Origin: Rhizobium sp. SL86
GTDB taxonomy: Bacteria; Pseudomonadota; Alphaproteobacteria; Rhizobiales; Rhizobiaceae
Length of the DNA: 64,000 nucleotides
Assembly: GCF_026672545.1 (NCBI RefSeq)
Contig: NZ_JAPPRJ010000005.1
Coordinates: 62,001 to 126,000, forward strand
Direction of reading: 5' to 3'
In this document: positions 1 through 64,000 of the stretch, piece by piece
Layout: each line of letters opens with the position of its first letter
How positions within the stretch are numbered: position 1 is the stretch's first letter
Notes under the pieces: generated by a model
Told to the model about the DNA's origin: nothing
Database searches by the model: none
Seen by the model: the letters and a program-made list of their open reading frames with translations, nothing else
Made by a program: the position numbers and the translations under genes

Positions 1-61
1 TGATAAGCGCCCAGACTTGCGCACGCGGACGGGGTACGAAGAAACTTCCCTCAAGATTCAT
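1..61 (-). CDS. CoxG-like (SRPBCC) protein, 5' end only
   Basis: Only the first 20 codons lie in the window; they read MNLEGSFFVPRPRAQVWALI. This matches the opening of the CoxG/SRPBCC family (a hydrophobic beta strand, then a P-R/x-VW motif where a helix begins). CoxG proteins accompany molybdenum hydroxylases and are linked to membrane anchoring or maturation of the enzyme. The ATG overlaps the stop of the upstream molybdopterin hydroxylase gene by four bases (ATGA), so the two are almost certainly translationally coupled. Medium (FAD) and small (2Fe-2S) hydroxylase subunits would be expected further left, outside the window. Identity rests on 20 residues plus context. Confidence 0.6.
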   Translation of the reverse strand, partial: MNLEGSFFVPRPRAQVWALI

Positions 62-2409
62 GATTGTCTTCCTTTCATTTCATCGCGCTGGCTGGCAGCC
101 GAATGGATCGCATCCCAAAGACGGCCAGCGGTCACAGGCATCTGGAGATCGGTGACACCGAGGGGGCGCACGGCATCGAGAATGGCGTTGACGATAGCGG
201 CAGGCGTTCCAATGGTTCCGGATTCGCCAATACCCTTGACACCCAACACGTTGGTGGCGCTTGGAATTTCGATGAGTTTGGATTGGATGAACGGCATATG
301 CTCTGCGCGCGGCAGGCAGTAGTCCATCAGCGAGCCGGTGGTAAGCTGCCCACTCTCGTCATAAACCATCTCCTCGCACAGCGCCTGACCGATGCCCTGC
401 GCACAGCCGCCATGGATTTGCCCCTCACAAATCATCGGGTTGAGCGCTCGCCCCACGTCATCGACACATATGAAGCGATCGATGTGGATCTCACCCGTTT
501 CCGGCGTCACCTCGACTTCGCAGACCTGGCAGCCGTTTGGAAAATTCGGCTGCGCGCCGGGTTTGCCCGCCGAGGTTCCCTCCCCGTAAAGCCCCAGTGA
601 AAAGCGCATGACGGGACCGGCTGGCAGGTAGAAGAACCGTGCAACCTCCTTGAGCGAAATGGTTTGGTTGGAGTTGCGCGTGCGAAACAGGCCATCGGCA
701 AACTCGATGTCGCTTTCCTCCACTTTCAGGAGAACGGCGGCCATTTTTGACGCCTTCAGAATGAGATCGTCCGCCGCCTTGCGCAGTGCAGTGCCGCCCA
801 GCATGGAGCTGCGGGCCGCAAAAGTGCCTCGGCCGATCAGCACCTTGTCGGTGTCGCCCTGAACATAGCGAATGTCCTTCATGTCAATGGAGAGCCATTC
901 GGACACCAGCTGGCTGAACACGGTGGCATGACCCTGACCGTGCGAATGGGTTCCGGCAAGAATCGTCAGCGTGCCGGACGGATCAAAGCGGATCTCCATC
1001 CGCTCGTTCATAACGCCTGCCACCTCGATATAGGAGGTGATGGAACGGCCCCGCAGACGCCCCGCCCGTTCGCTTGCTACGCGGCGCGCGGCAAAGCCAT
1101 CCCAATCGGCAAGCTCCGCGCACTCATTGGCAAGGCGCGGAAAATCACCACTGTCATAGGTCAGCCCTGCCCCATTGGCATAGGGCATCTGCTCCGGAGA
1201 CACGTAATTGCGCGCCCGGATTTCACGCGGATCGAGCCGCAGCGTCGAGGCCGCCTCATCCATCAGCCGTTCGATGACAAACGCCGCCTCAGGCCGACCC
1301 GCTCCACGGTAGACGGAGAGCGGCGCGATATTGGTGAAGACGGCATTGGTTTCCAGATTGACGGCGGGAATCACGTAGGTGCCCGGCAGAAGCTGCATGG
1401 AAAAGAAAAGCGGCGGCGTAGCGGTGCCCCAGAAATAGGCGCCCAGATTGTGATAGGCGCGAACGCGAAGCCCCAGAATGCGGCCCGCAGCATCGAGCGC
1501 CATCTCGGCATGCGCCGTCTGGCCCCGTCCTTGCGTATCCGTCTGCATGGCTTCGCTGCGTGTCGCGATCCATTTGACCGGCCGGCCCACGCGCCGCGAT
1601 GCCCAGAGAACCAGCCCATCTTCAGGGTGCATATGCGCCTTCAGACCGAAGCCGCCGCCGACATCGGGTGAGATAACCCGCAATGACGCTTCCGGAATGT
1701 TGAGGACGAGCGATGCAAGGATACGGCGAAAACCGTGCGGATCCTGCGAGCTGGTATGCAGCGTATAATGATCCTCGCCCGCATTGTAGTCACCGATACA
1801 GCCGCGTGGCTCCAGCGAAAACGGCGCAACACGGCCGCTGACGAAACGGCGTTGAACAACGACATGTGCCGCCTCGAAAGCCTTTGCCGTCTGCTCGGCA
1901 TCGCCGAATTTCAGGGTCACGGATCGATTTCCGGTGGGGCAATCCTCCCACAGAACGGGCGCTTTGGGGTCTAGCGCCGCCTGCGCATCCACCACGGCGG
2001 GGCGCTCGGCATAATCCACCATCACCGCATCAGCCGCAGAGCGGGCCTGATCCGCCGTTTCGGCAATGACCATGGCCACCCGCTCGCCGACAAAGCGAAC
2101 CCGGTCCATTACCAGCAAAGGCCGCATGGTTGCATAACCTGGCGGTCCGCCCCAAAGCTCAGGCATGAAGAATGGCGGCACGCTGCCCAGCCCATCTGCC
2201 GCAACGTCATGCCCGGTCAGAACAGCCAGCACGCCGGGCATTGCCTCGGCCTCACTCGTGTCGATGGACACAATATCGGCATGCGCGTGTGGAGACAGCA
2301 CCATGGCGGCATGACATTGGCGTGGCAGCGCGATGTCATCGACATATCGCCCCTGCCCTGTCAGAAAGCGCCGGTCCTCTATCCGCAATGCAGGTTTTGC
2401 GATTGTCAT
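58..2409 (-). CDS. Xanthine dehydrogenase-family molybdopterin hydroxylase large subunit (CoxL-like)
   Basis: A 783-aa molybdenum-binding large subunit. It has an N-terminal aldehyde oxidase/xanthine dehydrogenase a/b-hammerhead domain (RYVDDI, about residues 20-130) followed by the Mo-pterin domains with DVGGGFG (about 249) and the active-site loop SVYRGAGRPEAA (about 365-376). The catalytic glutamate is in GVKGIGESGTIG (E about 729). The YRGAGR loop is the form found in non-CO hydroxylases; true CO dehydrogenases carry a cysteine there. Expected reaction: water-derived hydroxylation of an aromatic or N-heterocyclic carbon, working with FAD and 2Fe-2S subunits that are not in the window. The ATG at 2409 was chosen because it follows GGAGG at good spacing and fits the family's N-terminus; the longer open frame adds 24 unrelated residues. 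Confidence 0.88.
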   Translation of the reverse strand: MTIAKPALRIEDRRFLTGQGRYVDDIALPRQCHAAMVLSPHAHADIVSIDTSEAEAMPGVLAVLTGHDVAADGLGSVPPFFMPELWGGPPGYATMRPLLVMDRVRFVGERVAMVIAETADQARSAADAVMVDYAERPAVVDAQAALDPKAPVLWEDCPTGNRSVTLKFGDAEQTAKAFEAAHVVVQRRFVSGRVAPFSLEPRGCIGDYNAGEDHYTLHTSSQDPHGFRRILASLVLNIPEASLRVISPDVGGGFGLKAHMHPEDGLVLWASRRVGRPVKWIATRSEAMQTDTQGRGQTAHAEMALDAAGRILGLRVRAYHNLGAYFWGTATPPLFFSMQLLPGTYVIPAVNLETNAVFTNIAPLSVYRGAGRPEAAFVIERLMDEAASTLRLDPREIRARNYVSPEQMPYANGAGLTYDSGDFPRLANECAELADWDGFAARRVASERAGRLRGRSITSYIEVAGVMNERMEIRFDPSGTLTILAGTHSHGQGHATVFSQLVSEWLSIDMKDIRYVQGDTDKVLIGRGTFAARSSMLGGTALRKAADDLILKASKMAAVLLKVEESDIEFADGLFRTRNSNQTISLKEVARFFYLPAGPVMRFSLGLYGEGTSAGKPGAQPNFPNGCQVCEVEVTPETGEIHIDRFICVDDVGRALNPMICEGQIHGGCAQGIGQALCEEMVYDESGQLTTGSLMDYCLPRAEHMPFIQSKLIEIPSATNVLGVKGIGESGTIGTPAAIVNAILDAVRPLGVTDLQMPVTAGRLWDAIHSAASQRDEMKGRQS

Positions 2410-2455
2410 TGTTTCCTCCCTCTGCTGCCCGTGTCCAAAGCCCTGCCTCGCGCAC

Positions 2456-3232
2456 TCAAGCCTGCCGGATTGACTGCGCAAGGATCTCGTTCACGGCATC
2501 CGATCGCTCGAAAAGTGGAATGTGGGCGCCACCTGCAATCATGGTGAACCGGGAACCGGCAATGGCATCCGCCAGCGCCTTGCCCGCCGTGGGCGGCGTG
2601 GCTTCATCCAGTTCACCCACGGCGACCGAAACCGGCATTGTGAGGCGCGCGGCGTGCTGACGGCAATCGGCAATGGCAAGTGCATCGCAACCGGCAGCGT
2701 AACCTTCTGAAGACATGCGGGCGAGCATGGTGGCAAGCCCCTTGCCATGCGGTGTGTCAACCGCCGCCGGGGTGATCCATCGCGCCAGAACACCACCGGC
2801 GATAGAAGCCAGCCCATCGGCGCGGATCTTTGCCGCACGGTCGTTCCACATTTGCGGGGCAAGGCTGACGATGCTGGTATCGAACACGGTCAATGTGCGC
2901 ACACGCTCCACAAGCGTGGCCGCCATGCATTGCGCAACCATTCCGCCAATGGAAATACCGGCCAGATGAAAGCTTTGCACGCCAAGCTCCGATAAAAGGC
3001 CGACTATATCCGCCGCTAGCACTTCGATAGTGACAGGCGTGCGGGAAAGATCGCTGAGGCCGTGGCCACGAAAATCCGGACAGATGACGTAATGCGTGCT
3101 GCTGAATGCGCGCACCTGCTCCTGCCACACCTCATGCGAGGTGCCGAGCGAATGCAGCAGAACCAGTGCCGGATCATGCGCGTTACCGTGGAGCGCGACA
3201 TGAATATTGTGATCGTTGACGCTAACGAACAT
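2456..3232 (-). CDS. alpha/beta hydrolase (enol-lactonase / deformylase-like)
   Basis: A 258-aa single-domain alpha/beta hydrolase. It shows an oxyanion-hole segment LLHSLGTS (about 25-32), the nucleophile elbow GISIGG (Ser about 94), an acid in VGELDEATPP and a C-terminal histidine in GGAHIPLFE. Length and motifs match the 3-oxoadipate enol-lactonase (PcaD) group, which also contains N-formylmaleamate deformylase (NicD) and similar enzymes hydrolysing ring-cleavage products. The exact substrate cannot be read. The ATG at 3232 is preceded by GAGGAG, which lies inside the last codons of the upstream FAD hydroxylase gene and leaves only four bases between them; this indicates coupled translation. 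A start at 3250 would overlap the upstream gene. Confidence 0.82.
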   Translation of the reverse strand: MFVSVNDHNIHVALHGNAHDPALVLLHSLGTSHEVWQEQVRAFSSTHYVICPDFRGHGLSDLSRTPVTIEVLAADIVGLLSELGVQSFHLAGISIGGMVAQCMAATLVERVRTLTVFDTSIVSLAPQMWNDRAAKIRADGLASIAGGVLARWITPAAVDTPHGKGLATMLARMSSEGYAAGCDALAIADCRQHAARLTMPVSVAVGELDEATPPTAGKALADAIAGSRFTMIAGGAHIPLFERSDAVNEILAQSIRQA

Positions 3233-3236
3233 AAGC

Positions 3237-4361
3237 TCAAAACTCCTCATTCAGCGCGGCAAGCGCCTTTTCGACCACCGCCGTCTGGGCTTGCGGGGCG
3301 GCGCGTTCACGTTCCAGGCGGCTGATTTCCAGAGAGGAATCGACCACCAGTTTGCAGCGCGCGTAACGGCGCTGCATGAAGCTTTGAAGCGCAGTGGGAA
3401 CATGTGACTGGCGGGCTATTTCCTCGCCCAGCACAAGGCCATCCTCAATGCCCATTCCGGCACCGGATGCCAGCTGCGGCGTCGTGGCATGGGCGGCATC
3501 GCCAATCAGCACCGTGTTCGACCGAACCCAGGTTTCACCGGCGAGAACCGTTTCCAGCGGCCGGCAGATGATGTTGGAACGCTCATGCAGACCCTCCGCC
3601 ACCTCGCGCAGAATGCCGCCATAGCTCTGCAACAACTCACGAAGCACCAAATACTGATCCGCCTCGTTACGCCAGACCGGCTCTGGCTGGGCCTCAAGGT
3701 AGAACATGTACATCTGATCCGGCGCGACCGGATTGAGACCGACCTTCGCAGGCCCACCGAGAAAGAAGGTGCGCCGCACGATGGAGGGATGGCGCTCCAT
3801 CATCAGGCGCCAGCACATTTGCCCCGCATAGCGCGGCAAAGGCGCCGTCTCGAACATTTGCTGACGGGTTCGCGAATAGATGCCATCGGCCCCCACCAGC
3901 AGATCGTAGGCAGCAGACGCACCGTTGCTCAACCGCACAGTGGCAAGATCGCCATGCCACTCGATTGCTTCCACCGTGACGCCAAGCATGACCGTGGGGT
4001 TCAGGGCCAGAAAGCGCTCGGACATGATGCGATGAAGCGTGGGCCGCAGGATACCGCCGGCCGTCGGAATATCGCCAAGGGCGTCGTTGCGCGTATCGAT
4101 GCTGAACAGCGGCTTGCCATCGGCAGAGCAGATGTCGATGCCATCGGCGGTGTAGCCATGTTCAAGCACCGCATCGAGAATGCCGAGCCTGCCCATGGCG
4201 CGAAGCGTTGGGCCGGTAATCGTAATACCCGCCCCATAGACCCGCCATTGCGGGTCCTGGTCGCAGAGATCGACGGCAAGGCCTGCCTCGCAAAGTGCAA
4301 TACCTGCCGACATGCCGGCAATACCGCCGCCGATGATGAGCGCCTTGCGTTTCTCAGCCAT
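3237..4361 (-). CDS. FAD-dependent aromatic-ring monooxygenase
   Basis: A 374-aa class A flavoprotein hydroxylase. The N-terminal Rossmann dinucleotide motif is ALIIGGGIAGMSAG, the DG motif is GADGIYSRTR, and the second FAD-binding GD motif is LIGDAAHATTPQLASGAGM. The family (salicylate hydroxylase, 6-hydroxynicotinate 3-monooxygenase, UbiH-like) uses NAD(P)H and O2 to add a hydroxyl to an activated ring, often preparing it for cleavage. The start at 4361 overlaps the end of the LigB-like gene by eight bases and gives the expected short lead before the GGGIAG motif. Placed between a ring-cleavage dioxygenase and a hydrolase, it most likely hydroxylates or decarboxylatively hydroxylates the pathway substrate. 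Confidence 0.87.
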   Translation of the reverse strand: MAEKRKALIIGGGIAGMSAGIALCEAGLAVDLCDQDPQWRVYGAGITITGPTLRAMGRLGILDAVLEHGYTADGIDICSADGKPLFSIDTRNDALGDIPTAGGILRPTLHRIMSERFLALNPTVMLGVTVEAIEWHGDLATVRLSNGASAAYDLLVGADGIYSRTRQQMFETAPLPRYAGQMCWRLMMERHPSIVRRTFFLGGPAKVGLNPVAPDQMYMFYLEAQPEPVWRNEADQYLVLRELLQSYGGILREVAEGLHERSNIICRPLETVLAGETWVRSNTVLIGDAAHATTPQLASGAGMGIEDGLVLGEEIARQSHVPTALQSFMQRRYARCKLVVDSSLEISRLERERAAPQAQTAVVEKALAALNEEF

Positions 4362-5208
4362 GGTTGCCCGTCGCGGCTGCGAGTTCGCTCTGGCCGAAAT
4401 GACCGATACCAATGCCGGTGTACCAATCATTCACGGCGCGATAATAGGCACGCCGGAAGGGAAGGCCCCCAGCGGCCCCCAGCGCCGCCATCCACATGCG
4501 GATCTCTTCTGCACCATTGCCCGCTGTGTGGACCTGCTCGGTCGCATATTTGACCACGGCATCCGGATCGCCTGCTTCGAGAAGCTGGAGCAGGGTTTCA
4601 TCAAATTCGCAGTTAACCATGCCCATGCGCGGCGTGGCAATATCGTGGCTGATACCGCCGGTCGCCAGAATGGCCACGCGCTCCACGCCATCATAGCGGC
4701 GGATCGCATCGCCAAGGAATTTTCCGAACTGGTAGCAACGTCGCATGGTTGGCATGGGCGGCTGCACGCAATTGAACAGGATCGGCACGATCGGCAGATC
4801 CGGGTCCAGCCCCGCAAGTTCGAGCGGGGTGAGCGAGCCGTGATCCAGCACCATTTCCATGGAGAAGGAAGGATCGAAATCCGCCTGCAGGGCCTCCTGC
4901 AGAAGATAGGCACCAAAGGCCTGATTTCCGGCAAACACCCGCCGCTTGGCCTTCAACCAATGCTCGATCGGGCTCTCATAGCTTTCACCCACGCCGATGC
5001 ACAGAGCCGGGAAGTTATTCAGGAAGAAATTGTGCAGATGGTCATTGGAAAGAACAACCAGTGCATCCGGCTTGCCGGATTCGAAATCGCGGCCCATGGC
5101 CTCATAGGCTCCGAAGATTTCGGTGCGCAGATCCGCCGGAATACGATCCGGGAAATTCAGCATGACGGGCGTATGGCTTGCCGTGTAGATTCCGGTCAGT
5201 TCAGCCAT
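4354..5208 (-). CDS. Class III extradiol ring-cleavage dioxygenase, catalytic (LigB-type) subunit
   Basis: A 284-aa LigB-fold protein. Expected non-haem iron and catalytic residues are visible: His12 (ASHTP), His57/His59 (NDHLHN), His188 (GISHD) and an acidic pair near 234-235 (NGAEEIR), matching the 2-His-1-carboxylate arrangement of LigB. It should open a catechol-like or dihydroxy-heterocyclic ring next to the hydroxyls, with O2. Its partner is the LigA-like subunit just upstream, overlapping by 13 bases, so the enzyme resembles the two-chain protocatechuate 4,5-dioxygenase. Sequence alone does not tell protocatechuate from a dihydroxypyridine or pyridone. The next gene starts inside its last codons. 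Confidence 0.88.
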   Translation of the reverse strand: MAELTGIYTASHTPVMLNFPDRIPADLRTEIFGAYEAMGRDFESGKPDALVVLSNDHLHNFFLNNFPALCIGVGESYESPIEHWLKAKRRVFAGNQAFGAYLLQEALQADFDPSFSMEMVLDHGSLTPLELAGLDPDLPIVPILFNCVQPPMPTMRRCYQFGKFLGDAIRRYDGVERVAILATGGISHDIATPRMGMVNCEFDETLLQLLEAGDPDAVVKYATEQVHTAGNGAEEIRMWMAALGAAGGLPFRRAYYRAVNDWYTGIGIGHFGQSELAAATGNHG

Positions 5209-5507
5209 TTGTCATCTCCTTCTTTCATCAGGCCGCGCAGAGCCGCGAGCGATACATCTTCGGGAATGCGCACACCGATGCAGTGGGCGCGCAGCAAATA
5301 GGGATTAACCCCTGCCTCATAGAGACCGGCCACATCATTGCCGCTGATCATGGCCGCCATTTCCGGGGTGAGCTTGAAGCGCGCCAGATAGGCATCCTTA
5401 TCCGCATTGTAGGCAGCCAGATCATCGGGCTTGTGGTGGAGTTCGTAGAGAACCTTATCCAGCAGATAGGCCTCCGTGGTTGGCATCATCAGCCGCCAAT
5501 TGCTCAT
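5196..5507 (-). CDS. Extradiol dioxygenase small (LigA-type) subunit
   Basis: A 103-aa protein with the LigA-type helical signature: FKLTPEMAAMISGNDVAGLYEAG and NPYLLRAHCIG are recognisable segments. LigA chains cap the active site of LigB and supply substrate contacts. The ATG at 5507 follows GGAGGGAGAC. The gene overlaps the LigB-like gene by 13 bases, and its 3' neighbour order (LigA then LigB) is the same as in ligAB. Family length is about 100-140 aa, so it is complete. Confidence 0.88.
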   Translation of the reverse strand: MSNWRLMMPTTEAYLLDKVLYELHHKPDDLAAYNADKDAYLARFKLTPEMAAMISGNDVAGLYEAGVNPYLLRAHCIGVRIPEDVSLAALRGLMKEGDDKWLN

Positions 5508-5523
5508 GGCAGTCTCCCTCCCA

Positions 5524-6657
5524 TCATTTCAGGTAATTGCCGACCCACGAAACAATCGTGGGAACCGTGTGCGGGCCAAAGCCCATATGGCCGCCTGGGA
5601 ACAAGCGAACGGATTTCGGGCTGCCGTGCTCCAGCAGCAGGTGGATGTCGGCAATCGGGCACTGCTTGTCTTCCTTGCCATTCACCAGCAGAAGCGGAGC
5701 GCAAGGCTGCGAAAGAAGTCCCTGATCCAGCAGCGAAAGAACCCGGAAGCCTTCCACATATTCGGCATCATTCCTCGCCCCCAGCATGCGGCTGCGGGTT
5801 TCCACCAGTTCCATCAGGTAACTGTCAGGATAACGGGATGCTTCCACCCATTCCGGCTGGAACATGTAATGCACGCCGCCGCCCCAGTTGACCGCGCAAC
5901 GCAGCTTTTGCGGCATGAGATGCGCAAGCTTGGTGGCCCAGTGCCCACCGAAAGACCGCCCGATCAGCGCAATACGGCTTCCATCGAGATCTGCCGCCTG
6001 CATGACCCAATCGATGACCGGCGCGAACTGGATCTCGCCATTGGGACGCGCCTTGATCGGCGACTGGCCGGTCCCGACATTATCCATGGCAATGGTGGCA
6101 ATACCAGCCGCGACGAGCTGGTTGGAAAGCTCGGTCATCTCCTCCTTCCAGGCATCCACACCGCCCCACATGATGACGACAGGTGGCTTTTCGACACCGG
6201 CTGGCTTGCGCAGATAAAACCGGATCTCGTTGGAAAGTGCGTCTGGCGCATCGAAGGGTAGGCTGACCGGCTTGATTGGCGGATCGGCCAGCGCGCCAAA
6301 TTTGGCGTAGGCTTCAAGCTCCAGACGGTAGCTTTCTTCCTTGCCCGGGTGGTTCGGGCAGGGAAAGCGACCAAGGAAGTAGAAGCCGTAAGCCTGATAA
6401 TAGGCATCTCTTGCGGCAGCCGTATCGCCGGAGGAAAGCAAAGCGTCTGCCTTCGCCTTAAAGGCATTTCCGGTGGCGATCCATGCCTTTGCCCAGCGCG
6501 CCCCATCCAGCCCTTCCAGTGTATCAATGGTTTGCAGCGTGGCTTGCGGATCCGTCAGCCCCAGCGGATGGATGCGCTTGGCAAGACGATCGCGCATCCA
6601 AGCCTTTGCGTTTTCCAGTGATCGTGGTCCTGTCAATTCACCAGTCGGTGCCGACAT
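5524..6657 (-). CDS. alpha/beta hydrolase, pseudooxynicotine-hydrolase / C-C hydrolase type
   Basis: A 377-aa hydrolase with an N-terminal helical domain (about 1-140) and a C-terminal alpha/beta-hydrolase domain. The nucleophile elbow is IGRSFGG (Ser about 235); the acid is probably in NGKEDKQ and the histidine in FPGGHMGFG. The architecture resembles 2,6-dihydroxypseudooxynicotine hydrolase and related C-C or amide bond hydrolases of aromatic and N-heterocycle pathways. The start at 6657 was chosen because GGAG sits seven bases upstream; an alternative ATG at 6663 would lie almost on the ribosome site. In this operon it probably hydrolyses the ring-opened product. The precise bond is not determinable. 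Confidence 0.75.
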   Translation of the reverse strand: MSAPTGELTGPRSLENAKAWMRDRLAKRIHPLGLTDPQATLQTIDTLEGLDGARWAKAWIATGNAFKAKADALLSSGDTAAARDAYYQAYGFYFLGRFPCPNHPGKEESYRLELEAYAKFGALADPPIKPVSLPFDAPDALSNEIRFYLRKPAGVEKPPVVIMWGGVDAWKEEMTELSNQLVAAGIATIAMDNVGTGQSPIKARPNGEIQFAPVIDWVMQAADLDGSRIALIGRSFGGHWATKLAHLMPQKLRCAVNWGGGVHYMFQPEWVEASRYPDSYLMELVETRSRMLGARNDAEYVEGFRVLSLLDQGLLSQPCAPLLLVNGKEDKQCPIADIHLLLEHGSPKSVRLFPGGHMGFGPHTVPTIVSWVGNYLK

Positions 6658-6688
6658 CAGCATTCTCCATGATTGTGTTTGGTCGCAG

Positions 6689-7537
6689 TCACCAGATCGT
6701 CTCCAGCGCCGCACGCTGCATTTCAGCTGTTTCAAGATTGCGGCCCAACAGGCGCAAGCTTTCCCGCACAGGCGTAATCAGCGCCGCGTTGTTTGCCGCC
6801 ACGGTACCATTGGGCAGAAGAAGGTTGTTTTCAAAGCCGAGGCGAACATTGCCACCCAAAAGCGCGGCGCTGACCGCACAGGCGGCCTCATCCTGTCCGA
6901 ATGCGCACATGCTCCAATGGGCAAAGCTGTGTGATGCTTTGAGGAATTCCTGAAGATCGGCCGAGCTGGATTGCTGGTGCTTTGTGTAACGCCCCAGCAC
7001 GAAGAGAACCGGAATATCCTGCGCTGGGATCAGCCCACGCCGCAGCATCTCTTCCAGCCGCTCAAGGTCTGCCCGGTCGTAGAGAATGATTTGCGGCAAG
7101 ATACGCTCGCGCTTCATCCATTCCAGCAATTGCGCAAAATCGCGTTCATGCGTGGCATCCGGCACGATTTCGCGCAACGCAATGGAACAGGCTTCGGGGT
7201 GCAGCGTGCGCACCAGTGCCACCTGCTCGGCAGGCGTGAAAAGACCCAGCGCCTCCGTCGTCACCTGAATGATCAGACGATCCGACACTCTTGCGCGAAT
7301 GGCGGCAATGGCGGCGCGGTAGCGCTCCACATCCAGACAATGACGCCCGGCATCATCGCGCACGTGGATGTGGATCATGCTTGCGCCAGCCTCAAGGCAT
7401 TCCGCAGCGCATTCCGCAAGCTCCGCAGACGAAAGCGGCAAGGCCGGATGATCGGCTTTCAGCCGACGCCCACCATTGGGCGCAACCGCAATCGCGGCGC
7501 CACGGCCATTGCTGGCCGCCGCATACAACGTGTTCAT
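6689..7537 (-). CDS. BKACE family beta-keto acid cleavage enzyme (DUF849)
   Basis: A 282-aa TIM-barrel enzyme of the BKACE family. The metal-binding IHIHVRD motif (His56, His58) and the late GFENNLLLPNG segment with its glutamate are diagnostic. Characterised members (3-keto-5-aminohexanoate cleavage enzyme, Kce) condense a beta-keto acid with acetyl-CoA to give acetoacetate plus a new CoA ester. It is the first gene of the operon, behind a promoter with an inverted repeat. Here it could process a beta-keto acid released after ring opening. The beta-keto acid specificity cannot be inferred. Confidence 0.85.
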   Translation of the reverse strand: MNTLYAAASNGRGAAIAVAPNGGRRLKADHPALPLSSAELAECAAECLEAGASMIHIHVRDDAGRHCLDVERYRAAIAAIRARVSDRLIIQVTTEALGLFTPAEQVALVRTLHPEACSIALREIVPDATHERDFAQLLEWMKRERILPQIILYDRADLERLEEMLRRGLIPAQDIPVLFVLGRYTKHQQSSSADLQEFLKASHSFAHWSMCAFGQDEAACAVSAALLGGNVRLGFENNLLLPNGTVAANNAALITPVRESLRLLGRNLETAEMQRAALETIW

Positions 7538-7630
7538 TTATATCCTCCCGAGGGGACACGCTCCTTGTGTCCCGCCGCCGGAACATGGCGTTCCGGCATC
7601 ACCTCAATCTCCGACCTCCATCAGAAAATT

Positions 7631-7683
7631 GAGCGTGATCAAAAATTGCATAACGCAATTCCGTTGTCAATTTGATCATGCTC
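7631..7683. promoter_or_regulatory. Nested inverted-repeat operator over the BKACE operon promoter
   Basis: The outer arms are gagcgtgatcaaaaattg (7631-7648) and caatttgatcatgctc (7668-7683), complementary except for one mismatch and a two-base slip. Inside lies a 17-base palindrome (7644-7660; arms aattgc/gcaatt). Reading leftward, a TTGACA box (7670-7665) with 17-base spacing to AATTTT (7647-7642) gives a plausible sigma-70 promoter directly over the palindrome. A repressor bound here would block the operon; the TetR protein encoded just upstream is the obvious candidate, though this is inference. Confidence 0.5.
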
Positions 7684-7714
7684 ATTTTTTGAGAATGACG
7701 GATTGACGGCGTAA

Positions 7715-8353
7715 TTATCCGGGAAGCGCCAGTGCTGAGGGCTGGGGAGAAAGGCCTTTCAACACGATTTCAATCTGCCGCCGCAGCCGATCCGTACCCC
7801 CTTCGAGATCCAGCCGATCCTCAGACAGCCAGATGCGCAGATCGACCTGGTAGATGGCAAACACGGTCTGGGCGATCAACTCCGGCTCCTCCGTAGACGT
7901 GATGATGCCTGTTTCCAGCGCTTCACGAATGAGATCGATCAGCAGATGACGCAGGGCGTGACGTGTCCGGTTAAACCGTTCCGCCTGCTTGCCGGACTGG
8001 TAAAAATACATCTCACGCAATGCCGCCCGCGACAGCACCGGATTTTCCGCGAAATACTGGTAATGCCGTCGCAGGATGATCAACAGATTGCGCAACAGTG
8101 AATATTCTGGGCGGATCGTGGCGCGGGCCGCCGCCACACAGGCTTCAAGCCCGTCGTTGACGATCAGGAACAAAAGGTCGCGTTTTGTTTCTGCATAAAC
8201 GAACACCGTTCCCATGCCGACACCGGCTTGCGCGGCGATCTCACGGGTTGTCGTATCGTCGAATCCCTTGGACAAAAACAGGTCGATAGCAGCTTTCTTG
8301 ATACGGAGAAGCTTATCTTCTTTGTTTTTCTCACGCAGGCTCACACGTATCAT
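7715..8353 (-). CDS. TetR family transcriptional regulator
   Basis: A 212-aa regulator with the TetR N-terminal HTH (about residues 10-56: KAAIDLFLSKGFDDTTTREIA then AGVGMGTVFVYAETKRDLL) and a helical ligand-binding domain. The open frame extends 105 codons upstream, but that part is low-complexity and unlike TetR. The ATG at 8353 follows GGAG at five bases and places the HTH correctly. It sits immediately upstream of the aromatic catabolic operon, in the same direction, and probably represses it until an aromatic effector binds. Confidence 0.85.
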   Translation of the reverse strand: MIRVSLREKNKEDKLLRIKKAAIDLFLSKGFDDTTTREIAAQAGVGMGTVFVYAETKRDLLFLIVNDGLEACVAAARATIRPEYSLLRNLLIILRRHYQYFAENPVLSRAALREMYFYQSGKQAERFNRTRHALRHLLIDLIREALETGIITSTEEPELIAQTVFAIYQVDLRIWLSEDRLDLEGGTDRLRRQIEIVLKGLSPQPSALALPG

Positions 8354-8670
8354 GAACACTCCAAAACACTTCATCGCAGGCAGGAAACCTCGCCACCAGT
8401 ATGCGTCCGGCAACACAATGATCAAGGGGCCCACAGGAGTAGCCGGAACTGACATTTGGCGCTTGGGGCGCTTTTGGGTGGCCGCCGCTGACTGATTCCA
8501 AACACAAAAAGCTCCTCGACGATTATGCGGAGGCGCTCTCATGTACGCGACTTGAGTAGCGGCAAAATGCATCGCGGGAGCCAAGTTGCTCGGAGACTTA
8601 AAAAAGTGCCGCAACTTGGGTATTAGAATGTCAAAAAAAAATAATCCCGCCTGACGCTGTTGTGGCAAGG
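8354..8670. other. Intergenic region between TetR gene and GalD-like gene
   Basis: This 317-base stretch holds no credible gene; apparent frames are N-terminal read-through of the TetR frame. It should contain the TetR promoter. Downstream of the GalD-like stop, on the minus strand, there is a short GC-rich segment followed by an eight-base T run (complement of a8632-a8640), which may act as a weak terminator, but I do not see a convincing stem. Confidence 0.4.
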
Positions 8671-9738
8671 CTATACAGAAGGTCGCGGGAATACCAGTCC
8701 ATCCAGCAGTTTGCGTGCCGTCCGTACAGAGCCAGCGGCCTGTTGCGTGCCAGTGGCGTCGATATCCAGAAATACCTCCATGGAGCCCGTCGGATGCTCG
8801 ATCTGGTAGCGGCCGTCGAACGGCTGCCGCGCAGGCGAATAGGCTGGACTTGCCGGAAGACGCGTAGCAGTCGCCACCGAGATGGCCGCAAAGACGCCGA
8901 TGCTCGTATGAACGCGGTGGGGAATGAAGCTTCTGGTTGAGATCACTCCGCCGCCGGTCGGCGCCGAGACCAAGACCATCTTGGGAACGGAGGCCGCCTT
9001 GACATCGCCGAGGTTCATCATCGGGCCAGCCAGCAGCCGAATGGCCTCGACGCGCTCCTTCAGCACCCGGTTCTTCTCAAGTTCCTCCGGAACTTCCGCT
9101 CCCAACAGATCGAAGTCCGAAGCGCGCATGATCACGCACGGCATTCCATTGTCAATCAGGGTCACTTCAACACCCTCGATGACATCGAGCTCCTGCCCCG
9201 TTGGCAGCAGACTGCCGCACATGGAGCCGGCCGTGTTTTGGAACAGCAGCGGGATCGCTGCGTGGCGCCCTGGCACACCGGAGATCTCCGTCATTCCCTC
9301 ATAGGATACGCGACCGTTCGGGGTCTGCAACCGCGCAAGCGCGATCTCGCCGGTGTTGACCATGTGGATGCGCACCTCCGTCTCATCGGAAGTGACGGGA
9401 ACGAGGCCGCGCTCGATGGCCGCTGGACCGACGCCTGCGAGAATGTTGCCGCATCCCTGCGCATCGCTGACGAGCGCCTGATCGACGAAAACCTGGAGGA
9501 ACAGATAGTCAACATCGGCATCGTCTCTGGTCGAGGCCGAGAGAATGGCGACCTTCGATGTCAGCGGATCTCCGCCGCCGATACCGTCGATCTGCCGGGA
9601 GTCGGGTGATCCCATGATGCGCAGCAGGAGATCATCGCGCTCTGCGGGATCGGCAGGCAGGTCCTGACCCAGAAAATAGGCCCCCTTCGATGTGCCGCCC
9701 CGCATCCAGAGACAGGGGATCCCCTGCCCTTCAGACAT
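8671..9738 (-). CDS. galD: 4-oxalomesaconate tautomerase (PrpF family)
   Basis: A 355-aa PrpF-fold isomerase. Family signatures are near the N-terminus ([12 protein letters not shown]), in [16 protein letters not shown] and in [11 protein letters not shown]. PrpF relatives include aconitate isomerases and GalD, which converts keto 4-oxalomesaconate to its enol form in gallate catabolism. The GalD assignment comes from context: it is followed upstream in the operon by GalC-type aldolase and GalB-type hydratase genes. Its start overlaps the aldolase gene's stop by eight bases. Confidence 0.8.
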
Positions 9739-10402
9739 ATCTCAGCCCCTTGGCAGCCAGCGTTCCCCGCATGTCGTAGATATCGAGGCCGAGTTCTCCT
9801 GCAGCCAGACGCTGCCGCTTCGCCTCCTCATTGGCAAGCCGCTTTTTGGCAGCAGCCAGAACGGTCTCGGCTTCCGCGCGCTTGACCACGCAGACGCCGT
9901 CATCATCCGCGACGATCACGTCACCCGCTTCGACATGGCATCCGGCACAGACGATGGGAACATTCACCGAGCCCAGCGTTTCCTTCACTGTACCCTGGGC
10001 CGAAACGGCCTTGGACCAGACTGGAAACCCCATGGCAGTGAGATCGCGGATGTCGCGCACACCGGCATCGATCACCAGTCCCCGGCATCCGCGCGCCGTG
10101 GCCGAGGTCGCCAGGAGATCGCCGAAGTAGCCGTTGTCGCAGGGGCTGGTCGGTGCGAGCACCAGGATATCGCCATCCTTCAACTGTTCGATCGCCACGT
10201 GAAGCATCCAGTTGTCCCCTGGTGGGGAAGAAATGGTGACGGCGGAACCGGCAATTTGAGCGCCCGAATAGATGGGCCGCATGTAGCTCGCCAGCATCCC
10301 TTTCCGCCCTTGCGCCTCGTGCACGGTCGCAACGCCCGCGCCAGCGAGCCTGTCGATGACCTCACGCGAAACGCGTTCGATGTTCTGGACGACGACAGCC
10401 AT
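9731..10402 (-). CDS. galC: 4-carboxy-4-hydroxy-2-oxoadipate aldolase / oxaloacetate decarboxylase
   Basis: A 223-aa RraA-like class II aldolase. The typical Arg-Asp pair appears in [14 protein letters not shown], followed by [17 protein letters not shown]. It should cleave 4-carboxy-4-hydroxy-2-oxoadipate to pyruvate and oxaloacetate, the last step of the gallate and protocatechuate 4,5-cleavage routes (GalC/LigK/ProA). The ATG at 10402 follows GGAG by eight bases; the longer open frame adds 39 codons that overlap the upstream dioxygenase gene and are rejected. Only two bases separate it from that gene. Confidence 0.85.
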
Positions 10403-10404
10403 GC

Positions 10405-11373
10405 TCAATGCTCCTTCTTTACCGGCGGCGTGCCGTGGGTATGAAATGTTTCGATCGTCTTGAGACCCCAGGCCTGCCCCTTCTTCCGGTCTGTCTCGGT
10501 CCAGACGATGGGCTGCCAATCGGGCGCAAGGATGAGGCGTGCTCCGGCATTGGCGAGCTCGACGCGATTGCCGGCCGGCTCCCAGACATAGAGAAAGAAG
10601 GTGCCCTGAACCGCGTGCTTGTGGGGGCCGGTTTCGATGTGCACGCCGTTCTGCAGGAAGATGTCCGCTGCCCGGAGAATATCCTCGCGCTGATCGGTCG
10701 CATAGGTCACATGATGCAGACGGCCGACGCCGCCGCCGTGTTCCTCGGTGCAGGCAAGGTCATAGGTCTTGTTGTTGATGGTGAACCAGCATCCACCGAG
10801 CCGTCCGTTGTCGAGTTGGATGATTTCGGTGACGCGCGCACCAAGGCATGTTTCCATGAAACGGCGAAACTCCCGAACATCGGAACTCAACAGATTCAGG
10901 TGATCGAGTCGGCGGGGAGCCGCACCGGTGAAGGAAGAAGCCGTGTTCTTTAGTGCCGCCTTCTCGCCCGTATCCTGGGCTTCGTACCACCTTGTTTCCC
11001 AGTAGATCTCGAAGACATGACCGAAGGGATCCTCGAAGCGGAAGGCCCGGCCATGGCTCTCATCACCCTCGACCCAACCGATGACCTTGAAACCCGAGGC
11101 TTCGATAATCTTTGCGCGTCGTTCCAGAGCTTCCGGGCTGGAGGTCCGATAGGCAACGTGACCAAGCCCCGTGCGATCGGATCGGGTAAGCTTAAGGGAG
11201 CAGTATTCGTAGTCGTCCCAGGCCCGTAGATAGGCAGAGGTTTCGTCGCTCCCGGACAGTTTCAGACCGTAGACACGTGTGAAGAAATCGAGGCTCTCCT
11301 CGAACTTGTCGGTATACATTTCGACATGCGCCAGGTGCGCAATGTCGAAGGATGGGTTTGTCGGCATGGTCAT
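10405..11373 (-). CDS. Type I (VOC) extradiol ring-cleavage dioxygenase
   Basis: A 322-aa two-domain vicinal-oxygen-chelate protein of catechol 2,3-dioxygenase type. The iron ligands of the C-terminal domain are visible as His158 (RLDHLNLL), His220/221 (RLHHVTY) and Glu272 (NRVELAN). It lies directly between GalB- and GalC-type genes, so its product should feed 4-oxalomesaconate metabolism; gallate or a close relative is the likely substrate. Known gallate dioxygenases (GalA, DesB) are LigB-type, an unrelated fold, so this would be a different solution. The start follows GGAGGAGATGATCT. Confidence 0.85.
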
Positions 11374-11416
11374 AGATCATCTCCTCCCGGCATAATCAGG
11401 ATCCGCGCTCGGGATC

Positions 11417-12163
11417 CTAGAGTTCGTCGACGGTGCGCGGGAACACCGACTGGAAGCCTTCGGCGTATTTTGCCGCCCGTCCACCAGACTGTCCGCCGGA
11501 ATTGCGCATTAAGTGATTGGCGCGATTTTCGGCCACCCGGGTATAGAACTCCCAGAGATGTTCCTGACCTTCCATGCACTCAATCGCGGCACGCTTCTTG
11601 TCCCAGACCGAGGTGATGTCGAGGAAAACATCGGGCTTCCATCCCATCTGCTCGGTCTGATGCGGTTCGAAGAGGTAGAGCTGCGGCGCACCGAGAATCT
11701 TCTGGCCGGGGTTGTGACCCCAGGCCTGCGCGATCATCCGAGTCTCAAGTGCCACCTGCGTCGCATACATGTGATCGGTATTGTAGGGGTCATACTGCGA
11801 ATGGCTGAGCATGAAGGACGGCTGAACCTCACGAATGACGTCGACCAGACGATATTTGTCTTCGTCGGTCAGCCTGAGAGGATAGTCTCCGAGGTCGAAG
11901 CTGATGAGATCGTGAACACCGAGCGCTTTGGCAGCCTTTTCAGACTCAGCCCGGCGCGCCGCCTTGACCTTGTCCAGTGTCATGCCCGGCTGCTTCCAGA
12001 GCTTTGCCGACTCGCCCCTTTCACCAAAAGACAGGCAGACGACGGTGACCTTGTATCCCATCGCTGCATGGAGCGCGATCGCACCGCCGCATCGCCACAC
12101 GAAATCCGCCGCATGCGCGCTGATCACCAGTGCTGTTTTGGCCACGTTACTCTCCTTGGACAT
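11417..12163 (-). CDS. galB: 4-oxalomesaconate hydratase, LmbE/PIG-L type
   Basis: A 248-aa zinc-dependent LmbE/PIG-L fold protein with the metal motif SAHAADFVWRCGG near the N-terminus and a second ligand segment YNTDHMYAT. In Pseudomonas putida GalB, a hydratase in this deacetylase-like family, carries the same HAAD variant of the usual HPDD motif and converts enol 4-oxalomesaconate to 4-carboxy-4-hydroxy-2-oxoadipate. The neighbouring GalC- and GalD-type genes support this over a deacetylase role. The ATG at 12163 follows GGGAG by eight bases. It is the first gene of the minus-strand gallate operon. Confidence 0.82.
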   Translation of the reverse strand: MSKESNVAKTALVISAHAADFVWRCGGAIALHAAMGYKVTVVCLSFGERGESAKLWKQPGMTLDKVKAARRAESEKAAKALGVHDLISFDLGDYPLRLTDEDKYRLVDVIREVQPSFMLSHSQYDPYNTDHMYATQVALETRMIAQAWGHNPGQKILGAPQLYLFEPHQTEQMGWKPDVFLDITSVWDKKRAAIECMEGQEHLWEFYTRVAENRANHLMRNSGGQSGGRAAKYAEGFQSVFPRTVDEL

Positions 12164-12317
12164 CTTACAGACTCCCGATTTTTCCCGGTCACAGGGATGC
12201 GCGCTCGCACCCGTCGAGATCAAATCGAAAGGCAGCGCCAAGCCATAAGTTGGAGCTATAACGGATGGAATTCAAACGTCGGATTTGCCAAGTTGCATTG
12301 TCTGCCAGGAGGATGAA
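12164..12317. promoter_or_regulatory. Divergent promoter region of the gallate-type operons
   Basis: This 154-base gap separates the leftward GalB operon from the rightward dehydrogenase/LysR/TRAP genes and must carry promoters for both. An imperfect dyad, ataagttggagctat (12245-12259), has the ATA-N9-TAT form expected of a LysR-box half-palindrome. The match is short and not decisive. Confidence 0.4.
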
Positions 12318-13206
12318 ATGACGGAGCACTCGACGGCCTTTCCAGACATCGCCATGATCGGATTTGGCGAGGCCGCAAATGCCATTGCGTCAAGCTGGCG
12401 CCACAACGGGCGGTCCAGCCTGCGCACCTATGATCGCGGACTGGAAAACCCCGAAAATCGTGACCTCATCCGCGCTCGATGCGCGGAAGCCGGGGTCGAG
12501 CCAAAACAATCATCCCAGATCGGCTCTCGCGGGTGCCGGTCTCGTGATTTCGCTGGTGACGGCAGACGAAGCGCTTGCGGCTGCCATCGCATGCGCCCCC
12601 CATCTCGAACCGGGCAGCCTGTGGCTGGACGGAAATTCGTGCGCGCCTGAAACGAAGATCAAGGCAGCAGCTGTGATCGAAGCGGTGGGCGGCAGCTATG
12701 TCGACATGGCGGTCATGGCGCCGGTCTATCCCCGGCGGCATGAGGTACCAATCCTGCTCGCCGGCAAAATGGCTGAACCTGCCCGAAATCTTCTTCTGGA
12801 ACTGGGCATGCGGCCCGAGATTGCTGGCACGCGCGTCGGCGACGCATCCACAATCAAGATGCTGCGTTCAGTCATGATCAAAGGGCTGGAAGCCCTGACG
12901 GGCGAATGCTTCCTTGCAGCGCGCCGCGCCGGCGTGGAAGACGCGGTACTGGCCTCCCTGAAGGCATCAGACCCCGGGATCGACTGGTCTGCCAGGGCCT
13001 CCTACAATCTAGAGCGGATGCTGTTACACGGCGAACGGCGTGCAGCCGAGATGGAAGAGGTTTGCAAGACGCTGAAAGCCTTGGGCCTTCCTGACTGGAT
13101 GAGCCGGAGCACCATCGAATGGCAGCGGAAGCTCGCGGATCTGGACGTCGAGGCTGGAGCGAATAGCCTGACGGTCCGGGCCGACAGGATCCTCGAATGC
13201 CTCTGA
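12318..13206 (+). pseudogene. NAD(P)-dependent dehydrogenase (6PGDH-like with DUF1932), frameshifted
   Basis: A Rossmann N-terminus, DIAMIGFGEAANAIASSW, is read from the ATG at 12318 (AGGAGG five bases upstream). The reading then has to change frame between about 12507 and 12535 to continue into ALAGAGLVISLVTADEAL and the DUF1932-type C-terminal helices (STIKMLRSVMIKGLEALTGE). Both parts are well conserved in style, so one small indel in an otherwise good gene is likely: either a recent inactivating mutation or a sequencing error. The intact enzyme would be about 295 aa, of the 3-hydroxyisobutyrate dehydrogenase superfamily. DUF1932 dehydrogenases occur near gallate and lignin-aromatic genes. 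The LysR gene starts inside its last codons. Confidence 0.78.
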
Positions 13207-14399
13207 TTTCGCGTAATCTACGCCACTTGCGGCTGTTCGCAGCAGTTGCGGACCTAAAATCACTGACGGCAACGTCCCTTGCCCTCAACATCTCCCAGCC
13301 GGCGGTCACCCAGGCGATTGGAAAACTGGAACGAGAAACCGGCGGTGCGCTGTTTACCCGCACGCCGCACGGCTTCTTCCTCACCGACAGAGGCACTCTC
13401 CTGCACCATAGAATCGAAGCAGCCTTCTCGCTTATCGATCCCGCCCTTGCCGATATCTCCCCACGACTGAAGATAACGCTGAGCTATGCCCAGTTGCTCT
13501 CCCTCGTTGCGGTCGGGGAGTTTGAAAACTTCACTCTGGCGGCCAATAAACTCGGACTGGCGCAACCGACCGTTCATCGCGCGGTGACGCAAGTCGAGCT
13601 GGAAGCCGGGCGGCGCCTGTTCGAGCGCACTTCATTCGGCATCATCCCCACGCGCGCATGCCAGGCAGCCATTCAGGCCGCCCGTCTGTCGATGTACGAG
13701 CTCGATCAGGCCGATGTCGAGCTGGCCGAACTTGATGGGGGAGAAGCCGGCAGAATCGTGATCGGTGCCATGCCTCTCGCCCGCTCGACGCTCCTGCCCC
13801 GCGCCTTGAGCCGCTTCCGGCAGGCACGTCCCACCTATCCCGTCTCCATTCTGGACGGCCCTTACGACGAACTACTGGGTGGCCTGCGCCGGGGTACGAT
13901 CGATTTTTTGATCGGCGCATTGCGCGAACCCCTGCCGATCGGCGATGTCGTCCAGCAAACCCTGTTTCACGATCGTCTCGCCCTGATCGCAGGCTCGGGA
14001 CATCCGCTGGTTGGACTGCGAACACCGAGCTTCGATGATCTCTTGAGTTTTCCATGGGTGGTGCCGCGTAGCGGCACGCCGGCCAGGGAGCAGTTCCAAT
14101 CCCTATTCATAGAGAATGGCCGAGATCCGCCGGAGCGCATCATCGAGTCTGGCTCCCTGCTCCTGATGCGCGAGCTCCTCGCCGACCGCCAACATCTGGG
14201 CTGCATTTCCCGCCACCAGTCCGAACGTGAGGCCGACCATGGCTTGTTGTTCATGCTGCCGTTTCCGACTGAACATTTCGTCCGGCCGATCGGGATCACC
14301 ACCCGGCACACATGGTCGCCGACGAAACCGCAGAAGCTGATGCTGGATCTGTTGTCCGAAGTGTCCGCTCCGGCCAGGCAGCATAGCCAAACCTTATAG
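13197..14399 (+). CDS. LysR-type regulator with duplicated HTH domain
   Basis: A 400-aa LysR protein, about 100 residues longer than usual. Two winged-HTH domains are visible. The first spans about 8-65 (LRLFAAVADLKSLTATSLAL, then ISQPAVTQAIGKLERETGG). The second spans about 100-160 (LLSLVAVGEFENFTLAANKL, then AQPTVHRAVTQVELEAGRRL). A standard LysR substrate-binding domain follows (about 170-390). The start overlaps the preceding dehydrogenase frame by ten bases. From its position between GalBCD and a TRAP transporter it is the likely activator of gallate/tannin use. Two DNA-binding domains could allow a monomer or dimer to contact twice the usual half-sites. Confidence 0.88.
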   Translation: MPLISRNLRHLRLFAAVADLKSLTATSLALNISQPAVTQAIGKLERETGGALFTRTPHGFFLTDRGTLLHHRIEAAFSLIDPALADISPRLKITLSYAQLLSLVAVGEFENFTLAANKLGLAQPTVHRAVTQVELEAGRRLFERTSFGIIPTRACQAAIQAARLSMYELDQADVELAELDGGEAGRIVIGAMPLARSTLLPRALSRFRQARPTYPVSILDGPYDELLGGLRRGTIDFLIGALREPLPIGDVVQQTLFHDRLALIAGSGHPLVGLRTPSFDDLLSFPWVVPRSGTPAREQFQSLFIENGRDPPERIIESGSLLLMRELLADRQHLGCISRHQSEREADHGLLFMLPFPTEHFVRPIGITTRHTWSPTKPQKLMLDLLSEVSAPARQHSQTL

Positions 14400-14489
14400 C
14401 ACTCCCTCGGCTTTGAATTGGTATGGCAGCCCCTGAGACGGCAAGAGTTGGGCCGGCACCATCAATCTTGTCTCATTTGGGAGGAAGAC

Positions 14490-15470
14490 ATGCGCAAGAT
14501 GACTGCAATAGCTGGGGCTTTCCTGGGCCTCGGGCTCGGCCTGACGGCGGCGAAGGCCGAAACCCTCAAGTTCGCCAACTTCATGGCCCCGACGCATCCT
14601 TATGTAGCCTCGACCTTCGAGCCTTTTGCAAAGGCCGTGGAAGAGGCCACCAAGGGCGAAGTGAAGGTCCAGCTCTACAATGGTGGAGAATTGGGGGCCG
14701 GACCCGCCGAGCAATATGCCCGCGCCGTTGACGGCGTTGCGGACCTGTCAATCAGTCTTCCGGGTTACACCGCTTCCAACTTCCCGTTGACGCTTGTCGC
14801 CGAGCTTCCGGGCGTCCTGGCAGAGACAGATGGCACTGAGAAACTCTGGAACCACCTTGACCTGCTGAAATCCGAATACAAGCGGACGCCGCTCGTTGCC
14901 TTGTGGTCCAGCGCCGAGAACATTCTCTACAGCGCCAAGAAGCCGATCCGGACGATCGACGACGTCAAGGGGATGAAGATCCGTGTTCCCTCGCGCAACT
15001 CCGGTCTTCTCGTCGAGGCCTGGGGCGGAACGCCCGTGTCGATGCCGGTGAGCGAGGTCTACAACGCGCTGCAGACCGGCGTCATCGACGCGGCCATGAT
15101 CGATGGCACGGCGACCAAGGCCTTCAAGCTCGGCGAGGTCGCGAACTATGTGACGCTCGGTATGAAGACGACCAATTCACCCTTTTTCATCGTCATGAAC
15201 CGCGACTCTTGGCAGGGTCTCAGCGATGAGCAGAAGGTTGCCGTCGAAGCAGCCGGGAAACAGGCATCGCTTAATGGGCAGCAAAGCCAGCTCAAGGTGG
15301 CTGCATCGGGCATCGAGGCAATCGCAGCCATGCCGGGCAAGGAAGTGATCCGGCTTACACCCGAGCAGGCAGCCCCTTTCGACGCCATCGCTGCCGAAGT
15401 GACCGCGAAAATTGTTGCGGAAACCGGTGCTGAGGCCAAGGCGCTCGTCGACGCCCTTGCGGTGAAGTGA
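14490..15470 (+). CDS. dctP: TRAP transporter substrate-binding protein (DctP)
   Basis: A 326-aa periplasmic solute receptor. A Sec signal peptide (about 1-23, ending TAAKAE) precedes a DctP domain with RTIDDVKGMKIRVPSRNSG, whose Arg contacts carboxylate ligands in this family, and EVYNALQTGVIDAA. The start at 14490 follows GGGAGGAAGAC; the longer frame does not give a signal peptide. It is followed by small and large permease genes, making a complete TRAP system driven by the sodium or proton gradient. Gallate or another aromatic acid is a reasonable ligand from context, but not proven. Confidence 0.92.
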   Translation: MRKMTAIAGAFLGLGLGLTAAKAETLKFANFMAPTHPYVASTFEPFAKAVEEATKGEVKVQLYNGGELGAGPAEQYARAVDGVADLSISLPGYTASNFPLTLVAELPGVLAETDGTEKLWNHLDLLKSEYKRTPLVALWSSAENILYSAKKPIRTIDDVKGMKIRVPSRNSGLLVEAWGGTPVSMPVSEVYNALQTGVIDAAMIDGTATKAFKLGEVANYVTLGMKTTNSPFFIVMNRDSWQGLSDEQKVAVEAAGKQASLNGQQSQLKVAASGIEAIAAMPGKEVIRLTPEQAAPFDAIAAEVTAKIVAETGAEAKALVDALAVK

Positions 15471-15476
15471 CCGGCC

Positions 15477-15980
15477 ATGGTTGCGGTTGAGCGATCACCC
15501 CTGGCGCGGTTCATGGACCGCGCCACCCGTGCCCTTTCGGTGCTTGCCGGGATCAGCCTGCTGTTCATGATGGCAACCATCACCTTCGGCGTGATGACCC
15601 GCTATCTTCTGAACATGCCGATCACAGGTGTCGATGAGATCGTCCAGATGACCGGGGTCGGCCTTGTCATGCTTGCGTTGCCCTATGCCACGCGGAGCAA
15701 CGCACATGTGCGCGTCGACATCTTCGACGAATGGCTGGGCCGCGCCGGGCGTAGTCTGGGCGACGTGTTGTCACGTCTCCTCTCTGGGGTTGTTTTGCTG
15801 ATCCTGGTGTCTCGTGCCTGGGACAAGCTCCTGGATGCGCGTGAGTTCGAAGACACCACCAACATGCTCGGCCTGCCGCTTTGGCCATTCTACGGCATGT
15901 TGGCCGCCGGCGTTGCCCTGTGCGCCCTCGTCTTTGCGATCGAAATCCTGCTCATCGTGACAGGAAAGGCTGAAAAATGA
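15477..15980 (+). CDS. dctQ: TRAP transporter small permease (DctQ)
   Basis: A 167-aa membrane protein with four predicted transmembrane helices (about 20-42, 52-72, 92-112, 135-160). It has typical DctQ features: VMTRYLLNMPITGVDEI near the first loop and YATRSNAHVRVDIFDEWL. It begins six bases after the DctP stop and overlaps the DctM gene by four bases (ATGA), so the three subunits are co-translated. Confidence 0.9.
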   Translation: MVAVERSPLARFMDRATRALSVLAGISLLFMMATITFGVMTRYLLNMPITGVDEIVQMTGVGLVMLALPYATRSNAHVRVDIFDEWLGRAGRSLGDVLSRLLSGVVLLILVSRAWDKLLDAREFEDTTNMLGLPLWPFYGMLAAGVALCALVFAIEILLIVTGKAEK

Positions 15981-17281
15981 ACCCCATGACAATCGGCCTG
16001 ATCGGCATCGCCAGCCTGTTCATCCTGATGCTGCTGCGCATGCCCGTTGCCTTCGCCATGATGTGCGTCGGGTTCTTCGGAATGTGGGCCCTTGAGGGCT
16101 TAAGATCTGCCGGCGGCGTGGTCGTGACGGAAAGCTTTTCCGCAGTGGCCTCGTACTCGCTGATTGTAGCACCCATGTTCGTCCTGCTCGGCAACGTCTC
16201 GTCTGCGGCAGGCTTCAGCGCTGGCCTCTACGATGCAGCCTATGCATGGGTTGGACGGTTCCGCGGCGGACTGGCCTCGGCTTCGGTCATCGCCTGTGCC
16301 GCCTTCGCGGCCGTCTGTGGTTCGTCGGTTGCAACAGCCGTCACGCTCGGCAAGGTCGCACTTCCTGAAATGCGACGGCTCGGCTATGCACCCGGTCTCT
16401 CGACGGGTGCCATTGCCGCGGGCGGAACGCTCGGCTTCCTGATCCCTCCCTCAACGGGTTTCGTTCTCTATGCAATCCTGACCGAGCAATCCATCGGTCG
16501 TCTCTTCATGGCGGGCGTGGTCCCTGGTCTGTTGCTGACCGGCCTGTTCGTCATTGTCGTCTGGATCGTCGCCACGCTCAATCCGGAGGCTGGACCTCGG
16601 GGTGAACCGATGACGCTCCGGGAGAAGCTGGGCACCGTGAAACGCTCCGCTCCACTGCTTGGCGTCATGGTCCTGTCGATCGGAGGTATCTATGTCGGCG
16701 TCTTCACGCCGGTCGAAGCCTCCGGCATCGGTGCCGCCCTGGTGATTTTGCTCGCCTTCGCAACGCGCTCGATCTCTGTTGCAGGGTTCTGGAGAGCGGT
16801 TCAGGACACGTTACGCACCTCAGCCATGCTGTACACCATTGTCATCGGTGCTAATATCCTCAATCCCTTCTTCGCCGTAACCCGGATTCCCGCAGTGCTG
16901 GGAGAAGGGCTCCAGGGTCTGGGTCTGGGAGCCTACGGCTCGCTGGCCGTGATCATCTTCGCCTACATCATCCTCGGCATGTTCATGGACGGCCTCGCCA
17001 TGCTGGTCGTCACCATTCCGATCGTCTACCCGATCATGATGTCGTTCGGATTTGACCCGATTTGGTTCGGCGTGGTGGCGGTCATCGTGATCGAAATGGG
17101 CATGATTACACCGCCGGTCGGAATGAACGTTTTCGTCGTCCGAGGCGTCGCAGGAGATGTCCCGCTCGCAACCATCTTCAAGGGGGTCATGCCGTTTCTG
17201 CTGGCGATGATCGTCGCGCTGCTGCTGATCATCATCTTCCCGCAGATTGCACTCGTTCTGCCGAACTCGATGTTTGGTTGA
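15977..17281 (+). CDS. dctM: TRAP transporter large permease (DctM)
   Basis: A 434-aa polytopic protein of the DctM/SiaM type with about twelve hydrophobic segments. Conserved family segments include CGSSVATAVTLGKVALPEMRR, AAGGTLGFLIPPSTGFVLYA, EASGIGAALV and GMITPPVGMNVFVV. It carries the ion-coupled translocation path. The gene starts by ATGA overlap with DctQ and is followed after 68 bases by the tannase-like gene. Confidence 0.93.
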   Translation: MNPMTIGLIGIASLFILMLLRMPVAFAMMCVGFFGMWALEGLRSAGGVVVTESFSAVASYSLIVAPMFVLLGNVSSAAGFSAGLYDAAYAWVGRFRGGLASASVIACAAFAAVCGSSVATAVTLGKVALPEMRRLGYAPGLSTGAIAAGGTLGFLIPPSTGFVLYAILTEQSIGRLFMAGVVPGLLLTGLFVIVVWIVATLNPEAGPRGEPMTLREKLGTVKRSAPLLGVMVLSIGGIYVGVFTPVEASGIGAALVILLAFATRSISVAGFWRAVQDTLRTSAMLYTIVIGANILNPFFAVTRIPAVLGEGLQGLGLGAYGSLAVIIFAYIILGMFMDGLAMLVVTIPIVYPIMMSFGFDPIWFGVVAVIVIEMGMITPPVGMNVFVVRGVAGDVPLATIFKGVMPFLLAMIVALLLIIIFPQIALVLPNSMFG

Positions 17282-17381
17282 CCACCGGGTAAAGCCGGAG
17301 GTTTCGAGTCAGACTAAAGCCACCTTACATTGATACCATTGAGGCATCATGAGAACTCGTGCCGCGAGGAAGGATTTCTCC

Positions 17382-19103
17382 ATGAAAGACAAGTCAGTTG
17401 GAATGCATGGGTTGGTCGGTGGCGTTTCGCTGATCATCGCATTGGGAGCCGGAAATGCCATGGCACAGGGTGCGTTTGACGAGAAGCTGAAGATCGATCC
17501 CTCGGCATACACGTCCATGACCGTCACTGTGGACGGCAAGTCCGTGCAGCTGCAGCGCTATGAGGCAGTCTATGTCGCGAAACCGATCGAGATGGCCAAG
17601 CAGCAACCCGCCCGACGCATGGGACCAGGAGGCAGTCCGTCCGGCGCCGATACGCAGGCGCTGGCGGACCCGTCGACCTATCAGAAACTGGCGATCTTCG
17701 TGCCTGAGACCGCCACGCCGGGCTCCGCCATGATCCTCAACGTCAACAATGGCGGCTGGTTCGCCAGCGAGTTGAAGGAAGACATCGAGCAGGGGGGCAC
17801 CTATCGATCGGACAATGACACCGACAAGGTAGGAGCGGCGCTGGCGGCGGGCTATGTCTATATCGACGTCGGCACTCGCGGACGCGGCATCGTCGCGGCA
17901 GACGGCACATTGCCCGGCAAGGCTCCAGCCGCTGTCATCGACGCGAAGGCCGCCATTCGCTTCTTGAGGCTCAATGATGCCGCTCTGGCCGGTTCGGCCG
18001 AGCGGATCGTGATCACGGGGACCTCGGGCGGCGGCGGCCTGTCATCTGTGGTCGCGGCCAGTGGCAACAGCCCCGACTATCTGCCACTCCTTGCCGAAAT
18101 TGGCACAGCGGGTGTCGGCGAGGATGCCAAGAGTACGCTCAACGACGACGTTTTCGCCGTTATCGCCTATTGCCCGATTACCGACTTGTCCAATGCGGAC
18201 ATGGCCTATGAATGGCTGTATCGGGGCATTCGGACCTCAGACAACACGGCCAGCAACAGCTGGAGCGCCGCGGCCTAACGCGCCTCTGCCATTCTCGCCG
18301 AGGCATATCCCGCCTACCTCGCGAGCCTGAACTTGGTGCTTGCCGATGCGACGCCCCTGACCTCGGCCAATATGAAGGCAACCATTGCCGGAGAGGTGCG
18401 CCGAGAGGTGGAGCGCCACCTGGCGTCTGGCGGCACTGTTCCCGCACGCGGCCAGAATTTCGAAATTACCCTGCGCCAACGCGATGGCGAGCAAAAGCTG
18501 CAGATCGAAAACGACTGGGTGACCGTCGATAACGGCGCCGTCACCGCTTTTGACATCGACGCCTATCTGCGTTTCGTCACCAAGACGGCAGCGTTGAAGA
18601 ACGTTCCAGCCTTTGATCGAACCGCCAACAGCGGCAATGTCGGGACAGACGGCGAGAACTCGCTTTTCGGTGCCGCAGCACAGCCCTATTCAAACTTCAG
18701 CGCGTTCGGATGGGACAACAACGAAGTCGAAGGCGACGGCTCTGGCGCCGACGACACGGGGCAGGATTGGCTTGCCTACACTGCCGGTGACGGGGCTGGG
18801 GCTGGGGCTGGGGCTGGGGCAACGCTGGCGGAACAAATTCGCCTGATCAATCCGATGACCTATCTTCGGACCGATGCAAAGGCGGCACCCTATTGGTACA
18901 TCCGCCACGGCATGATCGACCGGGACACGTCCTTCGCGGTAGAGGTTGCGCTGGCTACAGCCGTTCGAATGGATAACGACGTCAATTCGGTCGACTTCCG
19001 CATGCCCTGGATGGCTCCTCATAGCGGTGACTACGACGTCACGGAGGCCTATGCCTGGCTCGCAAGGGTCCTGGAGGACGCCGGTGATCCGGCAGCGCGC
19101 TGA
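17382..19103 (+). pseudogene. Tannase-like esterase (subtype B), interrupted by one in-frame stop
   Basis: The gene encodes a secreted alpha/beta hydrolase of about 573 codons. It has a signal peptide (MKDKSVGMHG to NAMAQG), the nucleophile elbow GTSGGGGLSS and a long tannase-type lid with VLADATPLT. A single TAA at 18276-18278 interrupts it, while the frame is open and conserved on both sides (SWSAAA, stop, RASAILAEAYPAYLASL). A C-to-T change of CAA would explain it. Tannases release gallate from gallotannins and gallate esters, which fits the adjacent GalBCD genes and transporter. An alternative ATG lies at 17349; 17382 is preferred for its signal peptide and AAGGA site. As written only the first 298 residues would be made. 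Near 18796 a GGGGCT repeat encodes alternating Gly-Ala. Confidence 0.75.
18796..18822 (+). repeat. Hexanucleotide microsatellite inside the tannase-like gene
   Basis: Four tandem ggggct units lie in frame and encode an alternating Gly-Ala stretch. A unit of six bases keeps the reading frame when the copy number changes, so length variation would alter a surface loop without a frameshift. Confidence 0.7.
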
Positions 19104-19107
19104 ACCT

Positions 19108-19144
19108 GAAGTTGAGGCATCTCTGACAAGCATGCCTCAACTTC
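19108..19144. terminator. Bidirectional hairpin between convergent esterase genes
   Basis: Arms gaagttgaggcat (19108-19120) and atgcctcaacttc (19132-19144) form a perfect 13-bp stem with an 11-base loop. It lies in the 62-base gap between the converging tannase-like gene and the Tat esterase gene, the classic place for a shared terminator. There is no long T run. Confidence 0.7.
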
Positions 19145-19165
19145 AAAGCGTATTGCGCGGCATGC

Positions 19166-20440
19166 TCAAACCTTGACCTGCCGAAACAACCAGTCGCGGA
19201 TATGCCCGATCTCGTAGGCAATCCGCCAGGTGTTAACGTGGTTGGCGCCGGGGCTGTCCTCCTGCCCTTCGGGATGCACCGTGCCGGTGGCGAAATGCGC
19301 ATAGAGGATCGGCGTGCCGCCGGTCTTCTCCAGTTCCGCAGCCGCCGCTGAGAGGTCTGCGGGCGTCGCCCGACCATTCCATTCCGCCCGCGAGACCTTG
19401 GCGCCTTCGGCTTCGAGAACCTGCATGATGGCGTTCTGTCCAGGATAGGCCTTGACGTCGCCGGCGCTGACCACGACCCACATCTTGTCGGTGGCGAGTG
19501 GCTTGCAGAGTTCCGGTGCCCATTGGCAGGCGACGAGGAAGGACGCTGCAAACAGGTCTGGATACTTGATGTTGATCGCGATCGACAGCATGCCGCCACC
19601 CGACTGGCCCGTCGTGTAGAGCCGGTTCGGGTCAATCGAATACTCGGCAACAACGGAGTTCACCAGCCCGACCACGAGGTCGAGATAGGGCGATTCGTCC
19701 GACTGGTCGTTGACGAACTGCTCGGGAAACTGCGGTGCCACGACGAAGCAGGGACGCTTTAACTGTTCCGCTGGATCGGCCCAGATGACTGCGCCCAGCC
19801 CCTGCACCAGCGTGCGGTCGACCTCGGTCGAGGTCACGCCCGCGTCATGCATGAAATTGACGAGCGGATAGCGATTCGATGGGTCGTAGTCGCGGGGAAT
19901 GAAGAGATTGTAGGCAAGCGTCTTGCCGGTCGCCGGATCGGTATAGACGAGCGGCTTGAACTCGTCGACGATCAGGTTCTTCTGGGCCGTGTTCGTCACA
20001 GGCGTATCATTTGCAGCAATCTCATCGCCCGCAACCGTCTTCACCGCCTTGGCCTGAACTACACTCGCCTCGGCTTTCTTGTGAACGATGTCGCGCTTCA
20101 CCTGGATATAGGTCGGCGCTGCCGCATCCTTGGGCGACAATTCAACAATGACGAAGCGGCCGTTGCCTCCCTCGGTGGAAAGATCTGCCGTCGTGTTGGC
20201 ATAGACGCGGGTTACCGTGCGGTCGACAACAGCAAATGCGTCAGGAGACAGAGCGGCCGTCTCGATCTCCGTGCCGTAATCGAGCGCCAGCGCCGTTAGC
20301 CGCTGACCATTGCCGAAGACCTGCGTGATGGCGGTCACCGCCTGAATACCAGCGCCGCCCTCGACGGCAAGGACAAGACGAGGCGTGGCAGCGGCAAGAC
20401 CGAGGCCCGCAAGACTGACGAGGAATGTGCGTCTGTTCAT
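19166..20440 (-). CDS. Tat-exported esterase (PHB depolymerase/feruloyl esterase-like)
   Basis: A 424-aa protein beginning with a twin-arginine signal (MNRRTFLVSLAGLGLAAATP, cleavage near VLAVEGG). It has an Ig-like N-terminal region (about 45-165) and a C-terminal esterase domain with the elbow TGQSGGGM. A late aspartate (SAGDVKAYPG) and a histidine in the last quarter complete a likely triad. The layout matches Ig-like plus PHB-depolymerase-type carboxylesterases, including feruloyl esterases. Facing the tannase-like gene, it may release phenolic acids from plant esters. The ATG at 20440 follows GGAG by six bases; the longer frame would bury the Tat signal. Confidence 0.8.
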   Translation of the reverse strand: MNRRTFLVSLAGLGLAAATPRLVLAVEGGAGIQAVTAITQVFGNGQRLTALALDYGTEIETAALSPDAFAVVDRTVTRVYANTTADLSTEGGNGRFVIVELSPKDAAAPTYIQVKRDIVHKKAEASVVQAKAVKTVAGDEIAANDTPVTNTAQKNLIVDEFKPLVYTDPATGKTLAYNLFIPRDYDPSNRYPLVNFMHDAGVTSTEVDRTLVQGLGAVIWADPAEQLKRPCFVVAPQFPEQFVNDQSDESPYLDLVVGLVNSVVAEYSIDPNRLYTTGQSGGGMLSIAINIKYPDLFAASFLVACQWAPELCKPLATDKMWVVVSAGDVKAYPGQNAIMQVLEAEGAKVSRAEWNGRATPADLSAAAAELEKTGGTPILYAHFATGTVHPEGQEDSPGANHVNTWRIAYEIGHIRDWLFRQVKV

Positions 20441-20506
20441 GGTGTGCTCCAATGTCGTGGAAGCGGCCACAATGGCCATGGATTGATTGCCTGTTGAACG
20501 GCGCCC

Positions 20507-21145
20507 TCATACGTTTCCGTCGCCGGTCTCAGAATTTTTCAAGGAAGGCTCGCCTCGCTCGCGCCGCCAGCTGCGCCAGAGATGGAAGCCGGTCGCCAGC
20601 ACCAGGGTTCCGAGCAGCACGATGCCGATCGCATTGCCGATGAGCGAGGCGACCTGGGCGATCTGGCTGGCGAAGACATAACCGAGCAGGCTGTAACCGC
20701 AGCACCAGCACACGGCACCGAGAACGACAGCAAGCGTGAAGGAGGCCCAGGGAAGAGACAGTGCGCCCGAGAGATATCCCATATAGGGACCAAGCGGGCT
20801 GAACACGGTGCGGCTCAAGAAAACCGCCACCGGTCCCCGGCGGTTGAGCAGCGCCTCGGCCTTCCCGAACAGCCCTTCCATGCGCGGATGCCGACGCAGC
20901 CTTGCCAAAAGCGGTGCACCACCCTTGCGCGCCAGCCCATAGGCGAGCTGGTCGCCGATCACGAACCCGCCAAAGGCTGAGATCTGAACCTGCCACAGCA
21001 CAAGATCGCCGCTGGAGGCAAAGCCGCCTGCGGTCATCACGAGGATCGAGGAGGGAACCGGCAGCGCCAGGCATGACAGCAGCAAGGCACCCATTATGAG
21101 CCACAGCCCATAGGTCGGGACGAGCCCCAGCAGAATATCAGTCAT
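20507..21145 (-). CDS. DedA family inner-membrane protein
   Basis: A 212-aa DedA/SNARE-associated protein. It has several transmembrane segments, the N-terminal LPVPSSILVMTAGGFA motif, the re-entrant loop with GDQLAYGLAR, and the family signature FLSRTVFSPLGPYMGYLSGALSLPW with its conserved Arg. DedA proteins are linked to phospholipid carrier flipping and envelope stability. The ATG at 21145 overlaps the preceding small gene by eight bases; the 53 extra upstream codons are rejected because they lack hydrophobic character. Confidence 0.85.
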   Translation of the reverse strand: MTDILLGLVPTYGLWLIMGALLLSCLALPVPSSILVMTAGGFASSGDLVLWQVQISAFGGFVIGDQLAYGLARKGGAPLLARLRRHPRMEGLFGKAEALLNRRGPVAVFLSRTVFSPLGPYMGYLSGALSLPWASFTLAVVLGAVCWCCGYSLLGYVFASQIAQVASLIGNAIGIVLLGTLVLATGFHLWRSWRRERGEPSLKNSETGDGNV

Positions 21146-21494
21146 GGTCGCCAGCCCCGGCCTCGCCGCGTCCATGCTCCAGACCGGGCGATATGTCCTC
21201 GCGCCCACCGTGATGCCGCCGCCGCTCCGTTTCGAGCGCAGCCTTGGCCTGGCGGATCCGCGCCTCGAGCTCCGGCAACGTGATGCCCATATGCTCGACC
21301 ACATCGGCCAGCGTCGGCTGCTTGTGATCGGGTTCGAGCTGCATCTCGCGGATGATCACCTCGCGTGGCAGCACGTAAGCCCGGCAAGGGCGATGACCAA
21401 TACGCCGATCGGCAATGGATGCCGGGTCAGAAGAAATCGGAAGAAGCGCATGGGTTATCCTGGCAACTGCATTGGCGCTTGAACGGAAGCTCAC
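21138..21494 (-). CDS. Hypothetical protein upstream of DedA
   Basis: Up to 118 aa, not recognised. The middle (about 40-90) contains VLPREVIIREMQLEPD and a helical, Leu/Glu-rich stretch LADVVEHMGITLPELEARI, which looks like a folded small alpha-helical protein. The first 35 and last 25 residues are low in complexity. The true start is uncertain: ATG at 21494 or 21344, or a GTG between. It overlaps the DedA gene by eight bases, which argues that it is a translated partner. It reads divergently from the sigma-factor operon. Confidence 0.45.
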   Translation of the reverse strand: MSFRSSANAVARITHALLPISSDPASIADRRIGHRPCRAYVLPREVIIREMQLEPDHKQPTLADVVEHMGITLPELEARIRQAKAALETERRRHHGGREDISPGLEHGRGEAGAGDHD

Positions 21495-21661
21495 GTCGTT
21501 TCCGTCGCGGTTCCAATGAGAAAGATCGGCCCTCCGACGGAAAATCTATTCACGACCGTTCAAGAAGGCAGTTCTTGTCGCCAACCTTCGTGAGTGCTTG
21601 GGTGATCACCTTGACGCCGCCGGGAGAAATCAGTCCTGTATTATTTTGTCCGGCACGCTTG

Positions 21662-22291
21662 ATGCCGGCCATGCCGGCGATACGGTCGCTGGCGCCGGCA
21701 TCGACCGAAAAGAGGAACTGCGCCCGCTTGCAGGACGAAGATGCATCTCTGCTCAAAGCCTTCGCCACCGGCGATAGCCGCGCGGCGCAAAAGCTCATCG
21801 AGCGGCTGTCGCCTCGGGTGCTCGCCCAGGCGCTTCGTCTGCTCGGCAACCGATCGGAAGCAGAGGACATGACGCAGGAGGCCATGCTCCGGCTGTGGCG
21901 GGCGGCTCCGACCTGGCAAGCGCGGGCCAAAGTCAGCACATGGCTCTATCGCGTGACGGCCAATCTTTGCCTGGACCGCCTGCGGGGCCGCCGAAACTCA
22001 GTACCGTTCGATGCCGTTCCGGGTGAAATGACCGCGGGCGATCCCGCCATCATCGCGTCGCTGCAACAGGAGGCGCGACTGGATGCGCTGCGCCGGGCGC
22101 TGGGCGAACTGCCCGAACGCCAGGCGCTGGCCGTGTCCTTGCGTTTTATCGAGGGGCTCGGCAATCCGGAAATCGCCGCGATCATGGATATAGGCGTCGA
22201 GGCGGTGGAGTCGCTCACCGCGCGTGGCAAGCGCGCCCTTGCCGCTGCGTTAGCGTCGAAGAAGGAGGCCCTGGGTTATGCAGATGAATGA
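21662..22291 (+). CDS. ECF-family RNA polymerase sigma factor
   Basis: About 209 aa. Sigma region 2 is seen in LIERLSPRVLAQALRLLGNR and SEAEDMTQEAMLRLWRA, continuing to STWLYRVTANLCLDRLR. Region 4 follows (LRRALGELPERQALAVSLRF, then GLGNPEIAAIMDIGVEAVES). The start is unsure: ATG codons at 21662 and 21671 lack a good ribosome site, and the frame is open further upstream. It overlaps the next gene by 14 bases. With the two following genes it forms a sigma/anti-sigma/sensor unit, probably responding to an envelope or metal signal. Confidence 0.88.
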   Translation: MPAMPAIRSLAPASTEKRNCARLQDEDASLLKAFATGDSRAAQKLIERLSPRVLAQALRLLGNRSEAEDMTQEAMLRLWRAAPTWQARAKVSTWLYRVTANLCLDRLRGRRNSVPFDAVPGEMTAGDPAIIASLQQEARLDALRRALGELPERQALAVSLRFIEGLGNPEIAAIMDIGVEAVESLTARGKRALAAALASKKEALGYADE

Positions 22292-22667
22292 TGACCGGCT
22301 GGACGCGCTTTTTTTTGCCGATCTGCGCAGCATTGAGGCGGCCCCGTCTGACGTTTTGACAGCAAGGCTTATCGCTGACGCAAAACGTGAAAGTGATGAA
22401 TTGGCCGCTAAGCGCGAGCGCCTGGCAGACCAGCCTACCCGCTTTTCTCTTCGCCTCATGGCCGAAGATATCCTTGGCCTGATCGGCGGATGGCGCCCCG
22501 CGCTTGGCATGACTGCTTCATTGTTCTGCGGCATCTGGTTTGGTGCGCTCGGCAGTGATCCCGCGATGTTGCTGCCCGGCCTTGGCCTCGACAGCCCGGC
22601 GATCACCTTAGACCTGCCCGAAAACCCATCGGAACTCATCGCAACACCCGAAGGCATGACCGAGTGA
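22278..22667 (+). CDS. Putative membrane anti-sigma factor
   Basis: A 129-aa protein with a charged N-terminal cytoplasmic part (about 1-70, LADQPTRFSLRLMAEDI), one hydrophobic segment (about 74-95, GMTASLFCGIWFGALG) and a short outer tail. It starts within the sigma-factor gene (GGAGG nine bases upstream) and ends in a GTGA overlap with the sensor gene. This order and topology are those of ECF anti-sigma proteins. No named domain is clear, so the role is from context. Confidence 0.65.
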   Translation: MQMNDDRLDALFFADLRSIEAAPSDVLTARLIADAKRESDELAAKRERLADQPTRFSLRLMAEDILGLIGGWRPALGMTASLFCGIWFGALGSDPAMLLPGLGLDSPAITLDLPENPSELIATPEGMTE

Positions 22668-23143
22668 ATTACGAAACGGATCAGCAGATGACCGACAGAT
22701 TGTCCAACCGCCTCATCGAGGCCATCCCTTCGCGGATACATCGGCGGATCTTCATCGGCTCGCTGAGCCTCAACGCCCTAATCATCGGTTTCATGATCGG
22801 CGATGCCCTGTTCATCCACCCGCCTAAGCCGCTGCGCTCAGTCGAGGTCTCGCGCAACATGCTGTTCGACGCGCTGCCTGCTCCCTATCGGGACGAGGTC
22901 GTCCACCTTCTGCGCAACAATCCGGCATTTCGCGATCTGTCCGACAGTAATATTGCCGATCTTCGGGCCATCCTGACGGCGGAACCTTTCGATCCGGCTG
23001 CTCTCGATCGGTTGTTGTCGGAGAAGTCGGGGCGCATGAAAAGCGCCGAAAGCGTCCTGCAGACCGCATTGGTCGCGCGACTGGCCGCAGTCACGCAACA
23101 AGAGCGCCTTCAGGTCGCCGACAGACTCGGACGTCGTCCCTAG
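22664..23143 (+). CDS. Periplasmic heavy-metal-sensor-like protein
   Basis: A 159-aa protein with one N-terminal membrane anchor (about 28-48, IFIGSLSLNALIIGFMIGDA) and a helical periplasmic domain. The domain contains LPAPYRDEVVHLLRNNPAF and LRAILTAEPFDPAALDRLL, the Metal_resist/CnrX/Spy-like pattern of long helices with spaced acidic and Leu residues. It starts at GTG in a four-base GTGA overlap with the anti-sigma gene; an ATG at 22688 is a weaker alternative. It may signal to the sigma factor through the anti-sigma protein. Confidence 0.65.
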   Translation: MNYETDQQMTDRLSNRLIEAIPSRIHRRIFIGSLSLNALIIGFMIGDALFIHPPKPLRSVEVSRNMLFDALPAPYRDEVVHLLRNNPAFRDLSDSNIADLRAILTAEPFDPAALDRLLSEKSGRMKSAESVLQTALVARLAAVTQQERLQVADRLGRRP

Positions 23144-23207
23144 CACAGCAGACCTTCACCACACGCGAAAGTTACAAGACATTTCTTTACTGTCGTTGAC
23201 ATTAGCC

Positions 23208-23318
23208 TCACCGGATACGCAAGCCGCTGGACGCGTGGAACAGGAGAGCCCTGCTCGGATCAATCCCGATCTTGAGGCTGTCTCCCGCCTTCAAGTTCTT
23301 GACCTCTCTGATTTCGAT
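23208..23318 (-). pseudogene. C-terminal fragment of an ABC transporter ATPase (TOBE end)
   Basis: The minus strand next to the IS21 left end reads IEIREVKNLKAGDSLKIG followed by IDPSRALLFHASSGLRIR and a stop. The DPSRALLFD-like ending is typical of the TOBE domain of sugar or polyamine ABC ATPases. Everything before it has been removed at the IS border at 23318, so only about 36 codons remain. Confidence 0.6.
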
Positions 23319-23413
23319 TGAGAGCGGCGGTGCAAAATTAGACCACGGTAGCGGCGGGATAGTCCCGCTTCGGGCGGCGTAAAAGTCGGCCACCTATTTT
23401 CCTTCTGCGACGA

Positions 23414-24937
23414 ATGCAGGAGGGCCTGGGGATCTATACCGTGGAATTATATCTGAAGGTTCGTCTGGCCTGCTCTGAAGGAATGAGCCGGCGTCAAGCT
23501 GCAAAGCATTTCAACATTTCGCGCGACAGCGTGTCCAAGATGCTGTCCTATTCGACGCCACCCGGCTATCAGCGGCAATCACCGATCCGGCGGCCCAAGC
23601 TTGATGCGTTTATCTCGACGATCGATCACTGGCTTGACGAGGACGTGAAGCTGCCGCGCAAGCAGCGCCATACGGCCAAGCGAGTGTTTGACCGGCTGCG
23701 TGACGAGTGCGGTTTCACGGGCGGTTACACGATCATCAAGGACTATATTCGCGAGCGGGATCAGCGTCGCAGGGAAGTGTTCGTGCCGCTGTCGCATCCG
23801 CCCGGCCACGCGCAGGCCGATTTCGGCGAGGCGATGGTGGTCATTGGCGGCGTGGAGCAGAAGGCTCATTTCTTCGTGCTCGACTTGCCGCATAGCGACG
23901 GCTGCTACGTGCGGGCTTATCCGGCGGCGGTGGCCGAGGCCTGGATCGACGGCCACGTCCATGCATTCGCCTTCTTCGGGGCCGTGCCGCAATCGATCGT
24001 TTATGACAATGATCGCTGCCTCGTCGCCAAGATCTTGCCCGACGGCACACGCAAGCGGGCAACACTGTTCAGCGGATTTCTGTCTAATTACCTGATCCGT
24101 GATCGCTATGGCCGTCCGGGGAAGGGCAACGATAAAGGCAATGTCGAAGGTCTCGTCGGTTATAGCAGGCGCAACTTCATGGTTCCGATCCCGCAGTTTC
24201 CGGCATGGGATGCGTTCAATACCTTTCTGGAAGAGCAGTGCCGCAAACGCCAGCGCGACCGGCTGCGCGGCGAGAGCGAGACGATCGGAGAACGGCTACA
24301 GCGCGATCTGGCTGCCATGCGCCCCTTGCCGGCGTCGCCGTTTGACGCCTGCGACCATGCCAGCGCCATTGTGACGGCCCGGTCGCTGGTGCGTTACAAG
24401 ACCAACGACTATTCCGTGCCGGTTGCCTATGGGCATCAGGATGTTTGGGTCCGGGGCTATGTCGATGCAGTGGTGATCGGCTGCCGAGGCGCGATCATCG
24501 CCCGCCATCCGCGGTGCTGGGAGCGCGAAGACGTCATCTTCGACCCTGTTCATTATCTGCCGCTGATCGAGCATAAGATAAATTCTCTGGATCAGGCCGC
24601 ACCTCTGCAAGGATGGGACCTGCCGGACGAATTCGCCACGCTGCGCCGGCTGATGGAAGGCAGAATGGCCAAGCATGGCCGGCGGGAATATGTGCAGGTT
24701 CTTCGCCTGCTGGAAAGCTTCGACCTTGCGGACCTGCATGCGGCCGTAAAGCAGGCCATCCAGCTCGGCGCGATTGGCTTCGACGCCGTCAAGCATCTGA
24801 TCCTGTGCCGTGTGGAGCGCCGGCCGCCGCGGTTGGACCTGGCGATCTATCCCTACCTGCCACGGGCGACGGTCGAGACGACCTCGGCGAAGGCCTACAT
24901 GCGCCTGCTGTCATCGGATGCTGGAGAAGCGGCATGA
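23414..24937 (+). CDS. istA: IS21 family transposase IstA
   Basis: A 507-aa transposase. The N-terminal HTH is in RRQAAKHFNISRDSVSKML (about 27-46). The integrase DDE core shows the first Asp in PGHAQADFGEAMV, the second in SIVYDNDRCLV and the Glu in KGNDKGNVEGLVGY. The C-terminus has the SVPVAYGHQDVWVRGY beta-barrel. It ends in an ATGA overlap with istB. Length is normal and the frame is intact. Confidence 0.93.
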   Translation: MQEGLGIYTVELYLKVRLACSEGMSRRQAAKHFNISRDSVSKMLSYSTPPGYQRQSPIRRPKLDAFISTIDHWLDEDVKLPRKQRHTAKRVFDRLRDECGFTGGYTIIKDYIRERDQRRREVFVPLSHPPGHAQADFGEAMVVIGGVEQKAHFFVLDLPHSDGCYVRAYPAAVAEAWIDGHVHAFAFFGAVPQSIVYDNDRCLVAKILPDGTRKRATLFSGFLSNYLIRDRYGRPGKGNDKGNVEGLVGYSRRNFMVPIPQFPAWDAFNTFLEEQCRKRQRDRLRGESETIGERLQRDLAAMRPLPASPFDACDHASAIVTARSLVRYKTNDYSVPVAYGHQDVWVRGYVDAVVIGCRGAIIARHPRCWEREDVIFDPVHYLPLIEHKINSLDQAAPLQGWDLPDEFATLRRLMEGRMAKHGRREYVQVLRLLESFDLADLHAAVKQAIQLGAIGFDAVKHLILCRVERRPPRLDLAIYPYLPRATVETTSAKAYMRLLSSDAGEAA

Positions 24938-25692
24938 GCACAGAAGCACCCGAGATCCTTCTCGCGCACTATCTCAAAGTCCTGAAGCTGCCGACGTTCC
25001 AGCGTGAGCACCAGAAGCTGGCCCGGCTATGCGCCACCGAAAGCATTGATCATGTCGGATACCTCTTCCGGCTTGCCGAGCGGGAGATGATCGAGCGGGA
25101 TCGCCGCAAGGTCGAGCGTCGCATCAAGGCGGCCAGGTTCCCGGTCGTCAAAAGCCTGGACAGCTTCGACTTCGCCGCCATCCCCAAGCTCAACAAGATG
25201 CAGGTGTTGGACCTGGCCCGTTGCGAATGGATCGAGCGTCGCGAGAACGTCATCGCGCTTGGGCCCAGCGGCACAGGCAAGACCCATGTGGCTCTAGGCC
25301 TCGGCTTGGCGGCATGCCAAAAGGGCCTCTCCGTCGGTTTCACCACAGCCGCCGCTCTGGTCAGCGAGATGATGGAGGCGCGTGACGAACGCCGTCTCAT
25401 CCGCTTCCAGAAACAGATGGCCGCCTACAAGCTGCTGATCATCGATGAACTGGGCTTTGTGCCGCTGTCAAAGACCGGGGCGGAATTGCTGTTCGAGTTG
25501 ATCTCGCAACGCTACGAACGGGGCGCCACGCTGATCACCAGCAATCTTCCGTTTGACGAATGGACGGAAACTCTGGGGTCAAAGCGCCTGACCGGCGCGC
25601 TGCTCGATCGAATCACCCACCACGTCAACATCCTTGAAATGAACGGCGATAGCTATCGTCTCGCCCAAAGCCGCGCCCGAAAGGCCGGCTGA
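24934..25692 (+). CDS. istB: IS21 helper ATPase IstB
   Basis: A 252-aa DnaC/IstB-type AAA+ ATPase. The Walker A is GPSGTGKTH, Walker B is LLIIDELGF, and sensor segments include TLITSNLPFDEW. It starts at the ATG overlapping the istA stop (ATGA); longer open frames start inside istA in another phase and are rejected. IstB helps IstA choose targets and assemble the strand-transfer complex. Confidence 0.93.
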   Translation: MSTEAPEILLAHYLKVLKLPTFQREHQKLARLCATESIDHVGYLFRLAEREMIERDRRKVERRIKAARFPVVKSLDSFDFAAIPKLNKMQVLDLARCEWIERRENVIALGPSGTGKTHVALGLGLAACQKGLSVGFTTAAALVSEMMEARDERRLIRFQKQMAAYKLLIIDELGFVPLSKTGAELLFELISQRYERGATLITSNLPFDEWTETLGSKRLTGALLDRITHHVNILEMNGDSYRLAQSRARKAG

Positions 25693-25714
25693 AACCCTTC
25701 AAAAAAATCGCAAC

Positions 25715-25767
25715 GCGCGCATGAGACCACCGCTCGGGCTACGCCCTCCCGGCGGTCTCATGCGCGC
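25715..25767. terminator. Strong hairpin downstream of istB
   Basis: Arms gcgcgcatgagaccaccg (25715-25732) and cggcggtctcatgcgcgc (25750-25767) pair over 18 bp with one mismatch around a 17-base loop. It lies 22 bases after the istB stop and before the right end repeats, so it probably ends IS transcription and shields the element from outside reading. Confidence 0.6.
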
Positions 25768-25824
25768 GCCACAGTGGCCGACTTTTGCGCCGCCGCATGG
25801 CCGGTTTTTACTCCGCCGTTGACA

Positions 25825-26186
25825 CCGAGGTGTAGAACTCGGCCTGGTTCGGGCTTTCAAGAGCGTTCAGCTCCTGGCCGATCAGGCGGAAGGCTTCATT
25901 CCACTCGATAATCTGGTAGCGATCGATGCTTGCGTCATAGATCAGCGGGTGTGTGAGGCGCCCCTGGTTCTCAAGCTCGTGATCGGTCCAATTCCACATC
26001 TCGGCAACGGTGTGGTCGGCAAAGAAATCGGGGCCGACGCGCTTGGCGGTGGATTCCCAAGTGATCGCCTTGGCACCGTTTTCGCAGAACTCGAAAGATG
26101 ACGTATGCGTTGGGTCAGGCCAGGCGCAGCCGGGACAATCGAAACCTTCGGGCTGGTTCGCCTTCAAGAGGGTGGCCGTTCCCTGA
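25825..26186 (-). pseudogene. Internal fragment of a YdeP/FdhF-like molybdopterin oxidoreductase
   Basis: On the minus strand the sequence TLLKANQPEGFDCPGCAWPD begins a recognisable piece of the FdhF/YdeP-type formate dehydrogenase-like alpha subunit. It carries the CPGC cluster-like motif, then SFEFCENGAKAITWEST and RYQIIEWNEAFRLIGQEL. It stops at the IS21 right end (25824); the family is about 760 aa, so only about 115 residues survive. Its 5' end is joined to the truncated 6-phosphogluconate dehydrogenase gene. Confidence 0.75.
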
Positions 26187-27494
26187 GCGACGATAGGTGT
26201 CGAAGTAGGAGAGCGCCGAGGCCAGCGCCGGGACCGGCAGGCCGGACAGGACTGGATGGGCAACCACGCGGCGAAGTGCCCCGTCGGTTTCCTTGACCAT
26301 GGCGGCAAAGGCCGGCGTGACGACGAGGTTCGCCACATCAGGATCCTTGGTAAAGGCCGCGGTGATCTCGTCAAGGAACTGCGAGCGGATGATGCAGCCG
26401 GCGCGCCAGATATTGGCGATCGTCGGCATGGGCAGCGACCAGTTGAACTCTTCCGAGGCCGAGGACATCACGGCAAAGCCCTGCGCATAGGCCGCAATCT
26501 TGGCAGCGAGCAGCGCGTTCTCGAGATCGGCGATGAAGGCGGCCTTGTCCTTAGGCGCCTCCGGCAGTCCCGGCAGGCCGAAGAGCTTTTCGGCAGCGAT
26601 ACGCTCTTCGCGCAGCGAGGAAAGCACGCGGCCGGCAACCGCGGCCTCGATTCCGGATGCAGCAACCGCGAGGTTCTGCGCCTCGATGGCCGACCACTTG
26701 CCTGTGCCCTTCTGGCCGGCAGAATCGACGATCACGTCGACCATCGCCTTGCCGGTTTCCGGATCGGTGGCCTTCAGCACCTTTTCGGTGATCTCGATCA
26801 GGTAGGAGTTGAGGCGGCCCTTGTTCCACTGACCGAAGATGTCGCCGATTTCGGCAGCCGACATCTTGAGGCCGTCGCGCAGGATACCGTAAATCTCGGC
26901 GATCATCTGCATGTCGGCATATTCGATGCCGTTATGGATCGTCTTGACGAAGTGACCTGCGCCATCGGTGCCGAGCCAGGCAACGCAAGGTTCGTCGTTG
27001 AACTTGGCCGCGATCGAGGTCAGCACCGGCTCGACGCGCTTCCAGCTCTCTTCCGTGCCGCCAACCATGATCGAGGGACCGTGGCGGGCGCCTTCCTCGC
27101 CACCGGACACACCCATGCCGATAAAGGTCACGTCGGTTCCGGCGAGCTTTTCGAAGCGTGCAACCGTGTCGCGGAAATTGGCATTGCCGGCATCGATCAT
27201 GATGTCGTTTTTGGCGAGATGCGGCAGAAGGGCTGCCATCTGCTGGTCGACGGCCTCGCCGGCCTTGATCATGATGATGATCGGGCGCGGCGGACGGATG
27301 GCGGCGACAAACTCTTCAATCGTATGGCAACCGATGATCTGGCCGGCCAGATCCCCGGCTTCCCCGAGGAATTCATCCGTGCGCGCCGGCGTCCGGTTGA
27401 AGACCGCGATGCGATTGCCTTTCTCGGCAATGTTGAGCGCCAGATTTGAGCCCATGACTCCGAGACCGATCAGTCCGATTTCCGCTTGCTGCAT
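26115..27494 (-). pseudogene. gnd: 6-phosphogluconate dehydrogenase with a replaced C-terminus
   Basis: The first 436 residues are a normal decarboxylating 6PGDH: NADP motif IGLIGLGVMGSNLALNIAEK, catalytic-region motifs GMGVSGGEEGARHGPS and KTIHNGIEYADMQMI, and SAGQKGTGKW. After LSYFDTYRR (about 26187) the frame runs into about 23 foreign residues. In a neighbouring frame the DNA continues as GTATLLKANQPEGF, where gnd should read a RGTANL-like segment. So the gene lost one base and its last 30-40 codons by joining to the YdeP fragment. The C-terminal tail of 6PGDH reaches into the partner active site, so activity is doubtful. No good ribosome site is seen before 27494. Confidence 0.8.
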
Positions 27495-27521
27495 AATGCC
27501 TATCTCAATTTCTCAGCGCGA

Positions 27522-28320
27522 TCAGAACGCAAGCTGAACTTTCATGGATTGGGTTCGATCTCCGGCAATATCGAAGGCGCGCACGGCCTCATCAATCGGA
27601 TAGACCCCCGTGAGGAGAGGCGAGAGATCAACTCGACGTCGGTTGATCAGATCAACTGCCAATCCAAACTCTTCGTGGAATCGGAACGTGCCCTTAAGTT
27701 CGATCTCTTTTGTCACCACCATGTTCTGCGGGAAGGAGATGTCGCCCCCTAGACCCAGCTGCACCAGGGTCGACTGCGGCCGGAGCGCTTCCAGCCCCGA
27801 GAGCATGGCACGCTCGTTGCCGGAGGCCTCGAACTGCACATCGAAGTAGCCCTTGTTCGCAGCATAGTCTGAAAGTCGTTCAGGGTTCTCGGCACTGTTG
27901 ATCACACGATCGGCGCCCACCTTCAGCGCCTTTTTCAGTACCTCGTCCATCACATCTGTCGCGACGATCTCGCTAGCCCCATGGGCGCGTGCGGCAATGA
28001 TCGCAAGCGCCCCGATCGGGCCGCAGCCCGTGACCAGCACGCGTTTGTTGGCCAAGGATCCCGAGCGCTTTACCGCATGCAGTGCCATGGCAAAAGGTTC
28101 TGCCATGGCTGCCTCATAGATGGGTATCCCATCATCGACCGGATGGCACTGCCAAGCTTCCGCGACCAGTCGTTGACGGAAGGCTCCCTGGATGTGCGGC
28201 ATTGGCATAGCCGAACCATAAAAGCGCATGTTGCAGCAATGGTTCTGCTTACCTTCGAGGCAGTAGTCACATTCATTGCAGGGGCGGCTCGGCGAAATCG
28301 CGACACGATCGCCGATCGGT
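27522..28320 (-). pseudogene. idnD: L-idonate 5-dehydrogenase-like zinc dehydrogenase, N-terminus lost
   Basis: About 266 codons of a medium-chain zinc dehydrogenase remain, from IGDRVAISPSRPCNECDYCL (structural zinc cysteines) through VLVTGCGPIGALAIIAARA (NAD-binding) to the end. The order and motifs fit L-idonate/sorbitol-type dehydrogenases. The first 70-80 residues, with catalytic zinc ligands, are replaced by the IS6-family element whose end is at 28321, so the protein is dead. It lies upstream of gnd in the same direction, as expected for an idonate/gluconate operon. Confidence 0.78.
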
Positions 28321-29133
28321 GGCGTCGCCTTAACCGAGTTCGAGTCGCGGCAACACCCTTTGGTCTGATTTTCACGCTGCAATCGACAAAGCGATTTCCC
28401 GCCAGGTCGAGAAGGCGTGAGCACGAAGCTGGCGATGGTCTGCGGCGGACAGGAATTTCCGGTGAAGAAGAAAAAGATTGGCGATCTGGCCGTGAGTTGA
28501 GACAAAACGCTGACATTGCCGCGCGGACTTGAAGCGCATCATGCGTCGCTCTCGTCGTCGCACAGCAAGATGAGAGTTCTCGGCGCGATTGTTCAATCCC
28601 TTGTGCGAGCGGTGCTCGACGCCCGGCATCAACTCCGACTTTGCAGCCGAATAGGAACGCAGCTTGTCGGTCACCATCACGCGCGGGGCGCGGCGCTGGC
28701 TCTTGAGCAGCTTGCGCATCAAACGCAGCGCGGCCGCCTTGTTTCTTCGGCCTTGCAACAGGGCATCAAGGACATAACCGGTTGCATCGACGGCGCGCCA
28801 CAGCCAGTATTTCTTACCCTTGATCGTTACCACCATCTCATCAAGCTGCCACTTGTCGGCAAAGTGGCCACGCGAGCGCCGGCGGAGCTGTTGAGCGAAC
28901 CTCAGGCCGAATTTCGCCGCCCATTCCGAGACAGTCTGGAACGAGACGTTAATGCCGCGCTCGGCCAGCAGATCTTCGACGTCGCGTAAGCTGAGCGGAA
29001 ATCGGAAATACAACCATACCGCATGGGCGATGATCTCGGCTGGAAAGCGATGGCGTCTATAGCGGGTGGGCGGGGCTTCAGTCATGTAGACACATTATCG
29101 TGCCAATCAGCATTGATCGGTTAAGGCGACGCC
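28321..29133 (-). mobile_element. IS6-family insertion sequence
   Basis: An 813-bp element with perfect 16-bp terminal inverted repeats: ggcgtcgccttaaccg (28321-28336) and cggttaaggcgacgcc (29118-29133). It encodes one DDE transposase. Flanking octamers (cgatcggt / atccggtc) do not match, so the present site was formed by a deletion or cointegrate event, not a simple insertion; this is common for IS6 elements. Confidence 0.85.
28372..29085 (-). CDS. IS6 family DDE transposase
   Basis: A 237-aa transposase. It has an N-terminal zinc-less HTH region (SLRDVEDLLAERGINVSFQT), the first catalytic Asp in DKWQLDEMVVTIKGKKYWLW, the second in VMVTDKLRSY and the Glu in LNNRAENSHL. Length and spacing match IS6-family members. 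The frame is intact. Confidence 0.9.
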   Translation of the reverse strand: MTEAPPTRYRRHRFPAEIIAHAVWLYFRFPLSLRDVEDLLAERGINVSFQTVSEWAAKFGLRFAQQLRRRSRGHFADKWQLDEMVVTIKGKKYWLWRAVDATGYVLDALLQGRRNKAAALRLMRKLLKSQRRAPRVMVTDKLRSYSAAKSELMPGVEHRSHKGLNNRAENSHLAVRRRERRMMRFKSARQCQRFVSTHGQIANLFLLHRKFLSAADHRQLRAHAFSTWREIALSIAA

Positions 29134-29595
29134 ATCCGGTCGGCTTCAGATCGGAATCCGCACTCCGGCAAACTCGGCGCGGTTCAGTCGACACGAACCG
29201 GGTGCCCTCAACGGAAAAGGCGCGCCCAGTTTCCTAGTTCCGGGTCAGCCGTTCGACAGGCAGCGCGAATGCCGGATTGGATGGTGCGGGTTCAGGAAGC
29301 GACAGAAGCTTTAATGCCTTGGCGTAAACGGGTGCTTCTTTGCCTTTGGCGACCGGGCCTTCATCGGACATTTAGCATCTTCTGTCTGTCTCCAACCCTG
29401 GGTTCGGCACGTTCGAAGGCGGCGGTGGCAGTTGCCCACCCCGGATTGCGCTCAATGTGGTGTTGCCGGTTTCGGGATCGGCATCTGATTATGCCGTGAG
29501 CGAAATCGCCTTTGGGCCATATTCGGCTTTGATGCGCTGGCATGCCGCGAAGCAAGCTGGCTGGACGGAGCATGTATCAAACTAGGTCATGTTCA
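29134..29595. other. Unassigned remnant between IS6 and the ISL3 tail
   Basis: About 460 bases with no convincing gene. A minus-strand frame (from about 29371 leftward) reads MSDEGPVAKGKEAPVYAKAL for about 45 codons and stops; I do not recognise it. Other frames are broken. The stretch looks like decayed coding DNA caught between two mobile elements. Confidence 0.4.
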
Positions 29596-29597
29596 GA

Positions 29598-29813
29598 CGA
29601 GGATAGCCCGCTTTGCCCGCGTTCTTCGCCGCGATATCGACGCTGTCCGTAACGCCATCGACATGCCTTGGAGCAATGGTCAAACGGAAGGTCAGATCAA
29701 TCGACTGAAGACGATCAAGCGCGCCATGTATGGCCGAGCAGGTGTAGAGCTTCTCAGAGCGCGGATGATGCCCATCAAATTGGGCTGATCTCCACACAAA
29801 GTGAGGCAGACCC
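29598..29813 (+). mobile_element. Right-end remnant of an ISL3-family element
   Basis: The plus strand reads RIARFARVLRRDIDAVRNAI, then MPWSNGQTEGQINRLKTIKR and AMYGRAGVELLRARMM with a stop at 29788. This is the conserved C-terminus of ISL3 transposases. The terminal repeat ccacacaaagtgaggcagac (29792-29811, ending ccc) matches, as an inverted copy, the ISL3 left end at 52942. All sequence upstream of about 29598 has been lost. Confidence 0.75.
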
Positions 29814-29881
29814 GATAAGCGTTTCAAGGCTTTCCGTACGCTGCAGTCGGAACTGAGGAAGATCCATCCGGGCTTTCTAAT

Positions 29882-30781
29882 TTAGCCTCCATCGCTTGGC
29901 TGACCGATCCCGTAGCGATCAAGAATCTCACGGATCTTCTCGTCCTGCACCGGATCCGGCAGAAGTGCCGGCTGCCGGCTGGCGCCTACGGACGCATCCT
30001 GCAGGTAAAGCGCACGCTTGACCATGGCGGGCGCAAAGCCCAACGCATAGAGGTCGGTACGAAAAGCGGTATAAATAGCCTGCTGCCGTTCGGCTTCAGC
30101 CATATCACCGCGATTGAAGCCGGCCAGAATGCCGGCAAGCACCTGCGGCAGCGCGTTGCCGAGGCCTGAAATGCAGCCGGCGGCGCCATTTTGCAGGGAC
30201 CAGAGAACAAGGTGGTCCGGTCCGGAATAGACTTCGAAGCCCGGCACATCCCGCGCAACCTGCAGATAGGCTTCGAGCGTCTGCTGTGCTCCACCGGAAT
30301 CCTTGATGCCGGCAATATTGCCGTGGCCCGCCAGATGCCTGGCCGTTTCCGGTTCGATGTGGTTCTGCGTGCGAGCCGGGATGTCGTAGAGATAAACAGG
30401 CGTATCGACGGCATCGGCGACGGTCGAAAAGTGACGAATGAGACCATCCTGCGTGCAGGCGATAAAGAAGGGCGTGATCACCGCGATCCCGTCCACACCA
30501 ATCCGATCGAATTCCCGGGCAAGCTTCAGCGTCTCGAATGTCGCCGGCATGCCGGCATTGACGATCACCTGTGCCTTGCCGGAGACCTCGTCCACCACTT
30601 CTTCCGTCAACCGCACCTTTTCCTCGAAGGTAAGGGCCGTGAAGTCACCATTGGTGCCGGCACACATGATATTGTTGCCGGCGGCCACCTGACGGCGCAC
30701 CTGCGCCCGCGTCGCTTCAAAATTGATGGTCTCGTCTTCGTTGAAGCACGTGACGAGGGCCACGAAGGCTTTTGCGGACAT
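29882..30781 (-). CDS. Dihydrodipicolinate synthase/N-acetylneuraminate lyase family aldolase
   Basis: A 299-aa class I TIM-barrel aldolase. The Schiff-base lysine is Lys160 (NIAGIKDSGG) and the catalytic tyrosine Tyr132 (VYLYDIPART). The carboxylate-binding loop is GTNGDFTALTFEE, where DapA proper has GTTGE; this points to a catabolic sugar-acid dehydratase or aldolase, not lysine synthesis. It is the last gene of the leftward ABC operon. The ATG at 30781 follows GGAG by seven bases and leaves four bases after the ATPase gene. A KDG-aldolase/dehydratase-like or sialic-acid-lyase-like reaction is likely. Confidence 0.85.
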   Translation of the reverse strand: MSAKAFVALVTCFNEDETINFEATRAQVRRQVAAGNNIMCAGTNGDFTALTFEEKVRLTEEVVDEVSGKAQVIVNAGMPATFETLKLAREFDRIGVDGIAVITPFFIACTQDGLIRHFSTVADAVDTPVYLYDIPARTQNHIEPETARHLAGHGNIAGIKDSGGAQQTLEAYLQVARDVPGFEVYSGPDHLVLWSLQNGAAGCISGLGNALPQVLAGILAGFNRGDMAEAERQQAIYTAFRTDLYALGFAPAMVKRALYLQDASVGASRQPALLPDPVQDEKIREILDRYGIGQPSDGG

Positions 30782-30785
30782 GATG

Positions 30786-32420
30786 CTACTCCATTGACAA
30801 GGGGGACGGCGATGCCGCGCGGCGGGCACGATGGCTGGCCTGGACATCCGGATCGGGATCGAGGCTGGCAGCGAGCAGAGCTTGCGTATAGGCCTCGCGG
30901 GGTGCTTCGAAGATCTGGCGGACTCCGCCCAATTCGACGATACGGCCCTTCCGCATCACCATCACCTGGTCGGCAAAATCGCGCACCACCGGCAGATCGT
31001 GGGCAATGAAGATGAAGGAGATGCCGGTTTCCTGGCGAAGCCTGTCGAGAAGTTCGATGACCTGCGCCTGAACGGAAACGTCCAGCGCGGAAACCGCTTC
31101 ATCGCAGATGATCAGGCGCGGCTCCAGCGCCAGGGCACGCGCGATGGCGATCCGCTGGCGCTGGCCGCCGGAAAACTGGTGCGGATAGCGCCGCATGTGG
31201 TCGGGTGACAGCCCCACCTGCTGCAGGAGTTCGGCAACCCGCTCCCGCCACCTGCTCCGTGGCAGAATGTCCGGATGGATCACCCAGGCTTCAGAAATCA
31301 GCTGGAAGACCGTCATGCGTGGGTTGAGCGACTGGCTGGGATCCTGGAAGACCATTTGCAGGTCGCGCCGGAGACGGTAAAGTTCCCTGGGCGGCAGGCG
31401 GAAAAGGTCCCTGCCCTGCCACAGCGCAGAGCCGGTATCCGGCTCTTCCAAGCGCAGCAGCACACGGGCCAATGTGGACTTGCCAGAACCGCTTTCGCCG
31501 ACAATCGCCAGCGTCTGGCCGGCCATCAGGTCGAACGAAACGCCCCTCAGCGCCTCGAATGCGCCGTAGCTTTTGCGCACATCGCGCACCCGCAGCAGAA
31601 CGTCACCCTTCTGATCGTCTTCATGCATCGCACCCCGACCAGGGGCGGCCGCGATCAGCTTTCGCGTATAGGGATGCTTCGGGTTCCTGTAGACATCGCC
31701 AACCGTGCCGCTTTCGACCAGCGCACCCTTTTCCATGACGACCACCCGGTCGGCAATCTCTGCCACGACGCCGAGGTCGTGGGTGATGATCAGCACGCCC
31801 ATGCCGATCTCCCGCTGCAATTCCTTCAGCAGCGCCAGCACTTCGGCCTGTACCGTCACGTCAAGCGCGGTCGTCGGTTCATCAGCGATAAGGAGATCGG
31901 GCCGGAGCGCAAGCGCCATGGCGATCATCACGCGCTGGCGTTGCCCGCCGGAAAACTGGTGCGGATATTTCTTGAGAGCGATCTGTGGATCGGCAATACC
32001 GACGCGTCCGAGCAATCGGAGTGCTTCCGCCTCGGCTGCTTCGCTCTGAAGTCCGTGTGTGGTCATCGCCTCGCGGATCTGCCAGCCGACGGTATAGACC
32101 GGATTGAGGTGGCTGAGTGGATCCTGGAAGATCATGGCAATGCGCTTGCCGTTCACCTCCCGGCGCTCCTGCGGCCTCATCGTCAGCAGATCCACCCCAT
32201 CGAGATAGATTTCGCCGGAAGTGATCCGGCCGGGCGGCGTGTCGATGAGGTTCATGATGGCTGCCGACGACACGGATTTGCCGGAACCGCTTTCACCAAG
32301 GATGGCAAGTGTTTCGCCGCGATCCAGATGATAGAAGATATTGCAAACGGCCTTCACGACACCGGCTGCGGTGTGGAATTCGACGGACAGGTCACGGACG
32401 TCAAGCAGATGCTCAGCCAC
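30786..32420 (-). CDS. Dipeptide-type ABC transporter, fused double ATPase
   Basis: A 544-aa protein made of two ABC ATPase domains, DppD-like then DppF-like, as in GsiA. Each half has its own Walker A (GESGSGKS, near 40 and 310), signature (FSGGQRQR) and Walker B ([24 protein letters not shown]), and oligopeptide_HPY-type tails. It energises the two permeases encoded upstream. It overlaps the DppC-type gene by eight bases. Confidence 0.93.
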
Positions 32421-33342
32421 GGGTTTCCCCCCTCATTTCGAGCCGCCAGCGCTGCGTCGGGTCGAGCGCGATGCGCAGCCAGTTCGACAGTAGATTGAGC
32501 GACAGCGTGGTGAAAATGATGGCAAGCCCCGGCCAGAAGGACAGCCACCAGGCATTGGTGAGATACTGGCGCCCCTGCGAGATCATCAGGCCCCAGGTGA
32601 TGTCCGGCGGCTGGATGCCGATGCCGAGGAAGGAGAGCGCGCTTTCCGCCAGCATGACATAGGCGAAATCCAGCGTCGCAAGCGTGGTAAGCGTCGGGAA
32701 GACGATCGGCAGGATGTGCCGGAAAAGAATGCGCCGGCTGGAGGCGCCCATCACGCGGGCGGCCTGCACGAACATCCGCTCGCGGATTTCCAGAACCTCC
32801 GCCCGGGTCGTGCGTAGATAGACCGGGATGCGGGTGATCGACAGGACCAGCATCAGATTGAGGATCGATGAACCCAACAGGTAAAGGACGATCACGGCGA
32901 TCAGCAGCGAAGGAAATGACATGATCACGTCCGCCAGACGCATGATCGCCTGACTGACACGCGGTGACGAAAATCCGGCCAGCAGACCGAGAAACGTGCC
33001 GATGACCGCCGAAATGAGGACGGCACCTGCGGCCACCAGCAGCGTATTCTGCGTCGCAACGATGATGCGGGCAAGAAGAGGACGACCAAGCGCATCCGCA
33101 CCGAACCACCAGAACCAGTCGCGCGACCAGTCGAATGGCGCAAGATTGCGGCCGCGCAGGTTCTGCTTGAGCGCCTCCTCTCCCAGCCAGGCAGGCCCGA
33201 CTATCGCAAGTACCACCATGACCACCAGGAACACGGCCGCCACCAGCGCAAACTTGTCGGCAAGCAGCATCCGTCCCATGCGGCGAAGGAAAGCCGGCTC
33301 GTCGGCAGAAAGGCTATCGGTGCGGGTGGACGAAACGGTCAC
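32413..33342 (-). CDS. Dipeptide-type ABC transporter permease (DppC)
   Basis: A 309-aa inner-membrane permease. It has an N-terminal cytoplasmic lead and first helix (LVAAVFLVVMVVLAIVGPAW), then five further segments. The EAA loop that docks the ATPase is EIRERMFVQAARVMGASSRR. Typical DppC ending includes WGLMISQGRQYL. It lies 12 bases after the DppB-type gene and overlaps the ATPase gene. Confidence 0.92.
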   Translation of the reverse strand: MTVSSTRTDSLSADEPAFLRRMGRMLLADKFALVAAVFLVVMVVLAIVGPAWLGEEALKQNLRGRNLAPFDWSRDWFWWFGADALGRPLLARIIVATQNTLLVAAGAVLISAVIGTFLGLLAGFSSPRVSQAIMRLADVIMSFPSLLIAVIVLYLLGSSILNLMLVLSITRIPVYLRTTRAEVLEIRERMFVQAARVMGASSRRILFRHILPIVFPTLTTLATLDFAYVMLAESALSFLGIGIQPPDITWGLMISQGRQYLTNAWWLSFWPGLAIIFTTLSLNLLSNWLRIALDPTQRWRLEMRGETRG

Positions 33343-33354
33343 GGTCTTCCCTCC

Positions 33355-34269
33355 TCAGTGGCGAATGCGCGGATCGAGCAGGGCATAGGCGAGATCGATC
33401 AGCAGATTCATGAAGAAAATCGCAAGTGCCGTCACGAGGATGGCGGCGAGAACCACGTTGAAATCCCGCTGCAGGATGGAATCGATCATCAGCTTGCCGA
33501 CGCCTGGGAAGCCGAAAATGGTCTCGACGACCACCGCACCGTTGAGCAGGCTGGCCGCCTGGTCGCCAATGACGGTGATGACGGGCAGCATGGCGTTGCG
33601 CAGGGCGTGGATGAAGATGATTGGCCCGGAGCGCACGCCTTTCGCCCGCGCCGTCTTCACATAGGCTGAGGACAAAGCTGTGATCATCGATCCGCGCACG
33701 ACCTGGACGATGATGCCGAAGGGGCGCACGAACAGGACCGCGATCGGCAGGACCCAATGGGCCAGTGACCCTGTGCCCGAGGTCGGCAACACGGCAAGAT
33801 TGATCGAGAAGATGACGATGGCCACGATGGCGAGCCAGAAATCCGGCACGGATGCGCCGATCAGCGACAGCATCGACGCGGCGCGGTCGAAAAAGCCACC
33901 GGCGCGAAATGCCGCCAGCGACCCGACGACGATGGCAGCGCAGGTCACGAGGCTCATCGTGGTGACCGCGAGCCACAGCGTCCAGACGAAGGCCTCCAGA
34001 ACGACATCCAGCGCCGGACGCGCCTTGCGATAGGACTCACCAAGGTCGCCGGTCAGCACGTCGCCCACATAGCGGCCAAACTGCACCAGCATAGGGTCGT
34101 TCAACCCATGCAGTTCACGAAACTGCTGCTTCATTTCGGCCGATGCCTCGACCGGCAGGAAAAGCGAGGCAGGATCGCCGGTCATGCGGGAGAGAAAAAA
34201 CACCATCACGATCAATCCGACCAGCGAGAATAGGCTGGCGACGGATCGCTTGCGGATGAACGTGAGCAT
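33355..34269 (-). CDS. Dipeptide-type ABC transporter permease (DppB)
   Basis: A 304-aa permease with the DppB opening (IRKRSVASLFSLVGLIVMVF), a large periplasmic loop containing QFRELHGLNDPMLVQFGRYV, and the EAA loop YVKTARAKGVRSGPIIF. Six transmembrane segments are predicted. It forms the translocation pore with the DppC-type protein. It follows the binding-protein gene after a 90-base gap holding a strong hairpin. Confidence 0.92.
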   Translation of the reverse strand: MLTFIRKRSVASLFSLVGLIVMVFFLSRMTGDPASLFLPVEASAEMKQQFRELHGLNDPMLVQFGRYVGDVLTGDLGESYRKARPALDVVLEAFVWTLWLAVTTMSLVTCAAIVVGSLAAFRAGGFFDRAASMLSLIGASVPDFWLAIVAIVIFSINLAVLPTSGTGSLAHWVLPIAVLFVRPFGIIVQVVRGSMITALSSAYVKTARAKGVRSGPIIFIHALRNAMLPVITVIGDQAASLLNGAVVVETIFGFPGVGKLMIDSILQRDFNVVLAAILVTALAIFFMNLLIDLAYALLDPRIRH

Positions 34270-34289
34270 GATCGACCTCCCAAAGTTGC

Positions 34290-34314
34290 CGGCGGCGGGT
34301 TAACCCCGCCGCCG
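34290..34314 (-). terminator. Intra-operon GC-rich hairpin after the binding-protein gene
   Basis: Arms cggcggcggg (34290-34299) and cccgccgccg (34305-34314) with a five-base loop form a very stable stem. It has no T run and sits between the substrate-binding gene and the permease genes. Such stems stabilise the upstream mRNA or cut read-through, so that binding protein is made in excess of permease. Confidence 0.55.
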
Positions 34315-34359
34315 CACGGTCCTGGATGCCTGACGGATATCCAGTGGTCCGCCGCTGAC

Positions 34360-35871
34360 TTACTTGATGCCGATTTCCGAGAGTTGCAGCATCGAATTCG
34401 TCGCAATCGTCGGCTTGAAATCCAGCCGTTCGGAGACACGGGCATAGCCCACCATGTGGAAGAGCAGCACGTCCGCCACCACATCGTCATGAAGATAGGC
34501 GATCAACTGAGACCACAATTTTGCCCGCTCTTCACCGACGGCTGCGGATGCCCGCTGGATGAGATCGTCCACCTTCGGATCGGAGAAGCCGGATTGCGTG
34601 CCCTTTGAGGCATATTTGAAGAACATCGAGAAGGACGGGTCACCCTTGGAATTGTCGTGCATGGCGGCCACAAGTTGCGGCCCGCGGCCTTCCTTGAACG
34701 GCTTCGAGTAATAGGTTTCGTGCTCGGCCACCTCAACGAACTTCAGCTCGATATTGAAGCCGACATCCTGCAGTTGTGCTTGGATGGCCTCCATGATTTC
34801 CGTGACGTTCGGGAAGTTGGCACTGCGGGCAATGATGGTGATCGGCGTATCGACCGGCGCGCCTGCCGCCTTCGCTTCCGCCAGAAGCTTCTTGGCAGCC
34901 TCGGGATCAAAGGGAAACTGCTTGACATCCGGGTTCCAGCCCAGCGTCGTCGGCGGGACCAGGGCGGTTGCAAGAACGGCACCTTCCGGAACCAGCGTTC
35001 CGAGGAAGGCCTTGCGATCGATGGCAAGATTCAGCGCCTTGCGGACCCTGACGTCATTCAGCGGCGGGATATTCTGGTCGATGCGGAGATAGACGGTTTC
35101 GCTGTCGAGATAAGAAAAGTCCGTCTTCGGGTTCGTCGCATCCATCTGCGAGATCGAAGGAGAGAGGTCCGCCTCGCCTGTCTGCACCATTGCTGCGCGC
35201 ACCGAAGGATCGGCGCGGAACAGATAGGTGGCTTTTGTCACGCTCGGCTGCTTGCCCCAATAATCGGCCCGGTTTTCCAGAACGATATATTGTCCCGGCG
35301 TCCAGTTCGTCAGTTTGTAAGGCCCGGTACCGATCGGTTCGCGCACGAACTGCATGGGCGTGCTTTCCGGAACGATCGTCACCAGCGACATCAGCAGCGG
35401 CAGGATCGGCTGAACCGGATTGACCTTGATGTCGATCGTGTTGTCATCGACGACTGCAGCGTTCACCGTCATGCCGCCGAAATAGCGCTTCGACTCACAA
35501 GTCACCTTGTCACTCATCACGCGATCGATGCTGTGCTTAACGTCCTTCGCACCAAACGCACTACCGTCCGAGAACTTGACGCCCTTGCGCAGATGGAAGC
35601 GCCAGCTTCCATCTGAATTTTGTTCCCACTTTTCCGCAAGACGCGGCATGACCCCCTGCTTACCGCGGACATCCAGTTCCGTCAGCGTCTCGCTGACATT
35701 CTCCATGATGATACGACCGATATTGGACCGGGTCGCCATGCAGGGTTCCAGAAGATCGGCCTCCTCGGGAAGCACGATCTTAATCGGCCCGGAACCCGCC
35801 AGCGCGGGCGACAGGCTCGACAACAATGCGGCGCCAACCATCAAGGCACCAGAAATCAAGGATCTCGTCAC
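34360..35871 (-). CDS. ABC transporter solute-binding protein, family 5
   Basis: A 503-aa extracytoplasmic peptide/opine/nickel-type binding protein. A Sec signal (VTRSLISGALMVGAALLSSL, cut near ALAGSG) is followed by the SBP_bac_5 domain with LAEKWEQNSDGSWRFHLRKG and VRKALNLAIDRKAFLG. The start is GTG at 35871, chosen because GGAGGAG is six bases upstream and a signal peptide follows. The longer ATG frame adds 53 charged residues. It is the first gene of the leftward operon, so its ligand (probably a sugar acid or glycoconjugate) defines the transporter. Confidence 0.9.
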   Translation of the reverse strand: MTRSLISGALMVGAALLSSLSPALAGSGPIKIVLPEEADLLEPCMATRSNIGRIIMENVSETLTELDVRGKQGVMPRLAEKWEQNSDGSWRFHLRKGVKFSDGSAFGAKDVKHSIDRVMSDKVTCESKRYFGGMTVNAAVVDDNTIDIKVNPVQPILPLLMSLVTIVPESTPMQFVREPIGTGPYKLTNWTPGQYIVLENRADYWGKQPSVTKATYLFRADPSVRAAMVQTGEADLSPSISQMDATNPKTDFSYLDSETVYLRIDQNIPPLNDVRVRKALNLAIDRKAFLGTLVPEGAVLATALVPPTTLGWNPDVKQFPFDPEAAKKLLAEAKAAGAPVDTPITIIARSANFPNVTEIMEAIQAQLQDVGFNIELKFVEVAEHETYYSKPFKEGRGPQLVAAMHDNSKGDPSFSMFFKYASKGTQSGFSDPKVDDLIQRASAAVGEERAKLWSQLIAYLHDDVVADVLLFHMVGYARVSERLDFKPTIATNSMLQLSEIGIK

Positions 35872-36204
35872 GTCATACTCCTCCCAAGTTGAGACGTATC
35901 GCCATGTTCTACCGGCAGACCACCATGTCCTGAAGAGGTGCGCCGCGCGGACCGCTTGTGCTGATGGCCGACCCAGACTCCCCGCCGACCGGCCATGCGG
36001 TTCATGGCGCAACCATCTTCTTTCCGACAAAGTTTGTCAATTTATTTCCAATCATGATCTCGAAAGAAATTTATAATCCGAATTAAATTGTTTTACTTCA
36101 ATGGTTTATTCTTATGTTCAATGACATTTTTCCGAGCACAAAATATCATAAAAACTTGACAACTTTGAAAATTCGGCAATCCTCGCCCGTGAGAGGAGAG
36201 CCTT
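35872..36204. promoter_or_regulatory. AT-rich divergent promoter region
   Basis: This 333-base gap separates the leftward ABC operon from the rightward sialidase operon. Its centre (about 36035-36165) is much richer in A+T than the surrounding genes and contains TTGTCAA (36034-36040) and CTTGACAAC (36155-36163). These resemble half-sites for the FCD-GntR regulators coded nearby. A GAGAGGAGAGCC ribosome site precedes 36205. Confidence 0.45.
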
Positions 36205-37401
36205 ATGACACCTGAAGACATAGCCAGCGGCATGACCGGCGCGATCAATGCGGCGCGCGCAACTCGCCGGGAAGCGCTTCTGCCATCGCCCATGGTGCAG
36301 AACCACGCGAGCTTCCTGCATGCGACAAAGGATGGCGCGCTGCTCTGTGCCTGGTTCGGCGGTTCGCTGGAGGGAAAGTCAGACATCTCGATCTATGCAA
36401 GCATCCTCCCATCCGGTGCAGAGTCCTGGGGCCCGGCCCAGCAATTGAGTTTCGATGCAGCGCACTCGGAACAGAACCCGGTTCTGTTTTCCGCACCGGA
36501 TGGTCGCCTGGTTCTGTTTCACACCTCCCAGCCCTCCGGCAACCAGGATGAGTGCCGCATCCGCATGGCGGAGGTCCACCGCGATCCCGCCGACCCGACG
36601 CGGTTGACGACAGACGAAGGCCGTTATCTCGACCTGCCTCGCGGCTGCTTCATCCGCGCGCCGCTGGTGCTGCGAGATGATGGAGCCTGGCTCCTGCCGA
36701 TCTTCCGTTGCGTGCAACGAGCCGGCCAGAAGTGGAACGGAAGCCATGACGTAGCGGCCGTCGGCGTCTCGTCGGACGATGGAAAGAGCTGGATGTTGAA
36801 TGATCTGCCACACTCGATCGGCTGCGTCCATATGAGCCCGATCTTGCTGGATGGACAGCGGCAGGCGGCATTCTTTCGGCGCCGCCAAGCCGATTTCGTC
36901 TACCGGACGGACAGCATAGATGGCGGGCGCACCTGGTCGCCGCCGCAACCGACCGATGTTCCGAACAACAATTCCTCGATCGCCGTCATTCGATTGAATG
37001 ATGGGCGGATCGCGATGATCTGCAATCCGGTCAATGCGGCAGCCTCGGCCGACAGACGAGCATCGCTATACGACGAACTCGGCGTGGACGACGATCGCCC
37101 GGATGCTGATCCGACCGGCGGCTGCATCCCGGTCTGGGGCGTGCCGCGAGCACCGGTTGCAGTTTGCCTGTCCGAAGACGGCGGGCTGAGCTTCCCGCTC
37201 CGCATTCTGATCGAAAACGGGCCGGGCACCTGCCTGTCGAATGATTCAACGGATGGACGCAATCAGGAAATGTCCTATCCATGGCTGCTCGAAGATGCCG
37301 ATGGCGGGCTTCACATCAGCTATACCTACCACAGACGCGCGATCAAATACGTCCATCTTGCCCCCGGCTGGGCAAGCACTGCACAGGAGAGACAGGCATG
37401 A
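36205..37401 (+). CDS. Sialidase-like beta-propeller protein
   Basis: A 398-aa protein of the sialidase/BNR superfamily. Asp-box motifs are visible at [21 protein letters not shown] and [10 protein letters not shown], and the N-terminus has [11 protein letters not shown] with [12 protein letters not shown]. There is no signal peptide, so it should act in the cytoplasm, on something brought in by the transporter. Genuine sialic acid hydrolysis is not shown; unsaturated or acid-sugar-linked glycosides are possible. It overlaps the PdxA-like gene by four bases (ATGA). Confidence 0.8.
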
Positions 37402-38354
37402 GCAGGATCATCGGCATTACCATGGGTGATCCATGCGGCGTCGGACCGGAGATTACGGTACGTGCGCTGTCGGACATGCCGGATGAAGAGCGGGCGCTGA
37501 CCCGCATCTACGGCAATCGCGAAACGCTGGAGGCGGCCCGCTCGGCCCTCGGCGTTTCCATCGACCTTGCCCCTTACGTGGTGGATCTCCCGGTCGAGGG
37601 CGCGCCGATCGCTTGGGGAACGCTGTCTCCGGTTGCCGGCGATGCAGCCTTCCGCTTCATTGAGAAGGCCGTGCGGGATGCTGAAGCCGGTTCGATCGGC
37701 TGCATCGTCACGGCTCCGATCAACAAGGAGGCGCTGAACCTGGCTGGCCATCATTACGACGGGCATACCGGAATGCTGCGCAGCCTCACCGGATCTTCCG
37801 CCGCCTACATGCTGCTCGCTTCGGACCGGTTGAAGGTCATCCATGTCTCGACACATGTTTCGCTGCAGGAGGCCATCCGGCGCGCCACCACTGATCGTGT
37901 GCTTGCTACCATCCGGGCCGGCGACCGGCATTTGAAGCGTATCGGCTATGAGCGCCCGCGCATCGCCGTTGCCGGCATCAACCCGCATTGCGGCGAGAAC
38001 GGCCTGTTCGGCACTGAGGACGATGATCAGATCGCACCCGCGGTCGCGGCCGCGCGTGCAGAAGGCATCGACGTCCACGGACCGATTTCGGCCGACACCG
38101 TCTTCCACCGCGCCTATTCCGGCGCCTTCGACCTTGTGGTTGCCCAGTATCACGACCAGGGACACATCCCGATCAAGCTGGTCGCCTTCGATACCGCCGT
38201 CAACGTCTCGGTAGACCTGCCGATCGACCGCACTTCCGTCGATCATGGCACGGCCTTCGATATTGCCGGCAAGGGAATCGCCAACCATGGCAACATGCTG
38301 TCTGCCATTGCGTATGCGCGCAGACTGGTCGCCGGTCGAGACGGCAAGGAGTAA
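37398..38354 (+). CDS. PdxA-like 4-phospho-sugar-acid dehydrogenase (PdxA2 type)
   Basis: A 318-aa PdxA-family NAD-dependent dehydrogenase. The start motif [14 protein letters not shown], the metal-site regions YDGHTGML and [17 protein letters not shown], and [13 protein letters not shown] are characteristic. PdxA2 paralogues work with DUF1537 kinases to oxidise and decarboxylate 4-phospho-D-threonate or D-erythronate to dihydroxyacetone phosphate. A DUF1537 kinase is coded three kilobases away, so this role is preferred over vitamin B6 synthesis. The ATG at 37398 overlaps the preceding stop. Confidence 0.87.
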
Positions 38355-38357
38355 CCA

Positions 38358-39476
38358 ATGGCCATCGTTCCGATCACCATTCATCAGCCTCGTCAGCTTG
38401 CCATCGGCGCGGGCACCGTTGCAACTGTCGGGTCCTGGGCAGGCGATGTCGGCACGACGCTGGTGATTGCCACACCAATCACGGCGGCTTTCGTCGAACG
38501 GTTGCAACTCTCTGGCCGCATCCGCATCTTTGACGCCATTCCTGGCGAACCGGATATCGCGACCCTCGACGCCGCCCTCTCGGCTGCGCGCGCGGAGAAG
38601 CCTGATCTCGTCGTCGGGCTTGGCGGCGGCTCCGTGATGGATGTGGCGAAACTCGTCGCAGCACTTTGGGATAGCCAGCAGACACTTACCGAAGTGGCCG
38701 GCCCGAACCGCGTGACAGGCCGTACCACCCGCCTGGCGCAAGTGGCAACGACAGCCGGAACCGGATCGGAGGCCGGTATCCGCTCTTTGATCACCTATCC
38801 CGCCAAGGGCAGCAAGATCGCCGTCGAGAGCCCGCACCTGATTGCGGATCTGGCGGTTCTGGACCCGGAATTGACCTATTCGGTTCCGCCTGCCGTGACC
38901 GCGGCAACCGGTGTCGATGCCATGGCGCATTGTGTGGAGGCCTTCACCAATCGCCGCGCACACCCCATGATCGACGGGTTTGCCCGGATGGGGATCCAAC
39001 TGGTCGGGCGTTACCTTGCCCGCGCAGTCAACGACGGCAGCGATACGGAAGCGCGTGAGGGTATGATGCTCGCCTCCTACTACGGCGGCATCTGTCTCGG
39101 CCCGGTCAACACGGCGGCAGGTCATGCCATCGCCTATCCGCTCGGCACGCTGCTGCATCTTCCGCACGGCCTGGCGAACGCCATCGTCTTTCCGCACGTG
39201 CTGTCGTTCAACCAGCCAGCCGTGCCGGGCAAGACGGCGGAGATCGCACAGGCGCTCGGCTTCGGCAGTGACCTGAACCAGCAAAGGCTTCGGGAAGCCG
39301 CCTACGGCTACTGCACGAACCTTGGCATCGAGATGGCATTGTCCAGCCACGGCGCACAGAGAAGCGACATTTCGCGTTTTGCCGCCGATGCCCACGCCAT
39401 TCGCCGTCTCATGGATAACAATCCCATCGACATGTCGCTCGACGATGTCGTCGCAATCTATGAGGCTGCTTTCTGA
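38358..39476 (+). CDS. Iron-containing alcohol dehydrogenase
   Basis: A 372-aa type III (Fe) alcohol dehydrogenase. The NAD-binding GGGSVMD motif is at about 90-95, TTAGTGSEA follows, and metal ligands lie in GVDAMAHCVEAF and HGLANAIVFPHVL. Family members reduce or oxidise lactaldehyde, propanediol, maleylacetate or sugar-acid carbonyls. It begins three bases after the PdxA-like gene, so it belongs to the same operon and probably handles an aldehyde or alcohol intermediate. Confidence 0.88.
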   Translation: MAIVPITIHQPRQLAIGAGTVATVGSWAGDVGTTLVIATPITAAFVERLQLSGRIRIFDAIPGEPDIATLDAALSAARAEKPDLVVGLGGGSVMDVAKLVAALWDSQQTLTEVAGPNRVTGRTTRLAQVATTAGTGSEAGIRSLITYPAKGSKIAVESPHLIADLAVLDPELTYSVPPAVTAATGVDAMAHCVEAFTNRRAHPMIDGFARMGIQLVGRYLARAVNDGSDTEAREGMMLASYYGGICLGPVNTAAGHAIAYPLGTLLHLPHGLANAIVFPHVLSFNQPAVPGKTAEIAQALGFGSDLNQQRLREAAYGYCTNLGIEMALSSHGAQRSDISRFAADAHAIRRLMDNNPIDMSLDDVVAIYEAAF

Positions 39477-39498
39477 AGGCGGATGACGCCCCGCGTCG

Positions 39499-39518
39499 CC
39501 GCGGCATCAGTCCCGCGG
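39499..39518. terminator. Possible hairpin between convergent genes
   Basis: Short arms ccgcgg (39499-39504) and ccgcgg (39513-39518) lie over the junction of the converging Fe-dehydrogenase and GntR genes, partly inside the GntR 3' codons. The stem is short and has no T run. Confidence 0.3.
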
Positions 39519-40214
39519 CGGCGACTGGAAGAGACGTTCGCGCGATCCGGTCAGATGATCGTGCATCAACTGGCGCGCCCTCTCCGGCTCGCGAGCCGCA
39601 ATGGCTTCGGCAATCGCTTCGTGCTCCGCGAAGACACGCGACAGGCCGGACGCTTCTCGTTTGACCGAAGCACCATGAAACTTCATGCCCACAGCAATGT
39701 GGTCCTTGAGGGCTTCCATCGCGGTATAGAAATAATTGTTTTGCGCAGCACGGGCGATCGCCAGATGAAATTGGTAGTCGGCGTCTTCCCGGTGTGACTG
39801 ACGGTTCGTGGCATCGCGCAACAGTTCCAGCGCATGGCGGATGGCAAGAAGGTTCCCGCCATCGTGACGCAGCGCTGCGGATGCCGCAGCGGCCGGTTCC
39901 AACGTCAGGCGGAACTCGTAGCAGTTCAGCAGGTCAGCCACGTTCTCCAGTTGGCCGAAGCCGAGTGGCTCCTTCAACCCGAGAGCCCGCACGAAACTGC
40001 CCGCACCGCGTCTCGAATAGATCAGACCCTGATCGCGCAGACGTCGGAGAGCCTCCCGAATGACGGGGCGCGAAACTTCGAATTCGGCAGCCAGGTCGTG
40101 CTCGGTGGGCAGGCGCTCGTCGGGCTTGTAGGCGCCGGACTTGATCGCCCGGTGCATCCGCTCGAACACGATATCCGGCAGCGCCTTGCGCGCCGCACCG
40201 TCTGTCAGCCCCAT
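39507..40214 (-). CDS. GntR family regulator, FCD (FadR-like) subfamily
   Basis: A 235-aa repressor-type protein. The N-terminal winged HTH (about 12-75) includes RLPTEHDLAAEFEVSRPVIR and GLIYSRRGAGSFV. The C-terminal all-helical FCD domain has RLTLEPAAAASAAL and metal-binding histidines in the DYQFHLAIARAAQ region. FCD proteins sense sugar acids and other carboxylates. Its gene starts one base after the DUF1537 kinase stop, so the two are co-transcribed; it likely controls this acid-sugar island. Confidence 0.9.
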   Translation of the reverse strand: MGLTDGAARKALPDIVFERMHRAIKSGAYKPDERLPTEHDLAAEFEVSRPVIREALRRLRDQGLIYSRRGAGSFVRALGLKEPLGFGQLENVADLLNCYEFRLTLEPAAAASAALRHDGGNLLAIRHALELLRDATNRQSHREDADYQFHLAIARAAQNNYFYTAMEALKDHIAVGMKFHGASVKREASGLSRVFAEHEAIAEAIAAREPERARQLMHDHLTGSRERLFQSPPRD

Positions 40215-40215
40215 C

Positions 40216-41244
40216 TCAGTCCGTCTTCCCGAGAATTGTCGTTGCGATGTCCGTCAGCGTATTCGGTTGCCCGAAACCGCCTGATTTTGCAATGATGCAG
40301 TGCCTGCCGCTCTGCGCAAGACCGAGGCCCGGCAGGCACTCCCCAAGCAGGCGCAACCGATGGATGCCCATCCGGTGCAGAACCGCTTCGGCTGTGGCGC
40401 CGCCACACAGGAGCAAAGTCTCCACCTGATCGGTCAGCCGCGGCACAACGCCGTCAGCGAGTCGACGGGAAACTTCCTCCGCCGAACAGGTGCCCTGCCC
40501 CTCGACAACTCGAACAAGAGTGACCCTATCCGCGATCTTCGCAATATTCGTCAGGCACCCATTTTCGGCACGACGATCATCGATGTCCGCCGCCTTGGTT
40601 AGGTGATCTATCTGCTGCAGCGTGATGGGATCGCGCGAGCCGATGACAAAAAGGGCCCGTCCTGCGGGGATTTCCGCCGCAGCTCGCTGTTGTCTGCCAC
40701 TCCACGTTTTCGCAAGCGCTTCAGCAAGACCGCGTGCACCGACCAAGAGATCAACACCCGCTTGATCGCCCTGTGCGACAGCTTCATCCATGTCCGCCTG
40801 GGATACCGTATCCGGAATAAGGCATTTGACGGCGTGGCGACCAAGCGAAGTCGCGATGTTGATGGGAGTGTCCACGCCGAAACCGCAGACGGCACCGTTG
40901 CGGACGACGCGATTGAACTCCGGGATGGCTGGCGCAACCAGCGCCTGGGCAAAGGGCACGACATCCAGCAGAGCCGGCACATGTCCTTTGAGACGGGAAT
41001 CGATCTTGATGAGGAGCCTCGTGCCCGCCGGCAGCGCGCGAATGGCATCTGCCGCAACTGAACGCGTTTCCTGCTCCGTTTTCTCGCGACAGGCCAGATC
41101 CACAGATAAAACATCGGGGCGCTCGGCCAGTGCCGACGTTTGCCCTTTAGGCGTCAACGCGACTTCGGTGCGCAGCCCGCGATCGGCGAACGGCGCTGCG
41201 GAGTCGAGCGCACCCGTCAGATCATCGGCCAGAATGCAAAGCAC
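40216..41244 (-). CDS. Four-carbon acid sugar kinase (DUF1537)
   Basis: A 342-aa DUF1537 kinase. The N-terminal domain opens with the signature LCILADDLTGALDSAAPFA and contains LLIKIDSRLKGHVP. The C-terminal nucleotide-binding domain has LFVIGSRDPIT and LLLCGGATAEAVL. Known members phosphorylate D-threonate, L-threonate, D-erythronate or 3-oxo-tetronates. It is somewhat shorter than the usual 400-480 aa but both domains are present. With the PdxA-like dehydrogenase it suggests a tetronate branch ending in dihydroxyacetone phosphate. Confidence 0.87.
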   Translation of the reverse strand: MLCILADDLTGALDSAAPFADRGLRTEVALTPKGQTSALAERPDVLSVDLACREKTEQETRSVAADAIRALPAGTRLLIKIDSRLKGHVPALLDVVPFAQALVAPAIPEFNRVVRNGAVCGFGVDTPINIATSLGRHAVKCLIPDTVSQADMDEAVAQGDQAGVDLLVGARGLAEALAKTWSGRQQRAAAEIPAGRALFVIGSRDPITLQQIDHLTKAADIDDRRAENGCLTNIAKIADRVTLVRVVEGQGTCSAEEVSRRLADGVVPRLTDQVETLLLCGGATAEAVLHRMGIHRLRLLGECLPGLGLAQSGRHCIIAKSGGFGQPNTLTDIATTILGKTD

Positions 41245-41637
41245 GCTTCATCCTCAACTTTGTTGTTATCTATTACTACCGAGAAAAATTCTATTTTTCA
41301 ATTTGATAATTCCAACTGATTGCAAATTATGCGCCGTGAAAGATTGGAAAAAACACCCGAAGTCTGCGACACAGACATCGGTTTCGACGCATGAAGTACG
41401 TCTCTCAGGCTACGCAACAGAGCAATGACAGACGTAGGTGAGCGCCTTCTATCCAAGGAACTTCCTTGGCAGGCAGCGCGACGCAATCCACTTCGTCAGC
41501 CAACACACAACGAAACCTCTTCGGCACAGCCTTATCCGGCATTATCTGTATTACAGATTTGACAAGATACCAGGATAATGATTAAACTTATCTGACATGT
41601 ATCGCTCTGCTGTCCTGGTAGGCAAATAGGAATACCG
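41245..41637. promoter_or_regulatory. Divergent regulatory region with repeated GACA-TATC motifs
   Basis: A 393-base gap between the leftward kinase gene and the rightward enolase-superfamily gene. No gene is visible. Near the rightward start two related sites occur, atttgacaagatac (41557-41570) and atctgacatgtatc (41590-41603), good candidates for GntR operators. The kinase side is AT-rich (41260-41330). Confidence 0.5.
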
Positions 41638-42786
41638 ATGATCATTACCGATGTCTCCGTGCGGCGGTTCCGCACCACCACGCGCCGTCATTCTGACAGC
41701 GCCGGCCATGCACATCCCGGCCCGCCGCATCAGGTCGAACAGGCCCTGCTGACCATTCGAACAGAAGACGGACACGAAGGTCATTCCTTTACGGCGCCGG
41801 AAATCGTCCGTCCGCATGTCATCGAAAAATTCGTCAAGAAGGTTCTGATCGGCGAGGATCACAGGGATCGCGAGCGGCTGTGGCAGGATCTTGCCCACTG
41901 GCAGCGCGGTTCGGCGGCGCAGCTGACCGACCGCACGCTCGCCGTCGTCGATTGCGCATTGTGGGATCTGGCCGGACGCGCGCTCGACACACCTGTATAC
42001 AAGTTGATCGGAGCCTATCGCGACAAGGTCCTTGCTTACGGGTCGATCATGTGTGGCGATGAGTTGGAAGGCGGGCTTGCGACACCGGAGGATTACGGCC
42101 GCTTTGCCGAGACGCTCGTCAAGCGCGGTTACAAAGGCATCAAGCTGCACACCTGGATGCCGCCGGTTAGCTGGGCACCGGATGTGAAGATGGACCTGAA
42201 GGCCTGCGCTGCGGTTCGTGAGGCCGTCGGGCCCGATATCCGGCTGATGATCGATGCCTTCCACTGGTATTCGCGCACCGATGCGCTGGCGCTTGGCCGC
42301 GGGCTGGAAAAGCTCGGCTTCGACTGGATCGAGGAGCCGATGGATGAGCAGTCCATGTCCTCCTACAAATGGCTGGCGGATAATCTCGACATTCCGGTGG
42401 TCGGTCCGGAAAGTGCGGCCGGCAAACACTGGCACCGCGCCGAATGGGTGAAGGCAGGCGCCTGCGATATCCTGCGCACCGGCGTCAACGATGTCGGCGG
42501 CATCACGCCGGCACTGAAGACCATGCGCATGGCGGAATGTTTCGGCATGGACTGCGAGGTGCACGGCAATACCGCCATGAACCTGCATGTGGTCGCCGCC
42601 TCCAAGAACTGCCGCTGGTACGAGCGCGGCCTGCTGCATCCCTTCCTAGAATACGATGACGGCCACGATTACCTGAAATCTCTATCCGACCCGATGGATG
42701 CCGATGGCTACGTGCATGTACCGGACCGACCAGGTCTCGGCGAGGAGATCGACTTCGACTTCATCGAGAACAACCGGATCGGATGA
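41638..42786 (+). CDS. Enolase-superfamily (mandelate racemase-like) sugar-acid dehydratase
   Basis: A 382-aa protein with the capping domain and modified TIM barrel of the mandelate racemase subgroup. Magnesium ligands are Asp206 (LMIDAFHW), Glu232 (IEEPMD) and Glu258 (GPESAA). Catalytic candidates are the K169-x-H171 pair (GIKLHTW) and His309 (EVHGNT), with Asp285. The second position of the K-x-K motif is His here. Such enzymes dehydrate aldonates or aldarates, or cycloisomerise their lactones. It leads an operon with an SGNH esterase and a second transporter binding protein. Confidence 0.85.
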   Translation: MIITDVSVRRFRTTTRRHSDSAGHAHPGPPHQVEQALLTIRTEDGHEGHSFTAPEIVRPHVIEKFVKKVLIGEDHRDRERLWQDLAHWQRGSAAQLTDRTLAVVDCALWDLAGRALDTPVYKLIGAYRDKVLAYGSIMCGDELEGGLATPEDYGRFAETLVKRGYKGIKLHTWMPPVSWAPDVKMDLKACAAVREAVGPDIRLMIDAFHWYSRTDALALGRGLEKLGFDWIEEPMDEQSMSSYKWLADNLDIPVVGPESAAGKHWHRAEWVKAGACDILRTGVNDVGGITPALKTMRMAECFGMDCEVHGNTAMNLHVVAASKNCRWYERGLLHPFLEYDDGHDYLKSLSDPMDADGYVHVPDRPGLGEEIDFDFIENNRIG

Positions 42787-42792
42787 CGTGCC

Positions 42793-43422
42793 ATGAAAAC
42801 GATCCTGGCCTTTGGGGACAGTCTGACCTGGGGCGCCGATCCGGCCACGGCCCTTCGGCATCCGCCAGAATTTCGCTGGCCGGACGTTCTGGGACGGGAG
42901 CTTGGCGGCGAGGTACGCGTCATCGGCGAAGGGCTCGGCGGGCGCACTACCTGCTACGACGATCATACCGGCCCGAGTTGCCGCAACGGTGCCAAGGCGC
43001 TTCAGGTCGCCCTCGCCAGCCATATGCCACTCGACCTCGTCATCATCATGCTCGGCACCAATGATCTGAAGCCGGTCTTTGGGGGACAGGCGGAACCAGC
43101 CGTCTCGGGCATGCGCCGGCTGGCTCAGATCGTCGAGACCTTCCCCTACAAACCGAGGACGGCCATCCCGCGATTGTTGATCGTGGCGCCGCCACCGTGC
43201 GTGGCCGGTCCTTCCGGCACGCCGGCCGCCGGTCGCAGGATCACAGAATCTGCTCGGCTTGCCCCGCTCTACGAAGCACTCGCGGCAGAACTTGGCCATG
43301 CGTTTTTCGATGCGGGCACTGTCGCGCAGGCCTCGCCGATCGATGGCGTTCACTTGAGTGCCGAGGACACGCAGGCCATCGGGAAGGCGCTTGCTGCGCC
43401 AGTCAGGACCATTTTTGCCTGA
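42793..43422 (+). CDS. SGNH/GDSL-type esterase
   Basis: A 209-aa single-domain SGNH hydrolase. The four blocks are present: Ser in AFGDSLTWG (residue about 10), Gly in LGGRTT, Asn in MLGTNDLK and Asp/His in PIDGVHLS. Arylesterase and acetyl-sugar esterase activity are common in this group. There is no signal peptide, so it acts in the cytoplasm, possibly removing an acyl group or opening a lactone before the dehydratase step. It lies six bases after the dehydratase gene. Confidence 0.88.
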   Translation: MKTILAFGDSLTWGADPATALRHPPEFRWPDVLGRELGGEVRVIGEGLGGRTTCYDDHTGPSCRNGAKALQVALASHMPLDLVIIMLGTNDLKPVFGGQAEPAVSGMRRLAQIVETFPYKPRTAIPRLLIVAPPPCVAGPSGTPAAGRRITESARLAPLYEALAAELGHAFFDAGTVAQASPIDGVHLSAEDTQAIGKALAAPVRTIFA

Positions 43423-43503
43423 TCCGGTCCTCCTCGAGGAGAAGGAGCCCGGTTCATTACGTCACTGGCCGCCATGCTGGAATGGGGCCGAAAGGGAGGA
43501 AGC

Positions 43504-45102
43504 ATGAAGTCGTTTCTCATATCCGCAGCCTTTGTTGCGCTGCTGGCGAGCGTTTCGCCGCAGGTCGCCTTGGCCGAAACGCCGAAGGATCAGTTGGTGG
43601 TAGCGACCACCATGAGCAATATCCTGACGCTTGATCCCGCCGCCATTACCGGCCGTGAGACAGTGCAGGTCCTGAACAATGTCTACGATACCCTGGTGAT
43701 GCTTTCGCCTGAGGACCGCAGCATTCAGCCGCGGCTGGCGGAAAAGTGGGAGATCTCCGAAGACCGCAAGTCGATCCGCTTCCATCTGCGCAAGGATGCC
43801 AAGTTTGCCTCCGGCAATCCGGTGACTGCACAGGATGTCGCCTGGAGCCTGAAGCGCCTGCTGGTGCGCAATCTCGCCCAGTCCTCGTTCCTCAAGACGC
43901 GCGGCTTCAAGCTGGAAGCCGCCGATAAGCACTTTGTCGTTGAGGATGCCCATACCTTCGTTCTCAACCTGCCGGGCGCCGATGATCCGAACCTGCTCCT
44001 GATGATCCTCGCCCAGAACGGCCCGGGCTCGATCATCGACAGCAAGACCGCACTTCAGAATGAAAAGGATGGCGATCTCGGCGGCGCCTGGCTTACCACC
44101 AATTCTGCGGGTTCCGGCCCGTTCACGCTGACACAGTGGAAGTCCAACGAGTTCATCATCCTCACCCGTAACGACGGCTATTGGGGTGAAAAGCCTGCCA
44201 TGCGCCGCGTCCTGATGCGACACCTGCCGGAATCCCAGTCACAGCGCCTGATGATCGAGAAGGGCGACATCGACGTCGCCTATTCGCTGCAAGCGCCGGA
44301 CTTGAAGGCGCTGGAGACAGACAATGCGATTTCCATCGAATCCGTCCCCGGCTCAGGCTTCTATTATCTGGCCGTCTCGATGAAGGACGAGCGTTTCGCC
44401 AACAAGAAGGTGCGCGAAGCGCTGAGGTATCTGATCGATTACAAGGGGCTGGATCAGGCGGTGATGCCGTTCTACGGCAAGCTGCACCAGCGCTCCCTCA
44501 GCACCGGCGTCATGGGATCGTTGCCGAACCAGGGTTATAGGCTCGACATTGCCAAGGCGAAGGCGCTTCTGGCGGAAGCGGGGTATCCCAACGGCTTTGA
44601 GACAACGTTGCGCGTCCTGTCGGAAGACCCTTTCCTGAAGGCGGCAACCGCGATCCAGAACACGCTTGCCCAGGCCGGCATCAAGGCGAACCTGATCAGC
44701 GGTTCGGGCGACCAGATCTATGGCGCCATGCGCGAGCGCAAGTTCGAGCTTCTCGTGGGGCGCGGCGGCGGTGGCCAGCAGCCGCATCCGGACAACAACC
44801 TTCGTTCCATGGCCTACAATCCCAACAATTCGGACGAGGCGAAGCTCACCAACTACCAGAGCTGGCGCACGAGTTTCTACGACGAGAAACTGAACAAGAT
44901 GATCGAGACGGCTCTGGTGGAGCGCGACCCCGCCAAGCAGACCAAGCTCTACGAGGAGCTCCAGGCCTACATGGACGAGCTTGTCATGCCGATCCAGCCC
45001 TTCTCGGAGGTCATCGATACGGCAGCCTTCCGCAGCGATGTGAAAGGCATGATCGTCAGCCCCTGGCTGTCGCGCTTCGAAGGCGTGACGAAAGCCCGAT
45101 AG
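43504..45102 (+). CDS. ABC transporter solute-binding protein, family 5 (second system)
   Basis: A 532-aa peptide/opine-type binding protein. The signal peptide is MKSFLISAAFVALLASVSPQ, cut near ALAETP. The SBP_bac_5 domain includes LAEKWEISEDRKSIRFHLRK and VREALRYLIDYKGLDQAV. The start at 43504 follows GGGAGGAAGC; the frame from 43474 would precede that site. Its permeases and ATPases are coded on the opposite strand (45815-49323), so the system is split between divergent/convergent units. Confidence 0.9.
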   Translation: MKSFLISAAFVALLASVSPQVALAETPKDQLVVATTMSNILTLDPAAITGRETVQVLNNVYDTLVMLSPEDRSIQPRLAEKWEISEDRKSIRFHLRKDAKFASGNPVTAQDVAWSLKRLLVRNLAQSSFLKTRGFKLEAADKHFVVEDAHTFVLNLPGADDPNLLLMILAQNGPGSIIDSKTALQNEKDGDLGGAWLTTNSAGSGPFTLTQWKSNEFIILTRNDGYWGEKPAMRRVLMRHLPESQSQRLMIEKGDIDVAYSLQAPDLKALETDNAISIESVPGSGFYYLAVSMKDERFANKKVREALRYLIDYKGLDQAVMPFYGKLHQRSLSTGVMGSLPNQGYRLDIAKAKALLAEAGYPNGFETTLRVLSEDPFLKAATAIQNTLAQAGIKANLISGSGDQIYGAMRERKFELLVGRGGGGQQPHPDNNLRSMAYNPNNSDEAKLTNYQSWRTSFYDEKLNKMIETALVERDPAKQTKLYEELQAYMDELVMPIQPFSEVIDTAAFRSDVKGMIVSPWLSRFEGVTKAR

Positions 45103-45136
45103 ACCGCCGATATCCTCCTCCGCGGCGGTTCACGAG

Positions 45137-45165
45137 AGGGGTGCGTGGCAACACGCGCCCCTTTT
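45137..45165 (+). terminator. Rho-independent terminator after the second binding-protein gene
   Basis: Arms ggggtgcgtg (45138-45147) and cacgcgcccc (45152-45161) pair over 10 bp with one G-T wobble and a GCAA tetraloop, followed by TTTT. It lies 35 bases after the stop of the binding-protein gene. Confidence 0.8.
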
Positions 45166-45258
45166 CGTGTTGATACCGCACCTTTCCTTCTGCCGGTTGC
45201 CTTGCGACAAACGCCGGAGCGATTAGTCTCTGCACCGATTGAACCGGCAGGATTTTCA

Positions 45259-45792
45259 ATGTCGCACATTCCGATGATCGACTATGACGGCGCGTCGCAG
45301 GCCATTCGTGATGCGCACGACGAGGAACTGCGCCTGCGCGGCCGCATGACGAACATGAAGCGCACGCTGCTTCATTCGCCGCAGGCGCATCGCATCTATG
45401 CGGAATGGTTCACGCTGCGGGCAGAACTGCTGCCGCATGTGGATGATCGCGCGATCCAGGTGTTCTGCCGCGCCATTTCGGAGGACGCCGGCTCGAAGAT
45501 CGCGGTGACCTTCTTCCGCCGCGCCATCACACTGTCCGGAGCCGATCCGGATGCGCTCGAAATGCGTGAAGTGGACCGGTTACTGGACCGGTTTGGCCGG
45601 GCGATCGTGCGCAATTCCCGCGCCATCCCGCCGGAGATCTGGACCGATCTCAAGGTGAGGTATGAGGCCAAAATTCTGGTCGATCTCGTCGCCCTGGCAG
45701 GGATCATGCTGGCAACGGCGATCTTCAATAACGTGGTCGAGGTTCCTTTTGACGCGGAACTGGAACCTTTTGCTGCCAGCGACAGCCTTTGA
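45259..45792 (+). CDS. AhpD-like (carboxymuconolactone decarboxylase fold) protein
   Basis: A 177-aa all-helical protein resembling AhpD/CMD family members: MKRTLLHSPQAHRIYAEWF and LLPHVDDRAIQVFCRAIS. The peroxidase CxxC pair of AhpD is absent (a single Cys in FCRAIS), so redox activity is unlikely. Decarboxylase-like or unknown roles remain. The ATG at 45259 follows AGGA; the frame upstream crosses the terminator region and is rejected. It converges with the ABC ATPase gene at 45815. Confidence 0.7.
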   Translation: MSHIPMIDYDGASQAIRDAHDEELRLRGRMTNMKRTLLHSPQAHRIYAEWFTLRAELLPHVDDRAIQVFCRAISEDAGSKIAVTFFRRAITLSGADPDALEMREVDRLLDRFGRAIVRNSRAIPPEIWTDLKVRYEAKILVDLVALAGIMLATAIFNNVVEVPFDAELEPFAASDSL

Positions 45793-45814
45793 GCCCATGG
45801 CTGCGGCGCGTTTT

Positions 45815-46576
45815 TCAGCGCACGCCCTCGTATTCCAGCGAGGCACCGATCAGTTCGCGGGCGTAGGGGTGAGTTGCCCCGTTGGTGGCGATCGCCTCAT
45901 GCGGAAGGATCTCGGTCACTTCACCGCGCAGCATGACGGCAAACCGGTCGCACATGTGGTCGACCACCGCGAGATCATGGGTCACCATGATATAGGTGAA
46001 ACCGCGTTCTGCGCGCAAACGCTGCAGCAAGTTGAGGATTTCCGCCTGCACCGAGACGTCGAGCGCCGAGGTCGGTTCATCCAGAAGCAGCAGGGAAGGT
46101 TCGAGGATCAGCGCGCGTGCGATCGCAACGCGCTGGCGCTGTCCACCCGACAGCTGATGCGGAAACCGGTCCAGGAACGAGACCGGCAAACCGACATCGG
46201 TGATGGCACGCCGCATGCGCTCTTCCCGATCGCCGAGCTTGTGGATGACCAGCGGTTCATTCAGAACCGTACGAACGGACTGGCGCGGATGCAGAGAGCC
46301 ATAAGGGTCCTGGAACACCATCTGCAGCGTGCGGCACCGCTCGATGAGCGGGAGGTCGCGCACCGAGCGTCCGTCGATCATAACCTCGCCCTTCCAGAAA
46401 TCGGTCAGCATCGACACGCAACGAAGCACGGTCGACTTACCGGAGCCGGATTCGCCCACAAGCCCGAAGCACTCCCCGCTCCTGACGCTGAAGGAGACGC
46501 CGGGCAGGACCTTGACGGCTGTGGCACCGCTTCCAAAGCTGATCGAGAGATCGCACACATCGACGGAAACGGACAT
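45815..46576 (-). CDS. Dipeptide-type ABC transporter ATPase (DppF)
   Basis: A 253-aa ATPase. Walker [10 protein letters not shown] (about 41-49), Q-loop MVFQDPYGSLHP, signature LSGGQRQR and Walker B LLLLDEPTSALD are all intact. The start at 46576 shares one base with the stop of the DppD-type gene (TGATG). The C-terminus is short (LEYEGVR), lacking a long oligopeptide_HPY tail. Confidence 0.93.
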   Translation of the reverse strand: MSVSVDVCDLSISFGSGATAVKVLPGVSFSVRSGECFGLVGESGSGKSTVLRCVSMLTDFWKGEVMIDGRSVRDLPLIERCRTLQMVFQDPYGSLHPRQSVRTVLNEPLVIHKLGDREERMRRAITDVGLPVSFLDRFPHQLSGGQRQRVAIARALILEPSLLLLDEPTSALDVSVQAEILNLLQRLRAERGFTYIMVTHDLAVVDHMCDRFAVMLRGEVTEILPHEAIATNGATHPYARELIGASLEYEGVR

Positions 46577-47412
46577 CAGAGACTCTCCTCCAGCCATTCA
46601 GGTTTGCGGTCCAGCACGGCAAGCGGCTGGCGTGTGCCGCCGATGCGTGGCTGGGCCGCCAGAAGTCCTTGCGTGTAGGGATGTTGCGCATGGTCGAGAT
46701 CACTGGCTTTCAGGGTCTCGACCACTTTACCGGCATACATGATCAACACGCGATCACAGAAATTGCGCACGAGGTTGAGGTCATGGCTGATCATGATCAA
46801 ACCAATCCCACGGTCCCGCACGAGGCCATCCAGAATGTTGAGAACCTGCAGGCGCACCGTCACATCGAGCGCCGAGGTCGGCTCGTCGGCAATCACCAGG
46901 TCGGGATCGGCAAGCAGCATCATGGCGATCATCACCCGCTGGCCCATGCCGCCGGAAATTTCGTGCGGATATTGCCGGAACACTCGTTCCGGATCGCGGA
47001 TCTTCACCGCCTCCAGCATGGCGACCGCCTTGTCATGCGCCTCGCGGCGGCTGCATTGGAAGTGGCGCAGATAGGTCTCAGCCACCTGATCGCCGACCCG
47101 GCGGATCGGGTTCAACGAGAACTTCGGATCCTGCAGGATCATCGACATGCGACGACCGCGCACCTTTAGCATCTCCTTTTCGCTCAGCGCGAGAAGGTCC
47201 GTCTCTTCAAAACGAAGCATGTCCGCGGTGATGGTTGCTCCCGGCAGAAGGCGCAGCATTGCCCGCCCCACGGTGGATTTGCCGGAACCGGATTCGCCGA
47301 CAATGCCGAGCCGTTCGCGCCCGAGCGTGAAGGAGACGCCGCGAACCGCTTCGACGGGTGATCCGCCATAGCGGATGCGAAGGTTCCGGACGTCCAGAAT
47401 GGTCTTTTCCAT
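46576..47412 (-). CDS. Dipeptide-type ABC transporter ATPase (DppD)
   Basis: A 278-aa ATPase. Walker [11 protein letters not shown]-loop MILQDPKFSLNP, a slightly changed signature ISGGMGQR and Walker B LVIADEPTSALD are present, with the C-terminal HPYTQGLLAAQPRIGG segment. The GGMGQ signature (usually GGQRQ) is a known variant in some opine/peptide systems. The ATG at 47412 follows GGAGG by seven bases. Confidence 0.92.
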   Translation of the reverse strand: MEKTILDVRNLRIRYGGSPVEAVRGVSFTLGRERLGIVGESGSGKSTVGRAMLRLLPGATITADMLRFEETDLLALSEKEMLKVRGRRMSMILQDPKFSLNPIRRVGDQVAETYLRHFQCSRREAHDKAVAMLEAVKIRDPERVFRQYPHEISGGMGQRVMIAMMLLADPDLVIADEPTSALDVTVRLQVLNILDGLVRDRGIGLIMISHDLNLVRNFCDRVLIMYAGKVVETLKASDLDHAQHPYTQGLLAAQPRIGGTRQPLAVLDRKPEWLEESL

Positions 47413-47416
47413 CAAC

Positions 47417-48301
47417 CTACCTCCGGTTCATCTGTTTGGGATCGAGCGCATCACGCAGCCCATCCCCGAGCAGGTTGAAGGCCAGGCTGACCGACAGGAT
47501 CGAGACCCCTGGGAAGGTGACAAGCCACCAGCTGTCGAGCATATAACGGCGGCCTGTGGCAATCATGGCGCCCCATTCCGGCATGGGTGGCTGGGCGCCG
47601 AGGCCGAGAAAGCCGAGACCCGCGGCGGTCAGGATGACGGTCGCCATGTTGAGGGTCAGGCGGATCAGCACGGAGGGCAGGCACATCGGCATGATCGACT
47701 TAACGATGATGCGGGTGGCAGAGGCACCCTGAAGGCGGGCCGCGGCGATGTAATCGGCATTGCGGAAGGTCATCGCCTCGGCGCGGGCCAGACGCGCGAT
47801 CGGCGGCCAGGAGGTGAGTGCAATCGCGATGATCGCGTTGTTGAGGCTGGGACCAAGGGCGGCCACGAAGGCGAGCGACAGGATGAGGCTTGGAAAGGAT
47901 AGGAAGATATCGGTGATGCGCATCATCACCGTATCGAACTTGCCGCCCAGGTAGCCGGCCGAGGTGCCGATGACGAGACCAATCGGCCCGACGACGATCG
48001 ACACCAGAAAGATGATGGTGAGCGTGATGCGCGCGCCGTAGACCAATCGGCTGAAGATGTCGCGGCCGAGCTCGTCGGTGCCGAAGAGATGTCCGTCACC
48101 CGGCGGCTTCAGCACATTGCCGAGCGCCTGGACATAAGGATCGTGCGTGGCCAACAGAGGCGCAAAGATCGCCGTCAAAATCAGGAGGGCGAGCACGGCG
48201 AGCCCAAAGGCGGATGTGGGGCTGCGCAGCAGGAAGACGAGGATGTTTTTCGGGGCGATCAGCCAGCCGGGCATGCTGCGTGGGTGCGTATCAGCAGTCA
48301 T
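47417..48301 (-). CDS. Dipeptide-type ABC transporter permease (DppC)
   Basis: A 294-aa permease with six predicted helices and the EAA loop MTFRNADYIAAARLQGASAT. It includes the DppC features LFGTDELGRDIFSRLVYGAR and PEWGAMIATGRRYM. Its start shares one base with the DppB-type stop (TGATG). It forms the membrane domain with the DppB-type protein. Confidence 0.92.
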   Translation of the reverse strand: MTADTHPRSMPGWLIAPKNILVFLLRSPTSAFGLAVLALLILTAIFAPLLATHDPYVQALGNVLKPPGDGHLFGTDELGRDIFSRLVYGARITLTIIFLVSIVVGPIGLVIGTSAGYLGGKFDTVMMRITDIFLSFPSLILSLAFVAALGPSLNNAIIAIALTSWPPIARLARAEAMTFRNADYIAAARLQGASATRIIVKSIMPMCLPSVLIRLTLNMATVILTAAGLGFLGLGAQPPMPEWGAMIATGRRYMLDSWWLVTFPGVSILSVSLAFNLLGDGLRDALDPKQMNRR

Positions 48302-49323
48302 CAGCGTGTCCTGGGGTCAAAGATGCGGTAGAGGATGTCGGACAGAAGATTGAGCCCGATGAAGATGACGCCGACAATCAGCACGCAGGTCATCACGGCG
48401 TTCATGTCACCGATGATCAGGTTGCTCGTCAGGTACTGGCCAAAACCCGGCCAGGCGAAGACCGTTTCGATGAGCACGGCACCTTCGAGCAGAGACCCGT
48501 AAGCGAGCGCGATGATCGTGACCAGCTGCACCCGGATGTTGCCAAAGGCGTGCAGCCAGATGGTTTGATGCCGGGACAGGCCTTTGACCCGGGCTGTGGT
48601 CACATATTCCTGGCCGAGTTGGTCCAGCATGAAGCTGCGGGTCATGCGCGTGATATAGGCGGAGGAGGAATAACCGAGCAGCGCCGCCGGCAAGATCAGG
48701 TGGTTGAGGGCTGACCAGAAGACATCCATCTCGCCGGCCAGGAGGCTGTCGACCAGCAGAAAGCCGGTGCGATCGTCGACGAGGCCTATGTAGAACTGGT
48801 CCATGCGACCGCTGCCGCCGACCAGCCCCAGATGCGCATAGAACACGATGAGTGCGATCATGCCGGTCCAGAAAATCGGCATGGAATGGCCAAACAGGCT
48901 CAACACACGCACCACATGATCCGGCCAGCGATCCTTGTTGACAGCCGCCAGCACGCCCATAGACACGCCGAGCGTGGCGCCGATAAAGATGGCGAAGGTG
49001 GCCAGTTCGATGGTGGCGGGCATGACGTGCAGGATGTCCTCGATCACTGGCTGGCCGGTGCGGATCGAAGTGCCAAAGTCCCCAGTCAGCACATCACCGA
49101 GGTAATAGACGAACTGCTCGTAGAGCGGTCGGTCCAGGCCAAGCGAGGTGTAGACCTGCTCATAGGTTTCTCGCGTGGCATCTTCCCCGACGATTGCGCG
49201 GACCGGATCGGCCGGCATCAACCGGCCGATGAAGAAGGTCAGCATCAACAGGCCGAGAAGGGTAACGGCGATACTGCCGAGCTGGCCGGCAGCACCGGCA
49301 AGACGCAGGCGAGGCAATGACAT
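48301..49323 (-). CDS. Dipeptide-type ABC transporter permease (DppB)
   Basis: A 340-aa permease. The first helix is GSIAVTLLGLLMLTFFIGRL, followed by the DppB-type loop VYTSLGLDRPLYEQFVYYLG and the EAA loop YVTTARVKGLSRHQTIWLHA. The ATG at 49323 follows TGGAGGAACC; 19 further upstream codons are open but lack a site. It is the first gene of the permease/ATPase operon. Confidence 0.92.
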   Translation of the reverse strand: MSLPRLRLAGAAGQLGSIAVTLLGLLMLTFFIGRLMPADPVRAIVGEDATRETYEQVYTSLGLDRPLYEQFVYYLGDVLTGDFGTSIRTGQPVIEDILHVMPATIELATFAIFIGATLGVSMGVLAAVNKDRWPDHVVRVLSLFGHSMPIFWTGMIALIVFYAHLGLVGGSGRMDQFYIGLVDDRTGFLLVDSLLAGEMDVFWSALNHLILPAALLGYSSSAYITRMTRSFMLDQLGQEYVTTARVKGLSRHQTIWLHAFGNIRVQLVTIIALAYGSLLEGAVLIETVFAWPGFGQYLTSNLIIGDMNAVMTCVLIVGVIFIGLNLLSDILYRIFDPRTR

Positions 49324-49499
49324 GGTTCCTCCAGACGCGACCGCAGCGAGGCGACGACAGGCTCCCGTCCTGTCAGACAACTATCCGGAACCTGTCACAG
49401 GCCGAGTGGAGTGTCAAGCCTGCCTTTCTCAATCCGACACCGGGCGGCGCTTGCGCCCTGACAAGCGGAGCGCCAGGCCGGTTTCACCTGTGCCGACGC

Positions 49500-49829
49500 T
49501 CAGGTTGCGGCAGCGGCCAGAAAATCGTCGCGGCGAGGCGTAAAATTGTCGATCAATTCGCCGCTTTCCAAGCAGCAACAGCCGTGCTCGACACCGCCTG
49601 GGATGACGAGACTGTCGCCGGGCTTGAGATGATAGGTCACACCATCGCGAAAGAACTCGAAGCGCCCACTTGCCACAAAGGTGGATTGCACATGCGGATG
49701 GCTGTGAAGCTTGCCCTTAGCGCCAGTCTCGAAACGGAACGAGACAACCATCAGGTCCGGGTTCTCGGCCAGAATGCGGCGGGTGACGCCGGGATCGGGT
49801 GTGGCGGCGGGAAAAATGGGCAATGACAT
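49500..49829 (-). CDS. Small cupin-domain protein
   Basis: A 109-aa single cupin barrel. Metal-binding motif 1 is in KGKLHSHPHVQSTFVASGRF (His, His, His) and motif 2 in PGDSLVIPGGVEHG. Proteins like this bind a metal and a sugar acid or its lactone; several act as isomerases of uronates (KdgF-like). KdgF converts unsaturated uronates to the linear keto form, a good fit for this island. The ATG at 49829 follows AGGAGACTTTC. It lies downstream of an FCD-GntR gene. Confidence 0.8.
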   Translation of the reverse strand: MSLPIFPAATPDPGVTRRILAENPDLMVVSFRFETGAKGKLHSHPHVQSTFVASGRFEFFRDGVTYHLKPGDSLVIPGGVEHGCCCLESGELIDNFTPRRDDFLAAAAT

Positions 49830-49896
49830 GAAAGTCTCCTGCATGAATGATGATGGCATCATACATGCTCGGAAATCTATCTGACAAGGGTATCGA

Positions 49897-50649
49897 TCAT
49901 GCTGGTTGGGGTGCTCGCTCCGCACGCTGGCTCCTGAGCAGTGCCTTGTATCGTTCCAGGCTTCCGCGCAGGTGCGCCTTCATGTGGACGCGTGCAGCAT
50001 CCGCGTCGCCCTCGATAATGGCATCAACAATCAGGCCGTGCTCCTCCTGCAGATGCAGGTTATAGTCCTTGGGCCGCGAACCGGGTGCCTCTCCCTGCAG
50101 GTCGCCGCGTGGAATGATGCCGGTGCGGATCAACTGCAAGAACTCAGGGAAACGGCGATTCTGCGTGGCCTCTGCGATGGCGAGATGCAGATTGAAGTCG
50201 GCGTCGCGCGTTGGCGCACCGTCCTTCAGACACTGCGCGACGATGCGATGCGCCTCGTAGATCTCCTCGATCTGCGCTGCAGAGCGACGAAGGGCCGCAA
50301 GCGCGGCCGATTCGACCTCGAAGACCGTTCTCAGTTCCAGAAGTTCGATGACGGACGAGATGCGCTGCGTGGCTAGGTCGTTGAACGGACGATCCGCTTC
50401 GCGACGGATTTCGAGCGCAAAAACGCCGGCGCCCTTGCGCGCTTCGACCAGCCCATCGGCGCGGAGAATGGCGATGGCCTCGCGCACAACGGTACGGCTG
50501 ACGGAGTATTCGCGCGTCAGCGTGCTTTCGCTGGGCAGCCTGTCTCCGGGGCGAAACACCCCCGAAATGAGATCATGACGAAGAGCCGAACTGATCTTCG
50601 ATGCAAGAGACTGCCCCTGCTGGACCTCTGCTTGGGCGTCGCTTGCCAT
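49897..50649 (-). CDS. GntR family regulator, FCD subfamily (second)
   Basis: A 250-aa protein. The winged HTH (about 10-80) has GDRLPSESTLTREYSVSRTV and LVEARKGAGVFAL. The FCD domain includes ELRTVFEVESAALAAL and the metal-site region DADFNLHLAIAEATQ. It reads leftward toward the cupin gene, with 67 bases between. A GACAACTATC-like element lies upstream of its start (complement of 50667-50676), suggesting autoregulation. Confidence 0.9.
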   Translation of the reverse strand: MASDAQAEVQQGQSLASKISSALRHDLISGVFRPGDRLPSESTLTREYSVSRTVVREAIAILRADGLVEARKGAGVFALEIRREADRPFNDLATQRISSVIELLELRTVFEVESAALAALRRSAAQIEEIYEAHRIVAQCLKDGAPTRDADFNLHLAIAEATQNRRFPEFLQLIRTGIIPRGDLQGEAPGSRPKDYNLHLQEEHGLIVDAIIEGDADAARVHMKAHLRGSLERYKALLRSQRAERAPQPA

Positions 50650-50731
50650 TCCATCTCCACCGGACTGATAGTTGTCTGGTAAGTGTAGCCAGTTCGCAGC
50701 AGACTGCCAAGAGGTTGTGCAACATGAAGAT

Positions 50732-50762
50732 GGTGCCCTGCCGTCTTGTGCGACGGGGCACC
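50732..50762 (-). terminator. Hairpin after the truncated binding-protein gene
   Basis: On the minus strand ggtgccccgtc and gacggcagggcacc form a strong bulged stem around gcacaa, 19 bases after the stop at 50781. It probably served the original amino-acid ABC binding-protein gene. Confidence 0.6.
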
Positions 50763-50780
50763 GGGTCCGTTGTCGCGGCG

Positions 50781-51478
50781 TCAGGGCGCGAGTGACGCCT
50801 TCAGCTTCGACACGGCATCAGCTTCCATCTGGCCGATCGTGGTGACTTCACCATCCTTGATCTTCCACAGGCGGAAGGGACCGGTGATGTCGCCGTACTT
50901 GTCGAAGGAAACGGGGCCGATCACGCCTTCATACTTGATCGGCTTGCCATCCTTGATCAGTTTCAGCGCCTTTTCGAACTCTGCCTTGCGGGCATAGATC
51001 GGCTCGCCGCCCGGCGCCACCACTTCCGGGATTGCGGCCTTGATGGCTGCCTTGTCGGCCTTGCCAGCCTTGGCAATGGCGAGTGCCACGATGGCACCGG
51101 CATCATACGAGCGGTCGGCAGCCGGCGCAGACGGAGAAATGCCACCGGAGAACTTCTCATAGGCGCCGTTGAAATATTCCGTCGATTTCGTCGGCCGCGT
51201 CCCGGAAGAGGTGCCATAGGCATCGTTCAGGTACTGCGCGCCGACGCTGTCGATGAAATCCTTCGAGTTCATGCCGTCGTTCAGCAGAAACTTAGCCGCT
51301 CCGCCGCCGGACAGCCAGGCACAGTGGATCGTCGCACCGTCCACTGGCGTGCTGACGAGATAAAGGGCTTCCGGATCCCCCTTCATCGCAGCACTTGCTT
51401 CCAAGGAATAGCTCGCCTGCTTTTCGTTATAGGGCGTGGTGAAGGTCGAGGTCGTGCCAATCTTTGCCAACAGACCAA
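50781..51478 (-). pseudogene. Branched-chain amino acid-type ABC binding protein, N-terminus lost
   Basis: About 230 C-terminal residues of a type I periplasmic binding protein (Peripla_BP_6, LivJ-like) remain: LAKIGTTSTFTTPYNEKQAS, YFNGAYEKFSGG and RLWKIKDGEVTTIGQME. Intact relatives are about 400 aa with a signal peptide; both that and the first lobe are missing. In-frame stops appear just upstream of 51478, so the break lies there, about 40 bases before the IS256 element's target site. Confidence 0.8.
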
Positions 51479-51527
51479 TTTACAAAAGGATTTTCTCTCG
51501 CCACACGAGACCAACCATTCCGATAAG

Positions 51528-52900
51528 GATCGTGTCCCAGGGCGTGGTGTAGCAGGGAAGCGGTGGTCACCAGTGTTTTCCGGTAGGGTCGGGTTGTTCA
51601 AGACCAACCTGAAGGACACCACCGATGACCGACGACATGATGAACCTGCGCTCACTCGTTGAGAAGAGCGCCGACGCCGATTTGCTGCGCGAGATGATCG
51701 GCTTTGCTGCCGAGAAGTTGATGATGCTGGAGGTCGGCACGAAGACCGGCGCGGGCTATGGCGAGAAGAATGGCTTCCGACTAGCCCAGCGCAACGGCTA
51801 TCGCGACCGGGACTGGGAGACACGTGCTGGCACAGTCGAGCTTCGTATCCCGAAGCTGCGCACCGGCAGTTATTTCCCGAGTTTCCTTGAGCCGCGCCGC
51901 ATGGCGGAGAAGGCCCTGACGGCGGTGATTCAGGAAGCCTATATCCAGGGTGTCTCGACCCGCTACGTCGATGACCTGGTCAAGGCCATGGGCATGAGCG
52001 GCATCTCCAAGAGCCAGGTGTCTCGTCTCTGCGAGGAGATTGATGACAAGGTGAAGGCCTTTCTCGAGAGGCCCATCGAAGGTGAATGGCCCTACCTTTG
52101 GATCGACGCCACTTACCTGAAAGTCCGACGCGGCGGGCGCATCGTCTCGGTTGCCGTCATCATCGCCGTCGGCGTCAACACAGACGGTCGGCGCGAGGTA
52201 TTGGGCGTGGAGATCGGCACATCCGAGGCCGAGGCGATCTGGACGGAATTCCTGACAGTCCCCCTGCGCAAGCTGACCAGACGGGGACTACGCGGCGTCA
52301 AGCTCGTCGTCTCCGACGCTCATGAAGGCATAAAAGCCGCCGTCTGCAAGGTTCTCTCGGCCACCTGGCAGCGCTGCAGGGTCCACTTCATGCGCAATGC
52401 CTTGGCCCATGCCGGAAAGAGCGGACGGCGTGTCGTGTCCGCCTTCATCGCCACCGCATTCGCCCAGGACACACCGGAGGCAGCAAGCACTCAGTGGCGC
52501 AACGTCGCCGATCAGATCAGGCCGAAGGTGCCGAAGCTTGCAACTCTCATGGACAGCGCCGAGCAGGACGTGCTCGCCTACATGACCTTTCCCAGGCAGC
52601 ACTGGACCAAGCTTCACAGCACAAACCCCATCGAACGTCTCAACGGCGAGATCAAACGACGCACAGAGGTCGTCGGCATCTTTCCCAACGATGACGCAAT
52701 CGTCAGACTCGTCGGGGCGCTGCTGCTCGAACAAAATGACGAGTGGGCCGTCCAGCGGTCCCGCTACATGACACTTGAGACCATCGCCACGATGAGCGAT
52801 GATCCGCTCATCAGCATGCCAGCGGCAAGCTGATCCGTCCCCGGCTCTGTCCGGAAGGCACGGCGAGCGCCGAAGCTACACCACTCCATGGGACACGATC
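51528..52900 (+). mobile_element. IS256-family insertion sequence with 8-bp target duplication
   Basis: A 1,373-bp element. Its ends, gatcgtgtcccagggcgtgg at the left and the complement of ccactccatgggacacgatc at the right, are imperfect inverted repeats of about 26 bp with two mismatches. The octamer ccgataag occurs on both sides (51520-51527 and 52901-52908) as the target duplication. Intact ends, duplication and transposase suggest a recent, possibly active copy. Confidence 0.9.
51625..52833 (+). CDS. IS256 family transposase (mutator type)
   Basis: A 402-aa transposase of the mutator/IS256 group. Catalytic Asp residues lie in [14 protein letters not shown] and [14 protein letters not shown], and the Glu in [15 protein letters not shown]. 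The family hallmark [13 protein letters not shown] is present. The frame is complete and the length typical. Confidence 0.95.
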
Positions 52901-52941
52901 CCGATAAGCATCGCCAACTGGCGCGGTGTCTCGTAAATTGT

Positions 52942-53885
52942 GGGTCTGCCTGACTTTGTGTGGTTAACAGATCGTTAGCAGGCACTTCGCTATTGGCGGG
53001 CATGAGAACAAAATCAAAATGGTCGCCCGGTCCGGGCATCAAGGTGCAAGACGTCGTATCCAACGGCGATGGTAATTGGGCGGTGTCTGCTTGCGGACCA
53101 TCTTCGGGCACATGTCCAGATTGCCGTAAACAGAGCAGAAATCGGCATGGCTGGTCGCACCGCAGTCTTCAGGACCTGCCGATCCAGGGTAATGAAGTGA
53201 CGGTAAGGCTTCGGTTGAGCCGCTGGCGTTGCACATATCGGCAGTGCAAGCGGCAAACTTTCACCGACTCGATCCCGGAGATCGCATCGCCATACGCCCG
53301 CAGGACAACGAGGGTCGCGAAGCTAGTCGGCCTGCTGGGTCACGGCACGGGTGGACGCCCAGGAGAGCGCTTGATGAACCAGCTTGGGATGCCGGTCAGC
53401 GACGACACCATCCTTCGGCACTTGAAGCGGAGTGCTTCACAGGCCGACGACGAACCTCCTGCACGGATCATTGGCATTGATGACTGGAGTTGGAGGAAAT
53501 CGTGGCGCTACGGCACGATCATCGTTGATCTCGAGCGCCGAAAGGTCATGGACATTCTCGAAGATCGTAGCGTGGCGAGCGTTTCACAATGGTTGAAGCG
53601 GCATCCCACCATTGAGGTGGTCAGCCGAGATCGATGCGGGCTTTACGCGCAGGCTGCTCGTGAAGGTGCCCCGCAAGCATCTCAGGTGGCTGACCGCTTT
53701 CATCTTTTCCAGAACCTGCGTCTTTCGATTGAGGAACAGATGAGCCTTTCCGGCCGAGCTACAGGCAGGGCACTGCTGCCAGACGAGGATATCGGGACTG
53801 ATCATGACGAACGAGCTTTGCATGAGGAGGCTCCTGGAATGCTGTTGCGCAATCAGCTTCGACGGACACATAGGCAGTCCCGGAA
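52942..53885 (+). mobile_element. Left part of an ISL3-family element, cut by the Tn3 transposon
   Basis: The left terminal repeat gggtctgcctgactttgtgt (52942-52961) is an inverted match, with one mismatch, to the ISL3 right end at 29792-29813. The element's transposase gene runs right until the Tn3-family end at 53886. The right half is absent beyond the transposon, where a monooxygenase fragment begins. Confidence 0.78.
53002..53885 (+). pseudogene. ISL3 family transposase, C-terminus truncated
   Basis: About 295 codons of an ISL3 transposase. The N-terminal zinc-finger region has CPDCRKQSRNRHGWSHRSL; RWRCTYRQCKRQTF and the HTH follow. The first catalytic Asp region is IIGIDDWSWRKSWRYGTIIV and the second VVSRDRCGLYAQAA; then ADRFHLFQNLRLSIEEQM. 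The catalytic Glu and C-terminus are lost at the Tn3 insertion. A residual frame continues 13 codons into the transposon end. Confidence 0.82.
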
Positions 53886-53918
53886 GGGGTCGGAACAAGA
53901 TTTGCGTGAAATCGTACG

Positions 53919-54512
53919 CTAAGGCTGAACGGAGCGTGAACTCTCATCTCTGACCCGCATGATGGTCTGTCGGCTGGTTCCGAATTTCCTGGCGATCGCC
54001 GAAACGCTCATCTCTTTTGCGAGATCGTCACGCACGCCCTGTTTCTGTTCCTCGTTGAGTGTCGAGGGTCGTCCGAGGATCTTGCCTTCGGACTTTGCCC
54101 GCCTGAGGCCGGATTGGGTGCGTTCGATCAGCAGATCCCGTTCGAACTGCGCGACGGCATTAAGAACCTGCATGGTCATGGTGCCGGATGAACTGGTGAG
54201 ATCGGCACCACCCAGAGCGAGACAATAAACTTTCACGCCCATCTCCGCGAGGGCCTTAACAGTGGTGCTGACATCGATGGCGTCACGACCGAGCCGATCA
54301 AGCTTGGTGACAATGAGAACGTCACCGGATTCCAGCCGGTCCATGAGTTTGGAAAAGCCACGGCGCTGCGCGATTGCCGTGCTGCCGGAAACTGTCTCGG
54401 TGACGATCCGGCGCGGCTCGACCTGAAAGCCGGCGGCCTCAATTTCCTGAATCTGGTTTTCGGTAGTCTGTCCGGTCGTTGAGACACGGACATAAGCAAA
54501 AGTGCGTGGCAT
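53919..54512 (-). CDS. Tn3-family resolvase / DNA invertase (serine recombinase)
   Basis: A 197-aa serine recombinase. The catalytic Ser is in AYVRVSTTGQTTENQ (about residue 10), the conserved Arg pair in LDRLGRDAID, and the C-terminal HTH in SVSAIARKFGTSRQTIMRV. The ATG at 54512 gives the standard MPRTFAYVRVS opening. The stop lies inside the left terminal repeat. It should resolve cointegrates at the adjacent res region. Confidence 0.92.
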   Translation of the reverse strand: MPRTFAYVRVSTTGQTTENQIQEIEAAGFQVEPRRIVTETVSGSTAIAQRRGFSKLMDRLESGDVLIVTKLDRLGRDAIDVSTTVKALAEMGVKVYCLALGGADLTSSSGTMTMQVLNAVAQFERDLLIERTQSGLRRAKSEGKILGRPSTLNEEQKQGVRDDLAKEMSVSAIARKFGTSRQTIMRVRDESSRSVQP

Positions 54513-54666
54513 GGGGTCAATTTCGTCCGAATAGGCTGTCCGAAATATCTTCTCTGTCCTAAATCCTGTCAAGATAATTTGTGGACAGGGTGCTTTACGC
54601 CTGTACGCAATCGACCGTTTTCGGACAGAGGATCGGCCACCCAGCGCGTACTAAAGGAGTGAAACG
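54513..54666. other. Putative res site of the Tn3-family transposon
   Basis: The 154-base gap between divergent resolvase and transposase genes holds several tgtcc/ggaca half-sites: tgtccgaaat (54537-54546), ctgtcc (54554-54559), ggacag (54592-54597) and ttcggacag (54620-54628). This is the layout of a resolvase binding site overlapping both promoters. The transposase ribosome site AAGGAG ends the gap. Confidence 0.6.
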
Positions 54667-57640
54667 GTGGCCCGACGAAAGCTTCTTCATGCACAGGATC
54701 GACGGGGGCTGTTTGATATTCCGACGGATGAGGAAAGCCTGATCCAGCACTACTCTCTGTCGCCAGCCGATCGGCTGGAAGTCGAGCTTCGCCGACGGGG
54801 ACATAACCAGCTCGGGTTTGCCGTGCAGCTCTGCCTGATGCGTTATCCCGGTCGGACACTGCTACCAAACGAAACCCCGCCCGCTGCGATGCTCAATTAT
54901 GTCGCTGGGCAGTTGAACGCCGATCCTTGCCTATTCGAATTTTATGCCCGGCGTGAGGAAACCCGCCGAGAGCATACTGCTTACCTTCTCGGATATCTCG
55001 GGATGAAAAGTGCAACGCCGCAAGACCGTCGCGCCGCCTTGCTGGCAGGGATCGAAGCCGCTGCGACAACAGACAAAGGAGTGACGATCGCCAAGGCAAT
55101 CGTCGGTTCCTTTCGAGATCGTCGAGTTCTGTTACCGGCAATCAATACGATCGAGCATCTGGGCCTGACCGGTCGCCGCATCGCCCGTCGTCGTGCCGAG
55201 AGCGCAGTACTTTCAGGTCTCGATCCGGAAAAGCTCCGAACCCTTGATGCATTGTTAGACGTTGATCCGTCGATCGGGCAGACGCGCCTTCATTGGCTGC
55301 GGTCTGGTCCCGACGCGCCGGGCGCCGACAACCTGGTCGGATTGACGGAACGCATCGCGTTCTTGCGCTCGCTCGGGATCAATCCCCGGTTACAGGCCCG
55401 CATTTCCTCTGGGCGATGGGAGCAGATGGTTCGCGAAGGCGATGCAGCGCCGGCCTGGCTTGCCGAAGATTATGGCGCCAGCCGGCGGCGCGCGACAATC
55501 GCGGCGCAAATCATCAAGCTTGGCCAGAAGCTCACAGATGATGCGGTGATGATTTTTATTAAACTGATGGGCCGGCTGTACTCGAAGGCCAACAACCAGA
55601 AAAAGCAGCGTCACATGGACGCTCGTCTTGAAACATCCCAGGCACTCCGGTTGTTCCTCGACACGATCGTCGCCCTCCAGACTGCCAATGACACCGATGA
55701 AGATGCGCTTGCGACGGTCAATCGGCAAGTTGGCTGGCATCGACTGCTTCAGATCAAGCCCGGTCTTGAAGCGATGGTTGAAAGCGCCGGTGCTTCGCCT
55801 CTGGTGCTGGCGGCCGAGCAGCATGGCAATATCCGGAAGTTTGCAGGGGCCTTCCTTCAGGCGTTCAAATTTAAATCACGCCGCCGACACGATCCGCTTC
55901 TGGCGGCGGTCGCGGCTCTGCAACTGCTTTATGCAGAGGCCCGGCGCGTTCTGCCGGATCGCGTGCCTGTCGGCCATCTCGGGCCAACCGAGAAAAAGCT
56001 CATCTTCGAAGAAGGAAAACCGGATCGGCGGCTTTACGAGATTGCGACCCTCACGCATCTGCGCGACCGACTGCATCGGCGAGACGTGTGGGTCGAGGGA
56101 AGTCGATCGTTTCGACCGATCGATGAAGATCTGATGCCGAGGCCGGCCTTTGTCGCCCTGAAGGAAGAAAACCAGCTCGGCCTTGGTGTTCCAAGCGATT
56201 GCGCTGCCTGGCTGGCAGAGGTTGGGCAGACGATGGACACCAACCTCAAACGCTTGGCCTGGCAGGCCCGTTTCGGGAAACTCGATGGTGTGAGAATGGA
56301 GAATGGCACGCTTATCGTGACGCCGCTTGCCAGCAATGTACCGGCCGCAGCCGAAGCCCTGAATGCCGAAATCACGGAGATGTATCCCCTTGGTCGAGGT
56401 CCCCGATCTCTTGCGGGAAGTGCATGAGTGGACCGGGTTTGCGGACCAGTTCACCCACGTCCGAACTGGCGATGTGCCCCAGAACGTCGCTGCCATGCTG
56501 GCCGGTGTACTTGCCGACGGCACGAATCTCGGCCCAAAACGGATGGCCGGAGCCTCGAAGGGCATCAGCGCTCGTCAGATCGGCTGGATGCGTAGCTTCC
56601 ATACCCGCTCCAACACCTACCGGGCGGCACAGGCGGCCGTGACCGACGCCCACACCAGACATCCGCATTCGCAAATTTGGGGCGAAGGAAGGACCGCTTC
56701 ATCCGATGGGCAGTTCTTCCGAGCCAGCGATCGGGCTGCCAGACGCGGCGACATCAATCTTCACTATGGCAGCGAGCCTGGCACGAAATTCTACAGCGGG
56801 CTATCCGACCAATACGGCTACTACAGCATCCTGCCGATCAGCCCGACGGAAAGCGAGGCCGTGTATGTTCTCGACGGCTTGTTCGACCACGACACCATTT
56901 TGGAGATCGAAGAGCTGTTTACGGATACCGGCGGCGCTAGCGACCATGTCTTCGCGCTGTTCTGCCTGATTGGCAGGCGCTTCTCGCCGCGTCTTCGCAA
57001 CATCAAGGACCGGAAGTTCCACACCTTCGAGAAGGCCGATAGCTATCCGACGTTGGCAAATCACATCGGGGCGCCCATCAATACCGCGCTCATCATGGAG
57101 CATTGGGACGAACTGCTGCGCCTTGCGGCCTCGATCATGACGCGTGCCGTCGCACCATCGACGATCCTAAAGTGGTGCTCGTCATCAAAATCCAGTGAGT
57201 TGGCCAAGGCATTGCGCGAACTCGGTCGCATCGAGCGCACCATGTTCATGATCGAATGGTATTCCAGCACGGCGCTGCGCCGGCGTTGTCAGGCCGGCCT
57301 CAACAAGGGAGAAGCCGCGCACAAGCTGAAACGCGCCGTCTTTTTCCATGAGCGTGGCGAAATCCATGACCGCTCTTTTGACAGCCAGGCGTTCCGTGCC
57401 TCCGGGTTAAATCTGGTGGTCAGTGCCATCGTGCATTGGAACACCGTTTATCTCAGCCGGGCGACGGCCCACCTGCGTCAGCAGGGTCGGCATATTCCTG
57501 ACGAATTGCTGAAACATGTCTCGCCGCTCAGTTGGGAGCACATCAATCTCACCGGCATCTATTCGTGGGACGCCGAGCAGCAAATGCCAGACGGCTTTAG
57601 AGAGCTGCGGTTTCCCGGAAGAAACCTGCGCGCCGCATGA
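54667..57640 (+). pseudogene. tnpA: Tn3 family transposase TnpA, frameshifted at a C run
   Basis: The first frame (GTG at 54667, AAGGAG seven bases upstream) gives the N-terminal DUF4158 region and on to NAEITEMYP. The second frame continues as [17 protein letters not shown] through the DDE domain to the stop at 57638. The change is at tatccccttgg (about 56386-56396): one extra C in a run of four. Corrected, the protein would be about 990 aa, normal for Tn3 TnpA. Catalytic segments include [18 protein letters not shown] and [19 protein letters not shown]. The element is non-autonomous unless slippage at the C run restores the frame. Confidence 0.85.
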
Positions 57641-57697
57641 TGTTCATACTCCGTTCGACCTTAACGTACGATTTTCCGCAAATCTTGTCCCGACCCC

Positions 57698-58251
57698 TCT
57701 TTCCGGTGCTTGGCGGGACGGAAGCGGAAGCCAAGGCGAACTTCGAATACCTGCAGTCGCTGATCCTTCCCTCCATCGCCTGGAACATTCTCGAACGCCA
57801 TTACAAGGGCGTGGACCTTTCTGGATATTCGCTCAACGATCCCGCACCACCCTTGCCGCGGGAGACCGAGCTCAACAAGAGCCGCTTGCGGCTCGTCACG
57901 GACCTCGTCGAGCGCAACAACCTGACGCTGCGTGAATTCTACCTGGCGGTTGCCACCGCCCGCGATCATCGCACGGTTGTCGGCACGCCCGAGCAGGTTG
58001 CCGATGCGATAGAGACTTGGTTCGAACAGGGCGCGGCGGATGCCTCCAACATCATGCCGCCGATCCTGCCGACGGGCCTCACCGATTTCGTCGACCAGGT
58101 GGTACCGATTCTGCAGAAGCGCGGCCTCTTCCGCACGGAGTATAAGGGACGGACGCTGCGCGAAAATCTCGGGCTGAAGCGTCCGGCCAATCGTTTCACC
58201 GTTGTGGAGGCGGCGCAAAGGTCTGTACGGGAGGCAGACCGTCTGCCGTAA
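57698..58251 (+). pseudogene. LLM-class flavin-dependent monooxygenase, C-terminal fragment
   Basis: About 184 codons of an NtaA/DmoA-type luciferase-like monooxygenase remain: EAKANFEYLQSLILPSIAW, GTPEQVADAIETWFEQGAAD and GLTDFVDQVVPILQKRGLFR. These are the typical C-terminal signatures; intact enzymes are about 440 aa. The N-terminal 250 residues were lost at the Tn3 right end (57697). It probably once belonged with the flavin reductase and RutA-like oxygenase genes that face it. Confidence 0.83.
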
Positions 58252-58363
58252 CGCGCAAGGGGCTATTGTTCCGTTTGGCCGAACGAGTAGCCGACGTTCA
58301 TTCCATCTGCTGCAATGCCGGACGGCGCGAGTGCACCGCGCTGGCATCACAGACGCTGAAACG

Positions 58364-58909
58364 TCACAAGGCCAAGGAGGCGGCCGGACGGATTTCGTGA
58401 TAATTGCGGGCGAAATAGACGAGAGCTTCCGTCTCCGATCCTTCGGTAATGCCGAGCACCCGGCAGAAAAGGATGCGGTGGGTGCCTTCCTCGGCCACCG
58501 ATGCAACGCGGCAGTCGAAGGAAATCAGGGCGCCGTCAAGCTGCGACGCACCGCTCGGGGCCGGCGTCCACTCAGCAGCCCGGAACCGGTCCTCCATGGC
58601 AGGACCGCCGCCGAAAAGAACCGACAGAGCCTGCTGCCGCGGCGACAGCGTATTGACGCAGAGCACGCCGTTCTGGCGGAGCGCCTCCAGCGAGGACGAC
58701 GCCTTGTTGACGCAGACCAGCAGGGTCGGCGGCGTGTCGGTCACGCTGCAGACCGCCGAGGCGGTAAACCCGAAGCGTCCCGCCGGACCGTCGGTCGCGA
58801 CGATATGGACGGCGGCGGCGAGCCGGGCCATGGCATTGCGAAACGCGACTTTCGTCGGCCCTTCGGCCTCGCCGCCTGATGTTCCGGGGGTGTGGGATGT
58901 CGTCTCCAT
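58364..58909 (-). CDS. Flavin reductase (RutF/HpaC-like)
   Basis: A 181-aa flavin reductase-like protein. It has AAAVHIVATDGPAGRFGFTA with SAVCSVTDTPPTLLVCVNKAS, and a late FARNYHEIRP histidine; these are family features. It would supply reduced FMN to the neighbouring LLM oxygenases. The ATG follows GGAGGCAACGC. It lies 14 bases after the RutA-like gene, in one operon with it. Confidence 0.9.
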   Translation of the reverse strand: METTSHTPGTSGGEAEGPTKVAFRNAMARLAAAVHIVATDGPAGRFGFTASAVCSVTDTPPTLLVCVNKASSSLEALRQNGVLCVNTLSPRQQALSVLFGGGPAMEDRFRAAEWTPAPSGASQLDGALISFDCRVASVAEEGTHRILFCRVLGITEGSETEALVYFARNYHEIRPAASLAL

Positions 58910-58923
58910 GCGTTGCCTCCCGC

Positions 58924-60018
58924 CTACGAGGTGCGCAGGCCCGCCCGCTGCAACAGCGGCAAAACGCGGTCGCAGAAGAAGGGCAGTTCGTAGAGATAGT
59001 TCACAAACGTCAGCGCAATACCGGAATAGCCCTGCTGCGAGATCGCGACCATCTGCTCGACAATCCGCTCGGGCGTGCCGATCAGCGGATAGCTGCCGGC
59101 ACCGCCCGCAAAGCGCTTTCGGTAACGCTCATAGGCGTCGCTGTCGTGAGAATGGGAAAATTCCTTCTTGCCGGCCATGTGCTGGTCCACCGCCGCCGTG
59201 TCCGCCAGCGTCACGGCATAACGCTCATAATAGTCCTCCGCCTCCTGCTGGCTTTCGCGGCACACCACGTGGCAGACCGTATAAGCGCCAACCTCGCGCC
59301 CGATCGCGTCGGAGCGGCCGCGAATGTCCTCCACATGCTTGCCGGCCTCCGCGATTTCGGTGAAGGTGGTGAAGAGATAATCGCAATGCGCCGCGGCAAA
59401 GTCTCGACCCGGCCCGCCGAAAGCGGCATTCATCGTGACTGGACGAGGAGACTGGAGGCTTGCCGGGCGAGAGACCGCGTTCTTCAACGTATAATAGGTG
59501 CCGTCGTAATCGAAGGTTTCCTCGGACGAATAGGCCCTTTCGATGATCTCGATCCATTCTGCTGCCTGGTCATAGCCCTTCTCGACCAAGGGAATGCCGA
59601 ACATGCCGAATTCTTTTGGATTCCAGCCGCAGACAATATTGAGGCCGGCGCGTCCACGACTGACATGATCAACGGTCGCGAGCGCCTTGGCGGCATAGAG
59701 CGGATGGACGATCGGCACATGGACGGTCATGAAAAGGCCGATCCTCTGCGTTGATGCGGCGAGCGCTGCCGCCCAGGTGAATGTCTCGAACGACCATTCC
59801 CGCACCCTGTTCTTGCCACCAAATCCCGCCCATCGTGCGATCGGCAGGAAGAAGTCGAGCCCGGCGCGATCCGCCATCTGCACAGCGTTGAGGTTGTCGT
59901 CCCAGGTCGCCTTCCAGCGCTCGGGTACATCTGTGATTGCGAGGCCGCCATCGGCGTTGGCGGAGAATACACCGAGCTTCAGTTTGTTCGGTCCCTTAAG
60001 CGGATGCAGGTTGGTCAT
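58924..60018 (-). CDS. RutA-like flavin-dependent LLM oxygenase
   Basis: A 364-aa bacterial luciferase-like monooxygenase of the RutA/SfnG group. Family features: KLGVFSANADGGLAI at the N-terminus, ARWAGFGGKNRVREWSFETF, GRAGLNIVCGWNPKEFGMFG and the C-terminal LIGTPERIVEQMVAISQQG. RutA itself opens the uracil ring; related enzymes cleave C-N, C-S or C-Cl bonds. The gene overlaps the GntR gene by four bases. The true substrate is unknown; the neighbouring racemase and cyclase genes fit a small N-heterocycle or amide. Confidence 0.85.
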   Translation of the reverse strand: MTNLHPLKGPNKLKLGVFSANADGGLAITDVPERWKATWDDNLNAVQMADRAGLDFFLPIARWAGFGGKNRVREWSFETFTWAAALAASTQRIGLFMTVHVPIVHPLYAAKALATVDHVSRGRAGLNIVCGWNPKEFGMFGIPLVEKGYDQAAEWIEIIERAYSSEETFDYDGTYYTLKNAVSRPASLQSPRPVTMNAAFGGPGRDFAAAHCDYLFTTFTEIAEAGKHVEDIRGRSDAIGREVGAYTVCHVVCRESQQEAEDYYERYAVTLADTAAVDQHMAGKKEFSHSHDSDAYERYRKRFAGGAGSYPLIGTPERIVEQMVAISQQGYSGIALTFVNYLYELPFFCDRVLPLLQRAGLRTS

Positions 60019-60734
60019 GTTCCCTCATTTCCTCTGGTTGTTCTGCTGTTGTTGCGGCGCCCCGGCCTGACACTCGCCTGCCGTTCAACTCGTCTCGCGC
60101 GTGCGGCGAGGTAAGCGGTCTCGGCCGCGAAGAGAAAGGCGGTCATGCGATCCTGTGAGGCAAGCGAATCCCGAGCGGTCAGCGCGTCGAACAAGGCACT
60201 CAGGGCATCGACATAGACGCGACGGGTTGCAGCATCGGAAAACGTATCGAGCCGGATCGCCTGAAAATAATCCATGAAGCGGGAAATGGTCGCCGCCATG
60301 TGCCGGTTGCGCACACAGCCGAGCCAGGCATTCCGGAATGCCAGGTTAGCCTTGATGAGGCTCCTAAGGTCATCCACCGCATGGGCCTCATGGATCCTTT
60401 CCATCGAGCGCGCCAGTTCCTCGGCCGCATCGGGGGTCAAATCGCGCGCCGCCGCCCCGGCTGCGCGCGGTTCGAGTTGGCGGCGCAACTCGAAGATCCC
60501 TGCAATATCTTCGGGAGAAAGAACCGGTAGCACGAAGCCACGTGTCGATCCCACGAGATAGCCTTCCGCAACCAGCCGCAACAGCGCCTCGCGCGCCGGC
60601 ATCCGCGACGCGCCATAGGCTTCGGCGATGTCGGTATCCACCAGCCGGTCATCCGGGCCGATCTCGCTGAGTTGCAGGCGCCGCCGAAGGTCGGCGTAAA
60701 GCGATTCCACGAGATTGAGATTGCGTACGGTCAT
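60015..60734 (-). CDS. GntR family regulator, FCD subfamily (third)
   Basis: A 239-aa protein. Its HTH has DDRLVDTDIAEAYGASRMPA and LVAEGYLVGSTRGFVLP; the FCD domain includes ELRRQLEPRAAGAAARD. The C-terminal 25 residues are Arg/Asn-rich. It is the first gene of the oxygenase operon, and two copies of a GTATAC element lie upstream, fitting autoregulation. The ATG follows AGGAGAAGCTC. Confidence 0.9.
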   Translation of the reverse strand: MTVRNLNLVESLYADLRRRLQLSEIGPDDRLVDTDIAEAYGASRMPAREALLRLVAEGYLVGSTRGFVLPVLSPEDIAGIFELRRQLEPRAAGAAARDLTPDAAEELARSMERIHEAHAVDDLRSLIKANLAFRNAWLGCVRNRHMAATISRFMDYFQAIRLDTFSDAATRRVYVDALSALFDALTARDSLASQDRMTAFLFAAETAYLAARARRVERQASVRPGRRNNSRTTRGNEGT

Positions 60735-60753
60735 GAGCTTCTCCTGCCCGTAA

Positions 60754-60765
60754 CCGTATACAGTT
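60754..60765. promoter_or_regulatory. GTATAC operator copy 1
   Basis: ccgtatacagtt, 20 bases upstream of the GntR start. An identical 12-base copy lies 85 bases away. GTATAC is the core of many FCD-GntR operators. Confidence 0.6.
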
Positions 60766-60838
60766 CTCGCAACATTTCAAGCTTAGAACTCTGAACATTC
60801 CAATTTTGGCCAATTATAGTAGAGAAAGTCGCTATTTT

Positions 60839-60850
60839 CCGTATACAGTT
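60839..60850. promoter_or_regulatory. GTATAC operator copy 2
   Basis: ccgtatacagtt again, at the 3' end of the racemase gene (overlapping its TAA stop). Same orientation as copy 1, with centres 85 bases apart, about eight helical turns. Confidence 0.6.
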
Positions 60851-61655
60851 ACCGCATTGATCCGCCACCTGACTGACCGCGCCCGCCTGCCACCAGCGCA
60901 CGGAAATCATCAATGGCCTGTTGTGGCGCCTTCGCGCACCAGGGGCCCCGGCTAGGCTCGATGCCGTTCAACGCCTTCAGACGCACCTGCATTTCGGCAG
61001 ACTTCAAGGCGACAGCGGCGCAGTTGATCACCGGCGCATGACCGATCCGCAAGCCGTACTCGCCTCCGATCAAGAGACCCGGCAGGACCCCCGCTGGCAC
61101 CACCACGTCGGCACCGTCCTGCACCAGCGGTTCGGCGCAGGCGCGAAACGCGTCGAGCATGCGCGTTTTTGCCTCTTCGTCTCCCGCAAAACAGGCGGAA
61201 AAGTCAGACGGGTCCGCATTCAAACCCTTCACATGGCTGATCCGGCCGGCAAGGCCGTAGAGATCGCCCTGTTCGAGATGCATCGAGCGAAAGACGTCAT
61301 CCAGCGTCACCAGTGCAATGCGGCGTCCCATCTGGGCGGCGAAATGCAGGGTCGCCTCGCCGGTCCCCACCACCGGAATCGATACAGCAGACTTCAACTC
61401 GTAGAGGCCGGGATCCTGGAAATGCCCCATCACCACGGCATCATAGCCCTGCAGTTCCGCTTGGATGCCGTTGTCGATCGCAAGGATCGCGCATCGAAAC
61501 TCGGAGAGCCGACCGAAGGAGCGGTCCGGCGGACTGATGCCATGCACGTCGACGGTCGTTCCTGGCTCCGCAATGGCGTTCAGATAGTCCGTCAGCCGCC
61601 TCATGTAGGAAGCGCTTGCCGTTTGATCGATGAAGCTCTGCCAGAAGATGCGCAT
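60849..61655 (-). CDS. Asp/Glu racemase superfamily protein (hydantoin racemase-like)
   Basis: A 268-aa member of the aspartate/glutamate/hydantoin racemase superfamily. Features include GYDAVVMGHFQDPGLYELKS, VPVVGTGEATLHFAAQMGRR and DGADVVVPAGVLPGLL. Of the two catalytic cysteines of the family, the first position (after VVMGHF) is not Cys and the second is replaced in VVPAGVLPG. So it may not racemise; a maleate-isomerase-like or other role is possible. The ATG at 61655 starts the typical MRIFWQS N-terminus. Confidence 0.75.
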   Translation of the reverse strand: MRIFWQSFIDQTASASYMRRLTDYLNAIAEPGTTVDVHGISPPDRSFGRLSEFRCAILAIDNGIQAELQGYDAVVMGHFQDPGLYELKSAVSIPVVGTGEATLHFAAQMGRRIALVTLDDVFRSMHLEQGDLYGLAGRISHVKGLNADPSDFSACFAGDEEAKTRMLDAFRACAEPLVQDGADVVVPAGVLPGLLIGGEYGLRIGHAPVINCAAVALKSAEMQVRLKALNGIEPSRGPWCAKAPQQAIDDFRALVAGGRGQSGGGSMR

Positions 61656-61780
61656 GGCCTGATATCCTTCCTGCGGGGTTGGCGTGCGGGCAAAGCCCGG
61701 TTTCAATCTAAAATTAAGGGATAAGGTTCACCGCTGGCTCGTGCTAGGGATCGCACTACGACAGTGAGAGGAAAGCCACC

Positions 61781-62320
61781 ATGACCAGCCCAGACAGCCC
61801 GACCGCTGAGTTCGACCCCGATGGCGCCGGCAAGGAAATGGCTCTGACAGATTTCGAATGGTCGCTCTGGCGCGTGTCGTCCGCCTTCCTGCGCTGGCAA
61901 AGCGAATGCGCTTCGGTTCTGGCGGGTGCCACGCTCAGCGGCCACGACACCGCGGTGCTGCACACGATCAAGTATCGCGACAGGCCCAAGGGTCTCTCGG
62001 AGATCTCCAGGCTGCTGGGACGAGACGACACGGCCAACGTGCAATACGCCATAAAGAAGCTGCTGGTGCTGAAGCTGATCGAACGGGTCAGCGGTCGTTC
62101 CCGCAAGGAGACGATCTATACCTTGTCGCAAAAGGGTCTGCAGTTGACCAAGGAGTATCGCCGTCTGCGCAAGGAGTTGCTGGTAACCTCGGTGGGCAAG
62201 CTGAAGGATGTGGAAGGAGCGCTGAAAGCGTCGGCCGAAATGCTCGAACTGCTCAGCAGTTTCTACGACACCGCATCGCGCCGTGCTTCGACCAGTCATC
62301 AGGCCACCGCCAAGCCCTGA
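61781..62320 (+). CDS. MarR/winged-helix transcriptional regulator
   Basis: A 179-aa regulator. A winged HTH spans about 50-125: ATLSGHDTAVLHTIKYRDRP, EISRLLGRDDTANVQYAIKK and the wing GRSRKETIYTLSQKG. It resembles MarR-family repressors that respond to aromatic or carboxylate ligands. It is divergent from the racemase gene (about 125 bases apart) and converges on the cyclase gene with no spare base. Confidence 0.82.
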   Translation: MTSPDSPTAEFDPDGAGKEMALTDFEWSLWRVSSAFLRWQSECASVLAGATLSGHDTAVLHTIKYRDRPKGLSEISRLLGRDDTANVQYAIKKLLVLKLIERVSGRSRKETIYTLSQKGLQLTKEYRRLRKELLVTSVGKLKDVEGALKASAEMLELLSSFYDTASRRASTSHQATAKP

Positions 62321-63118
62321 TCAGCCCCGTGGAACCAGCGCCAGAACCCTGAGCGGGCTGCCGGAGCCATGCAGGATCTTCAGCGGCGCGGCGATGATCA
62401 TCGTCCCGGTCGGCGGCAGGCGATCGAGATTCGTCAAGCATTGCAGCCCGTATCTGCCGGCACCGTGCAGGAAGTGGTGCGCGGGATAAGGCGGATGAAA
62501 ATGGCCGCCCTGCCCCGCATCCGTGCCAATGGTTTCCGTCCCGAAGCCGATGATGTCGCGCTCCGCCACCAGCCATTCCATGACCTCGGCATCGGGGCCG
62601 GGCGTATGAGCACCGTCCGCGGCCAGATTGGCATAGGCAGCGCCGGACCGCTTCGACCAGTCGGACCGCATTAGGACCCAGGACCCGGCCGGAATGCGCC
62701 CGTGGGCGGCTTCCCAGCTCAGCACCTCCGCCTTGGTCAGCAGGAAATCGGCGTCGGCGGCCGCCGACCTCGAGCAATCGATGACGCAAGCAGGCGCGAT
62801 CATGTGCCTGGTCGGCAGGCAATCCACCGAGTTCAACGGCAGGTCGCGGCCGGTATACCAGTGGACCGGCGCGTCGAAATGCGTGCCTGTATGCTCACCG
62901 AAGGACAGGTTGTTCCAGTACCAGGCGGGCCCGGAACCGTCGTAATGGGATATGCGCTCAATGCGGACCGGAGCGGATTGCCCCAGTTCCGGCGGCAGGA
63001 CGATGGTGGGGAAATCCGGCGAAAGCGTCTGGGTGAGGTCGACAATCTCGACGGCTCCACCGACGAGTGCTTCCTGAAGCGCACAGAGAACGGGACTGGT
63101 CACGGGCTTTCCCTTCAC
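62321..63118 (-). CDS. Cyclase/kynurenine formamidase-like hydrolase
   Basis: A 265-aa metal-dependent hydrolase of the cyclase family (PF04199). The metal motif EHTGTHFDAPVHW (about 75-87) and FGTETIGTDAGQ with the later HFHPPYPAHHFL fit. Family members hydrolyse N-formylkynurenine, isatin or other cyclic amides and lactones. The start is GTG at 63118, overlapping the SDR stop by four bases (GTGA), so it is coupled to that gene. Its stop is directly next to the MarR gene's stop. Confidence 0.85.
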   Translation of the reverse strand: MKGKPVTSPVLCALQEALVGGAVEIVDLTQTLSPDFPTIVLPPELGQSAPVRIERISHYDGSGPAWYWNNLSFGEHTGTHFDAPVHWYTGRDLPLNSVDCLPTRHMIAPACVIDCSRSAAADADFLLTKAEVLSWEAAHGRIPAGSWVLMRSDWSKRSGAAYANLAADGAHTPGPDAEVMEWLVAERDIIGFGTETIGTDAGQGGHFHPPYPAHHFLHGAGRYGLQCLTNLDRLPPTGTMIIAAPLKILHGSGSPLRVLALVPRG

Positions 63119-64000
63119 GGCCGTTCACGACCGAGTTCGCGCTCGACCGCTTTCGGGTTTGTCTTCAGACGCTGATGTAGATCCTTGGCGACATCTCCGA
63201 CATAGATGTCTTCCAGCCCGCGGCGGAGGCCGTCGACCACGGCATCGGCAATTGCCTTGTGAGCGACCTTGGGCTGCTGCAGCGGCTGGAACCATTCGCT
63301 CTCGGTCGGGCCGCTCAGTACATTGATGAGCCGTACGCCACCGGCGCCGAGTTCGGCCCGCAGCGCGTGGGAAAGCGCCAGGGCAGCGGCCTGCGTCGCG
63401 CCATAGGCGGCAAAGCCCGGGGAATGCGCCTCGGCATAGATCGACAGCAGGTTGACCCAGGCAGCAGCGCCGGCTGCGCCATCGGCACCCCGTGCGATCA
63501 TGACGGGCGCGAGCGACTGGGCGAGACGCATCATGCCGAAGACGATCACCTCCATCGCATCCCGCGTCGGATTGATCTGGCCGGAAGCAAGAATGCCGCC
63601 CGGCCGAACGAAGTCCGCGGTATTGATGACGATCTCGATCTTTGCCCCGTAATCGCGCGTGAAATCGGCAACCGACGTCTCGCTCGTGACGTCGAGCGGC
63701 AGCAAGTTCACGCCTTCATGCCGTTCCAGAGCTTCCCGCCCCGCAAACGGCTTCCAGTCCTCCGGCACGCCCACGAAGATGTCCCCGGCGCCGGCTTCCC
63801 TCAATCGGGCAACGAGGCTGCCAGTGACCGGATGGCGGCCATCGGTGATCAACACGCGGCGGTGGCGAGGGTCGGCGGTCAGTTCACGCCACTGCGGGTC
63901 GTCGGCCATATCGAACTTTCCTTCGCGAGGCGCTGCAAAAAACACGGCCTGACCAGCCTTGTCGAGCTTCAGAAACAACTGCACCGGAATTCCCGTCGTG
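63115..64000 (-). CDS. Short-chain dehydrogenase/reductase-like protein, 5' end outside window
   Basis: About 295 codons of an SDR-like protein that enters from the right edge. The frame is open to the border, so no start can be given; an apparent GTG at 63984 has no site. The SDR core begins near RRVLITDGRHPVTGSLVAR, with NLLPLDVTSE, VIVFGMMRLAQSL and an active-site-like LSIYAEAHSPGFAAYGATQA (Ser, Tyr; the final Lys is replaced by Gln). About 45 residues precede the core, and more lie upstream, which suggests a second domain. The altered catalytic Lys may mean a non-catalytic or degenerate module. Confidence 0.7.
   Translation of the reverse strand, partial: TTGIPVQLFLKLDKAGQAVFFAAPREGKFDMADDPQWRELTADPRHRRVLITDGRHPVTGSLVARLREAGAGDIFVGVPEDWKPFAGREALERHEGVNLLPLDVTSETSVADFTRDYGAKIEIVINTADFVRPGGILASGQINPTRDAMEVIVFGMMRLAQSLAPVMIARGADGAAGAAAWVNLLSIYAEAHSPGFAAYGATQAAALALSHALRAELGAGGVRLINVLSGPTESEWFQPLQQPKVAHKAIADAVVDGLRRGLEDIYVGDVAKDLHQRLKTNPKAVERELGRERP

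Follow-up and report, generated by a model that had tools for sequence, protein, structure and literature searches.

The window analyzed here is a 64,000-nt stretch of Rhizobium sp. SL86 (NZ_JAPPRJ010000005.1, positions 62,001-126,000), and all coordinates refer to it. Locus comparison delimits a conserved unit at 29882-41244. On the minus strand lie genes for a class I aldolase of the DHDPS/NanA fold, here called type I (29882-30781; PF00701, E = 8.5e-53; the ORF extends to 30847, with Met23 as the likely start), a two-domain ABC ATPase of the DppDF type (30786-32420; profile matches, 69/80 named loci), two ABC permeases recognized as ORFs (B, 32413-33342, 70/80 loci; A, 33355-34269, 72/80) and a family-5 solute-binding protein, SBP1 (34360-35871; PF00496, 77/80), whose ORF runs on to 36030 with a likely GTG start at 35871. 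The divergent region between SBP1 and the next gene holds a candidate operator, TTTGTCAAT (36033-36041, no strand assigned). Beyond it the plus strand encodes a propeller of sialidase fold with no visible signal peptide, a proposed Dha-releasing ketosidase (36205-37401; Dha is 3-deoxy-D-lyxo-2-heptulosarate); PdxA2, a proposed D-threonate 4-phosphate dehydrogenase/decarboxylase (37398-38354; PF04166, E = 4.1e-99), whose start overlaps the propeller stop in an ATGA at 37398-37401; and an Fe-dependent alcohol dehydrogenase, the proposed D-threuronate reductase (38358-39476; PF00465/PF25137, 75/80 loci). A FadR/GntR-type regulator (39507-40214; PF00392 and PF07729, 73/80) and a compact DUF1537 four-carbon acid sugar kinase, a proposed D-threonate kinase (40216-41244; PF07005/PF17042), follow on the minus strand. 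Every gene named is an intact ORF in the ORF list, and profile searches matched the DHDPS, two-domain ABC ATPase, family-5 binding protein, BNR_2 propeller, PdxA, Fe-ADH, GntR/FCD and DUF1537 (SBD_N plus NBD_C) families, as well as MR/MLE enolase and GDSL/SGNH for the adjoining genes, bearing out the gene inventory of the original prediction.

That prediction had treated 29882-43422 as a single unit; the stretch covers two, with the enolase-family and SGNH genes (41638-43422) forming a separate operon. Their orthologues (at least 45% identity) occur at 0/80 named loci and 0/40 relatives' loci, two sets that overlap in part. Where genomes hold both (for example G050, G120 and G190) the genes are unlinked to the unit, the closest case being 33 kb away in G127, and elsewhere the enolase gene is accompanied by SBP2, GntR2 and permease genes. 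On these counts and separate neighborhoods we ruled out both genes as pathway members. The enolase-family gene (41638-42786) is nearly identical to the protein of PDB 1rvk/4hcd, which we take to be Agrobacterium Atu3453, and sits in this neighboring operon, outside the pathway. The scheme put forward earlier, in which an acylated aldonate or uronate glycoside would be deacylated by the SGNH enzyme, cleaved, dehydrated by the enolase-family enzyme and split, draws on the adjacency of the genes in the window and is, given how they are distributed elsewhere, very improbable. SGNH deacylation and enolase-family dehydration are not supported as steps because both genes belong to another operon; the remaining elements of that scheme, namely acid-sugar import, a cytoplasmic sialidase-fold enzyme, aldol cleavage and a tetronate branch through kinase and PdxA, are retained.

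The five enzymes (aldolase, propeller, PdxA2, Fe-dehydrogenase and kinase) occur together in 65 of the 80 named loci, so their grouping is not due to chance; nine of the 15 loci with an incomplete set are truncated by contig ends. In the enterobacterial loci, obtained in one fetch, all five are present in 13/13, together with a Na+ symporter in 12/13 and a YhcH protein (sialate-anomerase family) in 13/13. Laboratory strains have the unit too, on pSymB of Sinorhizobium meliloti 1021 (around 160206-161387) and on pAt of Agrobacterium fabrum LBA645; excerpts from PMC12904279 name a pSymB gene of the DHDPS family and kinase genes, which we were unable to link to the present unit. Some loci depart from this pattern and count against the Dha chain proposed below: only a symporter, propeller and SDR are seen close together at three loci, two on plasmids and one in a genome (two of the three with YhcH), no kinase lies near the Pantoea ananatis-like loci L156 and L182, and none of the gene set accompanies a 25% relative (G723, L186).

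A palindrome is common to the upstream regions of the propeller and SBP genes. Before the propeller, TTTGNCAAA was found exactly in 48/71 regions and with at most one mismatch in 68/71, against 1/71 for shuffled sequence; before the kinase it was found in 8/71. The near-match at 41558, ahead of the enolase gene, resembles a -35 box as well and is therefore uninformative on the boundary of the unit.

In the enterobacterial clusters, the five kinases tested exceed the cut-off of the D-threonate kinase model NF047819 (493-615 bits, cut-off 450) and the five PdxA proteins tested that of the D-threonate 4-phosphate dehydrogenase model NF002891 (667-682 bits, cut-off 583), so that 5/5 pairs tested pass both. 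The kinase of one such copy is nearly identical to PDB 4xfm, presumably Pectobacterium ECA3761. The window proteins fall below both cut-offs, which speaks against the Dha chain: the kinase scores 92 bits against NF047819, its best NCBIfam match, and PdxA2, the second pdxA of the genome, 305 bits against NF002891. They do belong to the broader families, with PF07005 (74 bits) and PF17042 (54 bits) both above cut-off for the kinase, SBD_N aligning only over 1-125 of 230, and TIGR00557 at 348.7 (cut-off 290.35) for PdxA2. The five enterobacterial YhcH-family copies tested exceed the YhcH/YjgK/YiaL subfamily cut-off of 45.5 (5/5) and fall below that for N-acetylneuraminate anomerase (NF040884; 93-111 bits against 160, 5/5).

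The window aldolase carries the Schiff-base Lys, the Tyr and the pyruvate-binding loop of class I DHDPS/NAL enzymes. K182 and Y154 (numbered in the 321-aa ORF) are invariant across the type I rows compared and also kept in type II, and they are the Lys160 and Tyr132 noted earlier if translation starts at Met23 (about position 30781); the pyruvate-binding G64-T65 is kept in type I. Arg263, common to both types, could on alignment grounds contact the far carboxylate of the substrate. In the tree, a second, distant DHDPS lineage takes the aldolase slot in other clusters. The enzyme scores 87.5 bits against the N-acetylneuraminate lyase (nanA) equivalog (cut-off 382) and 109 bits against NF003164 (cut-off 281). 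The NanA-like scores of the aldolases, though below cut-off, and the sialidase fold of the propeller would suit another 2-keto-3-deoxy acid (Kdo, sialic acid or a KDG-type acid) as substrate, with the tetronate enzymes as a side branch. Cleavage of such acids yields arabinose, ManNAc or glyceraldehyde, for which the unit encodes neither a kinase nor an epimerase; its conserved core includes the tetronate kinase and PdxA2, and the enterobacterial proteins carry the curated D-threonate identity. We consider such a substrate improbable.

Based on gene context and stereochemistry, which point to Dha and D-threonate as the substrate and intermediate, we suggest that the probable role of the unit is breakdown of Dha, a sugar acid that is rare and occurs in plant pectin. 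To our knowledge, Dha is the sole natural 2-keto-3-deoxy acid that gives D-threonate by aldol cleavage and reduction, and in plants it has been reported from rhamnogalacturonan-II only. The ABC transporter would import a small Dha-containing saccharide, from which the sialidase-fold enzyme, judging by fold and context, would release Dha inside the cell. The DHDPS-family aldolase would then split open-chain Dha into pyruvate and D-threuronate, whose aldehyde the Fe-dehydrogenase is predicted to reduce to D-threonate. The DUF1537 kinase would phosphorylate D-threonate at C4, and PdxA2 would oxidize and decarboxylate the product to DHAP and CO2, reactions established for DUF1537/PdxA pairs and transferred to the unit on the basis of the common gene set. 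With NAD(H) as cofactor of both dehydrogenases, the route would be redox-neutral and consume one ATP. In enterobacteria, a Na+ symporter and a YhcH-family anomerase would take part in an otherwise identical chain. The genomic evidence favors this chain, and we give it as a whole, from ketoside import to the kinase/PdxA2 step and in both forms, a slightly better than even chance.

The propeller has the sialidase propeller fold of GH33, and inspection by eye found no signal peptide, in agreement with the original prediction. Among the matches listed, its identity to GH33 sialidases is 12-20% (50 entries). Profile alignments with NanB/NanC place His209 at the position of the sialidase Glu, presumably the catalytic Glu that partners the nucleophile; the two most divergent relatives have Gln there. 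GH33 sialidases use three Arg to hold the carboxylate, a Tyr as nucleophile and an Asp as acid/base. In the alignments Arg225 falls on an Arg of NanB/NanC, and Arg315, Tyr358, Glu56 and His34 are invariant (12/12), their assignment to sialidase residues by motifs being our assumption, as is that of His34 to the first Arg of the sialidase triad. The propeller differs from GH33 sialidases in His209 for Glu, presumably His34 for the first Arg, and the lack of a visible secretion signal, and the two substitutions count against the Dha chain. Many genes in Rhizobium, Sinorhizobium, Agrobacterium and Pantoea are annotated 'exo-alpha-sialidase'.

The altered catalytic residue is consistent with a propeller that is no ketosidase and instead acts on a free acid after import. 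The acid would arrive as a lactone, as the wrong anomer or in a 2,x-anhydro or 2,3-unsaturated form, and the propeller would turn it into the free acid, cyclic or open, on which the aldolase works; the chain from there to DHAP would be the same. The symporters in 12/13 enterobacterial loci and the retention of symporter, propeller and SDR alone at some loci fit this too, and E. coli YjhC, which according to excerpts from PMC7315737 converts anhydro- and unsaturated sialic acids, offers a precedent. Against it, a YhcH-family protein is already present in 13/13 enterobacterial clusters, and the retained Tyr358, Arg225 and Arg315 are consistent with ketoside hydrolysis. Family-5 ABC systems, moreover, often import larger solutes. 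We regard a non-ketosidase role as unlikely, if the most serious of the alternatives. As to the Dha chain itself, a Na+ symporter is no worse suited to a small free acid than to a saccharide, which weighs against it. The peptide/opine family of SBP1 and its distant matches to agrocinopine-binding proteins could alternatively indicate uptake and degradation of a tetronate derivative that is opine-like or linked to a peptide, with the propeller hydrolyzing some unspecified bond. The transporter near the core differs by cluster (family-5 ABC, SSS and others) while the enzymes stay constant, and therefore transporter family says little; an amidase and an opine oxidase are absent from the core, and this reading seems quite improbable.

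Around the unit, pectin-linked gene context for the preferred Dha substrate is thin. A Streptomyces locus has GH28 near the propeller and, after the propeller, a gene with an apiosidase domain; outside it, no pectinase adjoins the propeller in the annotated stretches, most Rhizobiaceae flanks having been compared with window genes only. No pectin genes were found among ten enterobacterial neighbor proteins, six of L183 and four of L184 (another family). The window genome has three copies of GH28, which are unspecific, and no PF13204 apiosidase. Across 394 Rhizobiaceae genomes, the link between propeller and PF13204 is weak (15/69 vs 42/325, one-sided p = 0.049, kinship ignored), and with the window genome negative we discarded this co-occurrence as support.

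More broadly, and tentatively, as something short of an even prospect, the unit may be the first complete Dha catabolic route. It would comprise an intracellular sialidase-fold ketosidase that has altered catalytic residues and belongs to a new glycosidase family, together with a C7 ulosarate aldolase and a threuronate reductase that supply the D-threonate pathway, and it would extend over Alpha-, Beta- and Gammaproteobacteria, including many plant-associated bacteria. Among the matches listed from the open-licence PMC literature, no described pathway with this gene set was found, in line with the original prediction, nor was a route for Dha breakdown; passages of PMC6353982 and PMC5811610 contain none. 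If true, the D-threonate pathway gains a natural source, many genes annotated 'exo-alpha-sialidase' with unexplained substrate gain a function, and enzymes become available for Dha; according to an excerpt from PMC12168206, there is a lack of standards for this pectin sugar.

Several known systems share parts of this logic. The proposed bond, ketosidic Dha, is like that cleaved by the GH143 Dha hydrolase BT1020 of the Bacteroides RG-II system, which reportedly (Ndeh and colleagues, 2017) acts outside the cytoplasm; we know of no intracellular Dha catabolism described. With the E. coli nan pathway (NanA aldolase, YhcH anomerase) the unit has in common a DHDPS-family aldolase, the YhcH family in its enterobacterial form and the ulosonate logic, but it lacks a ManNAc kinase and epimerase and has instead a tetronate kinase, PdxA2 and an intracellular sialidase-fold protein. 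The closest parallel in the tail is the D-threonate pathway, in which, as Zhang and colleagues are reported to have found in 2016 (PNAS, E4161), DUF1537 (DtnK) and PdxA2 lead to DHAP and CO2. We know of no described D-threonate source of the kind proposed here; to this shared kinase/PdxA2 tail the window unit adds a sialidase-fold enzyme, a DHDPS aldolase, an Fe-dehydrogenase and, in its relatives, often an anomerase-family protein.

The window holds two adjoining units, unit A at 29882-41244 and unit B from 41638 onward. In unit A the minus strand first encodes the aldolase, a member of the DHDPS family, and an ABC importer made up of a two-domain ATPase, two permeases and a binding protein of family 5. 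Transcribed divergently from these, the plus strand carries the gene of a sialidase-fold protein (the propeller, 36205-37401), then those of PdxA2, whose start falls within the propeller stop (ATGA overlap), and of an Fe-dehydrogenase. The last two genes, back on the minus strand, encode a regulator of the FadR/GntR type and a DUF1537 kinase (40216-41244). In unit B an enolase-family enzyme, almost identical to PDB 1rvk, comes first, then an SGNH esterase, a second binding protein (SBP2), a protein that reads as AhpD-like and a second ABC system. The enolase-family and SGNH genes (41638-43422) form an operon apart from unit A.

The original prediction counted dehydration and deacylation among the steps of a single pathway. 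Here we place both outside the unit A pathway, because the enolase-family and SGNH genes are absent at relatives' loci and the two units are unlinked elsewhere. The propeller is carried by 69 of 394 Rhizobiaceae genomes, and in loci taken from 40 of these 69 (stretches up to 20 kb) the propeller, PdxA2, Fe-dehydrogenase, kinase and aldolase are all present in 33. At least 585 propeller relatives were confirmed when genomes of bacteria and archaea were scanned; among the best 80, 65 loci have all five enzymes and the other 15 are without one to four of them, nine ending at contig ends and six being full length. Enolase, SGNH, SBP2 and AhpD genes at ≥45% identity occur in 0/40 Rhizobiaceae loci and 0/80 of the best-scoring loci, two partly overlapping sets. 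The unit B enolase gene is present in 15 of 199 Rhizobiaceae genomes; GntR2, SBP2, SGNH or a unit B permease lies alongside it in 7 of 11 relatives' loci, and none of these within 1.5 kb in the remaining four. Genomes holding both units have them on separate contigs or at a distance from each other (e.g., genomes G050, G120 and G190), the closest pair being separated by 33 kb (G127).

The propeller is also found with DHDPS, Fe-dehydrogenase and PdxA genes in Pantoea ananatis, Azospirillum, a Comamonadaceae plasmid, Caballeronia, Roseomonas and Klebsiella, the ABC importer being replaced in other clusters by a sodium:solute symporter or other systems. The kinase is intact in the Azospirillum B510, Comamonadaceae and Klebsiella clusters, shortened in Azospirillum TSH58, fragmented in Roseomonas and not found at the P. 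ananatis propeller locus. Inside the cluster of a Caballeronia plasmid (L172, 5085-7391), a 768-aa protein with both DUF1537 domains followed by PdxA is a natural fusion of two consecutive steps. Thirteen enterobacterial loci, picked from 25 propeller-bearing genomes among 246 searched in that family, all contain the five enzymes (propeller, DHDPS, Fe-dehydrogenase, PdxA and kinase) together with a YhcH-family gene; 12 of them also have a symporter and 10 an SDR. Two of three further enterobacterial loci (L183 and L187) have the full set; the third (L182), nearly identical to P. ananatis, has no kinase nearby. Counter-examples are three loci, two on Pantoea plasmids and one in a genome from the same order as the window, with only symporter, propeller and SDR nearby (and YhcH in two of the three). 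A distant propeller relative lies in a SusD-type locus of a Rufibacter plasmid (L177, 1273-9062), together with genes for an alpha-L-rhamnosidase, a sialate O-acetylesterase and a further protein that bears a sialidase annotation.

A quick-method aldolase tree (33 rows, several long branches) groups the window, Pantoea, Klebsiella, Azospirillum and Comamonadaceae proteins in a type I clade (14 rows, support 100). A long branch separates this clade from type II, a remote lineage at about 25% identity that is found in other Rhizobiaceae and Rhodobacteraceae clusters. Both types retain the Schiff-base Lys and the Tyr. The presence of two aldolase lineages at the same position in the cluster suggests a required reaction.

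DHDPS-family aldolases require a 2-keto-3-deoxy acid, and since unit A is without a dehydratase, this acid would be supplied by sialidase-type release of a ketoside. To our knowledge, 3-deoxy-D-lyxo-2-heptulosarate (Dha) alone among natural 2-keto-3-deoxy acids yields a four-carbon acid upon retro-aldol cleavage. By Fischer bookkeeping, the D-lyxo isomer gives D-threonate after cleavage and reduction, as do 2/8 isomers in all; the control, Kdo, gives D-arabinose, its expected cleavage product. Building on the observed gene content, conservation, protein families and fold, and on the curated names of the enterobacterial tail, we propose that a Dha ketoside would be imported and cleaved by the propeller, freeing Dha, which the aldolase would split into pyruvate and D-threuronate, with the Fe-dehydrogenase acting as a reductase to give D-threonate. 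The nearest rival keeps this chain and has the propeller work on the free, lactonised or anhydro acid. YhcH-family proteins of the enterobacterial clusters score under the sialate-anomerase cut-off and over the family cut-off (5/5 tested); in E. coli a YhcH-family protein has been shown to deliver open-form sialic acid to its aldolase (PMC8141875). Dha is described as resembling sialic acid and as confined, in plants, to rhamnogalacturonan-II (RG-II) (PMC12168206). Among the matches listed from the open-licence PMC literature on Dha in connection with aldolases, threonate or sialidases, on the combination of annotated gene names, and on D-threonate in connection with rhamnogalacturonan, none described the pathway.

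The sole direct pectin link is the apiosidase-domain/GH28 neighbourhood of a Streptomyces plasmid (L158, 7914-11418), where a propeller relative (34%) overlaps a DUF5060/apiosidase/DUF5605 gene (Pfam apiosidase domain) and comes after genes for a peptide-type ABC system and a DHDPS protein, with GH28 nearby; PdxA2 and the kinase are absent from the stretch examined. Apiose is a sugar of RG-II. Apiosidase co-occurs weakly with the propeller (15/69 propeller-bearing and 42/325 other Rhizobiaceae genomes), and the window's genome has none.

The divergent binding-protein/propeller region carries the motif TTTGNCAAA exactly in 48 of 71 loci and with at most one mismatch in 68 (TTTGTCAAT at 36033 in the window), as compared with 1/71 in shuffled sequence and only 8/71 upstream of the kinase; the FadR/GntR regulator may bind at this motif. 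Elsewhere in the window, a putative 6-phosphogluconate-dehydrogenase-like gene and a shortened idonate/sorbitol-type dehydrogenase appear to run into a transposase ORF (26115-29085), with a probable IS21-like pair at 23414-25692. An apparent mobile-element patch (51625-58251) has transposase ORFs, a Tn3-like transposase split over two ORFs, a predicted resolvase (53919-54572) and a likely fragment of an LLM-type monooxygenase; a second and longer LLM-type gene is predicted downstream, at 58924-60018.

Kinase and PdxA both exceed the curated D-threonate cut-offs in all five enterobacterial pairs tested, the kinases with 493-615 bits (D-threonate kinase, cut-off 450) and PdxA with 667-682 bits (D-threonate 4-phosphate dehydrogenase, cut-off 583). 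The window's proteins fall below both, at 92 and 305 bits, so D-threonate is assigned to them via the shared gene set and not by score, and we infer that the specificity carries over. Both pdxA and the DUF1537 gene have another copy elsewhere in the genome, in line with a catabolic role of the unit A copies. The window-group kinase is compact (342 aa versus 411-448 aa in the tested enterobacterial kinases), and in the window's protein the SBD_N match spans only 1-125 of 230. Identity to the window's kinase is 44-59% (median 54) across 66 close loci and to its PdxA2 81-91% (median 89) across 71, the compact kinase being the faster-evolving.

The L183 kinase aligns, with a handful of differences, across all 442 residues to the chain of PDB 4xfm, which we take to be Pectobacterium ECA3761. 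Among 25 Pectobacterium genomes, 23 have the propeller and 24 the kinase, counts that include G781 (partial propeller match, 44%) and G795 (kinase match over residues 99-424); of the other two genomes, one has just the kinase and one lacks both. In all 23 propeller-bearing genomes the two genes lie within 8 kb. Zhang et al. (2016) reportedly found that the DUF1537/PdxA pair turns D-threonate into DHAP and CO2, the conversion with which our proposed chain would end.
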